This document shows positions 1-64,000 of a stretch of DNA of 64,000 nt, piece after piece. The position numbers and the translations under genes were made by a program. Position 1 is the stretch's first letter. Each line of letters begins with the position of its first letter. The DNA comes from Schistocephalus solidus (Eukaryota; Platyhelminthes; Cestoda; Diphyllobothriidea; Diphyllobothriidae): positions 1 through 64,000 of the forward strand of contig WEDG01000858.1 of the NCBI GenBank assembly GCA_017591395.1, given 5' to 3'. Below the pieces are notes generated by a model. That model was not told where the DNA came from and did no database searches. It saw nothing but the letters and a program-made list of their open reading frames with translations.

Positions 1-1375
1 TATTCTACACCCACCGTAGGACTTTTTGACAGGGTGCAGTTGGCAAGATTGGGCGTCAGAAATACCGGGTGTGGAGGCATACACAAAACCGGAGAACCTC
101 ACCTGGTTTAGTCCGCCGATAGTGACGGTTGTCCGGGGTGTGGTCGCTGGGCAGAACCCAGCTTCAAGGAGCCACGGGAGCATTCACCACCTGTACGAGA
201 CAAACTGAGCGACCAAATGCTATCTGTGTGGTGCTTCCCCTAACTAGTACCTCCTTAACCCCATCAACTATACATGATGGACCATGGAACAGTCTCAGAA
301 ACATTTGTTGTGACCAACGGAGTGAAGCAAGGCCACTTACTTGCTCTCACCCTCTTCAGGCTCATGTTTTCTGCCTGTAATCTGCATCGTCTGCAGGATC
401 GACGCTCTTCGTCACAGTAGGCGGCGCATGTAGGTCTCAACGCGTCCATCCATAGCTGAAATCCATGAACTGCTCAATGCGGATGATTGCGCACTCAACA
501 CTCTGACAGAGGAGGATATCCATAGGAGCAGGTTCCCTTTCTTTGATGGCAGCGCCAACCTTGGAATGACCATCAATATAGATAAAGCGGACGTTGGAGG
601 CCAATCTCTACACCAACAATGAATGAAATTACCCTCAAGTCACTGTTAATAGAGGCAAATTGAAAACCGTATACAAGTCGCCTCTATGAACAACAGCACA
701 TTCCCACCCAGAACCAAACCTGAGGATGCATTTGCGGACATAATCTTTCAGGCCAGCCAGGCTTTCGGCTGGCTGCCAACCTTTGTGTGGAATCGCCTTC
801 AGCTGAACAGCAAGCTAAATATTACATCGTCTCCGTCGGGACAACACTTCTGCCAGGAGCCCCAACCACTTCCACCTCAGCTGCCTCCGTAAAATACTGA
901 AGATGATATGATCCAACAGTTTTTCAGACTCAGACGTTTTGGAGCTGACCGGAATCCCCGTCATGCTGAGGCAACCACGACTGCGATGGAGCGGTCATCT
1001 TGTGAGAATGAATGACAAGCAATTACCCAGAATCTTCTTCGAAGATGTCCTTACGCGTGCCCGTCGATAAGAAAGACAAACATAATGCTACAAAGACACC
1101 TTTTAGAACTCGTTGAAAGGATTGTCAATCAACTCAGAGGCTTGGGTCGGCCTCGCCCAGGACTAACGGCCTCGACAAGCACAGTGAAGACGGGAAGAGC
1201 AATGTATGAGGCAAACCACATCGCCCCTGCCAAAACTAAAAGGGCGTCTCACAAGTCACGAACGTCTCTGACCCACAACGACACCATCCAATATCCATCA
1301 AAATGTTCACGCTGCCAACAAACGTACTGCCCGAGAATTGGTTTGCTGGAAAATTGTTGATCTAATCGTTGTATG
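1..1375 (+). mobile_element. Decayed LINE copy A, internally deleted
   Basis: Seen: bases 1-250 match, in reverse complement, the head module at about 54840-55135, including the CYLCG-coding stretch. From about 288 the text jumps straight to reverse transcriptase motif B (TNGVKQG-like, 300-380), then an ADD-like motif C (about 475-510), a KASQAF-like segment (745-800), an RLRW/RMND-like region (975-1010) and a last zinc-finger remnant (CSRCQQTY, about 1302-1325). Endonuclease and RT motif A are absent between head and motif B, so this copy has a large internal deletion. Frames change many times and stops are frequent, so it is dead. Known: APE-type LINE with C-terminal zinc fingers; the same family occurs at 19411-22280 and 55120-60210. 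Confidence is good for identity, modest for exact ends. The left end may run beyond the window. Confidence 0.8.
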
Positions 1376-3890
1376 TTTATCTATTTGTTCTGACTTGCAA
1401 ACCAATTAAATGGTGTATTGCCATCTGTTCAATTTTGGCTCACTACTGGCAGTCATTCAGCTAATGATAAGTTGCATGCTTAAAAGGAGTAAAATAATTC
1501 AGGTTAGGTCTTCTAGTACGTCAAGGTGGCTGCTTTTCAGATAAAATCACCCTATAGAGGTTCAAGTAACTTTTTTTCTATGAAATATCCAAAATGACAA
1601 GAAAACTGAAACTTATAACTAATATTGACACCTGTCTTTTTGGCATAAAAATACGCCAAAAACGTGCGTATATGTAGCATCCGATTTATTTTTATTGAGC
1701 AATCTTCAAAACCTCGGGCCTCTAAAATTACTGAACATCCCACTCCATTTAGATGACTGAAGTGCCTATGCTTTCAATGGCGTTATATATGAATCCGTAG
1801 ATTACCTTTTGTCTCACTGATGTCCTTTATGCTTTTAACAACTTCTCACTACCTTAAACGAAGGAAAGTCTTACTGAATTGGCTTTCGTCTAGTTGTCAT
1901 TTTTACGCCCGTTTAGTCACCTTTTAATTATCTGTCGTCTATCACTTGTCAGGTCTTTTGCAGAAAACGTACACGATGCCAACTCATCTGAATTTTGATT
2001 ATAAATCAACTCCTGAAAGCACCTACCTCCTCAGAACAATTTTCTGCGTCGCCTTTGTGATAAATTGGCCAAAATCCTATTCGTAAAAAGCAATGAGCCA
2101 CGCGGAAGTGCAGGGCTTGAGTGATCTTAAACCCTGCACTCGAGGTGTTGTTGGCAATCCATGAGAGGGTTCATTCATGAATCAGACAACTTTTTAAGCA
2201 AAATTTCAGATGCTGTTCATCCTTAGGCCGAGGATGTTCCTTGATACCGCAAAGGCTGGGACGAAAGTGACTTTACAGGAAATCTGGAGGATGGCAAAAT
2301 AGAATGTTTGCTGTAATAATTTGAAGAAAACGGACGATGAAATATTTATGAAAATTCGTTTGTTTTGGTTTTCCGCGCTGTCTGGTTACTATGGCTTGGA
2401 TCGTGGGGCTTTTAAGGTGGCAAAACGATTTTTATATGTAGAAGCTGATGAGACTAGAGCAATTATCATTTACGATTAAGAAGTTAAACAAGTTTTTCAG
2501 GTATAGTTTGACAAACGGTAAATAATTTTTCAAGACAGAGGGAGATGCTAAACTCCTCAGGCTTTACCTTCTACGGGGCGCCGCGAGCACATAAGAATTA
2601 CGTGCATTTTCTCCTACATTTTCCTGAGCTGGTTTAATGAAAGTAAATCACTGCACCATGTAGATTAAATTATAAAAAAGTAATTTCAAATCTGTAGTCT
2701 GCTGATGGAGGTCAGATGTTAAATTTTCTGAATCACTGTTTTTTCCGGTTTGAGGGCTGTTCTCCGATATATGGCACATCTGGAATTTATGATGTCGGAA
2801 GACTAAATTAAGACCAGAATTAACGAGTTCTTGTTACAAGTTAGCTTCCATGTTGTCAGTATTTGCTCTACAATATTGATTTCTCGTCAATATATAGTCA
2901 CTTTCTAGGAATCCATTTTGATTTTGGAAGACATAAAGTAGAATAGTGAGAGAGACAGGGATGGTAAAGAACTCTTAAGGACGTCTCAAGAAGTTCTCAG
3001 GTTGGTTTCACAAGTTTGGGCTGGCACACAAGACTAACGTTTTTCTGTGACAGCCATAACTGCAGATATTTACGTCCCTGAACCAATACTTCATTCGGTA
3101 GTCATAAAAGTGCTGCCTCAACTGAGTACAGATTAAAACTTCAGGTATTTCTCGACCTGTGTTTGTGGCGTGAATGGTTGAATACGACAAACTAGCTGGT
3201 AATTAACGGTTTAGTGACCTTTTTCCTCTGTAGCTTCTCTTCTCAAAATATTATTTGCATTGACAAAGGGGACACTATATAATATATAGCATAGCATCAA
3301 ACATTCTTAAGCAATTTAAAACAATTAAATTTGCGAGCACGTTTGCACTCGGTTGATGTTCTTGAGAAGGTGCATACTACTTGAGGTCGGCAAATGCGTG
3401 TGAAAGCTCCATGGAAGTGTATGTACGTTTTTTCAAGTACCTGAACTTTTTCCACACTTCAGCATTTTGAAGCACTTGGTTATCACAAATATTCAAATCG
3501 ACTATTTCTTGCTTATGGATGGGCTCACTCCTTGAATGCTTATTACCCTTACGCAATATTTTTTTGAGTATAAACTTTTTCTAAAGTAGTTTTAATATTG
3601 AGTATTTGCAGCAAAATCACAATATTTAACAGTCAAAGTACCTTCGGTTTCGGAAGGAGGCTTCTTTTGGCCGAATGAAAATACTTTGATCTGTAAAAAT
3701 GGTCATTTATGTAGCATAATATTTCCCTTTGATATTCGTCTTTACCTTACCATAATTAATATCCGGCTGTAGTATTCTTCTAATCAAGAACACATTTTAC
3801 ATTTCTGATAACATGTCATGCGATAGCTAATCTACTGGAAAGTAAATAACGTTTTGTTGAACGTGTCTTCTCAAAGAATGGATGTCACAT
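1376..3890. other. AT-rich stretch, no gene recognised
   Basis: Only short chance open frames are present. I see no repeat shared with the rest of the window, no RNA gene and no convincing exon. Confidence 0.5.
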
Positions 3891-3899
3891 ATCAATTGG

Positions 3900-4632
3900 C
3901 CAAACGTCTGAAAAGTCTGAATGCCTCGGACGAGAGCACCAATGCGGATACAGTCTCGGAAATTTTCGAAGTTCCTGATGGTTAAAGCAAGGATGCGTAC
4001 TTGCTCCCACCTTCTTTAGCCTCTTGTTCACTGCCATGCTGATAGGCGCCTACCATTTGGAGGAACCTGGAATCAGTCTCCTCTAGGGGACCGACGACTA
4101 GGGTCTTAATAGCCAACGCGTCAGTCCAGGACTATTATCCAGTAACCCCTGTTCACGGACAGCTGCGCACTCAACTGGTGATATTATATCCGGCGACGCA
4201 TCAACTAATACGCTCACCACCTCCACCCCCACTATCAGCAATGAGGGCTCTATCCCAACCAGCCCTCATTACGATCGCACATGCACATTGCGGACTTGGC
4301 CTCGTCATTCACTCACGAACCAATTACACTGTGATCGGCTGACCGACAGTTCGACCGTCAGTTTCAATGATAGTCGTGCACGGACGGACATGTGCTTCAG
4401 CTATCGCCTGAACAAGGTGCGTCATCAGACTGGTTACTTTTACCAGTCCCTGCCGCTTCCGATCTTCTTCACTCTGTTATGAAACTGGCTTGAGGGCGGT
4501 GGGGGTCGAGAAAGCATGGTAACTGATTCGAAAGTCTACTATCACTGTAAGCTACTTCCCTTCAAGACACCGTCCTGGCCTGCTGAGCACACGGTGGATA
4601 TCTTCAGAATTGCCGATCGAACCGTCATGTCG
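3900..4632 (+). mobile_element. Decayed LINE copy B, 3' fragment
   Basis: Around 3983-4075 the sequence reads like RT motif B and what follows (KQGCVLAPT-like, then an AML-GAY-like run), with frame breaks. About 4210-4320 resembles the Thr/zinc-finger tail. 4440-4632 matches the 3' UTR of the better copies: the cttcttcactctgt stretch, a purine-rich run, then the hgaGCACACGGTGGAta-like terminal block seen near 22240 and 60160. Most of the C-terminal domain is deleted between the two blocks. It is an old, non-functional copy of the zinc-finger LINE family. Confidence 0.65.
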
Positions 4633-4639
4633 CTGAAAT

Positions 4640-6765
4640 AATTGTGTACTAATGAAGTGAAAACTAATCCATGTTACTACTGTGAACTTCCTGTTGTCCA
4701 TGCTCTAGTCGTAATTCTAACCTCTGACTGACGTTGTCCTCTGAAGTTTCTCGCTAGTTCATTCTACCTCGTCTGATATATTAAACACCTGCTACTTTCT
4801 GAACTTGAAAAGTTGTATGGCTAGTGCGTCGATAATAATGACGCTAGAACGACGTTTTTGCTGACTTTGCATGCCTGATAATAGGCTTTTGTCACTCGGA
4901 TTAACATCGAGTTTAAGTGCAAATTGGACGCACGTTTCGTGTCTCTCCTCGGTGAATTGTTAGCAAATGATCAATAACTTTAACCTTGCTCGCAATGCTG
5001 AGGTCACACATTGCTCATTGTACCTTCCGCTGCCTTCAAAACTACTCTTGAACCCCTCTCCCCCTGAGTAGAGTTTAACAGTTAAACAATTTAGTGATAT
5101 CGTTAAGCTTCACGCTGTGATGTCCGAATCGCATTTTATGTTTTCCTTGTCAACGAAACGCATTGAACTCTACCTATTCCCACCCATATCAGGTCCACAC
5201 ACATTTCTGACAAACATACCCTATCGCGAATGTATTTCCTAATTAATTGTCATAGAATGTATTCTTACTTCATAGCTAGTTCGATTTTTATGAAAAAAGC
5301 GTCCAAAGTCACTAAAAATAGCGAAATCTATGATGCAAATAAATTTGTTTAAAATACATTGTTTACTTTTTGTTGTTAGTAGAAACTTCTAAAAAGATGA
5401 CGGAGGATGCTTCAGTGACGGTGGTTAACGGATCGAGAGGTGGCAGAACTGGTCTGTTAGTTTCTGCGTTTATTCTTCCGCTAATTTCACAGGCAAAATT
5501 AGTGTTTGCTTTAATTTCAGTAGAATCTTCTTCCAAGGATTCAGCTCTTTGAAAATATTTGGTTTTATAAACAAGCAAAGTTATGCCTAAGTCACTCCGG
5601 TATCACCAAAACGGACTGCAGGAAGCTTTATCTCCACCACGCAGCCTGACCTGGCACCGAAGCGCTTCTTTCAGAAGGCGGGAAACCTCTTCAGTTGTCC
5701 GATTTAATTTCATGAGTCTACTACACTGAGCATATGCGAATAGAGCAGTTATTTGAGATATTTATCTTATCCAAGTTGGTCAGATGATTTGTTTTCAGGG
5801 TTCTGAACCAAATACATGACTTTCCTGTGTTTTAAAGTCATTTCAATCAGGAGACATCAGGCCACAAGTGAATTTAAAAATATACATGAGGGGCTTCCAT
5901 CCGTATAACTATTTACACATTAGTGACAGAGGCGAGCTTAGGCCCATTCCAACACACTAAACATGGTTGTTATTTTAAAATTGGCGAAAAACAAATGCTT
6001 ATTTTGGTATTATATAAACATTCAAATGAACACCACCTGCTGACGAAGTTGAATGGCGCAGTCTTAATAAGCATACACATCGTCTGACTTTTTGAGTGCG
6101 TTTAAATAAATGGATTTTAAAACAATTTGTAATTTATGACTTTAGGCATTTTCGCCAAACGAGGTCACACGTGAGATGAAAAATGGTAGACCGATACGTT
6201 TCTGTATTGTTAATTATTCTTGCAAACCGATAAGAGAGTCATAAGCAGAATAGGCTGTTAAGATATAAGATCAGGATGTGCAAGTTTTTAGCCTTCATCT
6301 ACACGAAACATTTAGATATATGTATGGCAACCCCAATAAGATAGTCGCTTCATTGGCGCCTGCATCACGGCCGATTGAAAGCAATGTAATCACGGCAAAA
6401 CATTTTGACTGCCAGTTCTCCTGTTAAATCAGACAAAGCTGCACGGAACTTTTGCGCTGTGAAAACGTTCATAAGATTTTCTCATAGGCTCGACTTACAA
6501 AAACCATGTATTGATGTACGCCCCAAGTCCCTTCAGAAATAAGCGAAGAGATTTTTGCAATTTTTTTATTAACAAAGGCTTTTCAGTCCAGTGCATAAAA
6601 TAGCTAGTAAAAAACCTTGACTGAACTAGACAGCATACATAAATGAATTCGGGTATTTGCTCTAGGTTTCAACCTGGTCCGCAACACATCCTGTGATAGT
6701 AAGGATAGATAAAAATTTGCCATTATATGTCAATTGTAGCCCTGTTTACGTCGATTTCAGGTCTA
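4640..6765. other. AT-rich stretch, no gene recognised
   Basis: Two overlapping open frames at 5363-5578 lie on opposite strands and show no recognisable domain. Nothing else stands out. Confidence 0.5.
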
Positions 6766-6769
6766 AAAA

Positions 6770-8985
6770 GAATTTATATATATTCCAAATAAATATCCAC
6801 ATTTATATATTGGCTTCACAAAGCAAACATGCTCTGTATGGGTAGCCAAGGGCACGAACAGGCAACCAATTACAAGGCCGAATTCGGCAAAGTTTTACTT
6901 GTAGAGAGAAGAGGCAAAATAAATTATGGGTAGATTGATACAGTCTGTTTCAGGCTTATTCTGCCTTCATTCAGCCAAACATAACCCTGACTACAAGTTG
7001 GGACTGAAAACACCAAAATTTCATTCGATTACGGCGCAGACAGTCCACAAAATGGTCCTAGCAGATGGGTTATAAGCACATACTCGAAAGGAAGTTCATC
7101 AGTGCCTCGCCACATGTCATTACCTGTCGCAGCAGATCGAGTATTTATTTATACATGAATAGGCGCACACTGATCTATTGGCTTCCCGAAGCAAACAAGC
7201 TCCATATTGGTGGCCAAGGGCATGAACAGACGACCAATTGTAAGGCCGAAGTCGGAAAAGGTATAATTGCAGAGAGGAGAGAAGACAGAAAAGATGGGTG
7301 GATGGATACCGTCTGTTTCGGGCTAATTATGCCATCATTTAGCCAATCATAACCCTGACTAACAGATGAGACCGGAAACACAAACATGCGCTCGAGTAAG
7401 GCGTAGACAGTTCACACGCTGGGTCTAGCAGTTGGGTAATAAGTAATTCATCGAAGTGAAGTTCATCAGTGTCTCGCTACCTGTCATTCTATTTCGCTGC
7501 AGATTGTGTATTTATTTAAACAGGAATAGGCGCACACCGATCTACTGGCTTCCAGAAGCAATTTATCGAACTCTCATTGATCAGTGCCTTGCCAACTGTC
7601 ATTATCTGTCACTGCACATTGGGTATTTATTCAAATATGGATAAGCGCACACCGATCTATTTGCTTCTCGATGCCATCAAGCTCCATACCGGTGGCAAAG
7701 GCCAGCAAGTACCAGGCTTAATAGGGCCAAGTTATAATTGCAGAGAGGAGAGAAGACAGAAAATATGGGTGGATAAATACCGTCTGTTTCGGACTAATTC
7801 TGCCTTCATTCAGCTAAACATAACGCAGACTAAAAGCTTAGACTGGAAACACAAACATCCGCTGGAGTAAGGTGCAGACAGTTCACACGATGGATCTAGC
7901 TGTTGGGTCATAAGCAATTCATCGAAGTGAAGTTCATCAGTGCCTCGCCACAAGTCATTCCCTGTCACAGCAAATCGGGTATTTATTCAAACAGGAATAA
8001 ACACACACCAAGCTATTGTCTTCCCGAAGAAAAAAGCTTCATATTAGTGGCCAAGAGCACGAACAGACTACCAATAAAAAGGCCGAAGTCGGCCAAGTTA
8101 TACTTGCAGGGAGGCGAGACGACAGAAAATATAGGTAAATTGATACAGTCTCTTGCTGGGTTATTCAGCCTTCATTCAGCCAATCATACCCCTGAAAACC
8201 AGCTGCCACTAGAAACACAATCATGCGCTCGAAAACGGCGCAGTCAGTCCACACACCGTTTCTAGCAGATGAGTTATAACCAATTCATCGAACTTAAGTG
8301 CATCGGATCCTAGCCACCTATCTTGCTCTGTCCAGGCAGATCGGGTAATTATTCAAAAAGTATTAGGTGTACACCAATCTATTGGTTTCCCGAAGAAACC
8401 AAACTTTGTATGGGTGGAAAGATCACCAACAGGCAACCAAATACCAGGCTGGAGATGGCCAAATTATAATTTAAGAGAGGAGAGACGACAGAAAATATGT
8501 ATAGAATGATACAGTCTGTTTCGGGCTTATTTCTCTTTCATTCAGTTAATCATAACCCTGACTACCTAGTGGGACTCTAAACACAAAAATTGCGCCGAGT
8601 ACGGTGCAGACATCCACACAATGGCCCTAGCAGATGGGCTTTAAGCACATACTCGAAAGGAAGTTCATCAGTGCCCCGCCACATGTCTTACCCTGTCGCA
8701 GCAGATCGGGTTCTTATTCAAACAGGAAGAAACACACACGGATCTATTGGCTTCCCGAAGCAAACAAGCTCCATATTGGTGGCCAAGGGCATGAACAGGC
8801 AGCCAATTACCATGCCAAAGTTGGCCAAAGTATAATTGCAGAGGTGACAGGAGACAGAAAATATGGGTGGATGGATGGAGTCTGTTTCGGGGTTATTCAG
8901 CTTTCATTCAGCCAATCATATACCTGACAACCAGTTGCCACTGGAAACACAATCATGCACTCGAGAACGGTGCTGTCAGTGTGTT
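6770..8985 (+). repeat. Tandem array, ~366-bp units, direct part
   Basis: Units can be phased on the recurring TCAGTG in 'gttcatcagtgcc': anchors at 7099, 7466, 7581, 7937, 8303 and 8668. Spacings are therefore 367, 115 (a truncated unit), 356, 366 and 365 bp. A leading partial unit starts near 6770. Each unit contains recognisable blocks: 'cagatcgggtatttattc', 'ctattggcttcccgaag', 'ggccaagggcatgaacagg', 'aattgcagagaggagag' and 'ttcattcagccaatcata'. Units differ by many substitutions and small indels, so the array is old. Short open frames inside are not conserved as proteins between units. I cannot tell whether this is a satellite or a set of terminal repeats of a mobile element; the neighbouring PLE makes the latter worth testing. 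Confidence 0.85.
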
Positions 8986-9876
8986 TCTGTTTCCACTCCC
9001 ACCTGGTAGTCAGGTTTATGATTGGCTGAATAAAGGCAGAATAAGCCCGAAGCAAACTGTGTCAATCTACCCATATTTTCTGTCGTCTCTCGTCTCTGTA
9101 ATTATAACTTTGCCGACTTTGGCCTGGTATTTGGTTGCTTTTTCGTGATCTTGCCACCCATACAGAGCTTTTGTGCTTCGGGAAAACAATATATTGGTGT
9201 GCGCCTAATCCTTTTTGATTTAAAACCTGATCTGAAACGAAAGGTAATGACAGGTTGCGAGGTGGTGATGAACTTCAGTCCCATGAAATGCTTATGACAT
9301 AACTCCTAGACCCAGTGTGTGAATAGTCTGCCCCGTACTCGAGCGCATGTTTGTGTTTCCGGTCCCAGCTGGTAGTCAGGTTTATGATTGGCTGAATGAA
9401 GGCAGAATAAGCCAGAAACCGATTGCATCAATCTTCCCATAATTTCTGTCACCTCTCCTCTCAGCAATTTTAACCTGGCTGACTTCGGCTTTTTATTTGG
9501 TTGCCTGTTCTTGATCTTGCCCACCATATGGAGCTTGTGTGCTTCGGTAAACCAATAGATTGTTGTTCGCTTAATCCCGTTTGATTAAAAACCTGATCTG
9601 AAGCGACAGAGAATTTCAAGTTGCGAGACATTGATGAACTTCAGTTTGATAAACTACTTATATATCATCTTCTAGACCCAGTATTTGGACTGTCTGCGCC
9701 GTACTCGAGTGCCTGTGTTTTTTTGCAGTCCCAACTGGTAGTCAGGTTAATATTTGGTTGAATGTAGGCAGTATAATCCTGAAACATAGTGTATCAATCT
9801 ACCCATATTTTTTGTCACCTCTCCTTTCTGCAATTATAACTTTGCCAACTTCGGCCTGGTAATTGAGTGCCTGTTC
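8986..9876 (-). repeat. Same ~366-bp repeat, inverted part of the array
   Basis: From about 8986 the unit runs as its reverse complement: 'ggtagtcaggtttatgattgg', 'tctacccatattttctgtc', 'ccaatatattggtgtg'-like and 'tgatgaacttcag' blocks. Anchors TGATGA at 9266 and 9632 give a spacing of 366 bp, identical to the direct part. There are roughly three inverted units; the last is cut at about 9876, where PLE coding sequence begins. The junction near 8985 puts the blocks 'ccagttgccactggaaacac' and 'gtgtttctgtttccac' close together, a large imperfect palindrome. Confidence 0.83.
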
Positions 9877-10610
9877 CTTAAGGGACCGAATGGAAACACT
9901 GCACAATATTATTACTTCGACGATACTTGGAATAACCTTTACGCTCGAAAAAGAAATTGACGACCAACTACCTTTTCTTGACGTCCTCGTACAGCGAAAG
10001 ACTGACGGGACCTTTAAATCATCAGTTTACCACAAAGAGGCTAATGCAGATGTTGTTCTACATTATGAGAGCAAATACCCTATCGCCCACAAACGAAGCG
10101 TGGTCAACACACTCATCAATCGGGCAAAAGCCCACTGTTCCACCAAGGAACTTTACCAAATTGAACTCACTTATCTATTCAAACTGTTTTCCAGCAACGG
10201 TTACCCTAGAGATTTTGTACATAGATGCATGAAACATCAAGAATTAAAAGAAAAAGATAAAGATAATGAACTATGATTGTTCCGATCATGCACCCACAAT
10301 AAAAAACTGGAAAACACTTCCATACATTAAGAACGTGTCTGAACTCGTTGAAAGACACTTGCGGAAGCGCCAAATTTACGTGGCGCACAAACCAACGACT
10401 ACAATTCGAAACCAGCTTTTACACCCTAAGGATAGGGTTGGCTATTTAGATAAAAAAGAAGCCGTTTACAAAATCCCATGTAACAGCTGTAATGTTGTGT
10501 ATTGCGGTCAAACAGGAAAATCAGTCTCTACACGCCTACACGCCTACACGAACATCATTTGGCATGCCTTATTAATATCACAGCCTATATATTTTTCCTT
10601 TTCGGCGATT
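9877..10610 (+). pseudogene. Penelope-like element: RT end plus GIY-YIG (fragment P1)
   Basis: 9890-10276 reads like the C-terminal part of a Penelope-type reverse transcriptase: the DDQLPFLDVLV block near 9960-9990, a YHKEAN/LHYESKYP block and an AHKRSVVNTLINRA block. It continues, after a frame change at about 10260-10276, into KTLPYIKNVSELV and then a GIY-YIG endonuclease start with a Cys pair (IPCNSCNVVYCGQTGKS, about 10474-10525). Known: PLEs join RT to GIY-YIG and act in the nucleus by target-primed insertion. The catalytic part of the RT is missing on the left, where the inverted 366-bp repeats begin. An 8-bp tandem duplication at 10533-10548 shifts the frame just after STRLH. Dead fragment. 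Confidence 0.85.
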
Positions 10611-10614
10611 TAAT

Positions 10615-13600
10615 ATGCTCTGTAGATGATAATGTGCTCAGTATAAAGTTTATTGGCATGAATAAATCATTTTCGGTATTGCTTTAATTTATTCCTACCA
10701 TTCACTTCTTTTCATCTGGCTACTGACTCAATCTTAAATAGGAATTCAGCCTTTTTCATCTTCAACTCGATCTTAGTACTACAAGTAAAAGCAAAACCAG
10801 CCATAAGAATTCGCCTATTTGCCTGGCTTGGTGTTTCTTTTGAGGGAGATTACGGATAGTGATGTGGCTAGAGTTAGGGTAAAGACTGGTTTTTTGGGGG
10901 TTTCGGTTATTCTTCGCCCTAGTTAACTTTATGGTTATAGTTATGCCTTGATATAATTTACCGCTCCTGTAATTTTGCGCAGCGTCAAATGTATTGGCGG
11001 GATTTTTCCTATTCCTTTGTCTCATCGAAAAATGCTTTCTAAACTAACTCACATGCCTTTATTTACTTATCTTTTGGCCTAACGGAATTAATACGAAATT
11101 CGTTTGGTTAACTTATGCAGGATGAGTAAATTTTTAAAAAAATATGATCTGAGGTAAGGTTTTCTCTAAACTTCGTTTTATCTCAGGTTAGTACGCACTC
11201 GATTTTTGAGTATCCAGACAAGTAAATGCAAAAAATTAAGAACGAACCTTTTAGCGAATAAAATGCTTTTTCACAGTCCTCTGAAGGCAAGTTGCCTTTT
11301 ACATTTTTAGGACAGTTAAACTGAAAGAATTACTAACTTTTGTCTCCATAACAGTCCTTTTCGGGTTTTGTAAGTGAACACCTCAGGAATCTCAATTATC
11401 AAATTTTAAACAAATTTTAACTTGCTACCAGCACCGTACTACAACAAAACCACTTATCGTTTTTTCGGTGTCAGCCGACTATTCTGGTAGAGTACATTCA
11501 ATCTCGCGTATTCAAATGACATGTGATGTCCTTCAATTGAAGCGCTCTGGTGCTTTTTGCAGCTCTTGTTTCAAATTTATTATAGATTTCATATATAATT
11601 GAAGTAGTAGTGGCTAATAGCAAGAAAAATTAAAATTTGTTTTGATTTCGTTGGCTTCGATTTTTGGTTATTAGCAAACATTACTTTCATTTTCTGTTAG
11701 CATATACGAAGCCCGCAAAATGTATTATTAAGAAGTAATAGTGGTTAAGCTGTCTAGTTCATTCTTATCAATACCTTTTGTCACATGCATATCTTTGCTC
11801 AGTAGGCAATCACCGCGAATCTAGGCCTGCTCTGACTCAATGACCTCAACTTGTCTCGACTTATTCAAAGTGTTTGGCAACTGTCAGTTACTGCTACTTA
11901 GTAAATTATCAATAAAATAAAGGCGTAAAATTTGAGAATTTCATAATATGCGATTAACCTTTTGGACTGCTTTTATCAGCTTGTCTCCTCAGTTGGTATC
12001 CTTTAAGTGTTAAAAAGTTGAGAGGCTGTTTCTACAAGGGAGCTCGTATTTTAAAATCAAGCTGTGCTTGCGATGAGAAAGCGAGCCAGAAAAAGACCAA
12101 GTTTCATTTTGAAATCATAATTCAAAATGTATAATAACCTTTTCTCAAGAGATCAATTGAGGAGCATAAGTGTGTTTTCTATAAAGTTCAATAGTTACAG
12201 TTACAAACCAAACTTGAGACTCTCTGGAAACAAACTTTAGCTTTACAGCCTGTTGCCACGCACGGTGTCAAACACTTTAATTAAACACTGGTAAATTGCA
12301 CCTATTCGTTTTGAAAAAAGTCCGGAATTACTAATAAAAGCACGCGTAAAGCACGCGTAATGAAGCACGCGAATCCAATTAGCTTCAAGAGGACAAGAGT
12401 CTCATGGTAGAGAGGCCGCATAAAGGAACAGGTACTGCTGTAATGAGTAGATTAACGTCCATATTGTGGAACCGGATGGAATTCAGGAATGCAGACAAGG
12501 AAAATGACTGCATATATAAAGAAGCGGTTCAACTTACTGACTGTTTATGACGACTAATCCGAAGGTTTCATAAGCCATCGTGGCGTTGAACGCTTACGAC
12601 CAGTAGGCACACGTATTCGTTGATTTTTTGGTCTACCGAAAAGTCCTAAGTACTGTCTGTCAATTAGTCCGAATTTGGACATACAAACCTCTCAATATCA
12701 CACAATATGTTATGAGAAATATGTTAAATGAGAAATTTGAGCCATTATGGCATCATCTAGTACCCTGTGACGATCGAGATACCCTTGACTTAATTGACGA
12801 CTCCAAAGACATGAAATTAAACAACATGATGATATTCTGCCTATACGTCCAATCATGTGGAGTCTTCGCAAGTAGGCGGTAGGTTGGAATTCAATTTCAC
12901 CCACAAAATCTTTTTTTGGCTTTTTTACTGACCATAGCGATTGCATCTATTTTGAGTAGTGCAATTACAACAGTTTCTATTCCTGTATCCGGTATATTTA
13001 CCACGATACCTTTGTTCACTTGAAACTGATTTCAATTCTGTGCGTGTGCTTTTATCAGCAATGCTTGACTTTTCAACACTTTAAAATATGGATAAGTACA
13101 ATTTACCAGTTTCTAGGTAAAATCCTCAAAATTGTGTGCCTAAACAGACTACAGATTAAAGATTTGAATCCAGAGCTTATTGAAATGGGTTTCTTTCTCT
13201 AACTGCACAACTTTTCTCAAAAGAAAGCGTACGCCAAAATTTGGTTATCGTCCAAACCAGGGTTTTTTTCATTGGACGGTCTTGAGATGCTACTGAGAGA
13301 ACTCCTGCTTAGGAGAACGTCTAAGAAAGTGCGTTACCCTGCTGTTTCTGTCTCCAACGAAAGCTTGCTCGAGGGGAGGGCTTGATTTACAGCGTATAAG
13401 AAGACAGCTACGTCGGTTTCTGTGTTGTGAATTATAGATGTGTCACCAACGCAGCGACCGCTATTTCTTAACCTATCGATCTGATGGCTTAGATCAAATT
13501 TTTTCAGTCTGACGTTTAGGGATCGGCTAAAAGGGTTCAAAGAGGCGAGCGCATAGCAGCATTTTTTATTTGTCTGTATAGTTGGTTGTCAAAAAAATGA

Positions 13601-15905
13601 AATGCAATTTTCGTTAAGTGCTTTTCTCTGGATTTTGTTTTTCCGTCTGACAGTTCAATAAGCATTCGCCGATGCAACTGACTATCTCGGGCAATTGAAG
13701 AAGGCTATGAGAAGTATAGAGATAACAGCATCTTATGTGTTACTCATTTTAATCCAACTAAGCATGAATCATTTCAGCTAACTTAAGCATAAAATCGAAA
13801 GGACAATCCACATGCCGATGAAAATACCGTGCTCACGGATGCTCGTGAAACATTCAACATTGTCTTTAGCTTTGTCGTTCAAAAATGAAACATATAAAAT
13901 GTAAGTTAGATAAAAACTCGTAACAGGGTCTAAAGGTAGCTTGCACCTAGTCACGTACCAGCACCTGGTGGACCATCGGATCAACCACTTCTGTATATCA
14001 TACTCGTGAATAAAGCACATCTTAACTAATGTGGATTATTTCAATGTGATTGATTCCTTTACATATTCACATTTAGTTTCTTCAAAGGAGAACCTTGAAC
14101 TAGCTTCTTGCGTTCATTTTGCATAAATTGCATTTCGCTCAAATGGCCTGCATGAAGAAAGAGTCTATTTCGGTTTATCGGAGGTCTATAGTCCTGAGAA
14201 CCTGGACTTATTTCTGAATAAGGTTCGTGCAACCTCCGGTATGCTAACTGCGCGAATACGATGGGAGTCATATCCACGAACCAACTTTCTGAACATCGGG
14301 GAAGATGCAAGAAGCTGGGTTCGAGTTGGAATCTGAATAAAGTTCCTGTCTCAGCGATTGCGTCTATCTATTCTCAATTACTTCCTCGTGGTTTCGCTTG
14401 TATCGACACAAGCTATCCTTTGTGAAGTAAGCAGATGGCCTATCTCATGACTTGTAAACCAAAATTATAAAATAGGTTAGTGATTTGAAAAAATTACTAA
14501 ACTTTGGTTGTACTATAACTAATTGCGCAGCAGAATCAACAAATATTTTTCATCACGTCAGGACACCAACTTTTTAGCAAGCCCCTTTTTGGCCACCGAC
14601 AAAGTCTACACCTTGTAAAAAGAATTTTTATATGGTATGTAACTTTCTGCTTGATTATCGATTCCCCGATAAATTCAAATATATTTTATAGAAGCCATGT
14701 ACAAAAATATTCATTCTGGTACTCATTTGGTAGCCAATTAAGTCTCTTTTGAAATTTCATGCTTATCGAAAGGCTATCTTTCGGTTCTACAGACGTTTCT
14801 AATTATGATATATTTTAAGCGCATAAATTATCTTTTCATAAATCATCGTCTCTGTCCTTTTATTGTTGTGGCTTGTAAGGTATAAAACACGGCCCACATC
14901 AATTCCAAAATCAATGAGCACTGTAAGTTGGCTTTCTATTAGCGTAGATAAATGTGTCGGTTTCGTATGACGGAATTGATACAACATGTAATTTGCCGCC
15001 CGTGAATCCGACTGTAAAAGCAAGTGAGGCTCCAATTTTTTAGGAATGGAGAACTTTTTAAACATCAAACACCCCTTTCTTTATGAAAAACATTTGAAGA
15101 AGACGTAATTTTCTGCCGAATGTAAGCATTAAATAATATTTTTGTATCTGGTTTCTTGAAAATAAATCATATTTCAGAAGTTGTCGGGTTTCACATTGGA
15201 AAGATTTAGTAGGCGATCTAAAAGGAACTTTTACTTAGGCTGGCATCCTGACGTGTTCAATATATTTTTGCGCTTTTGTTTAATAATAATTATCATTCCA
15301 ACCCTTTTTAAATTATCATTTCTAATGAAAAGCTCACTTCTGAATTTTGGGTAACATTTCTTAAAACAGCACGACTACCTTGGTGGAATAAAAGCATAAA
15401 AATTGCATTTTCAGCGGTTATTCAGCAGTATGAAATTATCGACTGGTTTTGCGGACTCTTCTGGTTAATACTTGCTTGTGAAATAACACCTTCTCATTCG
15501 CAGCTTACAGCGGCAAAAAATGAAAAAAAATCTGTGCTGGGTGTTCAGTTACTCAACATACAATTCGCGTACTTTGCAGCTTTTTTTACCAACGATACAC
15601 TAAAAGTGACAAATACGAGCACGAGTGTAGAAGCTCAAGGCAAATAAATTGTGTGATAGAATAAAATTCCCCCATATATAACCGGTTCTACTTCGTTTTT
15701 AATATCATGTGACAGTTAAAATGCAGGAGGTGATGAAGACCACCATCACCCAAAGAGGTGCGTGCCGAAAAAAAAACCTACACGAAGCAGACGTGCACTA
15801 CATCATTCTTGCTTTTCTCATCTATCAGGCTCAGATACACTGCCAGGTCGACCGGATGAGTGCATGGACGCACTGGCAGACCAAAATAAACAATATATCT
15901 GTGTG
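10615..15905. other. AT-rich stretch, little recognised
   Basis: Apart from the telomere-like element near 10868-11018 I see no gene. An open frame on the - strand at 13334-13540 (ORF with a SRSLNVRLKKFDLSHQ run) might be a decayed retroelement piece, but I cannot name it. Confidence 0.45.
10868..11018 (-). repeat. Telomere-like core element, copy 1
   Basis: Read on -, this begins GGAATAGGAAAAATCCCGCC (end near 11018). It shares a CGCAAAATT block with the left end of the element at 53374, then runs into degenerate (T)TAACC-type hexamers (about 10875-10950). The other end is not clear. Same family as 24620-24753, 45727-45942 and 53374-53596. Confidence 0.5.
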
Positions 15906-15910
15906 TTTTA

Positions 15911-16560
15911 AAGTGGCGAAAATTCCCATTAAAAGATTCAAAAGAGGACTTGGCGAGCATACGCGCTGCTTTCAATAACTTCTCTTCAGGCCAGTACAGT
16001 TGTAGGAAAATGTTGGAACGTAGTAGAAATTTAAAACATGAAATCGATAATGTTCATCCGTTTGTGTGGGTTATCTTATGAGGTGTATATAGGGGAAGGA
16101 GGATAAAAAACAGTGTGATAGGCGACAGTGGGTGATTGGTAGAGCCGTTCTAGGGGAAGGGAAAGAGATGGCGCGGGGAATGCAGGCAGTTAAGCGGCAG
16201 TTGGCCAAGCTAAACGCGGAGCTTGTACGAGGTTCTTTTGTGCGCACAAGACCGGCTTCTTCAACGTAATGGCAGTCGCTTCAGCTGCTGCGAGTAGATG
16301 TCGGCCAAATGGCTTGGGGTGGATTCGTGGAACCTTTTAATTACACGGAAAGGTCTGCTGGGGTCGACACTATGCCCGGTGTCAACAAGATGTGCAAGGA
16401 TGGCGCTTTTTATGTTCTTGCCTTCTCCTTTGCTAAACCATGCTGGGAGTTGTTCTCGTATTCTTTGGATAGGCGCTGACTCATGCGATGTCGACGACAT
16501 CTTTGCAAACGTGTGCCATATATGCTCATTTCCTGCTTTTTTGTGTCATGCTACCTCATG
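15911..16560 (-). pseudogene. Penelope-like element 3' end with GIY-YIG remnant (P2)
   Basis: On - from about 16500 to 16400 the frame reads REQLPAWFSKGEGKN, then KSAILAHLVDTGHSVDPS, the C-terminal part of a PLE GIY-YIG domain. A one-base deletion around 16345-16355, seen against the intact frame at 48657-48966, shifts the frame; it then ends early at 16261. The segment 15911-16260 is the 3' flank, also shared with 48372-48656 and including a DNA block coding on + for ERSRNLKHEIDNV. Dead copy. The left border is sharp near 15911 and also present at 48372, which I take as the element's 3' terminus. Confidence 0.85.
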
Positions 16561-16599
16561 ACTCGCTTTCTACTTAAGTGACATGTGTATTTTACTGCA

Positions 16600-18310
16600 C
16601 ACGAAAATTCATCCACCGGATTTGGCTAGAAAAATGAAATACATGCCTATTGAACGAGAGTGTACGGATGTGTTGTGGAGAAGTGCCGCATACGCACCTG
16701 TTGTTGAGTAGGTTTGTGTGTTGCTTAAGGTGTCTGCACTTGTACAGACAGAGGAAGCTTTTGTGGTGACACCTGTTTGTATTGTTTTGCCGACGAACCT
16801 TAAGGAGTTACTTATGGGCGGTGTGGACAATTGAGACAATCATTTCCAGAGTAAAATGGGAATTAGAACAGTTTCATCAGTCTACGTGTAGTGGGTACAC
16901 AGTTAACCAAGTAGGCTGATGCGTGAGATACATTTACGGGCACATTGGGAACAGGCAGGGTGTCAGCCCACATTACTACTGGAAGTGATGATGGCGGTGG
17001 TGTGGCAGTATGTGAAGGTATTCCTCCTCGACTGTGTTTTGTGACGTTGGAGATGAAGCGGTTTTATTGACATTGTGGTGGTTTTGACGCAGTGGGTGTT
17101 TTATAATAACAGAATTGATTTGTTCATGCTGAATTAGGTCTGTAAATGTGGCAATATCAAATCCAACCCAATTTATCAGTTAACACTGTGGACAGGATTT
17201 AAAGGCGATGTGTGTTTGCTTCATTATCCTGCGGCTTTTGTGTCAATATTGTAGCCTATTCAACATCTATTTGTTTGATTTCAAAGAGGACTGCAGCACT
17301 CTACACTAGCTGGCCTGGATTAGCGTCCTCTTATGGTTCCTGCTTGAAAGGGCTAGAAGATGAGGGTGTTCTTTCAACAACGATTTTGCTCGGTTTGCCT
17401 GTGAGCCTTCGCAGCGAAGTCATCAAGAAGAGCTGTTTGGGCGGACGCTTGTCATTCATCTTCACAATAATGCCACTTCAACGCAGGTTAACCTGCCATA
17501 GCGTGATGCTTATACTAGTGACACCGGTTCTTTCTAGGCTCTCGTGGTGTTTGATACCTTCCTGACACGTAGCCTTCCGAGGTTACCGTAGGCGTTTGAG
17601 CCAAAACCTATTGAGTTTCTCTACCTGACTTAAATACTCAATCTTGTCCTCCGTTTCGTGAATGTGCATTGCCAAAATCAACCCTGTACATCATCAGATT
17701 CGCATAACGGCGGAAGCGCTGATGAATTCCTACGAAATACTGACTCTTGAGATCCGACTCGCAATCTCTCCGTCGATTTTGATAGGTGGAAGAACTTTAG
17801 TCCACAGGTACGTGACTTTGGTCAATCCTGCAGGATAACTACTAGGTACCTTTATCCGGAGTACGCTGTAGTCACCGTTAGACGTTTGCCAATGCACGGA
17901 TACTGCCTTCTGCATGCTAAACGCTGGTCTAAATTATGAAGCAGGCATTGTTAAGAGATTCACATCTCTCAACCTATCCATTTCTTTCAAAATGTTTAGC
18001 ATGCATTCTTCGGCAAAAAAGGGATCCTAGATGCTGACCTTGGTGCTTTATGAATTCGTCCTTTTACGCTATATGTATGGCAGTTGTATGTCAGTGTTAA
18101 GTGGTGTTTCTCTTCACCCACCCCTCACAGTAGGCATCCATCAGCATGGCAGACAAAATGAGGCTGATGAGGATGGTAATGGCTACGTGACCCTATTTTA
18201 CGCCATTTTCCACCTAGAATGCCTCAGAGATAGTCCCCATTGTCCATGAAGGGCTCATCATTCAAAGCGGAGTTGTCGCACCATCCGTTTAAATACTCTG
18301 GACATCTGAA
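16600..18310 (-). pseudogene. Decayed LINE copy D
   Basis: Reading - from high to low coordinates gives the ordered landmarks of the zinc-finger LINE: RMVRQL (about 18280-18300), an ISEAF/NGVK block (about 18190-18235), SAMLMDAYC (about 18130-18160), VHWQTSNGDYSV and TKVTYL (about 17800-17905, cognate to the [14 protein letters not shown] and ETFAYLG blocks of copy E), IDGEIASRIS (about 17745-17775), a MNDKRPPKQLF block (about 17430-17465) and a CLNCPH finger remnant (about 16820-16840). Frames change repeatedly and stops are common. This is one of the oldest copies here. It lies just upstream, in its own direction, of PLE fragment P2. Confidence 0.7.
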
Positions 18311-18492
18311 TGTCAGCCTACTTTTCAAGAATTCATCGCGGTTCAATGCAACAGTGACCTCTGTAATGTCTATAAATGTGGTGTGAATATTTGTTCACAT
18401 TTCTTGGCATTCTTCTAGTAGATGACAGGTCGCGATGACATGACGGTGGTTCGATAGTGATTCCGGAATCCGCACTGTGTTTTGTAATGTAG

Positions 18493-18712
18493 GTCCTGCT
18501 GTGAATTGGATCCGTTTGCGTTCATCCTAACTCTCCCACCTGTATCCGAAGACCTGCTGATCTGTCCACCATCTCTTCCGAAAAGGACCCGGTCCTGTCC
18601 GGAGTTTTGCTTCGTCCTTGACCTAGACAAGACCCTTGTGCACTGCAGTCTGACACCCTTGGTGGATGCCAAATTCGTTTTCCAAGGGGTTTTCCAGGGT
18701 GTCGTATACATG
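18493..18712 (+). CDS. Exon-like fragment of a CTDSPL2-type phosphatase
   Basis: The frame reads ELDPFAFILTLPPVSEDL, then a short linker, RSCPEFCFVLDLDKTLVHCSL, and ends FQGVFQGVVYM. This aligns with the start of the catalytic domain of CTD small phosphatase-like 2 proteins: the DP-FI-PP approach region followed by the HAD signature DxDxT (here D-L-D-K-T, about 18620-18634). Known: HAD-type Ser/Thr phosphatases use the first Asp as nucleophile. Borders look like splice sites: 'tttgtaatgtag' before 18493 and 'gtatgg' from 18713. The frame stops right after the donor, as expected for an intron. Inference: one exon of a real gene, or a captured or orphan exon, since decayed LINE copies lie on both sides and I found no partner exons in the window. 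The usual E after the second Asp is K here. Confidence 0.6.
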
Positions 18713-18719
18713 GTATGGT

Positions 18720-19410
18720 GTTACTGAGTCCGTTTTGAATTAACCTAACGATGCTTTTGTTCCGGGTTGGTACCAATTTTTCACCTGAGAACCTGAATGA
18801 TTGTGAGGACAACCGTAAACGGATATCACACAGTCGAATTAGCGTGGTTATAAAGACGGCTAATTCGGGTCAGCAAAAGTTGGCATCGTCGTTCCAGTCG
18901 TGAGAAGACTTGGGCGGACTGGCGCTGGTATATGCATTCATTCCACACATAAAGTCGATTAAACGGAATGGATTCGACCGCATGGCTGCTGCTAAGACGC
19001 ACCACATCAGTTTTGAGCAGTACCCAGCTTGAAATTTCGTAAGCTAATGATGACCCTCTTACTGTTTTTCGATTCTACACCCCATTCGATATCAACGGGA
19101 GCCCTAAGGAGATGAGCACTGCCTTTAGAACAAAAGGCCCTCGTAATGCTGTCATGAGGCAGGCCACTGATCCTGGAAATCTGGGACGTCAAAGCGCATT
19201 CCCAGGTGGTATTGACACATTAAGAATATCGTTTGTGAATTAAAACCACTGCTCAAAGGCTGGAATTTGGAATCTCGACTACAGTACGCTCTTTCAAATT
19301 CAACTGTCCGTTCAGTACATAGAGAACGCTCCATGTACTATAATGTCGATTTCTAAACGTCCAGACCTCCAACAAGGCGTGACGTATCATGAATGCATTC
19401 GTGCATATTC
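18720..19410. other. Unassigned segment
   Basis: No recognisable coding content. It lies between the phosphatase-like exon and the start of LINE copy C. Homology to copy C begins abruptly near 19411 ([10 protein letters not shown]). Confidence 0.4.
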
Positions 19411-21413
19411 GCTGTGGAAAGTCATGCAGAAATTCGGCTGTCCTGAGCGGTTCACGCATATGGTGCAACAGCTTCATGACGGGATGATGGCGCGTGTCAC
19501 TGACAACGGGACGGTACCCGAAGCATTCGCAGTGACCAACGGCGTGAAGCAGGGCTGCGTATTGACTACCAACCTGTTCAGTCACATGTTCTCGGCTATG
19601 CTGATAGACGCATACCGTGATGAGCAGCCTGGGATCCACATCGCCTACAGAACTGAAGGGCAGCATCTCAACAGGCGGCGTATGCAGGCTTCAACGCTCG
19701 TGTCTACTGGTACAGTCCATTATTTCTCTTCGTGGACGACTGCGCCCTTAACACCGTGACGAAGGAGGACATGCAAAGGTGTATGGACCCTCTTCGCCGC
19801 AGGCTGCGCCAATTTTGAATTAACAATCAGTACAGCCAAAATGGTTGTCATGCACCAGCCGCCACCCAGCGCGGAATACAATGCTCCTCGAATCAATGTC
19901 AACGGTGCTCAACTCCAAAACGTGGAAACCTTCGCTTATCTAGGAAGCACGCTGTCGCGCAACACGCGAATCGATAACGAGGTTGCCCAACGGATCTCCA
20001 AAGCTAGTCAGGCCTTCGGCCGGCTGCAGGCCTCCGTGTGGAATCGCCACGGTATTCACCTGAACACCAAACTGAAGATGTACAAGGCTGTCATCTTGAC
20101 GACACTCCTTTACGGAGCGAAGACATGGACCGTCTACTCGGACCAAGCCAGGAAGCTGAATCACTTTCATCTCAGCTGCCTCCGCAGAATACTGAAGCTG
20201 AGATGGCAAGACAGAATCCCGGACACGGAATTCCTGGAGCAGACCCGAATCCTCAGCATCCACGACAAGCTGAGGCAAGTGCAACTGCGATGGAGCGGCC
20301 ACCTGGTAAGAATGGACTACGAGCAACTATCCAAATGTCTTTCTATGGAGATGTCGCTACGGGTTCTCGCCGGCAGGGAGGTCAAAAACGACGTTACAAG
20401 GACACTTTGAAGCAATCGCTGAAGCAACTGCAAATCAACCCGGTGACCTGGGAGGATCTCGCCCAGGATAGACCGGCATGTATAAGATCCGTGAAGACTG
20501 GTGCAGCAATCTATGAGGACAACCGGATCGCTGCCGCCAAGGCCAAAAGAGCGGCACGAAAGTCCACAGCGCCCCGGACCAACATCGTCGATGCCCAGGC
20601 CCTGCCAACATGCCCGCGCTGTCAACGCATCTCCCGCGCGAGAAACGGCCTGGTTGGACATCTTCGGACGCAATGCACCAACTATCTGACAATTCCAACT
20701 TCTAAGTCAAATTCTGCCGACCCTCCTTCTGACTCCCCACCCTCACTCTTGGCATCAATTAAATTACTCCCACCATCATAGAGACCACATCCCTCTAATC
20801 ATCGCCTGTTAACCCCACCACCGGAACCACCACCGCCTTCGCCTTCACTACCACCACCACCACCATCAGCGATGGGGAATCTCTCCTAAGCTGTCCTCGA
20901 TGCAACCGCACATCCACCTCACGCATCGGCCTGGTCGGTCACTTGCGAATCCATGGTACAGAGACTGGTAATACAGTGCCCGGAGCACCAACACACAGCA
21001 GAGATCTTCGCCTCAACTGCCCTCACTGTTCTCGCGCATTCACTCAACGCATGGGCCTATTCGGTCACATGTGCATCCATGACAGCGGAATCCACCACAA
21101 TGCCGACAATACCGATACACCATGCACACCCACCGCTCCTGCCGTTCTAAGCGCCACTGCCATCCCCCACTACCATGAATGACATCCCCCCAGCCTCTAC
21201 CGATTTCTCCTGTCCACACTGCACCCGCAACTTCAACTCACGCATTGGCCTTGTCGGTCACCTGCAAATCCATCGCACGGAGGCTGGGGAATTAGCGCCT
21301 GGGGCTCCAACATACAGTCGACGTGCCCGCCTCCACTGCCCACACTGCTCCCGCACATTCACACACCGCGTGGGCCTATTAGGACACATGCGCCTCCACG
21401 ACAATCTGTGGTA
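19411..21413 (+). pseudogene. LINE copy C: RT 3' half and zinc-finger tail
   Basis: 5'-truncated within RT. It starts at [10 protein letters not shown], has motif B (NGVKQGCVL, about 19538-19564) and motif C as FVDD (about 19730-19745) instead of FADD. Frameshifts lie near 19722, 19790 and 20330. The thumb/C-terminal region follows ([31 protein letters not shown]-like). Next come [18 protein letters not shown] and WEDLAQDRPA (about 20376-20480), then a CPRCQR finger (about 20611), CPRCNR (about 20896), CPHCSRAF (about 21020), CPHCTRNF (about 21213) and CPHCSRTF (about 21341), each followed by a GHLRxxC or GHxxxH half. Known: APE-type LINEs copy themselves by target-primed reverse transcription. 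This copy cannot: it lacks the endonuclease and motif A. Confidence 0.9.
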
Positions 21414-22280
21414 AACCACCGGAGGCTAAGCCACATCATCGCACACCACCTACACCATAACATCGACAACACCCTCACAATCACCATTTACCAGAGTATA
21501 TCACGGTTTCCTAGAAACCGTGGCTGGGAAGGCTGCCAATCTAACGCTTCCACCAGAACACGCCGTCGGCGCAGTGTATGTGCTGTGTGTGTTGAGTGAC
21601 TGACCAGTGGACTGGGAGTCAGCTGGCGATGGCTCCTCCATATCCCCTGAGTAAGTAAATCCTGGTGTGTGCGTTATGAAGGCCAGGTCGTGCTTTGGCG
21701 CGCGAAGACGGGTACGCCGATCCGGCAGTCAATGCGCCCACTCCCACATCAGGCAACTGACCGGCTTGGACAGTGGTCTGATTGTGGGGGTGGGGGGAGA
21801 GAGTGAGGTTGACAGCTGAGCACACGTTTCTCACTATAAACAATCTGACGCGCTTGAAACTATCACGGTGCGCTAAATGCCGTGGCTTGGAAGGTTGCCA
21901 ACTGACGGGATAACTCGGACCGCCTGGTCAGCCCAATTGTGTGTTTTGTGTGTAGTGGCTGACTAGCGGAATGAGAGTCAGGCTGCAATGGTTCCTTCTT
22001 AATGTGGCCTTTATAGCACTCCTACTTCGTGGGATCCGAGCCAGGTGTGGTGGTACACCCAGGGGCGGCTCCGGCCGCGCCAGCCACCTGCATCCTCTCC
22101 CGCCTCCGGTCTTCTTGACTCTGTCGTGACACCGGTTTCAGTTGGGGGAGGAGGAGAGAGTGCGGTAGATGCAGTGCCAGTCTACTAGCACTTAAAACTA
22201 ATTCACGCGCTAGTCACCATCCCTGCACCACCTGGTGTGGAGCATATGGTGGACCTCGTCGAAATCAACGGTCGAACTGC
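21414..22280 (+). mobile_element. 3' UTR of LINE copy C
   Basis: Matches 59340-60210 along its length. It holds a perfect 9-bp-arm hairpin at 21502-21522. A second, looser version of the same block lies at about 21866-21890, so the UTR contains an internal duplication: both are followed by 'GGCTtGGAAGG.TGCCAA' and later by a GAGTCAG-centred block. It ends in a short open stretch reading PAPPGVEH-VDLVEI, also present at the end of copy E. Confidence 0.75.
21502..21522 (+). other. Perfect hairpin in LINE 3' UTR, copy C
   Basis: Same 9-bp arms and CTA loop as at 59426-59446, although the flanks of the two copies differ at many sites. Confidence 0.7.
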
Positions 22281-22281
22281 C

Positions 22282-22400
22282 GAAGTAAGAGGCGGCCACA
22301 GGAGCATTCACCACCTGTACGAGACAAATGGAGTGACCAAATGCTATCTGTGTGGTGCGACCCCTAACTAGTTCCCCTACACCCCGACTGTAACTGTAAC
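22282..22400 (+). mobile_element. LINE-associated head module after copy C
   Basis: GAGGCGGCCACAGGAGC and the following HHLYETNG / KCYLCG coding stretch match the modules at 130-240 (+) and about 54880-54950 (-). It follows the 3' end of copy C without a gap, as if two elements were joined in tandem and the second then lost. Confidence 0.6.
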
Positions 22401-22404
22401 ACCT

Positions 22405-25400
22405 CCCTCATCCACTGCTCGTGAGTTGAATGTGTCGACACCTTCTGGGTCACCGGTCTGCCAGCCACGGTATCGAGACCCCTTACCTTCTCACCTCCTG
22501 TCGCCCTGTCAGTTCAGTAACTATAGTACGTCTACGAATGCAGCTGACTGCTATCATTGCGGTGCCTGCCGTCTTTGTTTAACGCACTGCCGCGTCGATC
22601 TTAATCCTTTTACCCGCGAGTGGTCTCGAACGAACCTAACTTACAATTTAGCCAGGCACAGCAATGGCCTGTTAATGCAAACCACAACCGGCGTTCTCTC
22701 AGGCAATACTGCACACTACTTGTGCACAAGACACTTAGACTTCAGTCCAGAAAACCAATAAAAGAGGCGGAAACTGCAAATGTCTCGGATGATGGGTTCG
22801 AGGGAGAATCAGAAATTTCAGGTCGATAAACACCATGTTCCAGTGATCGCCTCTTCTTCTTCTATTGTACCTGTGGATAGGTTTCAATTACGATTTCAGC
22901 TGGCTGAATTCGCAAATGCTTCAGAGGTTAGGAAGACTGAATTACTTACAACAACCGCTACTGAAAAGATGGAATATACTGATGTTTAACTTACCTTATG
23001 CCGTGTACGAGTTACTTGAACTACATGAATTAAGAACCCGTACACTCATTCCTATCTTACATACTTTCGTTCGAGTACGTATACGGAGACTCTTCTGGTT
23101 GAAACTTAACTCAGTAGCGTTAAAAATAAATGAAACGTCTTCATTTGGCGTACACCTATCTGAAATACTGGTGCAGACACCCACATGGGAACGGTGCATA
23201 TTTATTTAGTCAAATGCTTTATCTGCAATTAATAAAACTCGAACATTCATTTCCATACCTACCGCAGAATCTCTAGCCTGAGAGAGCTTTGTCAGTTTAT
23301 TAGTCTTGTCTCGAAGTAATAGCATAACGATTTGGAAATGCTATCGCTGTGCACCCTGTCATTTAAGGCACAGCACAATGATGACTAAACTTTCGACATC
23401 TGGATGGTTCGTTTGATTTAGACGGCAGTTTTCATTGTGCTGGCCAAGTTCTTTGCTTGCTTTTTGTTGAACATTGTACCATGCGATGACGCTTGCCAAA
23501 AGAGCACCATCCTTGAATACCTCACGAGTTCAACTTGCATTATATCAATATCGGTCACCATTTGACAAATAAGAGGAAACCTGCGTTGGTATAACTGTCA
23601 GATTGAAATTAAACCCCGCTCAAAGTTAAAGCACAAGTCTTGCCCATTCATAAATGCCACGCAAGTTCCTCTGACAGCTTTGTTGAGGCGAGCCACCAGA
23701 TCAATCCAGGCGATGCTGAGTCAGACAACGTAATTACCGCACGTGCACGATATTCATCCGCCTTTCACCAGGACCTCGCCCTGCAGTATTTGTCCTTTAC
23801 GACGTGCCATGTGTAGGAACCTGACAGAGGTGGTAATAAATTTCAAGTCAGCGTCTGAGCGTAGGGTTTGGCTCTCAAATTTTCTGAAGATACCACACTT
23901 GCCGCATGATTTATTGGTAAGACTTATGCACGCCATCTCAAACCCAACGAATAAATTTGATCAATTAAAATGCTTAAGGGTTTACGTACGCTCTGCCACG
24001 ATCATCAAAGAACAGTCCCCTAACTTCACAACATGTTGGACCTCATTCTACTTTGCAATGCCTTAAAGTTATAAGCTCTTCTTTCTTGACGGGATTAAAA
24101 GGGCCCAGTTGTTTGAAGGTGGACCTGATAGACAAAAGGCTACGGTTTTTAGAATTGCCCGCTCACTGGCGTGTCTTAGCGTTTTTAAGTGGGGCCGACT
24201 GCTAGTTCAATCTAAGTGGAAAGACAATGCTACTAACTATAGTCTAGGAGCACAACAGTAAAATGTTCAAGCAACCACAAGAATTAGACAAATAAGTAAA
24301 CTATACAAAAACCTGTATTTCAGATAACTACACAGAAGAACATATAAGGCTTAAAACAGAAACCTGCACGTTCGGAACTGTTTGAAGTTGACACTATCAC
24401 AGATACACATGAAATAGCATTCCAGAAGACAACCGGGAAAAAATTTTGACTACAAAAAGAACTTTATTTACCTGAAGTTTCTCATTCCCTTTCGAATATA
24501 TCATCAAAAGCAGTAACGGAAAATAGTAGTGAGCACACAGGATACACAATATTTGTAAAAGGCAATTTCTAAGAATCCACACAATTTAGATACTTAGTTT
24601 TTTCAGCCGTTGTCTGTAGTAAGCCTTAATTAACCCTACCCTACTCCCAACCACAACCCATAACTGTACCCTACATTTAACCATAACCTCAAGTCAAATC
24701 ATTCTGTACCCCGGCACACTGCCATTTTTATTCTGGGGAGCTCCTATTCTCGGTATCTTACTAACTTTTCAGTAAAGGGCTTGACTGTGAACATTGTCAG
24801 CTTATCAACCAAGAGTATGGCCAAGATTTTGAAAACAACACCTTCATCCTTTGAAGAACTGGTAAGAAGATAGGATTTCTGAATTAATAATTGTGTTCGC
24901 TAGTTCTTTCGAATGCATCAATAAAGACACCAGTACCTAAGACGTAAGGAGTGTACAAAGGTTGCAGTATCTAGAATCTATGATTGTTATGCAGTTGTAT
25001 TAGCAAAATTACCAGCTCTCATATTGATAACAGATGCTTGTACCCATTTGGCTTCTTTTGTCCTATTGTTGTTCTCGGATTAACTCAGATTGAAAGGTGG
25101 TATTACGCAAAACGAGACGTGAAAATCATATGTTGAATATGTCGTGCAGCTCGTAGCCAGCAAACGCTGTCTAGCTGAAATTCGAGAGAACTCGCCTTTT
25201 TGGTGCGCAAATGAATTACATCCTTGTCAAGTTCCCTTGTATGCCCCTGATACATCTACCATTCCTCGTACAGGTGGATTTGTAACATTCGTTAGAAGTG
25301 GCGGTTATTAGCTCGATTTCCTTCATTAGCAAACTCAAGATGGTTATCGTATAGTTGAAAATATAAGGTGATTTGTGGTTTATATTAAGTAGATAAGAAA

Positions 25401-28400
25401 ATTGACCAGCACGGCATGCAAACGAGCGTCAATGTAGCATAGCACTTTAAACTCATACCTATCTCCTGTCTCGGATGATGCCTTCAAGTGGGAATTTGCA
25501 ATTCTAGTCCAATAGAGTACCCCAGCAACGATGAATTGCACTTTTGTCGATTGCTAGTTGGACCTATTCCATTGGTCATTTCACCTCCATGTGTAAAGCC
25601 ACCCATAACTACAGTACACGTTTGGCAGTTAAAATGGAAATCATGAACTCATTATCTCTGTTTGTTTGAAACAAACACTATACGAGGTTCGAGACTCAAA
25701 ACCATCTGCATCTAACATTTCGTAAGTAGCAAACGTTACCATAGTATTAATAAGGAATTGATACCCGCAGGGATTCTGAATGGAAGGTAGACTAAAATAT
25801 ATCCAACCCCTAAAATCAACCGCAGACCTCACTTTATCTCGCAAAACCGGCAATTCCGAAAATCGCAACTTCGTCATTTAATACTTCTATTGATGATCGT
25901 GACAACGGTACCAGCGGAACCAATACTATATCAACGAGTAAATTTTAAATTCTACATTTCCTCTTTAACCATTATTTTTCGAGTTACTTGGTTTTGCCCT
26001 ATATTAATGCGCCGTAGTGAGTTAATATTTAAGATATCAGTAGAAATATATTCTAGTATTTTTGCTGTCTGAAATTATCTCGTTGTCGTTCTCTGTGGTT
26101 TTCTTACGTACATGGGCCTCTAATAAAAGGTATGGTAAGCACACTTTCAAAAAATATCATTTACCGCATAAATAACCAAGCATCGGCTGAACTAATACAT
26201 CCAAAGCAAAGTCATGCGATGATTATACGCTCTGAACCGACATTTTTGGGGTCGATTGCATTATGCACACGTCTACCCAAAAAAAACTGAGTGAAATATA
26301 TGTTTGGATTTCAAGGGGATGGCTACATATCAGTCTGTCTCTTTTATAATTTCCTATGCGAAAGTACGTAGAGCATGTGCTTGCACTTAGACATTTCCCC
26401 TTCATGCATTCCTATCCTCTTCTCTACGGTTCTTTTAATTTAATTTTCTCCCATCTGGTTCTCACATTCAGCATCTAAAAAGAATAAGGATCTCTTCGTT
26501 GTCTCTAATGGAATAGGTAACTGGATTCTACTGGGTTAAGCTCCACTGTTTGTCACGTGATTGGAATGATTCCATGTTTTCGCAGATTATACAGTTTCTC
26601 CTGCTGTTAGCGGTGTCAGTGGTTTAGGTAACGAAAGTTTAGACGAGACCGTTTTCTCATTTTTTATTTTGCCAGCGCTCGTCTTCCACCATGCTTTACT
26701 CCCCTTCAATAAACTTACTCTAAAGCCAGCCAACTGTTGAAAGCAACAGGGCACCTTTTTGTGTTTGGTCCAATGTAAATTCAGGGTAACGGTAATAGCT
26801 TATTTCAATGACCCAAACAACCGCATATGAAGGTTAATATCAGATGAATTTTATCATAAACTTATCTGTTTCTGTATTATTATGGAGTTCCGAGTAGGTA
26901 TAACAAGTTTAAGAGAACTACTATCTTAAATCTAGATAGGTTCTTTGCTAGCTTTACATTTTTTGACTAACAGAGTAATTTACAAGAGTCAAAATCAGTC
27001 AGCTTCAATAATTTCGAAAATCTTGGTTAGTGAATGTTACATCGATCTGTTGAGCATTTGTGTGTGCGAATTTATTTTGCTGTCCAGCTTCCATGCCCAT
27101 TTAAACCACTGGTATACGGACATCATTCTAACTAATTGGGTTTTTTGTTCTTTCGAGTTTAGCACTCTGAAGCTAGTTCTCTAAGTGAAATTTAACATTA
27201 TACGTTTTTTTTAAACTGAGAAAAGTGGCCCTCACTTTTTGACAACTTTTCCTAAAATCCTCTCAAGAAATGTGTTTCTTACACGTATAAATTGGGTTTT
27301 CTGTAGAAATTGAATATTTTTGTTAATTTATTTTATTTGTATATTCGATGAAGGATAAGATTAAATGACAATAGTTCTCCAAAAGTTGGCATTACGTCCT
27401 TCTGGGAGGCCATATTAGCGAGCTAAAAGTGCAAACGGATGTCAATATTTAAAAAATCCTGCTAACTGTGAACAACATAAATCCTTGAAGCCCACTTCAG
27501 TTTTTTGTCTGTTTCAAATAGGCTTTACTTACAATATCCGGACTTGCGGTGCGCGGATCTCCTTTCTATAAAATGCAATACCAATTTTGAAAAAAATTAA
27601 ATACATTTAACTTAAGTTTCTTTCGGCCATTAAACTGCCTTTGATGCCTTGTTTATTGTTTAAGATTAAAAAGCTGGTCAACTAAACTTGGTTAATTCTT
27701 TGCGTACAGCCAAGAGACGTAAACTAACCTTTTAGACATTTCTCACATGATGGATCTAAAAATTAATTGAACATCAATAGATATGAGGCATATGGCTGTC
27801 GTCAGTTTATTATGAAAGTTTATTGCTAAAGTTAAAATGTATACCCATTTTCCCTGTGCCCCAAAGCACTGCACCATGCTCAGATCAAGTAAATTCACCT
27901 GAGCATTTTTTCGCATCCCAGTGAACTAGCCGTGAATTTAAAGGACGCTTTTTGACAACCGGAGTATGAATAGATCGGAAAGTCCTTCTTGTTTAAAAAA
28001 ACTAAATATCTTCAATGTTAGTAGAATAATATGCATAATGGGGTGTTGAAACAAGACCAGGCACCCAGTTCTACGTAGTTATCGTTTTATTTGGATTTAT
28101 TCAAACAAGAGATTGTTTCGAAAATCCATTTATTATTGAACATATGGGATTAGTTATCAAATCGCTCTCAGAAGGGCGAAATGTTTCGGTGATCGTTGCT
28201 GATCGTGAGTTTCGTAGACAGGCTTGAAATGGATTAATAACGCTCTCCACAAGCAATGCACGTTGGGCCTATAAACAGCAATAAAACGCGATATTTAGAC
28301 TAAGGCACGTTCGGATGGTTAAACCGCTTTTGCATGTTGAATTGCATCTGAACAAGCATTGCTTAGACAAGCGATCGGTCCCGAACTGTCCTTCGTTAAA

Positions 28401-28450
28401 GCATTAAAGCTGAGGTGACACGCAGAGTGAAAGCTAAAGGCTGGTGGAAA
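22405..28450. other. Long stretch with only weak open frames
   Basis: 22426-22761 and 22620-22829 (+) are open and polar, the first with several Cys (CYHCGACRLCLTHC). The second ends DGFEGESEISG before a GT and could be an exon. 22865-23209 (+) is also open. None matches a family I know. From 23210 to 28450 I see no convincing gene apart from the telomere-like element near 24620-24753. Confidence 0.35.
24620..24753 (+). repeat. Telomere-like core element, copy 2
   Basis: Degenerate CCCTAAC-type units ('taaccctaccctactccc', 'ccataacctc') are followed by the terminal block GGGGAGCTCCTATTCTCGG. Read backwards, this is GAGAATAGGAGCTCCCC, close to the ends at 53374 and 11018. Confidence 0.5.
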
Positions 28451-28456
28451 GCGAGA

Positions 28457-31400
28457 TTAGGGACTTTGTTTTATCCGCAAATAGCGAGCTAAAAGTTGGT
28501 ATCGATTTACTTCACTTACCTCGTGGCTTCTTTGATGAACTTCTCTTGCCTAAAAAATGAAAGGATTACAGATTGATGATAAAGGTTGATTTGGAAGGAA
28601 GTAAATGAAAGAGCATCTACAGCGAGATAGGGTCGAAACTTAAAATATATACCTTTTGAAGGCTTTCGGTTCGACTTTTGCTCCGCGTTGCGTGAATGAG
28701 ATCGAGCTAAAAGTAGAAGAATTGCATGAACTATGCTCATATAAACCACTAGGTTCCATGTCTCATGCTTTTAATATCTTAGTCAAAAAAGCAAAACCTC
28801 CCAGTGCAAACATAAGTCTATATATATATATGAAAAGAAAAATGCTCTTCGGGAAATGGAGTTTTACTCGTAAATTTTCAAGTTGGTGACACCAACCCGT
28901 CGTCAGACGAAATGAACAGAGGAGAAAGTGAAGTGGCGCGAAGAGCATTTTTCTTTTCATTTTACTATCTCGGGATGCAAACAACCTCTGTTATTCAATA
29001 TATATATATATATTTACATATTTTAGGAAATTTGTAGAGGATGGCGACGAAGTTTCCATTAAAAGGATAGCGTATTTTTGTCAAAGTTAAGAGGTACATA
29101 TTAAGGCATTATAGCAATTATATTTTGAATACGAAAGTAAGAGGAGTCTCCGAAATTAGTACAGTAAACAACAGATCCGACCATTTATGTGGGTTCAATA
29201 TGTCCCAAAAGTTTGGGCTATCGAACCAGTAAAATAAATATCGTTTGTTTTTTATTCTTTCGTTTTCATAACGATGTAAATATTGCAACATTTGATTTCC
29301 CTTTTAACAACTACTGCCTTACCAAATGTGAAAAGAGGTTTACACAGTTTTCCTTCTAGATGCTGGATTACCATTGAAAATAAAAATAAATTTAGTACAA
29401 TACTAAGATAATAATTATAGAATAGAGTTGATATACCTCGTGTACGTTTACGCCAGTAGCCCTCTACAGTCTCGCTGTCATCCGAGTCCGAGTCCGATGA
29501 GGAAGATGAAGAACTGCTTGAGGAGGAGGATGATGACGAGGAAGAGGATGAGGATGAGGACGAGGATGAGGATGTGGAGTCCGAGTCCTCATCGCAGTCT
29601 GTATTAATGAAAGAGAGATCGGGGATCTTACCTCGATTCAAAGACAACAGACAGATGGCTATTTAAATTAAGTACTAACCCACCATTGCGTCTCTTGCTG
29701 CGGTCAGCTCCAACAGTACCATTAGAGGCTTTTTATGGAAACAAACAAAACATCAGAATATTAGCGGGAAATTCATTATTTCGGAATAATCTATATAGTC
29801 TTCAACGTCTATCAAAATAACAGGGTTTCAGGTACAAATGAAACTCACGATTGCCCTTCTTCTTCCAGAGGCGAGAAATAACTATCTTTTCTTCTCCGCA
29901 TTCTGGACCACATCCGCCCTTGCCTGAAATATTTGAGCAAAGTGAATCTTTATGCGAAATTGCGAACGGTCCATACAAAGGAGCTCGCCGCCTCAAAGAG
30001 TCAGAATTACTTAGGAAAACGACCTACCTTGCCCAGTCAGTTTCTCTAAATACTGAACCCGAGGCAATTCACATATTTAACTACGCAAACTAAATGCTTC
30101 TGCAGACATTCAACTGACCTTGAGGCTCATGCTTCCAGAAGCGTTCGACCATAATTTTCTCCTCACCATCGTCCGACGATTCGGAGCACTCTACTTCGCC
30201 TTCCGGCATCTCATCAGACAAATCATCTAAAGTAGTAAAATCTCATTGGACGATCGTCTACCTTCATATAGTGTACGTTTACACATATTATGCAAAATAA
30301 GCCTTACCGTATTCGGGTTTACCGTGGCGTCGCGAAGGTTCATAGGGTGGATACTGCTTCTTTGCTGTAAGTATATTAAAAGTTCACTTTTAAGTAGATA
30401 AACGTGAAACGGTATGCCCATTCATCTTCTGTGTTATAAAGGAAAATAAACGCACCTTTACTGGAGTCCCTTTTGCTCTTCGGAGGACATCGGCACCTGT
30501 CGTCTAGATAAAAACAAAAATTAGTTCTGGATTGGTTTATACTCTCGGGATGATCCGAAGCCATGGAATTAGTGGACTATAAAAACATTACAGTTCCTTT
30601 TTCCTTAGTTCTAATCGTCTGCCTCCACAAAGTGTAGGTAATTTTGAACAAATTTTGTTCCCGTAAGATAATAAGTTACTAAAAAGTCCTTTGGTTGAGT
30701 AACGAATCATCAAAAAACGTATCTTATTAAGCAGTAAACTGCAAGGACTCAAAAACAAGGTACTATGCGCAGCCTGGGGACTTTCAACTAATATACTGAA
30801 TACATCGAGTGAAAACTGGGCAAACAGTTTTCGAAGATGCTTGTAGTAGTCAAGAATCGAATTTTCTGCTTACCACGTCTTGTTGGACACTTTTGTGGCA
30901 TGATATCTGAACCTTGCGTGTGAAACGATTGACTGTAAAAAGGCTGTCGTATGCAAAAAATGTAGACCTTTAAAGTGTTTCAACTAACCAATCACCTTGA
31001 AACCTGTTGTAACAAGTGCTCCTATTGTTCTACAAGTCCGCAACAGTCAGCAGAACTCTGAATGACGAGGTGTTCTGTGAGGGCTCACACCCAATTAGTG
31101 GCAATACTTTACTACGACAAAAGTGAGCGCGATGCCAGGAAGCATTCGGCTTAAAACGGCTTAATTGACTTTAGGAGCACTCATTGTAAGCATAGATGGG
31201 TCACAAGAGGCCGTGAGAGGTGGCCTAGGAAACCAACGCGTCATAACTAGAGCGTTTCACGTAAATATTCGTGCAAGCAGAATTCTTAAAGCGCTATATG
31301 GTAACCGTGGGGATCGGGGTTTTGTGCACTTTGCTTTGTACTTCAGGAGAGTTCTAACGGTAACAGAAGAAGGTGCAGAAATCTGACACCATTTCAACCC

Positions 31401-32957
31401 TTTTTTTAATATTACGGTGCTTACGGTTAAACGATTACAAAATTCAACATTACAAACTGAATTTTAAAATCTCAATTTCCGTTTGTGATTAGTTCATGCT
31501 TTAGAATTTGGGGGGAGAAACTTCTGAAATATTAATGAGAACGCTCAAGAAGTGGACAGCTAGAAAATCCGCAGTATAAAACAAATGCTGCATTTTGGAT
31601 GTGGGTCTATTGAATGCTGAAAGGCAAGTTGAGACTGTGACATTAAAAATTTGCTTATTGCAGAGTTCGTTAGATGCTGTAAACTACTAAGGGAACTACA
31701 TTAAAAAAACTCGTAGTATAACCGTATAAATATATCGCACCAATGCACTCACAGTCTGCCACATGCAAACGATTTCATGTGACGAACTTCCCCTTTGATC
31801 TGTTAACTCGCAATGGCAAATCTCACGCAGGACATAATTTGACGTGTGTAATTAGTTTGAACGCTTTTTACTGAAAGATTCATTTAAAATTTCAACTTAA
31901 ACATAACATTTTTTAAAAAGTACTTACCGCTTGAAACAAGCTGTGTTTTAGGTAATTACCAAATTTGAAGATTGTTTCTTAAAAGTAAATGGTTTCAATA
32001 GATCAAGTATCCAGTGCTGTGTATAATGCACCCATCAGTAACTCAGATTCTCTTAGTCATTTTCCAAATAGATATATAAACTTTTACATTCTTTGGTAAA
32101 ACTGCCAGAAAATTTTGCAATGTACATGTTTTGCCCCAAAGGGACTGTCGTGCCTATAGGAACAACTAAACCTCGGTTTCAAGATAGAAGTCATTACACA
32201 GATAGCGCAAACTCCATTACCTTCACCTTAAATTGCAGGAAACTTTTAAAAAAACAGATGGTTACTGTGAAAGCTGACTGTGCATAATTGCACTTTCTCG
32301 AAAGAAGAAATAACCGGTCACACGTCAGGGCAGTATTTGTTCGATGGGAAAATTACTGCTGTATGTTGCAGAAACTGATACCAACCGTGAACAAAAAAAG
32401 ACCTAACCAGTTAAAACATAGGAGATTTTGTTAAAGCAATTACCAGTAATTTGTACGCGAAAGTGGGAGAAACTCACCTCATCGGCAGGGACCCTGTTGA
32501 AAAAGATAACGAGAAAAGCCTGGAGTTTGAAACTTGCTACTTTTTTCATTTGCCTTTTGTGTCTTCTGCATATCGTTATCAAGAATATACCCCCGAAATA
32601 CTATCTTTACTAAAAATTACAAATATTTTCTACCGGGATCCTAATAATCTGCCATGGGTGGATGTCAGTAATCAAATGTATTTCTTGCTTCATCTACGCT
32701 GGTGATCTTATGCAGCTGTAGAACGATCAATATAGCATTTCTTTCAGTTTTATAGTCGACGGAACTCAAATTTTTATGTATTTTTGGTCTGATGAAACCT
32801 TCTTTCTGGCCTAAAATGTTCCAATTTGGGGGGGGGGGGGTAGAAATTGGTAGGCCATTACTCCTGGAGATAAAACGCTTCACTCCATGGAATCAAATAA
32901 GTTCATGTTGTACAGCATTCAGTGGGGATGCTCGAACGGTCCCATCGCTTACCACAT
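28457..32957 (-). CDS. Micro-exon-type gene (predicted, many symmetric exons)
   Basis: Exons with GT/AG borders on -: 32478-32493, 31928-31940 and 30989-31003 (tentative), 30874-30906, 30456-30503, 30308-30364, 30119-30226, 30028-30045, 29849-29923, 29684-29728, 29632-29658, 29437-29598, 29323-29355, 28653-28706, 28520-28549 and a possible last exon 28457-28488 ending TAA. A start ATG at 32955-32957 before a good donor (gtaagc) is the weakest part. From 31003 down to 28520 every exon is a multiple of three and in phase 1-1, so any can be skipped without a frameshift. The joined frame stays open for about 256 codons. Contents: Cys/Arg/Lys-rich exons, two exons with EEKI...RxWK, a poly-Ser/Asp exon, and a basic tail (NRKPSK, SSSKKPR) like a nuclear signal. 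No signal peptide or known domain. Known: flatworm micro-exon genes have this layout. Function unknown. Confidence 0.6.
28520..28549 (-). CDS. Micro-exon, 30 bp (basic: KRSSSKKPR)
   Basis: Strong sites on both sides (acceptor 'cattttttag', donor 'gtaagtgaa'). Phase 1-1, 10 codons, Ser/Lys/Arg-rich. The intron after it would be only 31 bp if the last exon begins at 28488. Confidence 0.6.
28653..28706 (-). CDS. Micro-exon, 54 bp (ARSHSRNAEQ...)
   Basis: Acceptor 'cttctacttttag', donor 'gtatat'. 18 codons in phase 1-1, very polar, rich in Arg, Ser, Lys and Asn. Confidence 0.55.
28832..28958. repeat. Inverted-repeat element with 20-bp perfect arms
   Basis: Arms 28832-28851 (gaaaagaaaaatgctcttcg) and 28939-28958 are exact reverse complements, with an 87-bp centre. 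TA microsatellites flank it (about 28819-28831 and 28998-29014). It lies in the intron between the 33-bp and 54-bp exons of the micro-exon gene. It could be a small MITE. Confidence 0.6.
29323..29355 (-). CDS. Micro-exon, 33 bp (EGKLCKPLFTF)
   Basis: Acceptor 'catctag', donor 'gtaaggc'. 11 codons, phase 1-1. An acceptor further upstream would bring in a stop, so this border is the only open choice. Confidence 0.5.
29437..29598 (-). CDS. Micro-exon, 162 bp, poly-Ser/Asp
   Basis: Acceptor 'ctttcattaatacag', donor 'gtatat'. 54 codons in phase 1-1: DCDEDSDST, a run of about 25 Ser, DSDSDDSE and then VEGYWRKRTR. The Ser run is coded by mixed tcN/agY codons, so it is not a simple trinucleotide expansion only. 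Such acidic Ser tracts are typical casein kinase 2 substrates (general knowledge). The terminal W-R/K motif recurs in two other exons. Confidence 0.65.
29632..29658 (-). CDS. Micro-exon, 27 bp (AICLLSLNR)
   Basis: Donor 'gtaagatc' is strong. The acceptor 'aatttaaatag' would leave an upstream intron of only 25 bp (29659-29683) and a downstream intron of 33 bp. Not splicing this 25-bp piece would break the frame into the Ser exon. Tentative but phase-consistent. Confidence 0.45.
29684..29728 (-). CDS. Micro-exon, 45 bp (PSNGTVGADRSKRRN)
   Basis: Acceptor 'tgtttccataaaaag', donor 'gtgggt'. 15 codons in phase 1-1, polar and basic at the end. Confidence 0.5.
29849..29923 (-). CDS. Micro-exon, 75 bp with EEKIVISRLWKKK
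   Basis: Acceptor 'ctcaaatatttcag', donor 'gtgagt'. 25 codons in phase 1-1: GKGGCGPECG then EEKIVISRLWKKKGN. The second half repeats the end of the 108-bp exon. Confidence 0.65.
30028..30045 (-). CDS. Micro-exon, 18 bp (EKLTGQ)
   Basis: Acceptor 'ttcagtatttag', donor 'gtaggtc'. 6 codons in phase 1-1, in the size class typical of flatworm micro-exons. Confidence 0.5.
30119..30226 (-). CDS. Micro-exon, 108 bp with EEKIMVERFWK
   Basis: Acceptor 'ttttactactttag', donor 'gtcagt'. 36 codons in phase 1-1: acidic DDLSDEMPEGEVE, CSESSDDG, then EEKIMVERFWKHEPQ. Likely duplicated with the 75-bp exon. Confidence 0.65.
30308..30364 (-). CDS. Micro-exon, 57 bp (AKKQYPPYEPSRRHG...)
   Basis: Acceptor 'aatatacttacag', donor 'gtaaggc'. 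19 codons in phase 1-1, rich in Pro, Tyr, Lys and Arg. Confidence 0.6.
30456..30503 (-). CDS. Micro-exon, 48 bp (DDRCRCPPKSKRDSSK)
   Basis: Acceptor 'tttgtttttatctag', donor 'gtgcgt'. 16 codons in phase 1-1, with a CxC pair and basic residues. Confidence 0.6.
30874..30906 (-). CDS. Micro-exon, 33 bp (DIMPQKCPTRR)
   Basis: Acceptor 'cgcaaggttcag', donor 'gtaagcag'. 11 codons in phase 1-1. Confidence 0.5.
32827..32840 (+). repeat. Homopolymer G run
   Basis: About twelve consecutive G near 32827-32840, an isolated mononucleotide tract in otherwise AT-rich DNA. Possible G-quadruplex or sequencing-length uncertainty. Confidence 0.6.
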
Positions 32958-33151
32958 TGGTAAATATCAATAATCGCGACGAAAGTAGAAGCGGCTCAGA
33001 GCTTATTCAGTTTACTTAAAAGTCTGTCAACTGTGATTTAACTCTCGAATCCACCTAACTGAGGGACTAGCTACAAAGACTCCTTGGATTCGATTTTTCA
33101 TAAGTAAAGAAATATTGTTCGATGGTCGGAATCATGTCTTTTCATCTGAGC

Positions 33152-33446
33152 TTTCGAATTCTTACTGGAGTCCATCGTCAGAGATAAAAGCGGCATCAAA
33201 ACAAGCAACAGTTATAGAGGACAGGAGCAAACAAAAAAACATTAACTAAAATCCGGAAATATCTGCGCATATTTCCGTATATCGATTGACTGATTTCTCA
33301 TCGGAGGCCCAGGCTTCAACCAATTCGAGGATGTTTTCGATTCTGGTGTGGGTGGTTTTTTTCATGGCTTTGAAGTTAAACTCGTGTTCCTGCGGGTTTT
33401 TTCGCCGCTTTTATCTCTGACGACAAAACCCAGTAAAAGTTTGAAA
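33152..33446. repeat. Inverted-repeat (MITE-like) element
   Basis: 33176-33194 (cgtcagagataaaagcggc) and 33404-33422 are perfect inverted repeats of 19 bp. Pairing continues outward imperfectly ('tttcgaattcttactgg' against 'cccagtaaaagtttgaaa'). About 210 bp lie between. No coding content. Looks like a small non-autonomous element. Confidence 0.6.
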
Positions 33447-33718
33447 AACCAGCTGAATAAAAAGGTGGTCAGTGATGGAATAGCTTTATTCTCCTGCTTT
33501 TCTCGTACATACACCTGGAATGCGAACATTTGCCTTAATTCATGCGATCTTCTCCCAGCTCGTAGGTCTGAGATCTAAGACGTCCTTTTTAACATTCAGC
33601 TCGTGCATATTCGGGAACCAATACGTGCTTGCCGCAACCAAGTGGCTATTTCCTCTTTTCAACCAACGCGCTTACTTCCGTAGTTAAACATTTTGGTTCT
33701 GTCTTGTCATTAGAAGGA

Positions 33719-33757
33719 GAAAATCCCCAATTTGTCCTCAGGAACTCGGGGATTTTC
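33719..33757. other. Perfect 10-bp hairpin
   Basis: GAAAATCCCC at 33719-33728 pairs with GGGGATTTTC at 33748-33757, 19-base loop. No terminator or gene context supports a function. Confidence 0.5.
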
Positions 33758-36700
33758 AGCTACATAGACGAACGGACTCTCGATGGTTATGAAGACGCAT
33801 ATAGGCTTCCAATCTGCTGGCATAAAAACGTGACGCCAACGTCGCAGAGCGGAGATTAAGGGAATGTCCTCATCTAGTGATCCCTGCAGCGCAAATCAAG
33901 GCTTGTCTTTGTAAATACCTCAAGTACTGTGTCCAGATCACTGCTGTCGTTCTGTGCATTTTTTCTGTTAACAGTTCAACCGTCGCAAAAAACGAAGCTA
34001 ATATGGCGTTCCTATGGTGTTTGCAGTATGCCTACTTGCGCTTGAATTACTTTATCATATAAAAGACTTGCACGCATCTGCTGCCTTCAACTCCTACCCC
34101 GCTTTGTCTTTTCCATCACCAAAATGATCCCGGAGAGAGTCAAGCAGACCGCAGGCGGACTAGGAGGCAGTGGCTAATGAAGCCAAATAGACCGTCTACG
34201 TTGACGGAGATGCACACGTACGGTCTGGTCTGTATACGCTATCGCAAAGAAGTCGTTTATTTAAGTATATTTCAGAAATTAATTACCTGCCTAGTTCCGG
34301 ATGCCCCAAACTCCATGTCCTTAAGGACGTTAGAGTGTATGAACTCCCTCGCAGAATTCCTAATTTGCCACCCATTTTAAACTTTTTTTACATAGGGATG
34401 ACACCATGGAAGGGATTTACACAGTTGGGTCTTCGGAGAGTTGAGTGCAGCAGCAACAGCATACTGTGGACTGCGATGCAGTTTCTTTCTTAGAATTCTT
34501 TTGGTGCTACTATTTTCTCAGGAGGTACTTTTTCTTGGATATTCACTTTGGTTACTGATTTGATTATTTGCTTACTTAGTTTTTAATGTAGCTGGTGCTT
34601 ACTAGCTCACTAATGCTCCTCACTCCTAGTTAATGGGAGAGTGCTGAACTCCACTGCAGCTTGGTCTAATTGCTAATGGTAAACAAGACGGCGCAGATCA
34701 CGCTGAGATATTAATAAAGTTTAGTTTACCGGTTAACCTGTAGCGTTTTTAACTAGGGTCCGATTTTTTAAAGTGTTACTTTTCTACTCCGAAGAAAATG
34801 AGGGTTGAAAGAGTGAGAAAAAATAAGAAGCCCGGATCCCACGACTGGCTCTCTTGGAAGGCAAAAGAAGGACCTTTGCCCATCACCACAAGCCCCATGC
34901 AGTTGTACGAATATCAAAAACATGCTGAAAACTAAAATCGCTTATTTGCATATTGTCTTTAGAGTGGCAAGAGTTCTGTGCTCTTTATCTTAGCCGCAAT
35001 TCGCATGAATTGGCCTGCTTTAAGCCATAGGTGGTTCTCGAAGTGGTTTCCTGGGATTTTTTTACCTGCATGCCTGCTAGCTTTCACCGCTCTTATATAG
35101 GAGAATCTATGTTAGTGTTGTTACTGTTTTTACACAATTTTTTAGGAGCAGGTTTTGGATTTGTTACAATTTCTGTTAATCATCCTACTTTCTGACCCCT
35201 TTCAAGAAACCACTCTACTCGGGACATTTCTTGTAAAAGCCGATAAAGTTGTTCTCACCTTCGATGAAACTTATACGCCAAAAATGGCCGAAAAAAATTA
35301 TAACTTACAAACCTATGTTAACTACATTTTCTGCCTTCGTTTAAATAAAGTTGAAACGTTGCAGACCATGCAACATGGGCACTTTCCCGGGCTCAATTTC
35401 TAACTATCCAAGATAATTACCGACTACATTCATGTCATTTTAATGAGGGCAGCACAATGATTCATCTCACGTATGTCAAAATACTTTATTTTTCTTCGTC
35501 GCACTTTGTCCGTGAGTTCAACATACACTTGAAGTTTTTGCATTGTTTGCTTCAACCGAAAAACGCCGCGGTGTGTTAATATGCTTAGGTGGTTATGGTG
35601 CGGCTTCTGGATCTCCTAACTGGCCTCTTCAGGTTAGTACTGCCGACGTTGTCTGGGCCTGAATGACCCAGGAAGCTTTGCGAAATTCTTTCATATTCCT
35701 TTGAATACTCTAACCATCCAAGATGTTCATAAACATGTAGATAACTTTCACTATAAATGAGACTTAGCCTGTAGGCAATCGCGTTCGAGGCTCCCTATTC
35801 ACGCGTTTTTGTGATTTCACCATACTTTCACTTCTTAGCTTAACGATTGTGGCCAGGTATGTGGCTAACATGGTTCATAACCTTTGCTATAAACGCATCA
35901 TAACGACATCTTTTCTTCGTAGTTACGCTGTTTTAAAGTATTGAGTAATTCCAGGTTTAGGCATTTTGTACTTTTAAAAGCAGAAGTGGCGTTACTTATG
36001 AAGAGGCTGTGCGATGCAATGATTCTCAAGGAAACTTACACGTGATGATATAGAATCTCATTTGCCTACTTGTGCAATGCGCTTAACTGTGAACATGGAT
36101 TTTTGCGATACGGGTTATCATAATCTTTGATCCGCACCCTATGATATCTCGGTTAAGTTAGGCTGTATAACTGGCCTCAATCCTGGCATGTACTGCAGTT
36201 AATTACTCCTTGATGCCCTCGTGAAAGTGGTTAACTCTCATGGCGAGATCGGTTCTATTCTCAAATTTATCTTTTAAAGCACATCAGGCAAAAATTAAGT
36301 GTTTGATTTTAAAGAATTCTCAAATCGTGTATATGACAGGCACATGATTTTGCTCCAGTGGTGGTCACATGCTTTGCTTTCTTATTTCAGTTGATGCGTC
36401 GTTTCATTTTTCAAGACACTGGCTAAATGACCGAATCTTTCACTGTTCGACCAAAACACCAATAAACTTACCCCTTGGTGTTAGCATACTGTACTTACTC
36501 TTTTGATTGCCTACCAGCGGCTACATTCACACATTCCACTTAGTCAGATTTCACATTTCCCGATAAGAATAGTCATGCTGGTTACCCGCACACACCATCA
36601 AAAAAACGGTACTCATCAATTCTTTGAATTCTCAACTCAGGCGCATTGCTGGGTAGTGGGTGCTGTCACAAGGAACCACATCTCTCGAATGTCACTAAGG

Positions 36701-39444
36701 AGAAACTCGTGTTTTCGCTAGGCAATGCTTATATGACTCACTGGCAGGACACGGGAGTAGGAAATTTCCGTGATACTGGTCAATTTGGTCTAAATTCCGG
36801 AGGCATTAGGGTAACGTAAGAATTTGGATTATTATGCCGAAATATTTAAACTTCCTGGAATTCGGCGAAATTCAACTTTATTAAGCGGGGGCGTTCGTAC
36901 TCCAGTTATCTAGTGGGAGGTTCCAAAGAAGAATATTAACTTTTTTTATAGCTAGGTGGGTAGATTCTCTCCGTAGAAAGTGGCAGATTCTTCCAAAGAT
37001 GTTTTAAAAAGTCGTAGGTATACATAAATGCAAAACACCTTTATTCCATTCTGGGAAATTTTGAATTATTTTGAATGTTAGTTTAGGTGTCATATAAGTG
37101 AGCTACTTTCTTCTCCGTGTTGCAAAATGTTTTGCAAGAAAAGTACCAAAAATAAATTCTTGATCAAGCATTTTTTAGTTGAATATCGATCTCGCCTTTC
37201 TGAATTTCGTCGATAAATTCGCACTGGTATTATTTCAGGGTTGAACTATTGTATAGCAAACTTTAATTTGCACCTTTCGGTGGTAATCTTTAGAAACTTA
37301 TATTTTGCCTTAATACGGTAGCACATTGGTGTTATATTTACTCAGGATGTTTAGCTACCCTTTTTGGGGCTCATTTTCGTTATTGCATTTCGTGATTTGT
37401 TGACTCGTCAAGCTTATTTGAGAATTCAGTTTAGGACAACGGACTATTAGAAGCCTATATATCGTGACATCAATTTAGTCACATTTTCTGATTGCTGGAT
37501 TGAGTTCATAATCGTCTGTCTACGATGAAAGCGGGCTATTTCTCAGAATTTTCAAAATATCCCTTAATAAACCTCAAGCTTGGTCAATATCAAGAGTTCT
37601 AAGCCCACAACACTCGAATGTAGTGTCACCGGATTTTTATAATTAACATAATTTCCTGCTGTAGGGAATCCTTTTAATTCTCAAGTAAAGGAACGGTGAC
37701 AGTGAACGATGATGTACTAGCTCTAAATATGGTAATGATATCGTCATTGTTCATTTTAATGCCTTCTTATGTATATTGGGTTTCTGCGTATTTTTTTTCA
37801 GTTGTCCCTGACGTTTGTCTTTTATTAGCCTTATCCAGCAGACCAGGGTCATTTTTCTCTGGAAACAAGAAAGTACTTTAATTTATTTAGAATCTCTCGA
37901 ATTCTTTCATGTCTTCCCCAATTGTAGGCCATTTAGCTACAGGCTGGACACGTTTCCTTTAATTTTACCTCTCTCCTACACATTTATAGGCAATTTTCGT
38001 GAAAATTCTGTTTAAAGCACTCAGCTAACTTAAAATTTAATACATGAACTGCCTAGCACGGATATAGTCAACAATTCAACTGGGCTAGCTAGCATGCCAA
38101 AAGTGGGGCTCTGTCAAATCTTACGAGCAAGCCCTCTCGGTCATCGCCACCATCAATTTACCAGATCAAAAGGCGAATATGCTGCCTGCCCTCCCTATGC
38201 ACCCGCTATCCCCATACCGCTCCTGGTAAACACAATTAAACTAGTCCTCCTTTCTCTCCTTCTCACATCCTTACCGTGGGAAAAGGAACCAAAACTCTCA
38301 AACGGAGCATGACTTTTGACGACAAGGTGTTGTTTGTCTTGTGACTGTTTGTAATTAGGCATTTGAATAACACTCTGAAGTCAATTGCTGAGTTTCATAA
38401 TCATGGAAAGCTTCTTGCTTAGCTCATTTCTTATTTATTTTATAAACCATGACTTAGAACTTCCAGGACTTCGTAAAGTAGCGCCGCATATCTATTTTTG
38501 TTAGCTTCTTATTTCTTTTAACAATTATTTTCACTCAAAGCTTACGTTATCACCAGTTGGGTTTAATCCATACTTCCGTAAAGCATGGAAAGTAAATCAT
38601 TCATCGAGAGTTGGCCAAAAATGCATTCTCTAGCTTTGATAATTCCATTTTGAGAAATTTATTTGACGGCAAAAATTAAAATGGATGACCTCATCTGGAA
38701 CAATTTCTTTTCTTGGTTAAAAACCGAACGACGATCGAAAGGTACGAATATAAAAAATATTAACAGGTATCTGATGTCGATGTGCACTCTACGTCCGCAC
38801 GCCTGTAATGAAAATGAAGTTTACAAAAACTGCTAAGATTACTTACTATCAAGCTGCATTTTATGTATTTGTTAGCCACCATGCCCATAGATTACTTCAT
38901 TAAAACTCTATCTATCGCTAAATAAAAGCCGCTACTTTCAGAAAGAAGGAACTATTGCTGCCTTGTTTTTAGTCATGGTCACGACCAAGTCAGTCCGTCT
39001 GCAAGACGATTTGTAATATGGGAATGATAGCAGGGAATGATAGCCTGTAGGGAAAGAAATGTGATATTCCTGAATACATAAAAAGTAAACGATCACAAAT
39101 GCACTGCACGTTTGTTTTAACGTATTGAAACGGTACAGTGTAGTTCATGAGAGTACACTTATCCGTGTCCTACTGCGCATTTTGGTGTGGAAAGGGGAAA
39201 CTAAGGTCAACATCAGAATTATATTGACTCAAGTCTCATTTATTTCTGCTCAATTAGAGCTAATTGGAGATGAGGTTGGATGCTTTTACTGGGATCAAAA
39301 ACTGTTCCTCTGAAGCTAAGCAACCAATACGTTGGACACCCGTTCTTTGGCATTGAGAATTTATTATCTTTTATGCGGACAAAGATATCTCTCATTGAGC
39401 AGCCATTCGATATGATCGGCTCTAATTATCTGAAAAAGCCATGC

Positions 39445-39656
39445 TGCATTCGTTGATAAACGCTCTCCGATCGCTAACGGAATACACTTGTCTCGTGCTG
39501 CCTTCAGGCTCACTGTCGATACCCGCGAGCGGCCGCACAGCGTCTCGTGGTAAAATAGGCAGATGAATGTTGCCGGCAAATACGAGAGAGACTTGAATGG
39601 CCGTTTCTGGCTTAGTAGCCGTCGTCAACCAGTCATAACCAACCCCAGGTGGTGCA
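39445..39656 (-). mobile_element. tRNA-derived SINE body, inverted
   Basis: Read on -: 'gggtggtgcaccacctgggg', 'gactggttgacgacggct', 'ggccattcaagtctctctcg', then 'gccggcaacattcatctgcc' and a tail with 'gttagcgatcggagagcg'. It matches the SINE body of 43860-43960 and 44900-45060. It lies back to back with the + copy that follows. Confidence 0.75.
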
Positions 39657-39666
39657 CCACCCGTGG

Positions 39667-39832
39667 ATCGATCGTTCAGTGGTAAGAGCATATGGCTTCT
39701 GATCAATGGGTCGCGGATTCGATCCTCGGATTGTGCACCAGCTAGGGCTTACTATAACTGAATGACGACGGCTAGTAAGCCAAACATGCCCATTCCAGTC
39801 TCCCTCGTCTTTCCGGCAATATTCAAAAGCCA
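39667..39832 (+). mobile_element. tRNA-derived SINE with head
   Basis: Head: 'gatcgttcagtggtaagagc' (box A-like) and 'ggattcgatcctcgg' (box B-like: GATTCGATCC). Then the body 'gacgacggctagtaagcca', 'cccattccagtctccctcg' and 'ccggcaatattca'. Known: tRNA-type SINEs are transcribed by Pol III from such internal boxes and are moved by LINE enzymes. 3' part missing. Confidence 0.75.
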
Positions 39833-41277
39833 TGCTAACAAATAATTTAAAAATAAAATTTTACTTTGTGCCAATGTTAATCAAATTATTTAATTTAGCA
39901 TCCTTTAAAAATCTGTGAACAAGGTTATTTATTTTCGCGAAATGCGCTAGAGCGACGGAGTCTTTTATAAAGCCATAGCCACTTTAATGATGGAAAACCA
40001 CATTCAATTAATTTTAATCATCAAGTGGAAGTACTTTTCAGTACCGTTTGTCTAACTTTAAACAGATAGGCATTAGGAAGAACTTTAGATGTTCAGCTTA
40101 GCATGCGTACAGAGTATCTTGAAAGTATAGGAGAGCCTTCGTCCTTCAAATTGGTCCCTTGTGGTCCAGAACATAGAGTTATATTTAAAGCTTGTATGTT
40201 GCCTAAGTATTTGGTTTTCAGATTGTTTTTTTGCGGTTTTGGGTTGTGTACTTACAACATAAAGAGTCTTGAATTTGAAGTGCCCACAGTTATTGGAGAA
40301 AATAGCCTGCTGCCTTTGTTACCTAGTGTTTTTCTCTCGACACATCTTCGAGCTGCATCCCGTTTCTGTGGCTGTATGCTCTTAGGAGATTTTAAAGCCT
40401 AAAGACGGAACACGTACAATTCTCAGAATCGATAGTGCACATAGCTGGATTGAGATGCAATTATTTTGTCTCCCTTGAATTTGAGAATGATCAGACCAAT
40501 ATCTAGAAAGTTTTTGATCACGGCAGAAGAAACTATACTGGTCGTTTCTGACAGACAGAAAAGGCTAAGCTTATGTACTTCCCTACGATGTTATTAAAGT
40601 CCGGAAGTGGTGCCCTATTATGTATGCTGTGTTATAAATAATTTCGACCAGACTGCGTTCAAAGCCAACCATTAACACAGTGGGGAAAAACAAAGTCTCC
40701 AAGCGCTTCCGGGGGATTTTGAATGACAGTTGGAAATCCAAATTTTCTCACTACCAATTTCAGTGTGCCTCCATAATGATTTAGCTTTAATCGAATTTCG
40801 ACCTAAAGTCGACGTTTATTTCTCTTCGTTCGTCTTTTACTTTCTGAAAAACCCCAAATTTGATAAAACTTATCTTGCACTGTTCGATATATAAAGCTGA
40901 TTAAAAATTATTTGTAAAAATTTTGGATTGACGGAGTTAAGTCTAGTCGGCCCTGCAACCCGGCTGCTGCCTAGTCGTTGGGTACAATCATTGGTTTATA
41001 TGCCACCTCTTTCCAACAGGAGTAAGATGAAAATACTGCAGACCTACATCCAATCGATGTTTTATGTTGGCAATTTTTTCTCCATTGCCGTCGCTCGGTT
41101 ACCGTTAGAGACCAAAGTTACGCCAAAGATATAGACTGAGAACGAATCCAGCACGAAATCAAATTAACTCCTAAACTCTGCATGTTACGTCAACTGAATG
41201 AATCATACACACACCCCTTCAGCTAAGCTGCCCCGCGCACAAACGTGACTCAAGGACTCATACTTTTGGATGTCTAG

Positions 41278-41485
41278 ACGAAGCAGGCCCTTCGGTGGTG
41301 AACGAGTTAGATGAAGAACCTCTTGTGTGCATAGCAAAAACTCGCATTAATGCCGCTGTTGCTAGTGCTGGTGGTCGCACCAGATCATACGCTGAGCTGA
41401 GTGGGCTTCACATATTCACGCTAAGATACGTTGCCATTTTCTTGTTGAGAGCAGCACGCAAGCACTTACAAATGACTACAGGCAC
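41278..41485 (+). CDS. Possible exon, unidentified
   Basis: Open between acceptor 'acttttggatgtctag' and donor 'gtaagc': DEAGPSVVNELDEEPLV, then AKTRINAAVASAGG and later HIFTLRYVAIFLL. Composition is more protein-like than its surroundings. No family recognised; the phase is 1 in, 2 out. May be chance. Confidence 0.22.
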
Positions 41486-41504
41486 GTAAGCACACAGAAG
41501 TAAC

Positions 41505-41653
41505 CTGCAAGTTGATCATAACACCCACAATATCACAGCCGATCAATTCGCCAGAGTGAGGGCACATGAGCATTGCTTTGTCAGTTTCATATGTATCGGA
41601 ATCCTCCAGAAGGGTCTTCATATTACTGTTGGTATACTCAGAAGCGCATCTCA
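41505..41653 (-). CDS. Possible exon, unidentified
   Basis: Open on - between acceptor 'ctattaataatttaaaag' and donor 'gttact': CASEYTNSNMKTLLED, then AMLMCPHSGELIGCDIVG and VMINLQ. No family recognised. It lies only 20 bp from a possible + exon, so at most one of the two is likely real. Confidence 0.25.
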
Positions 41654-42094
41654 CTTTTAAATTATTAATAGAAAGAGAAAATCTTGGCAAAGGAATTCCA
41701 TATTACGGGGAGTATGATTACTCGATGAGTTGGCTTATGAATTAAGGTCTCCGTTGTTAAGTGCTACGTTTCAATTACAGCGGTGCTCGGGAGGGGATGA
41801 TATTTATCTTTTTCTCAAGCGATTCACTGTTTCTCCTCTTCTTAAACGTGATTTCCTAGACAGTGGGATGAAACAAGAAGCTTTAAACCTGCCATGATGA
41901 CAGGCCGATATTTTTACCTTAGAATCGAGTCACGCATGATGTAATGAAGAATTGGAAGATATGAGTGTGGTTGGGTGTTAAAAGTAAACTTTTTCTATTA
42001 TATTTTTAGGTTAAAAAGTCAAAACAAGTATTTCAACGTTTAACGAGTGCTCACATTTAAACAAAACTTTCTTCAGTTTGAGGCTTACCTGATA

Positions 42095-42560
42095 TTACCG
42101 GCAAAGAAAAGGGTGACTCTCAGGCTGTTGACGGCTAATGAGCTAGAAATGACCATTCCAGTCTCTTTTGTCTTTACTGGCCATATTCATCTTCCTATGA
42201 CACTAACCGATATCCGGCTGCTGAAGGGGGCTCAAAAGTGAGCCCCAATGCAGAACGGGACGAGTGAGTTACGTTAGCGATTGATGAACGTTCATCCACG
42301 AATGTCAATGTTGTCGCTGTAAACCAGCAAGACAATGAGCTCGTTGCATAATGGTTAGGGTGTTAGACTTCCGATCAACAGGTTGCGGAGTAGGGCCTCT
42401 GCTGGTGCGCGATCTTGATTTGGGTGTGACTGGCTAATGAGCCAGAAATGACCATTCCATTCTCCTTATTCTTTAGTGGCGATATTCATTTTCCTATGAC
42501 ACTAGCCGCTATGCGGCTGCTAGTAGGGCTCGAGAGTGAGCCCCAATGCGGTCAGTATAA
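42095..42560 (+). mobile_element. SINE tandem: body, head, body
   Basis: Body 1: 'gttgacggctaatgagc', 'accattccagtctcttttg', a 'ctcaaaagtgagccccaatg' block, and the tail 'gttcatccacgaatgtcaat' (to about 42325). Head: 'gctcgttgcataatggttag' and 'ggttgcggagtagggcc' (about 42340-42400, box B decayed). Body 2: 'gactggctaatgagccag', 'accattccattctcc', 'ctcgagagtgagccccaatg'. The order shows a dimeric insertion or amplification of a unit. Confidence 0.75.
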
Positions 42561-43160
42561 GTATCAGCATATTTGAGGGAAATGTAGGTGAGTTACCTTT
42601 TAATTTCCTATTTCTACATGCGAGTTGTCGCATCAAAAAAAGAGTATCTCGGGCTGTTGACGAGGCCAATTGATATGAGCCAACTGGGTGGAACATAGTT
42701 TAAAAAGAGCAGAAAGTGAAAAAAACTCACGATGATATTAAGAAGAAAAAAGGGTCGCCCTTAGGGGAGGGGGGACTGTCAAATGGGGGGCATCGCGGAT
42801 GTCACCTGGATCATCACCGAAGTGCGGAAGATGCAGCCAGACACTCCCTTGCTGGTTGCAGAGTTCGCCGAGTGATTTCAAAGGCAGAAATATCCGCCCA
42901 GATCATCCTCGGTCCGTTGCGGTTCAAACCAAGGGAGATCGTTCATAGACCGCATGGACTATGGCCAACAGGTTTGGCTGATGCGAATACTCACGGTGTT
43001 ACCAAGGTGTGCCGATAGTTAAGCAGGGAAGACCTCGCGGACCTCCGCAAGGGAATTAGGGTGTGCGAGCCTTTGAATTAAATAATAAACATAAATAAAT
43101 GTTACTCAAATATAGCTAGTAGTATTCTAAATAGCTTTTCTGACGTTGCCCTCGGAGCTT

Positions 43161-43742
43161 TCAGTTCGTGTTGTAGCTCACGCCATTATATCGATCTAAC
43201 TTTTGCTTAAAAGCCTCCATGGATTCCGACATAACAACATCCAGAGAAAGATTATTCCAAGCTTTGACTACTCTTTTGGAGCAGAAGTACTTCCGAGTAT
43301 CTAGCTTAGCTCCAGTCACTCGTAATTTGAAAGGATGACCTCTCAAGTTCGGTGTTGTTGCTAACTCGAAGAAATCACCTGGGACAAGACAACAGTCCCG
43401 AACGCGTAGTATGCGGAAAGTTAGTATCAGGTCTCCTCGAAGCTGTCTATATCGCAAGAAAATGAGAGTGAGTTTCGACAGCCGTGTTTCATAAGGCTGT
43501 GAGTCATGTCCAAGGATAAGTTTGGTTGCTCGCCTTTGGACCTTTTCGAGGATGTTGGTGTCCTTCACCGCCCAGGGTCTCCAAGCTTGGATAGCGGACA
43601 CCAACTGTGGTCGCACGAAGGTTCCGAAGACTTTGGTGAAGCAGTCGGTATTGAAGGCTGAAAAAGCTCGTTTGACGAGGTACAGAATCAACATCGCTGA
43701 CTTCGCTACCTTTGCGCAATGTAGGGAGTGTTTAAGCGAGAG
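43161..43742 (-). pseudogene. CR1-like LINE, RT C-terminal fragment
   Basis: A frame of 177 codons is uninterrupted on - and continues upstream to about 43742 (SLKHSLHCAKVAKSA). It reads VKRAFSAFNTDC, then FVRPQLVSAIQAW, ILEKVQRRATKLI, LRYRQLRGDLILTFRIL, NLRGHPFKLRVTGAKLD and KAWNNLSLDVVMSES. This is the typical end of CR1/jockey-type reverse transcriptases, where the polypeptide finishes soon after the W-N-LP block. The natural stop is at 43161. The 5' side is cut by a SINE at about 43742. No disabling change is visible in this part, so the copy is younger than the zinc-finger LINE copies. The catalytic motifs are missing. Confidence 0.85.
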
Positions 43743-43965
43743 CGCTCATCCACGAATGTCAATAATCCCTATCTGAATCGCAATACAGCGAGCCCATTGC
43801 TCAGTGGTTAGAGCGTTGGACTTCTGATCGTCGGGGGTTTGAGCCTCGGGTGGTGCACCACCTGGGGTTGGGTGTAACTGGTTGCTGACGGCTAATAAGC
43901 CATAAATGGCCATTCCAGTCGCCCTTAATGTTGCCGGACATTATTCCAGATCCGGACGGTTGTAA
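43735..43965 (+). mobile_element. tRNA-derived SINE, best-preserved head
   Basis: Starts with the tail/linker 'catccacgaatgtcaataat' and 'caatacagcgagcc', then the head 'cattgctcagtggttagagc' (box A), 'gttggacttctgatc' (anticodon-arm region) and 'gggtttgagcctcgg' (box B-like GGTTTGAGCC). The body follows: 'gtggtgcaccacctgggg', 'gttgctgacggctaataagc', 'ccattccagtcgcccttaat', truncated at about 43965. Confidence 0.8.
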
Positions 43966-44611
43966 TGGCTTACATCGTGCTTAATAGGACGAAGTGGCAT
44001 TTCTTATCTCGTGTATATTTGAAACGTTTTGAGCACAATTAGGTTTTCTGCAGTTATGAAAATATTGCCTCACTTTTCATAATAAGACTGTTGGAAGTTC
44101 TGCTACCCCATAAATAATTGAAAGCATGAACAAACTTTGCGATATTTTTAGGGTTTCGACTATCCGGACTTTTCTCCAGACTCAGGGCCATCTTATCATT
44201 TGGACGCATCTCCACACAGTTCAAAAAATAGGGTACGGTAGGTTTCTATCCTCATTCACTGGAAATAAAGGCTAGCAGAAATTTATGCTCACCTAGCAAC
44301 TTTTTAGAGGTATGCTTGGGGCTGTTTTCGATATTTTATTTTTCACTCTGAAATCTTGAGATGGTTGCCACAGATGAACTGATCACTCCATGAAATTCAG
44401 TTCTGAGTAGAACAGTGGCAAACAACTTTCTGCGGACCAAACAGGTTCGCGGGGAAGTTATTCTTAAGTATTCCTCTAGATCCCTTCCTACGCATTCAGT
44501 GCTCCACATGAGCTCTTCTCTTCCATCGGCACGGAGTCAAAGGAATTTCGGTGTGGTTAGAGGTTGATCTAAGAGTATTAGGTCTGCACCAAACAGTCTT
44601 CGTTTTCGTTG

Positions 44612-44881
44612 GCGGATGGATGTTTTACTGGTCGGCTACGGGACTCACTCGTCCCGTTCCATTTTGGGATCGGCTCTGGAGCCCCGCCAGTAACCGCACA
44701 GGGGCTAGTACTGTAGGCAGATGAGCATTGCCGACAAATAAAGAGAAGCTGAAATGAGCATTTCTGGTTTATTCGCCATCAACCAGTCATACCTAACCCC
44801 AGCTGTTGCATCACCCGAGGTTCTAACCAACAACCTGCTGATTAGAAGTCCAACGCTCTAACCATTGAGCAATGGGCTGGT
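44612..44881 (-). mobile_element. tRNA-derived SINE, full unit on -
   Basis: Read on -: head 'cccattgctcaatggttag', 'gttggacttctaatcagc', a disturbed box B region ('ggttagaacctcgggtg'), body 'gactggttgatggcgaat', 'ggcaatgctcatctgcc' and the tail 'acgggacgagtgagtcccg'. It forms an inverted pair with the following + copy. Confidence 0.75.
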
Positions 44882-44899
44882 TGTCTTGCCGGTTGACTG

Positions 44900-45305
44900 T
44901 TATTAGTGGCTGATGACGGCTACTAAGCCAGAAATGGCCATTCTAGTGTCCCTTGGCTTTGGCGGCAAGGAGCTCTACCTGCTCTACAAGCCGCTTTACG
45001 GTTGCTGGCGGGGCTCGAGAGTGAACCCCAAGGCAGAACGAGTGAGTCCCGTATCCGATCGGTGAAGCGTCCATCCGCCAAGGTCAATAATCCCTATCTG
45101 AATCGCAATACAGCGAGCCTCGGGTGGTGCACCACCTGGGGTTGGGTGTAACTGGTTGATGACGGCTGAAGTGCCAAAAATGGTCATTGCAGTCTCCCCT
45201 GCCTTTTGCGGCCACATTCATTTGTCTATGACACTAGCCGCTATGCAACCACCGGTGGGACTCAGCAGTGAGCCCCAACGCAGAATGGACGAGTGAGTTC
45301 CATTA
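44900..45305 (+). mobile_element. SINE tandem, second head precisely deleted
   Basis: Unit 1 body 44900-45060 ('gatgacggctactaagcc', 'gctcgagagtgaaccccaag', 'gagtgagtcccgtatccg'), then the linker 'caatacagcgagcc' to about 45120. Unit 2 resumes directly at 'tcgggtggtgcaccacctgg' and runs to about 45305. Against 43795-43860, the whole tRNA head is absent. Confidence 0.75.
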
Positions 45306-45309
45306 ATGT

Positions 45310-46520
45310 GTCCCTTAGAAGCACATACTTTGAAATAAGAACGAATACTTGTTAACAAAAAAAGCTAACTCCAGAGTTTTCGACAAAACGTAATCAGAAA
45401 CAGTAATCACATCGACTTTTTTGCTACCTCTATTTGCAGTCTGTAGTAGTTACAGTTACGATGCCAGATTACTCGACAAAAAAACCCAGCTTGAGAGAAA
45501 ATGTTATTAGCAACTTTAAATATTTACTTAGAAGCAAACTATGTACCTCATAGAGCCAAAAGACCAGGAATGTCGCATAAGATTAATATCTTATTTAATC
45601 TTTAAAAGTAATGAAGTGTGACTGCAATGCGGGCTTACAATAACTTCTTTATGTTTATCTGAACAATACAGCGGTTGATGAAGCGGATTTGCTTTTAATT
45701 GGACGAACTTCAACACCGTAAGAAAAGGGAATTTAAACAGTCCTAAAATACGGGTGCTTTGCGGTAAATTACTGAAAGAGTACTTATTCTCGTGGTTTAA
45801 ATCAAACTTTAACTCTAATTTAAACGCTTATCTTAACCCAAAACCTAAGGTTTACCTTAACCGTTACCGTAATTTTAGCCTTAATCTTACGGGAACTGAG
45901 CGCGAAGTAACCTGCAATAAGGAGGTCTTCTATCCCGTGTCTTACCTTTTACGCATATAGTAATATACCAATATAACACGGATGAAGCTATATTTTGCCA
46001 TACAAACGAATTGAATGCAGTAATCGAAACCAATAGCTCTACAAACCAGCCCGTTTAAAGAAAGATAGTAAAGATTTAAAGCAGCTGAACAGGATGAAGG
46101 GTTGGTATGGCGTTAGAGTTCGTTAAACAAACCCATTTGTACCTCCACCAATGTAATTAAACAAGTCAAAAGACGAGGGCAGTTTGTCAACATGCGCAAA
46201 ATACTTCTGATAATCAGCAACTCATGGCATTATGATATAAGTCCTCGAACATTACAAGGGACCACGGTGCAGGTAGGCCGTACCAAATGCGAAACCGCAT
46301 GGCTAATGGCACGCGCTTATCAGGTTGTGCAGAGTTAACACGAGGCATCGCTGCTGTCGTACAAATGTGCTTTGCACGCCTTAGATGGAGACCTTCACGC
46401 CGCACTGCCTCCAAGTCCATCACCAGCTCGGACAGTCAACTGGCGCGTGGAAGAGAAAAGAGAGGCTGAGGCAGACCCTGAGGAACTCCTCCCAATGACA
46501 AAGAAAAGAATTCCTTATTC
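45310..46520. other. No gene recognised
   Basis: Contains the telomere-like element at 45727-45942. 46287-46469 (+) and 46214-46423 (-) are open on opposite strands, without known domains. Confidence 0.4.
45727..45942. repeat. Telomere-like core element, copy 3
   Basis: Core of degenerate TTAACC/CCTAAG-type units ('cttaacccaaaacctaagg', 'ccttaaccgttaccg'). Ends are inverted: left 'gggtgctttgcggtaaatta', right, read backwards, 'ggttacttcgcgctcagtt', and a terminal GGGATAGAAGACC-like block near 45942. Confidence 0.5.
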
Positions 46521-46524
46521 TTAT

Positions 46525-46685
46525 GAGGAGCCGTGGCTCGGAAGGCTTCTAATCGGCAGAACAACTCAGTTTTCCCAAGACTTAAAGTTTAGCTGCAATG
46601 GTTTCTTCTCAATGTGACTTTAATGGTATTTTTAGTTATGTGATTTCCTCATCACACTAATTTTAACCTGGTACATATAGTGGCA
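46525..46685 (+). mobile_element. LINE 3' UTR remnant
   Basis: 'gccgtggctcggaaggc', 'gctgcaatggtttcttctc' and 'atgtgactttaatgg' match blocks of the zinc-finger LINE 3' UTR near 21880-22010 and 59805-59935. No coding part is seen. Confidence 0.5.
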
Positions 46686-46689
46686 ACCA

Positions 46690-48365
46690 GACCCTGTGTG
46701 GCACGCGGAGACAAGCTGCTCAGCTTTTTTCAGCCAGCGCGCCCGCGGCCACATACGGTCATCGGGCTATTGCTCCGCCTTCGAAGCAATTTGGATGTAG
46801 GACGTGATAGGGTGGCCGGTTTTCTTTGAAGCTGTCCCATAAAATGATTCACGTGCAAGTCAACGATACCGCGTCTACTGCTTCGGGGCAGGTTTTGAAC
46901 ATCGTCACTCGAGGCGGGCGAATAGTCGATAATGGCGATTTTCAAACTTACTGAAACCCTCATTCAAAAAGCCCCCTTCTGTTAGTGAATTGAAGAAAGT
47001 CTATTTAAGTATAAGCCCGGTAAAAATTAACAGACACAAATTCATCGTGTGCAAGGTTGTTTAGTGGGTTAGAATGCAAGTGAAAACTTAAAGTTGCTTT
47101 CTTTATGTGAGCAGCATTTGATAAATTATAGACTGCTCACTTTCAGGATGTGTAATATGCAAATTCACTAGACGCTAAACCCATCGAGTTCTTAATGTAA
47201 ATTTTTAAATATGGCTGGGGATAGCAAATATGGCACGAGTGGACTTTCGGTACTGATAACTACTGCAGATACCCACCAGTTAATCAATGTCTTATGGCGT
47301 GCGGGCATTTACGTTAGCTTTTTTCTAGGTATCTGTGTAAGTCAAACTTCGGAAGTAAGTTTTTATTATAATATCTGCTTCATTTATCATTTTTTATCTC
47401 CTAATATGTCAACCATTCAATCTAAAAATATTTACAAATAAGTTTTGGCCTCAGGTTTTGGAAAAATATGACCTTTTTAAGCGTTGCACCTGAGAAAATT
47501 GTGTATTTTAGTTTTAAAAAAAAGCTTGATTACTAAATCTGAGGATAATAAGTAATGTGAATAATCTTGCCGATATCTCAAAACTTTATGTGATTGCAGA
47601 CGAATCAGAAGCTATCATACCTCTTTTCTCAAATAAAAATCTTTAAGGCATTGGCATTTTTATGGTATATGCAATATGTAAAGTTTTTATTAGATATGAT
47701 TATAGTTTTGTAGGTGAAGCAGCCAGTTGAAACCACATGTCATATACTCAGTTATATTTTACTGTAACAAAAAGTATTTCCGACTCGAAAGTCTTCCAGA
47801 CACATTTGGATGTCGGATCGCGATTTTCAAGGCATGGTCTGTATAGTGAAAGGAAATTTTTCAATTAGGTAAAGCAGTTTGCTGTCCAAAGAACAGGTAT
47901 GTAACGTATTGCTAGAATCAAAAATTATATCGACTCGTGACTGTATGTTTACGAAGTTTTCGATTTCCTTAAGCTTCAATAAACTGGAAGATTGAGTTGA
48001 ATAAAGCAAACTAATAAAGTCCAAACTTCTCTAAAGGAATGAATATTACTTCGACAAACTGACGCTTCCCTATTTATTTCTCTAGGTTCTCGTTTCGAGG
48101 TTAAAAGACGATGTAATGATCCGAAATTTCTGCCGGTGGCCCAGTAAGCGTAAAGTAAACCGCTTATGAAGGTAACAATCGTTACTATTGTGGTAACCTT
48201 ACCTTATTTAATTATTTGGATGGCAATATAATGCTTCAATTGATTTATTTAAAATTAACAGTAGATAGTGAAAAATCTTTGAACCTATGATCCTTTTTTG
48301 CCACACCATTTTTTTCTCTTTCAAAATATACTTACAAGACCCTTATCAAGTGTTATCTGGACTGA
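46690..48365. other. No gene recognised
   Basis: A GC-richer part at 46730-46963 is open on - (RSSRRGIVDLHVNHF, SNSPMTVCGRGRAG). It could be a retroelement or exon piece; I cannot identify it. Confidence 0.35.
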
Positions 48366-48371
48366 TTAGTA

Positions 48372-48970
48372 TTAAAGTTGCAAAATTCCCATTAAAAGAT
48401 TCAAAAGACAACTTGGCGAGCATACGCGCTGCCTTCGATAGCTTCTCTTCAGGCCAGTACAGTTATAGGGAAACGTTGGAACGCAGTAGAAATTTAAAAC
48501 ATGAAATCGATAATGTTCGTCCGTTTGTGTGGGTTATCTGAGAGATGTGCATAGGAGGAGGATGATAAGAGACAGTGTGATGGGTGGCAGTCAGTGTTTG
48601 GTAGAGCCGTTCTAGGAGAAGGGGGAGGACAGAAATGGCGCGGGGGGTGCCTGCAGTTAAGCGGCCGTTGGCCAAGTGAAGCGCGGAGCTTGTACGAGGT
48701 TCTTTTGTGCGCACAAGACCGGCTTCTTCGTCCTAATGGCAGTCGCTTCCGCTGCTGCTAGTAGACGTTGACCCAGTGGCTTGGGGTAGTTTGGTGGGAC
48801 CTTATAAATTACACGGAAAGCTTCGCTGGGGTCCACACTTTGCCCGGTGTCAACAAGATGTGCAAGGATGGCGCTTTTTATGCTCTTGACTTCCCCTTTG
48901 CTCAGCCATGCTGGGATGTGTTCTTTTATTCTTTTGGATAAGCGCCGACTCGTGTGACCAATTATTATCC
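48372..48970 (-). pseudogene. Penelope-like element 3' end, GIY-YIG frame intact (P3)
   Basis: On - from about 48970 the frame reads IIIGHTSRRLSKRIKEHIP, AWLSKGEVKSIKSAILAHL, VDTGQSVDPSEAFRVIYKV, LGQRLLAAAEATAIRTKKP, ending FTWPTAA and a stop at 48657-48659. This is the second half of a PLE GIY-YIG nuclease including the conserved R and E-H area (RIKEHIPAWL). No frame break is visible in about 100 codons. The rest of the element is missing 5'. The 3' flank 48372-48656 is shared with P2. Read on +, part of that flank is also open (48300-48541). Confidence 0.87.
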
Positions 48971-48974
48971 TTAT

Positions 48975-51275
48975 CTGGGCTTAGCCGTTTTTACTAAATG
49001 CTCCAAGGCAATCGATATTTTTAAAATATCTTCAAATTTCCTGCCAGCTTGGCCCTGCATAAGTGAGCTCCTAACACTTCCTGTGCATGTATTTATCCTC
49101 ACCAGGGAAAACATGCAAAGTCCTATCATTGCAGAATGCAACTTGGAAGCTCTCCAATCTTTCTCTACAAAGAGCATCTATTCACAAAGTGCCATTTATT
49201 AGGAAACGTACAGTCATAGATTTATCCTGTAACTCCAATCGAATTAATTTATTAATTAAATTTCCTGGATCCCTCCACTTTCGATTATGCTTAGCCTAAA
49301 CAGTTGTTGCTGGCAGAGGTGCCAGATTACGCTCATGGTACGGGTAATGGTGCTGCACAATTGGTTGTTTGTTTTCTCACCGTCAAAATAGTAATTAGAT
49401 TAATTTGACTGATAAAGCATTTTCGCTGCTCAGTTACCCAAATAGTATACACAGTTTTTACGATTTCACTGCTTCAGCATACACTATGCCTGCATTTTTA
49501 ACTCACAAAAAATAGGAGGTGGAGTGTTACAGAAAAAGCCCGAAGACAGTAAATAAATACCTGACGCAGTACTGAAAATATTTTCCGCAGGGCACTGGGT
49601 CCGATTTTATCCCAAAACTACAAACTTGTAGACTACTTGTCATCATACGAGCTCACGGTGGGACAAAGGTAGGTGCTACAGAAGACATTTGACCCTGGGT
49701 ATTCGTGGGGTCTAGGCACCACAACTACCCGAGAACAGTTGAAATCCGCGAATAATTAAGACCCCTCTAAAAACACTGATAACTTCATACCTAAATGTTC
49801 AAACGCGAAATTTACTTTAAATAATTATTCTAAAACACTTTAATATTATATTAAATCATCTTAAAACATTACCTTGATGAATATATGGTTTATAGCTACG
49901 CGTGAAGACACCTAAATTTGTTACCTTACGTTTTTGAGAAAAAAAATAACGTAACTTTTTCTTCGCTGTGTTTAACATTAACACATGAAAATAAGTCAAT
50001 CATTTTTGTCTTTAACATTTTTGGGCACAAAATAAACAAATAAATGAACAAGGGAATTTTTAGATATGTTCTACAAAAAATTCGTGAATAGGTGGGGTAA
50101 ACATAGCTGACTCCTAACTCGTCAGTATGATTGTAGTGCTAGATTCGGTCTGGAGACAGAGGGGTGTTGGTTGTTAGACGTCGGGAGATGAGGTTAAAGG
50201 ACCAGCTACTGCTAACGGAAAGATCTGACGTCAGGTACGGAATCTGGTTCATTTATCGAAGAATCAATAAGACCATTCCGGACACAATAGGAACGATGCT
50301 AACTCTCGGGTCGCGATCACTCGACGGAACGTAGCCACACGTTCAAAGAGAAGGAGGTCGACATTCTTGCGTGAGCAAACGACTGTATGAGTCGCGAGCT
50401 GCCCACGCCATGGTCCTCAAGCCTGCAATGTATCGTCAAGTGCAACAATTTTCACTTCCTTATGCAGTGCCAAGCATGGGCGCAATAACTGCCTATGCGT
50501 GAACCTTGCGGGGGAACACTGTTCCCAGGGTCCGTACAGATGAGCCAAATTTTGGTAATCATTAGCATGCGGGATGAAATTGCGTCAATGAACCCCTCGA
50601 CTCAGCGACCAATCCATTCTCACGCCAAGTGCGATCATCCGCAGTAACTGGGAGAGCTTATTATTTTGATAGATCTGTGGTTGTCGTAAGTCATGGGTGT
50701 TCACGAGCCTCTGATGATGTGCTTGAAGTGAATCGTAAACATCAGGCGGATAGAGTTCTTCCCACTAATAGAATCATTCGTAACGTTATCGCCAGTGGCA
50801 TCACAATCTTGCATGGTTTTTCCTTTATTTCTCATTCTCACAGTCTTAAAGTCTTTAAGGCGGCCGTATTGTTACCCGGTCACAGTGTATAAGGAGACTA
50901 GCAAACGGTTGCCGTCTTAAGGATCTGTTGACCGTATAACAACGAATACCAAAGAATAAAATTCCGGAGTGTATTTGTTAGGTGCATGTTGGGAAGTGGC
51001 CAGTCGTACTTTAAGTCTCTTCGAATTCAAAAGGGAGACTGCATTTAGAGCAGCTTTTTATTGCTTCTTTCACATGTTGAAGAATCAAACTAGACAAACT
51101 AATCGCTCATGATTATACTTTTAAGAAGTCAACGTAGAAGAACTTACGTTTTCGATTATTATTCGTCGGGGCTGTAAAATAATACAAGGGACGGTGCAGT
51201 AGCAAAAGTTTAAACAACCAATAAGCAGTAAATGCTAAGGAAAGGGTCAAGGGCGTTCGGACGTCTAGTTCTGTC
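48975..51275. other. No gene recognised
   Basis: 50100-50890 is GC-richer than its surroundings, with one open frame at 50629-50892 (+, RNVIASGITILHGFS). It could be an old mobile element. The rest is AT-rich. Confidence 0.4.
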
Positions 51276-51280
51276 AGGGC

Positions 51281-51640
51281 GGGGGCGAGGGGGGAGAGGG
51301 GAAGGAGGGGCTTGACAATTAGCTACGTCTTTGTCTGGTTGTTGTACCGCGACGTGGCAGGCGTGAACATGCATGCTGGGTTGGTCTTCGGTGCAGGGAG
51401 CCTTGGGGCCTGCATGAACGCTTTATGCAAGAACAAGAGGGGCGTGGGGCGAGGGAACAGGGGGCAGGTGAAGGAGGCGTCTGACCATTAGCTACGTCGC
51501 TGTCTCGTCGCCAGGGGGGCGAGAGGGCGCGGGGGAGAGGGGGGAGGGGAAGGAGGCATCTGACCATTAGCTACGTTTCTGTCTCGTCGCTGTACCGCGA
51601 TGTGGCAGGCGTGAACATGCATGCGGTGTTCGTCGTCAGC
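51281..51640. repeat. G-rich tandem duplications in the PLE 3' flank
   Basis: The block 'gaccattagctacgt' followed by '.tctgtctcgtcg' occurs at about 51313, 51483 and 51562. Two copies go on to 'taccgcgatgtggcaggcg' and 'gaacatgcatgc'. Each copy is preceded by a G-rich tract: 51281-51310, 51439-51464 and 51514-51549. Confidence 0.75.
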
Positions 51641-52230
51641 CCAGGGAGCCTTGGTGCCTTTCTGAAAGCTTTATGCAAGAACAAGGTTTGGTTGGCCAGC
51701 CATATGGTTACTGCCCCTGCTGTCGCAAGTATCCGCTGTCGCATGAACTTGCAGCGTTTTGCTGGCAATTTATAAATGACCTGGAATGACTAGTCAACGT
51801 CTACGCGGCGGCCGCTGTCAACCAAGTGGGCCACAATTACAATAGAGAGTGACTTTTCCCAGGCAAGATTGTGCTCTCGCGTCCGTTTGGATAGGCACCT
51901 AATTGGTCGGTCCATAAAAGCTGCCACCACATGAGCAAGTGAGGGCGTAGATGAACATTGACGAGGTCTGAAAGGACAGTCTATCCTTCCTTCAAGGCGA
52001 AGAAGTGGACTGCTTGAGAAAACAAGGCTTATCTTAGCGGTTGGGTAAGTGCGGGCGATAGCCGCGTCTAAGCGACGATATAGAAGTTCGCCTGCTGGTT
52101 TCCCTCTAAATGGCACTGTGAGAAATAATTCCTTCTCGGCACGTCCGATTTTTCCAGCATTTGTGTGCACTCAAGACATAACATTGGTTAGTGGACACAA
52201 CTTTGCTAATCATATCACACTTGTTGGACG
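51571..52230 (-). pseudogene. Penelope-like element, RT/GIY-YIG linker and nuclease (P4)
   Basis: On - from about 52175: KELFLTVPFRGKPAGELLY, RRLDAAIARTYPTAKISLV and FSSSPLLRLEGRI, the region between PLE RT and nuclease. The GIY-YIG start (IYALTCSCGGSFYG, about 51915-51960) sits one frame over, between two compensating frameshifts. It continues RCLSKRTREHNLAW, AHLVDSGRRVDVD, an in-frame stop near 51795, then QVIYKLPAKRCKF and RILATAGAVTIWLANQTLF. The cysteines of the usual T-C-S-C-G motif are still readable. Dead copy. Its 3' flank contains the G-rich duplications. Confidence 0.85.
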
Positions 52231-52234
52231 TTGA

Positions 52235-54305
52235 GAAACGTCAGTTTGAAAATCTACAGTCTTCAAGGCAGGCATACAACAGTACGTATGCTTCGGTTTT
52301 TCTTCTTACACTTTACAAGGGTGAATAATAATTAATCCTTACTGAGTGCACTATCAGTCCCGGCCCACAACTATAAATACTTTGGTAGCCTAGGTGACCA
52401 CCTGAAGACTTCGATGTCAGCAAAGTCCCTCGTCATTTCCTGTGACGTGGCCACAGACAATATCCAAATGTGCTACTAGGTGCCCGAATGCACATCATAA
52501 ATCGTTGTGCCGCCGATTCCGTTTTACGGGATGCCTCAGGACGGATTGCCAGTCACAACCAGTGTTTTTCTCCACTAGGTGCTCATTGTGCTTTGGCCTC
52601 ACATGATGCCCAGCCACCGCTTGCAACTTCAAAAGGCTATGCTAAATGCAGTGGTCACAGCCTGACAACCTTTACGGCTGGTGGTTGAATCCGAGGAAGT
52701 GTGTGCTATAACTCTACCTAGTAGTAGTAGGTGTCTAGTTCAGTTATTGGAGATGTTCCAGCCTTGCCGTACCATGCGTGGATGAGTTGTATATTAGGGC
52801 ACGCAACAAAGTTGCGCCTATTTCCCTTCATCTCCATGTAATGTTGTAATTAGAATACAACAGTTGTTGCCGGAATAAGATTTATAGAAAATAAATCCCT
52901 CTTTTCATAGCCCAATTCAGGAGAAATACATAAATACAGGGCTTGAAGAACACGAGATTTCAGCAACAGGTGAGAACCTGCACTGGAATTTTGAGCAATA
53001 GCTTTTGGAGTCGCTTTAACAGAAAGCGCACTTTACAATCCAGAGGCAAAAGCATCTTACAGCCACGTGAAGGAGCTACAAGATTGCATTTCGTTTTTAC
53101 CAACGTATAAAAAGATGTCGTTGTATGCAAGAAGTCTTCGCAACAAATGGACAAGCACCTGTTTCAGAAACGGGATGGTGTGCACTGTAAAACCTCTGTG
53201 GGTGTTAAGCAAAGCCCAACCATATAAGTAGCACAATAACAAGGAGGCTAACTACGTTTGGCGATACGTTTCCTCCTAAAAGCTAAAGTTCTTATTGCAG
53301 AATCCTGTGATAAAGTTGCTATCATATGGATAAGTGCAACTGAAACTTCTAAAAGCAAAATTAAAGGCTAGACCCGGGAATAGGAGTCCCTTCGGAAGAG
53401 CAGCATACCTTCGCAAAATTCTAGGATGCGTTAGTATGCCCTTGTCATAATCATAACCTTGACACTTATGATAAACCGAACCTCGACTTTGACCCCAAAC
53501 CTAAACGCAACTGTAATCCTAAACTTAAACCTAACATTAATCATAATCTGCTGGAAATTAACGCAAGGCCCCGAAATATGGAGGTTTCCTATGCCCATGT
53601 TTTGTCAACTTACAGTAGATTTGTTTTCTCATGAAATTTTAACTGAAATTCTGAAATGAGTTTTCATTTCGAAAAAGTACTCAGGTAGAGTTTCAGGTTT
53701 GATATATTACTTACTATGCAGCCTAATACAAGATATATCAGTAACTTCAGGATGCCGGTGTTTTAACGAGATTCTTTCCAGCCGCCTGTAAAGATGAAAT
53801 TCTGTAAAAAATGAATACTTAATTAGTACGTATCTGTCTTATTGATTCTCGATGTCCTTATAAATTCAAATTTATTGTATATAAAACATGCAAAATTGTC
53901 GTTTTATACTCAGTTCGTCACAAATTACGTATTCTAATACTTTTTGCATTTTGAGAAAGGGTATATTTGGGCTTCAAAAACAGTTTCTTATTATGGGCTT
54001 TTTAAGACCGTGAAATATCCATTTACAAAGCATCTTATCTGTCCATTTATTACTGCTGCCTAGAAAGTATATAACATGGTACACATGCAGTGCCAATTTT
54101 TGTGAGAGTAGAGAACTGCTTTATTTCCCTTAGAGGGAATTTATATAACATGTATTTTGGAAAGTTTGAACGCAAGTGTAACTACAGATTGGGTTCAAAT
54201 TAGCCACCAATTGCAGAAGTATTTTATAACTGAAAAATACCCTTTCTGTCAACATATCGTTTGAAGGCATAGTTTTCTACCAAATTAAATCACGAAAGAA
54301 TAGTT
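52235..54305. other. No gene recognised
   Basis: 52370-52800 is GC-richer with a short open frame (52470-52688, +). 53374-53596 is the fourth telomere-like element. The remainder is AT-rich. Confidence 0.4.
53374..53596. repeat. Telomere-like core element, copy 4 (clearest)
   Basis: Left end CGGGAATAGGAGTCCCTTCG; right end, read backwards, GGGCATAGGAAACCTCC then a CGGGGCcTTGCG block. Core of degenerate CCTAAAC/ATAACC units ('ccccaaacctaaacgcaac', 'taaacttaaacctaac'). Inverted ends and an internal minisatellite suggest a non-autonomous element. Confidence 0.6.
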
Positions 54306-54309
54306 TGTG

Positions 54310-55135
54310 CTTGACAGGGCGTCGGAAGTGATCTCAACGTTGGTGGAAGCTGGAAAAATGGGGCGTTTCTGGTGGTCAGCGACATGATCAACGCTGGGGT
54401 TACGGCATGGAGAGTTGTGTCGCTGATTGAGGTCAGTGGGAGATCAGGAGTGTGATCAACGATTTTGGGGGTAGTTGGCGTCGTGAACGCCTTTGGGTTT
54501 GAGGCAGGGGGGACAGTAGGGGTGTTTGTGGATATAGCAGTTGATTGGTTGTTGCTGCATTGCGTGCGAAGATGTCCAATGAGTCCAATTCGCGTGTGAA
54601 ATAATCGTTGACAGTGTGGGCACGTTGGAAGGTTTTGTGTGTTGGCGTTGTGAAGCGAAGGTGCTTGTGACCATACCGATGCGGAGGGGAATGTACAATC
54701 GCAATGATGTCAGGTTGGGATCGAGGCCAAATTGCTGTTGGTGGAAGTAGTGGTTGGCGGGCATCAGGATTGTACTCATCGAGGACAATCGTAGGGGATA
54801 TAGCAGGCACCGTCGTTATAAGGTTATGGCAAGGCGGTGGGGGTGTAGGGGTACTAGTTAGGGTTAGAAACACACAGATAGCATTTGGTCGCCCCGTTTG
54901 TCTCGTACCGGTGGTGAATGCTCCTGTGGCCGCCTCTAACTGGTACACAACTCTCACCCATGGCTCCTTCAACTTGGGTTATTTCCAGCGGCCACACCCC
55001 GAGCAACCGTCACGACCGGTGGGCTAAACCAGGTGAGCGTCTCCGGTGTTGTTTGTGCCTCCACACCCGGTATGTCTGACTCCCGTATTTCCAACTTCCC
55101 CCCTCTCAAAAAGTCCTACGGTGGGGGCGACAGCA
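54310..55135 (-). mobile_element. Internally deleted LINE derivative (head + zinc finger)
   Basis: Read on -: it starts CCACCGTAGGACTTTTTGAG (about 55130), goes through the head (GGCGGCCACAGGAGC, about 54930) and a Pro/Thr-rich stretch. From about 54650 it reads NLPTCPHCQRLFHTRIGL then IGHLRTQCSNN, which equals the first zinc finger of the LINE C-terminus. Endonuclease and RT are absent. A Thr/Pro-rich tail follows to about 54310. A 179-codon frame covers part of it (54433-54972) but not in the finger frame, so it is not a working protein. It abuts copy E head to head near 55120-55135. Confidence 0.7.
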
Positions 55136-55300
55136 ACCCTGTAGTCGGCCCAGGCTAACTCGGGTCATTCTCCCACTAAAACAAAACCGTGACCCATAGT
55201 GGATTTCGGCAGACGTCTGGGATGTCTGAGCAGCTTTATTTAGGGGCAGCACTACTTGCCTCCTCGCGGAAGAAGGGGCTAGAAAAGTTGCCCTAAATAA

Positions 55301-56300
55301 ATGCTGGTTATCACGTCTTCCGCAGCCGGTCGCGGCTCGCAGATCACAAAATACGCGGTCGTAACACTCAAACAAACAACAATACTCCCGTCCCCATCCC
55401 CTCGCCATACCCTCCAGGCTGCTCGGGTGAGTCCACTCACACTAGCAGCCTGGCATGTTCGTTCCCTTTCAGACAATCCTAGGAGCAACTGGCCGGAACG
55501 GAGGACGGCGCTAGTCACTCGGGAACTGGCGCGCTACAAGGTGGACATTACTGCTTTCAGTGAGACCCGATTCTCTGAGCAGGGTCAGCTGGAGGAGATG
55601 GGTGCCGGCTACACCTTCTTCTGGATTGACCGGCCAAAGGCAGAGCGACGCGACGCTGATGTCGCCTTTGCCATCCGGAACGACATCGTGGGACGTCTGC
55701 CTTGTCTGCCGCAGGGTATCAATGATCGCCTGATAAGCCTCCGCCTGCCTCTTCGGGGAGACAAGTTCGCCACCATCATCAATGCCTACGCTCCCCCAAT
55801 GACAAGCTCTGATGCGGTGAAGGATAAATTCTACGAGGACCTGCACGCCCTGCTGGCGACTGTGCCAAAAGAGGACAAAATAATTGTCCTTGGTGACTTC
55901 AACGCCCGCGTTTGGACGGACCACGCTGTCTGGCAGGGAGTGATGGGTCCCCACGGTTTCGGTAGCTGTAACGATAACGGCCTCCTTCTTCTGCCAACGT
56001 GTGCGGAACACCGTCTCCTGCTGACCAACACCTTCTTCCGCCTTCCGACGCGGCATAAGGCCACGTGGATGCACCCTCGGTCGCGGCGTTGGCAGCTGCT
56101 GGACTATGTTCTCGTCCGGAGGCGAGATCGACAGAACGTGTTGGTAACCAAGGCGATCCGCGATTCCGATGGTTGGACAGATCACCGCCTCGTCATCTTC
56201 CAGATGAGGCTCCGACTGCAACCCCGTCGAAGGCCCCAAGGTAAGCGGCCGCCAGGTAAGTTAAATAATCTTTTGTTAAATTTGCCTGCTCATTGTTTGA
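55301..56300 (+). pseudogene. LINE copy E, APE endonuclease domain
   Basis: Starts at ATG 55301 in a 338-codon open frame. Order of motifs: LAAWHVRSL (about 55440-55470), [11 protein letters not shown] with the catalytic Glu (about 55540-55570), the AYAPP block (about 55785), LGDFNARV (about 55890-55915), [24 protein letters not shown] and GWTDHRLV with the catalytic His (about 56170-56195). The first motif is W-H-V-R where this family normally has W-N-V-R, so the catalytic Asn appears lost. The domain ends at a frameshift near 56300, where HCLISVTK replaces the expected reading into NQITEKLEN in the next frame. Confidence 0.85.
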
Positions 56301-58262
56301 TTTCAGTAACCAAATAACCGAGAAACTGGAGAACATGCATGCTCCAGATAATAACGGCACCGTGCAAACACGATTGTGCTAACTGCAAAATGTTATCCAG
56401 TCCACCGCCCTCGAAGTCCTCGGACGCGCATGCCGTCAAAACCAGGACTGGTTTGATGACAATGACGCAAACATCAGCAACTTACTCGCGGAGAAGAATG
56501 GACTACACAAAGCCTACATGGACCTTCGGACTGACGCCACCAAAGCAGCCTTCTTCAGATGCCGGTGCCATGTACGGCAATGGCTGCTGGAGATGCAGGA
56601 TGCCTGGATGATCCGAAAGGCTGAGGAAATCCAGGGGTATGCAGACCACAATGAAATGAAAAACTTTTTCAAAGCCATCAAGGCCATCTACGACCCGCGT
56701 AAGAAGGGGACCGCACCGCTGCTCAGCTCTGACGGCACAACACTGCTGACAGAGAAATCGCAAATTCTGAAGCGCTGGGCCGAGCACTTCAGAAGATTCC
56801 TTAATTGATCATCAGCCATCTCCGATGTTGCAATTGACCGGCCACCTCAAGTGGACATGAACAATGACCTGGATCTGCCGCCTTACCTACCAGAATCCAT
56901 CCGGGCCGTGCGGCAGATTTCCAGCCGTAAAGCACCGGGATCCGACGCAATCCCACCGGAAGTCTACAAGCACGGTGGGCCCCGGCTGATGGCAGAACTT
57001 ACAACACTCTTCCAGGAGATGTGGCACCAAGGACGAGTTCCTCAGAATTTCAAAGACGCGACCATCGTTCACCTCTACAAAGGGAAGGGGAACCGACAAT
57101 TCTGTGATATTCACAGAGGCATATCGTTGCTCAACATCGCCGGGAAGATCTTCGCCTGTATCCTTCTCAATCATCTGAACGGTCACCTAGAGCAGGGCCT
57201 GCTCCCGGAAAACCAATGTGGCATCCGCCGACACCGCGGGACAACCGATATGATCTTTGCCACCCGCCAGCTACACGAGAAGTGCCAGGAAATGCGAAAT
57301 AATCTATACACTACCTTCGTGGTTCTGACGAAAGCCTTTGACACGGTGAATCGCGACGGACTGTGGAAAGTCATGCAGAAATTCGGCTGTCCTGATCGGT
57401 TCACGCACATGGTGCGTCAGCTTCATGACGGGATGACGGTGTGCGTCACTGACAACGGGATGGTATCCGAAGCATTCGCAGTGACCAACGGAGTGAATCA
57501 GGGCAGCGTATTGGCTCCCACCCTGTTCAGCCTCATGTTCTTGGCTATGCTGATGGACGCCTACCGTGATGAACAGCCTGGGATCCGCATCGCCTATAGA
57601 ACTGATGAACCCCTTCTCAACAGTCGGCGTATGCAGGCTTCAACGCGCGTGTCTACGACTAAAGTCCATGACTTGCTCTTCGCGGACGATGGCGCCCTTA
57701 ACACTGTGATGGAGGAGGACATGCAAAGGAGTATTGACCTCTTCGCTGCAGGCTGCGCCGATTTCGGATTAACAATAAGTATAGGCAAAACGGTTGTCAT
57801 GCACCAGCCGCCACCCAGCGCGGAATACAATGCTCCTCGAATCAATGTCAACGGTACTCAACTCGAAAATTTGGAAACCTTTGCTTATCTAGGAAACACG
57901 CTGTCGCGCAACACGAGAATCGATGACGAGGTTGCCCAACGGATCTCCAAAGCTAGTCAGGCCTTCGGCCGGCTGCAGGCCTCCGTGTGGAATCGCCACG
58001 GTATTCACCTGAACACCAAACTGAAGATGTACAAGGCTGTCATCTTGACGATACTCCTTTACGGAGCGGAGACATGGACCGTCAACTCGAACCAAGCCAG
58101 CAAGCTGAATCACTTCCATCTCAGCTGCCTCCACAGAATACTGAAGCTGAGATGGCAAGACAGGATCCTGGACAAGGAAGTCCTGGAGCGGACCGGAATC
58201 CTCAGCATCCGCGCCATGCTGAAGCATGTGCAACTGCGATGGAGCGCCCACCAGGTAAGAAT
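56301..58262 (+). pseudogene. LINE copy E, reverse transcriptase
   Basis: From the frame beginning NQITEKLEN (56310) through a stop near 56376 and another at 56806, then a long open frame to 58359. RT landmarks: [17 protein letters not shown] (about 56932), [15 protein letters not shown] (about 57050), [29 protein letters not shown], motif [12 protein letters not shown] (about 57316-57350), motif [17 protein letters not shown] (about 57484), motif [11 protein letters not shown] (about 57673-57702), then [40 protein letters not shown] and [19 protein letters not shown]. In motif A the usual FVDL is FVVL, so the first catalytic Asp is gone. FADD is intact. Confidence 0.88.
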
Positions 58263-59048
58263 GGACAGGAGCGACTACCCAAACGACTTTTCTACGGAGA
58301 TTTTGCTACGGGTGCTCGCTGACAGGGAGGTCAAAAACGGCGCTACAAGGACATTTTGAAGAAATCTCTGAAGCAACTGCAAATCAACCTGGTAACCTGG
58401 GAGGACCTCGCCCAGGAAAGACCGGCTTGGAGAAGATCCGTGAAGACTGGTGCAGCAATCTATGAGGCCAACCGGATTGCCGCCGACAAAGCCAAAAGAG
58501 CGGCACGCAAGTCACCAGCGCCCGAACCAACACCGCCAATGCCCAGGCCCCTGCAACGCATCTTCCGCGCGCGAATCGGCCTGGCTGGACATCTTCGGAC
58601 GCAATGCACCAACAATCCGACAATTCTAACTTCTACGTCAAATTCTTCCAACCCTCCTTCAGACTCTCCCACCCTCACTCCTGGCATCAATTCCATCACT
58701 CCCACCATGATAGAGACCACATCCCAATACTCATCGCCTGTTACCCCCACCACCGTGACCACCACGGCCATTATCACATCCATCACCACCAGCGATGGGC
58801 ACTCTCTCATAAACTGTCCTCACTGTGACCGCACATTCACCTCATTCATCGGCCTGTTCGGTCACTTGCGAATCCATCGTACAGAGACTGGTGAACCAGT
58901 CCCTGGAGCAACCACACAGAGCAGAGATCGCTGCCTTCACTGCCCTCACTGTCCTTGTGCATTCACTCATCGCATGGGCCTATTCGGTCACAAGCGCATC
59001 CATGACAGCGGAATTCACCACAATGCCGACAACACTGATACCCCATGA
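58263..59048 (+). pseudogene. LINE copy E, C-terminal domain and fingers 1-3
   Basis: A frameshift near 58265 moves into [16 protein letters not shown], a stop (about 58320), then [18 protein letters not shown] and WEDLAQERPAWRRS. The first finger has lost its leading Cys pair through a short deletion (PRPLQRIFRARIGLAGHL instead of CPRC...). Then CPHCDRTF...GHLRIH (about 58815-58880) and CPHCPCAF...GHKRIH (about 58943-59003) are complete C2H2 units. A long Thr/Ser/Pro linker separates fingers 1 and 2. Function of these fingers is not known; target or RNA binding is a guess. Confidence 0.8.
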
Positions 59049-59096
59049 ACACCCTATGCTTCTACCATTCTTACCTCCAATGCCACCACCACTACC

Positions 59097-59335
59097 ATGA
59101 ATGACACCCCTCAGCCTCTCCCGATTTCTCCTGCCCACACTGTGCCCGCAATTTCAACTCACGCATTGGCCTGGTCAGTCACCTGCGAATCTATCGCACG
59201 GAGTCTGGTGAACCAGTGCCTGGGGCTCCGACATACAGTCGGCGCACCCGACTCCACTGCCCACACTGCTCCCACACATTTACACACCGTATGGGCCTAT
59301 CAGGACACATGCGCCTCCACGACAACCTGCAGTAA
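59097..59335 (+). pseudogene. LINE copy E, last two zinc fingers
   Basis: In the frame of DFSCPHCARNF (about 59125) the sequence reads CPHCARNFNSRIGLVSHL then LHCPHCSHTF and GLSGHMRLHD, ending at a TAA at about 59332. The His of the first half (RIYRTES for RIHRTES) is replaced by Tyr, so that finger is damaged. Cognate to 21175-21414 in copy C, where both fingers are complete. Confidence 0.75.
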
Positions 59336-60210
59336 ACCACCGGAGGCTAAGCCACGTCAGTGCGCACTATCTACACTAATACATAGACAACACCCTCACC
59401 ATAATCATAATGTACCTGATAAAATCACGGTTTCCTAGAAACCGTGGCTTGGAAGGCTGCCAATCTGACGCTTACACCAGGCCACGCCGTCGGCCCAGTG
59501 TATGTGTTGTGTTTGTCGAGTGTCTGACCAGTGGACTGGGAGTCAGACGGCGATGGCTCCTCCATATCCCCTGAGTAAGTGAATCCTGGTGTGTGCGTTA
59601 TGGGGACCAGGTCGTGCTTTGGCGCGCGAAGACGGGTACGCCGACCTGTCAGCCAATGCGCCCACTTCCACATCAGACAACTGACCGACTCGGACGCTGG
59701 TCTGATTGTGGGGGTGGGTGAGAGAGTGAGGTCGACAACTCAGCGCATTTTCCTCACTACAAACAATTTGACGCGCTTGAAACTATCACGGTGCGCTAAA
59801 AGCCGGGGCTTGGAAGGTTGCCAACTGACGGGATAACTCGGACCACGTGGTCAGCTCAATGTGTGCTTTGTGTGGTGTGGCAGATAGGCGGACTGAGACT
59901 CAGGCTGCAATGGCTCCTTCTTAATGTGGCCTTTTTGGCACTCCCACTCCGTGGGATCCGGGTCAGGTGTGGTGGTACACCCAGGGGCGGTCCCAGCCAC
60001 GCCAGCCACCTGCGCCCTCTCTTATCTCTGGTCTTATTGACTCTGTCCTGACACCGGGCTCAGGTTGGGAGGAGGAGAGAGTTAAGTAGTTTTAACGCAT
60101 GGCTACTAACACTTACAACTAATTTACGTGCAAGTCACCGTGCCTGCACCACCTGGTGTGGAGCATACGGTGGACCTCGTCGAAATCGACGGTGAAACTG
60201 TCACACGAGT
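59336..60210 (+). mobile_element. 3' UTR of LINE copy E
   Basis: Parallel to 21414-22280. The hairpin 59426-59446 is identical to that in copy C; the second block near 59788 is looser. It ends with the short open stretch VPAPPGVEHTVDLVEI (about 60135-60185), where similarity to copies B and C stops near 60205. Confidence 0.78.
59426..59446 (+). other. Perfect hairpin in LINE 3' UTR
   Basis: Arms CACGGTTTC and GAAACCGTG with loop CTA, identical at 21502-21522. Possible RNA structure for recognition by the LINE enzyme (inference). Confidence 0.7.
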
Positions 60211-60214
60211 AGAC

Positions 60215-61380
60215 ACGGCAAATCCAGGAAGGAACATCTTACGGACGTTATTGGTGGTTGTATGTTATATAAGGTCATCGTGTGCAAAGGAACCACGTAT
60301 CGTTTTGTTCTCAGACTTGGACAGTTTGAAAATCGTTAACACTTCGCTTGTTCTGATTCTGGCATTAAAACTCCCACTGCACGAACGTAATTGCTCTTTG
60401 GAATTTTCTGGAAATTTTTCTTGTGCCGAATAACCTAACAAAACGACATCAAATTGGAATTTGTTTATCACCTTCGTCTTCTTGATAAAAACAGACTCTA
60501 CACCAATAAATTCTGTCAACCGCTCAGTGAACCAAAAGTGCAAAACCCCTTGAAGATCTGAAGTTATCCAGGACCTTTGACCTCTACAAACGGCTGAGTC
60601 GTTCCTGAATATTCTTCCGATCATTTATTGTTTTTTTAAAGTGGTTTTGAAACGAATAGGCGCATTTATTGCTCATATTGTTTCAATAGCGGCGTCGTTG
60701 GACCTCCGTTTGAAATTCGCTCGTCTCCCAAGCTTTTTGATTTTTGGCCAATAATCTGTTCCCAAAGTCAGGACTAAAACGAAATAAGTTGTCATTGGAT
60801 CATATATTGTCTGTTTATCAGGATCAGCCTATAATTGTTTATAGACATTGTGATATTCAGGCACACGAAAAATTGATATCGGAATCTTGAATAATAAGCT
60901 AACTCAGCTTCCTTTGGATCCTGCCTCATACGGGCTTCAGAAAAGTCTCTCGCCAGAAAGGTGTCTACATCAGAAAGGAACGGAGAACCACTGGCAAACT
61001 CACTTCGAAGGCTGCATCATTCTTTGCTTCGTATTAACATTCGATAGTGAATTTGGTTCGGAAAAGCACTTCTTTTGTGCTCAGTAAACTATTCGCTTGA
61101 TAATTTAAGCTGCTCGTTAAAAACTTAATGCATCCTCGTGGAGATCTTTGCTGGCATGGGAAACGCAAATGTTCACGACCCGACCACGCGAGAAAAATTA
61201 TTCACCGCTTCAGCCAGGACTCGAAACACCAACCTCTCGATTAGCTACCGATGCTCTTTGACCGCTCGGCCACGCCCGGGAAGCCAGCAGAAAAAAACAA
61301 ATAGTATACACTACAAAAAAATAATGATCTCTCCTATCTTTGTAAAACCGTTTTCGATTTCATGTGACAAAATTTACCAG
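60215..61380. other. No gene recognised; tRNA-like piece near 61200
   Basis: 60265-60624 is open on - without a known domain. 61186-61290 contains a tRNA-like sequence (separate entry). Confidence 0.4.
61205..61285 (-). other. tRNA-Ser-like sequence, degenerate
   Basis: Read on -: GGCGTGGCCGAGCGGTCA (box A-like, typical of long-arm tRNAs), a possible anticodon loop TAGCTAA (GCT, Ser), then TTTCGAGTCC (box B-like). The acceptor stem does not pair, so it is not a good tRNA gene. It may be a tRNA pseudogene or a SINE head. Confidence 0.4.
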
Positions 61381-61389
61381 AAATACTCA

Positions 61390-62363
61390 AGTCACTCTCA
61401 GCAGACCGAGAAGAACCACAAAGCAGCAATAATGAAGAAAGCAGTGCACTACTGAACATTACCAAAACTAAGCTAAACAGCGAAGGGCTGGCACACTGTG
61501 ATGGATGCCGAGGACTCACAACCAGAGTTTTGAGATTAGAAGGAGACCTCGATCTCCTATCGGAAATAATATCAGTCCTCATAAAACATAATAAAATTAA
61601 CTCGCCGAAACACGATGCAAATGAGCTGAAAAACATCAGCAAGCTAGAACATAATCATCGAAAGGAAACGGTAGAAGTCAATAGGCACAACATTAAGCGA
61701 AACAGAAAGAGAAAAAGAACGAAGTCATTAGAACAAACCTCTGAGTCAGTTGAAATACAGATTACCAGAAAGAAAATAAGTGAGGAGGAAATTGTGTCTT
61801 GCGTTTCCCCAGGTTCGGGAAATCTGGTGCACATAGAATCCGACTGCACAAAAGTAAATCAGCGATCGACGGTCTCTGAAAAGTCGAAAAACAGTAATCG
61901 TAAGGTTTCTTTACTGCCACGGACGAGCGACAGCAGCATGCTCTTTACATGTCCATCGAACTACAATGAAGCAGGGCATGGTAGCCAGCAAAGTAATGGC
62001 GGAAAAGTGGCCTACGACTTATCGACAGACCTGGATGCCATAAAACAAAATTCAGGTTTTCCGGGTGCTATTCGTGCAAACGCATTGTCAGGAGAACTCA
62101 CGCTGTTTGAAAGGTCCATAGAGATGTCTGCAAATGAACCAACAGGCTCACCGATGAAGACAAATTTGAACACAGTATTAAAGACTGTATCAAAGGGTAT
62201 GATTCAACCTTCAATCACTAAAAGAAAGCAGGATGCAGAAACGAGTTTTTTCCTTGACAGGTCATTTTGTCTGGTAGTTCAGGGAGTCTCAGAGGCTACT
62301 GGGGAAACGCCAAAAGAAAGGGTAAAACAGGATCTGCTGACATTCCAAAATTTATTTGAATGA
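61390..62363 (+). pseudogene. CR1-like LINE, ORF1-type protein
   Basis: Open from about 61377 to 62363. Near the start: HCDGCRGLTTRVLRLEGDL and DLLSEIISVLIK, a Cys pair followed by a heptad-like helix, then a long Lys/Arg/Ser-rich region (IKRNRKRKRTKS) and a C-terminal FCLVVQGVSEATGETPKE. Known: CR1-type ORF1 proteins bind the element's RNA. The family fit rests on the endonuclease just downstream. No in-frame ATG is evident near its start, so the start may lie upstream or be lost. Confidence 0.6.
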
Positions 62364-62859
62364 TACGCAAGAAACTGGTGTGACAGTCGACATCAAAAAA
62401 AGATCTTTCGATTGGGGCCTCTCGTTACAAAATGAAACGCATGAGGTTCGACCAAGACCATTAAAAAGTCGTTTTGGGGAGTAAACAGCAGGTAGATCTA
62501 TTGCTCTCTCGAAAGTCCCAACTACGAAAGAATCATCGTGGAGTTTTTTTCAGCCGGATTACTCTCCCACCGATCGGATGAAAAATGAGGACACTGGTAG
62601 CAGAATTGAAAAAGACGTCAATACGAGGGGGAACAAAACTTGAAAAATAGTAGACAACAAAATAGTCAAAACGGTGCGCTCGTTTTTATGGGAACATCCG
62701 GTGAAATTGACGGCAACCACGCCGGTCAAAAAGCCCTACCAAATGCCTATAGATTTGAACCCAGACAGGAGACTGGATATATCTTGTGAAATATCCAGCA
62801 AAAAAATCTCCATGTGGAAGAAAGAACTAAAAAAAATCTTCATAAATCGAGGCAAGGAA

Positions 62860-64000
62860 ACAAGATTAAAATGATGTACACAAATGTGCAGAGTCTATTG
62901 AACAAAATGGATGAAATTAAACTGGCCGTGGACCATTTACAACCTGACTTCATAGATCTAACTGAAACATGGTTAAATGAACAAATCGCAGACACAGAAG
63001 TCCGAATAGATGGTTTTCAGCTTATCCGCATGGATAGAAACGGACGTAGGGGTGGTGGAATCGCAATGTTTATACGAGAAGGCATTGACTTCATTCCGGA
63101 TGGGCCCTCGCCAACAGGGATCTCGTCTTGCGAAATACTTTGTTGTAAACTGAAAGTCCCAAACCAACCAGACCTCCATATTGCCGTGGTATATCGACCC
63201 CCAGGACAGCGAACGGACACGGACGAAGCACTCATCACAGAGGTAAAGCAAATTTGCCGTAGCAAACATTTATTAATACTTGAGATTTCAACGCTCCCGA
63301 TATCGATTGCGTCAATGTACTGCTCGCGATCGGAAAAATTCATTCGAACAGAAATTACTTCAGTTGGTAAATGACGAGTTTCTTACCCAACATGTCACAA
63401 TGAAGACGCGGTTCCGAAATGGGCAGCAGTCAAGCTGTTTGGATCTAATCATTAGTAGAGACGACAATTGCATCCTTGCATTAAGTTCTTACGTGCCGCT
63501 TGGACGAAGTGATCATTGTGTTCTTGCTTGGGAGTACAGTCATTTTTTTCTGTACCCAAACGTCGTGCAGTTAGGGCAGAGAAATGTATGGAAAGGGGAT
63601 TATCCCAAAAATGAAAGAATTACTGAATGGGATAGACTGGAGCCCTGCACATGTACCTGACCCTAATGCTGCCTGGATTTTATTCGTAAATTGATTCACC
63701 AATTGGTAGAGAAATTCTGCCCACTTAAAAGGCGATCGTGCGTCTCCCGACCCGAGTGAGTGACATCGGAAATAAAAAGGAATCTCAAGAAGAAAAGAAG
63801 ACAGTGGAGAACATATGCCAGATATCAACAACCCGAACATTTTTCCGATTTAAAGAAACAGCGAAATCAGTGTCGGAAACTTCTGAGAAAAGAAAGATCA
63901 GCCTTTGAGTCAGAAATAGTCAAAGACATACCAAGAAATTCGAAAAGGTTTTATGCTTACGTTAATAAGGCAAAACGAAATCACGACTGCATTCCTTTGT
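62860..64000 (+). pseudogene. CR1-like LINE, endonuclease start, cut by window edge
   Basis: MMYTNVQSLLNKMDEI (Asn of motif 1, about 62872), PDFIDLTETWL (catalytic Glu, about 62945-62975), GGGIAMFIREG, AVVYRPPGQ (about 63185), then the GDFN motif is lost (LLILEISTLPIS, about 63270-63300) at a frameshift. A second frame continues SFEQKLLQLVNDEFLTQHV, SSCLDLIISRDDN and LGRSDHCVLAWEY, with the SDH catalytic His (about 63510). After 63660 frames break again (a PLKRRSCVSR-like run). RT lies beyond 64000. Endonuclease dead as written. May be related to the CR1 fragment at 43161. Confidence 0.82.

What the first reader, a model, noticed from the sequence alone, without database searches (positions are those of the whole stretch)
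28457..32957. A micro-exon-type gene with a chain of symmetric phase 1-1 exons
At least twelve predicted exons between 28520 and 31003 on - are multiples of three (15 to 162 bp) and all in phase 1, each with GT/AG borders. The joined frame stays open to a stop. Chance would not keep length, phase and openness together this often. This matches the known layout of flatworm micro-exon genes. I do not recognise the protein (acidic and poly-Ser centre, basic tail, no signal peptide seen), so it may be an undescribed member or a different class.
Basis: partly seen in the sequence, partly recalled or inferred. Interest (0 to 1): 0.85.

Follow-up and report, generated by a model that had tools for sequence, protein, structure and literature searches.

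The report
Tapeworm gene of in-phase skippable exons
This is a real tapeworm gene built almost entirely of small exons that could each be left out without breaking the protein frame, and it belongs to an unnamed family seen so far in tapeworms; it resembles the flatworm micro-exon genes in layout, but its protein does not appear to be secreted.

Summary
On the minus strand, 30901-28520, lies a chain of phase 1-1 exons with GT/AG borders, all multiples of three. A blind splice-chain scan ranks this strand, place and phase first of 570 tests, and 0 of 300 shuffles reach it. Homology settles it: the genome holds three diverged paralogs with the same plan where readable. A two-paralog profile found a Spirometra protein that runs ungapped, 80% identical, across five spliced junctions of paralog C4815a, and a Mesocestoides corti protein. 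The conserved core is under purifying selection (dN 0.14, dS 1.18, 39 codons). Most likely it encodes an intracellular, probably nuclear, largely disordered phospho-serine protein with tandem acidic-[KI.V.R.W]-basic modules, each on one removable exon. Function and skipping are inferred, not shown. The terminal exon and one 18-bp exon are unsettled.

The parts
30967..30992 (-). Promoter-like pair: ATTGG (inverted CCAAT) at 30992 and TTTAAAGG (TATA-like) at 30974, 18 bp apart; paralogs C4815a and C4815b have such a pair 18 and 17 bp apart before the ATG, C4926 only the TATA-like run
   Evidence: noticed after the fact, suggestive
30874..30901 (-). Exon A, initial coding exon, MPQKCPTRR, ends in phase 1
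   Evidence: the paralogs have a short ATG exon ending in phase 1 (MPRY, MPRKGL, MNSPRLQKY); the Spirometra homolog starts MPRYQ
30456..30503 (-). Exon B, 48 bp, phase 1-1, DDRCRCPPKSKRDSSK
30308..30364 (-). Exon C, 57 bp, phase 1-1, AKKQYPPYEPSRRHGKPEY; weaker in-frame donor at 30323 gives 42 bp
30119..30226 (-). Exon D, 108 bp, phase 1-1, first module ...SDDGEEKIMVERFWKHEPQ; internal in-frame donor GGTGAGG gives a 60-bp form without the module (such a donor also exists in paralog C4815a)
30028..30045 (-). Possible 18-bp exon EKLTGQ, phase 1-1, unsupported by any relative
29849..29923 (-). Exon E, 75 bp, phase 1-1, second module GKGGCGPECGEEKIVISRLWKKKGN
   Evidence: read as 75 bp in the three paralogs too, with a rival acceptor giving 54 bp at C4815b
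29684..29728 (-). Exon F, 45 bp, phase 1-1, PSNGTVGADRSKRRN; weak acceptor
   Evidence: same position as F of C4815a and C4926
29437..29598 (-). Exon G, 162 bp, phase 1-1, acidic poly-Ser tract then ETVEGYWRKRTR (degenerate third module)
28653..28706 (-). Exon H, 54 bp, phase 1-1, basic ARSHSRNAEQKSNRKPSK
   Evidence: paired with H of C4815a by position only
28520..28549 (-). Exon I, 30 bp, phase 1-1, GKRSSSKKPR; best-scoring splice pair of the gene
   Evidence: paired with I of C4815a by position only
28234..28268 (-). Best-scoring candidate terminal exon, GPTCIACGERY*; rivals start at 28440 and 28488, or at 29362 directly after exon G
   Evidence: not settled
28086..28134 (-). Candidate polyadenylation signals AATAAA at 28134, 28101 and 28091
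28811..29021 (.). Interspersed repeat inside the long G-H intron, not part of the coding sequence

Best explanation
Shown: this is a protein-coding gene of a tapeworm, one of at least four copies in the genome. The exons placed in the four copies give splice junctions in phase 1. It belongs to a family with two tandem modules (acidic residues, K-I-x-[VI]-x-R-x-W, basic residues), one module per removable exon, followed in three of the four copies by an acidic poly-serine exon. Inferred: the protein has no visible signal peptide, carries many basic clusters and CK2-type serine sites, and so most likely stays inside the cell, probably in the nucleus, as a mostly disordered phospho-serine scaffold. 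Its short strand-like modules would bind a partner, and charge blocks would tune assembly. Because every internal exon, and two alternative donors, keep the frame, splicing can change the number of modules or the serine tract without destroying the protein.
For: Gene and family: own-genome protein searches found C4815:33777-34008 (best E 0.003), C4926 about 87 kb (E 0.59 and 0.085) and C4815 about 14.3 kb (E 1.9 and 0.87). The last two E-values are weak alone, but at each locus the other module was then found beside the hit, in order, on its own exon. C4815a has 8 internal exons of 33, 30, 72, 75, 63, 147, 30 and 15 bp, all phase 1-1, and an open 162-aa frame. D is 72 bp in three copies (108 in the window) and E is read as 75 bp in four of four. 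Profile search: 3 proteins at E<=10 of 2696 candidates: Spirometra sp. Aus1 1.3e-36, Mesocestoides corti 3e-16, an unnamed 83-aa product 4.6e-3. The Spirometra annotation aligns ungapped over 93 aa, 80% identical, across the A/B, B/C, C/D, D/E and E/F junctions of C4815a. Selection, on ungapped conserved blocks that I chose: dN 0.14, dS 1.18 over 39 codons between loci; D versus E inside the window gene differ 5/1/9 at codon positions 1/2/3 over 13 codons. Mechanism: highest 15-residue Kyte-Doolittle mean near the start is -1.79 (window) and -1.33 (C4815a); pI 8.9 and 9.1; 6 and 7 CK2-type sites; charge turns from acidic before W to basic after W in D and G. AlphaFold on the Spirometra protein puts strands at 36-46 and 59-69, on the two modules.
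Against: No transcript data were available. Localisation is inferred from composition; no signal-peptide or localisation program was run. The structure model is weak (mean pLDDT 58.7, pTM 0.22, two-sequence alignment) and also draws helices after the modules. In module E the residues before W have net charge 0, and C4815a has a further W (94) with the opposite charge order. Pfam gives no match at its cut-off. At C4926 and C4815b exons B, C, H and I were not located, and C4815b shows no F or serine exon, so these two are partial readings. Exon skipping has not been observed.
Confidence: 0.6

Rival explanations
1. A true flatworm micro-exon gene (MEG): a secreted or surface protein diversified by skipping micro-exons, with a signal-peptide exon that lies upstream and was missed.
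For: Phase 1-1 exons throughout; 5 of 10 exons under 70 bp and divisible by three. Two hydrophobic ATG frames lie upstream: 33242 (MFFCLLLSSITVACFDAAFISDDGLQ) and 32549 (MKKVASFKLQAFLVIFFNRVPADE...); the second has, besides its best donor, a weaker donor at 32444 in phase 1, the phase that exon B needs.
Against: The best donors of the two frames are in phase 2 (33242) and phase 0 (32549; 11.9 against 5.7 for the phase-1 donor). Exon A has its own ATG behind a TATA/CCAAT-like pair; the paralogs have a short ATG exon there too, and the annotated Spirometra protein starts there. Longest micro-exon run 2, rule needs 4. The core is under purifying selection.
Confidence: 0.15
2. An ordinary intracellular protein gene whose symmetric exons are simply a relic of exon duplication; splicing is constitutive and exon symmetry has no role.
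For: Modules D and E (and weakly G) resemble one another, and duplicated exons keep the frame only if symmetric. The annotated homolog with exons A-F has the full chain.
Against: The small exons without a module (B, C, F, H, I) are symmetric too. Two donors that would make in-frame variants exist in the window gene. This rival is not excluded by anything seen here.
Confidence: 0.3
3. Chance chain of splice-like sites with no gene.
For: Several sites are weak; on the paralog loci a blind scan does not exceed background.
Against: 0 of 300 shuffles in the window; paralogs, homologs and dN/dS.
Confidence: 0.01

Closest known systems
Hypothetical protein AAHC03_05231, Spirometra sp. Aus1 (P0121)
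   Same: 80% identical over 93 aa to paralog C4815a, ungapped across five splice junctions; both EEKI-RxWK modules
   Different: 127 aa; the annotated C-terminus differs after exon F and has no poly-Ser region, perhaps a missed exon
Uncharacterized protein of Mesocestoides corti (P0122)
   Same: 73% identical over 45 aa to the window's D-E modules joined directly
   Different: 108 aa, different N-terminus with an extra EHYWKK stretch, no poly-Ser region in the model
Flatworm micro-exon genes (MEGs) of Schistosoma, Echinococcus, Hymenolepis
   Same: Many short exons divisible by three whose removal keeps the frame (passages)
   Different: No signal peptide seen, longest micro-exon run 2, several exons of 72-162 bp, conserved core motif
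Nopp140-type disordered nuclear proteins with acidic-serine and basic blocks (block layout recalled; PMC5855603 passages seen cover its disorder and CK2)
   Same: Disordered composition, serine-acidic tract beside basic clusters, CK2-type sites
   Different: No sequence homology found; the W-centred modules and the exon plan are not part of that family as I recall it

Membership tests
Micro-exon gene, rule of PMC7653826 | At least seven exons | tested here: met
   10 exons counting initial and terminal
Micro-exon gene, rule of PMC7653826 | At least half of exons under 70 bp and divisible by three | tested here: met
   5 of 10 in window and in C4815a, end exons counted as not micro; 6 of 11 if the 18-bp exon is real; borderline
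[quoted passage not shown]
   Longest run 2 in both; at most 3 if an end exon were short and divisible by three
Micro-exon gene, description in PMC5825161 | About 80% of coding sequence in symmetric exons of 6-36 bp | tested here: not met
   30 of 579 internal-exon bases in the window, 108 of 465 in C4815a
Micro-exon gene, description in PMC5825161 and PMC8293314 | Signal peptide, secreted or membrane-anchored product | tested here: not met
   No hydrophobic stretch in either joined protein; short ATG exon in four copies; Spirometra protein starts the same. By hydropathy only; SignalP not on hand, and an upstream exon is unlikely but not excluded
Micro-exon gene | Protein variants by exon skipping | not testable with these tools
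   No RNA data; the exons permit it
Tapeworm EEKI-RxWK family (name coined here) | Two tandem modules, each on one phase 1-1 exon | tested here: met
   Four of four loci in this genome; both modules present in P0121 and P0122, whose exon borders were not seen
Tapeworm EEKI-RxWK family (name coined here) | Acidic poly-Ser exon after the modules | tested here: inconclusive
   Met in the window, C4815a and C4926; not found in the 9.9 kb around C4815b and absent from the P0121 and P0122 models, so it may not be defining

The most novel reading that the evidence does not exclude
A conserved, non-secreted branch of symmetric-exon genes in tapeworms: the removable-exon layout known from secreted MEGs is used here to vary an intracellular phospho-serine scaffold, with module number and serine length set by splicing, including an internal donor that the codons of the GEE motif themselves create.
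Probability: 0.3. Interest if true: 0.65.

Novelty: new variant of a known kind. Interest (0 to 1): 0.5.

Why it matters
[quoted passage not shown] Here a motif-defined family can be traced in two tapeworm orders, Diphyllobothriidea and Cyclophyllidea, with its exon plan kept in four copies of one genome. That gives a handle on how symmetric-exon genes arise, by exon duplication in one phase, and on whether skippable-exon architecture needs host exposure at all. It also suggests that gene models miss such genes: of the three species named (Spirometra erinaceieuropaei, Sparganum proliferum, Schistocephalus solidus) none is among the 3 hits, and the Spirometra sp. Aus1 model that is lacks a poly-Ser exon. 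Limits of that word-based search are another possible reason.

Tried and rejected
Upstream signal-peptide exons: 33242 rejected on phase; 32549 disfavoured, not excluded, since a weaker donor (32444) is in phase 1. An exon beginning near 31003: no support. The 18-bp exon 30045-30028: kept as possible only. Terminal exons at 29362 (ASRRKTV*), 28440 or 28488: not excluded. Single-sequence protein search: none at E<=1 among 1254 candidates; only the two-paralog profile found homologs. Pfam and PDB: no match at cut-off; six sub-threshold Pfam matches to the paralog (best AF-4, E 0.0058) and one to P0122 (DUF4575, E 0.11) were dropped. Rfam at gathering threshold and tRNA scan: none in the window. 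Blind splice scan on paralogs: no power. The figure 3e-11 for 22 exons all divisible by three is not used, since I read the exons with that phase in mind. Matches C5305, C3607, C1125 and C709 at E above 3 were dropped as chance. Paper searches for this family, or for MEGs in tapeworms, listed no description of it; the library is partial and sequence motifs were not searched in it. Passages of PMC4398949 and PMC4413821 added nothing.

Full report
Host. The window is G000:C724:1-64000, part of a 604-Mb assembly in 8019 contigs. A LINE reverse transcriptase in it (56809-58359) has its best matches, among the 120 listed, mostly in Spirometra and Sparganum (56-76% identity) and four in Schistocephalus solidus (60-81%), so the host is a tapeworm close to the Diphyllobothriidea. 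The species was not identified.

The exon chain. On the minus strand I placed exon A 30901-30874 (with the ATG), B 30503-30456, C 30364-30308, D 30226-30119, E 29923-29849, F 29728-29684, G 29598-29437, H 28706-28653 and I 28549-28520. Internal lengths are 48, 57, 108, 75, 45, 162, 54 and 30, all phase 1-1 with GT/AG. A generic splice matrix and a chain search that knows nothing of the finding put minus strand, this place and phase 1 first of 570 tests (23.3; best result clear of this neighbourhood 7.4), and 300 shuffles stay at or below 6.5 in that phase and 10.4 in any. The winning chain holds five exons: B, C and I as I place them, D with its inner donor, and G with a later donor. Phase 0 is second (17.9). 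E, F and H have weak sites and would not have been called blind.

Relatives in the same genome. A protein search of the whole assembly with the joined frame returned, besides the gene's own exons, C4815:33940-34008 (E 0.003) and 33777-33851 (E 0.22), side by side in the right order, and one chance match. The locus reads as a complete gene of ten exons: 13 coding bases, then 33, 30, 72, 75, 63, 147, 30 and 15, then 11 coding bases, with an open 162-aa frame. Searches with that protein gave C4926 about 87 kb (E 0.59) and C4815 about 14.3 kb (E 1.9); a module query gave both again and nothing else, and the C4926 protein added nothing below E 3. The E-values are weak, but each locus proved on reading to carry both modules in order. 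There I could read a short ATG exon, D (72) and E (75), and at C4926 also F (57) and a serine exon G (165). B, C, H and I were not found in these two; C4815b has no serine tract within the 9.9 kb fetched and may be partial. Four copies is a lower bound.

Relatives elsewhere. The single sequence found nothing, but a profile of window and C4815a found three proteins at E<=10 among 2696 candidates: Spirometra sp. Aus1 hypothetical protein AAHC03_05231 (E 1.3e-36), a Mesocestoides corti protein (E 3e-16) and an unnamed 83-aa product of a 394-bp contig (E 4.6e-3), which looks to me like exon D run on into its intron. The Spirometra model aligns without a gap for 93 residues, 80% identical, to my splicing of C4815a, across five junctions. 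This is an independent annotation of the same splice plan, though I do not know what evidence its annotators had. The M. corti protein joins module D to module E as in the window, without the 18-bp exon. Spirometra is in Diphyllobothriidea and Mesocestoides in Cyclophyllidea.

Selection. Over 39 codons of D and E in ungapped conserved blocks, window versus C4815a, differences fall 4/5/16 on codon positions 1/2/3, dN 0.14, dS 1.18. Within the window gene D and E themselves differ 5/1/9 over 13 codons, within C4815a 4/3/7. The blocks were chosen for conservation, so the figures speak for the core only; the ends of the proteins have diverged strongly. Four short introns of the two loci aligned somewhat better than shuffled ones (about 1.6 to 2.7 standard deviations).

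Start and lack of a signal peptide. Before the ATG lie ATTGG and a TATA-like box 18 bp apart in the window and in C4815a, 17 bp apart at C4815b; C4926 has only the TATA-like run. This was noticed after the fact. Neither joined protein has a hydrophobic stretch near its start. Of two hydrophobic ATG frames further up, 33242 ends in phase 2; 32549 has its strong donor in phase 0 and a weaker one in phase 1, so an upstream start remains possible though disfavoured.

What the protein looks like. Modules: SDDGEEKI.VER[FY]W.[KH]..P-like on D and C.P.CGEEKIVISR.WKKK-like on E; on G an acidic serine run followed by Y-W and basic residues, a weak third copy. Across six sequences (four loci, Spirometra, Mesocestoides) 14 of 47 columns are invariant, among them V13, R15, W17 and I36, R40, W42. 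AlphaFold on the Spirometra protein with a two-row alignment gives low confidence (58.7, pTM 0.22) but puts strands on the two modules. No Pfam match at cut-off and no PDB match.

Mechanism. Most likely an intracellular, probably nuclear, disordered scaffold, phosphorylated on its serine tract, in which short strand-forming modules bind a partner. Every internal exon, and donors 30323 and 30167, preserve the frame. The 30167 donor is written by the Gly-Glu-Glu codons GGT GAG GA, is present in window and C4815a, and scores higher than the outer donor in both (5.7 against 4.4 and 4.8); using it would delete the module. Localisation, phosphorylation, binding and actual skipping are inferences.

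MEG or not. Works-like: yes, in layout. Member: no, by the tests made (definitions from passages of PMC7653826, PMC5825161 and PMC8293314). It fails the run of four, the share of very short exons and, on hydropathy, secretion.

Verdict.

Noticed in passing
window 28811-29021: Short interspersed repeat (MITE-like, inverted arms) in the G-H intron; 55 of the 56 matches listed lie elsewhere in the genome and cover parts of it.
   Followed up: partly
window 55301-59438: LINE with endonuclease and reverse transcriptase (above Pfam cut-off) and C-terminal C2H2 zinc-finger-like frames (just below cut-off); a similar truncated copy, judged by eye from the frames, at 19244-21182.
   Followed up: partly
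window 6811-9876: Tandem arrays with a 366-368 bp unit in three blocks.
   Followed up: no
window 9863-10613: Reading frames that recall a Penelope-like element (YKIPC...VYCGQTG, GIY-YIG-like, from memory); Pfam gave no match at its cut-off.
   Followed up: no
window 39446-39825; L018:7250-8218: SINE-like repeat with a tRNA-type box (recalled), in copies of both orientations, shared with the contig of paralog C4815a.
   Followed up: no
window 33166-33420: Inverted copies of about 20 bases (GTCGTCAGAGATAAAAGCGGC) around a hydrophobic ATG frame MFFCLLLSS; seen by eye.
   Followed up: no
window 30167 and L018:4795: The GEE codons of the module form an in-phase splice donor in two copies; the other two copies use GGG GAA there and lack it.
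   Followed up: partly
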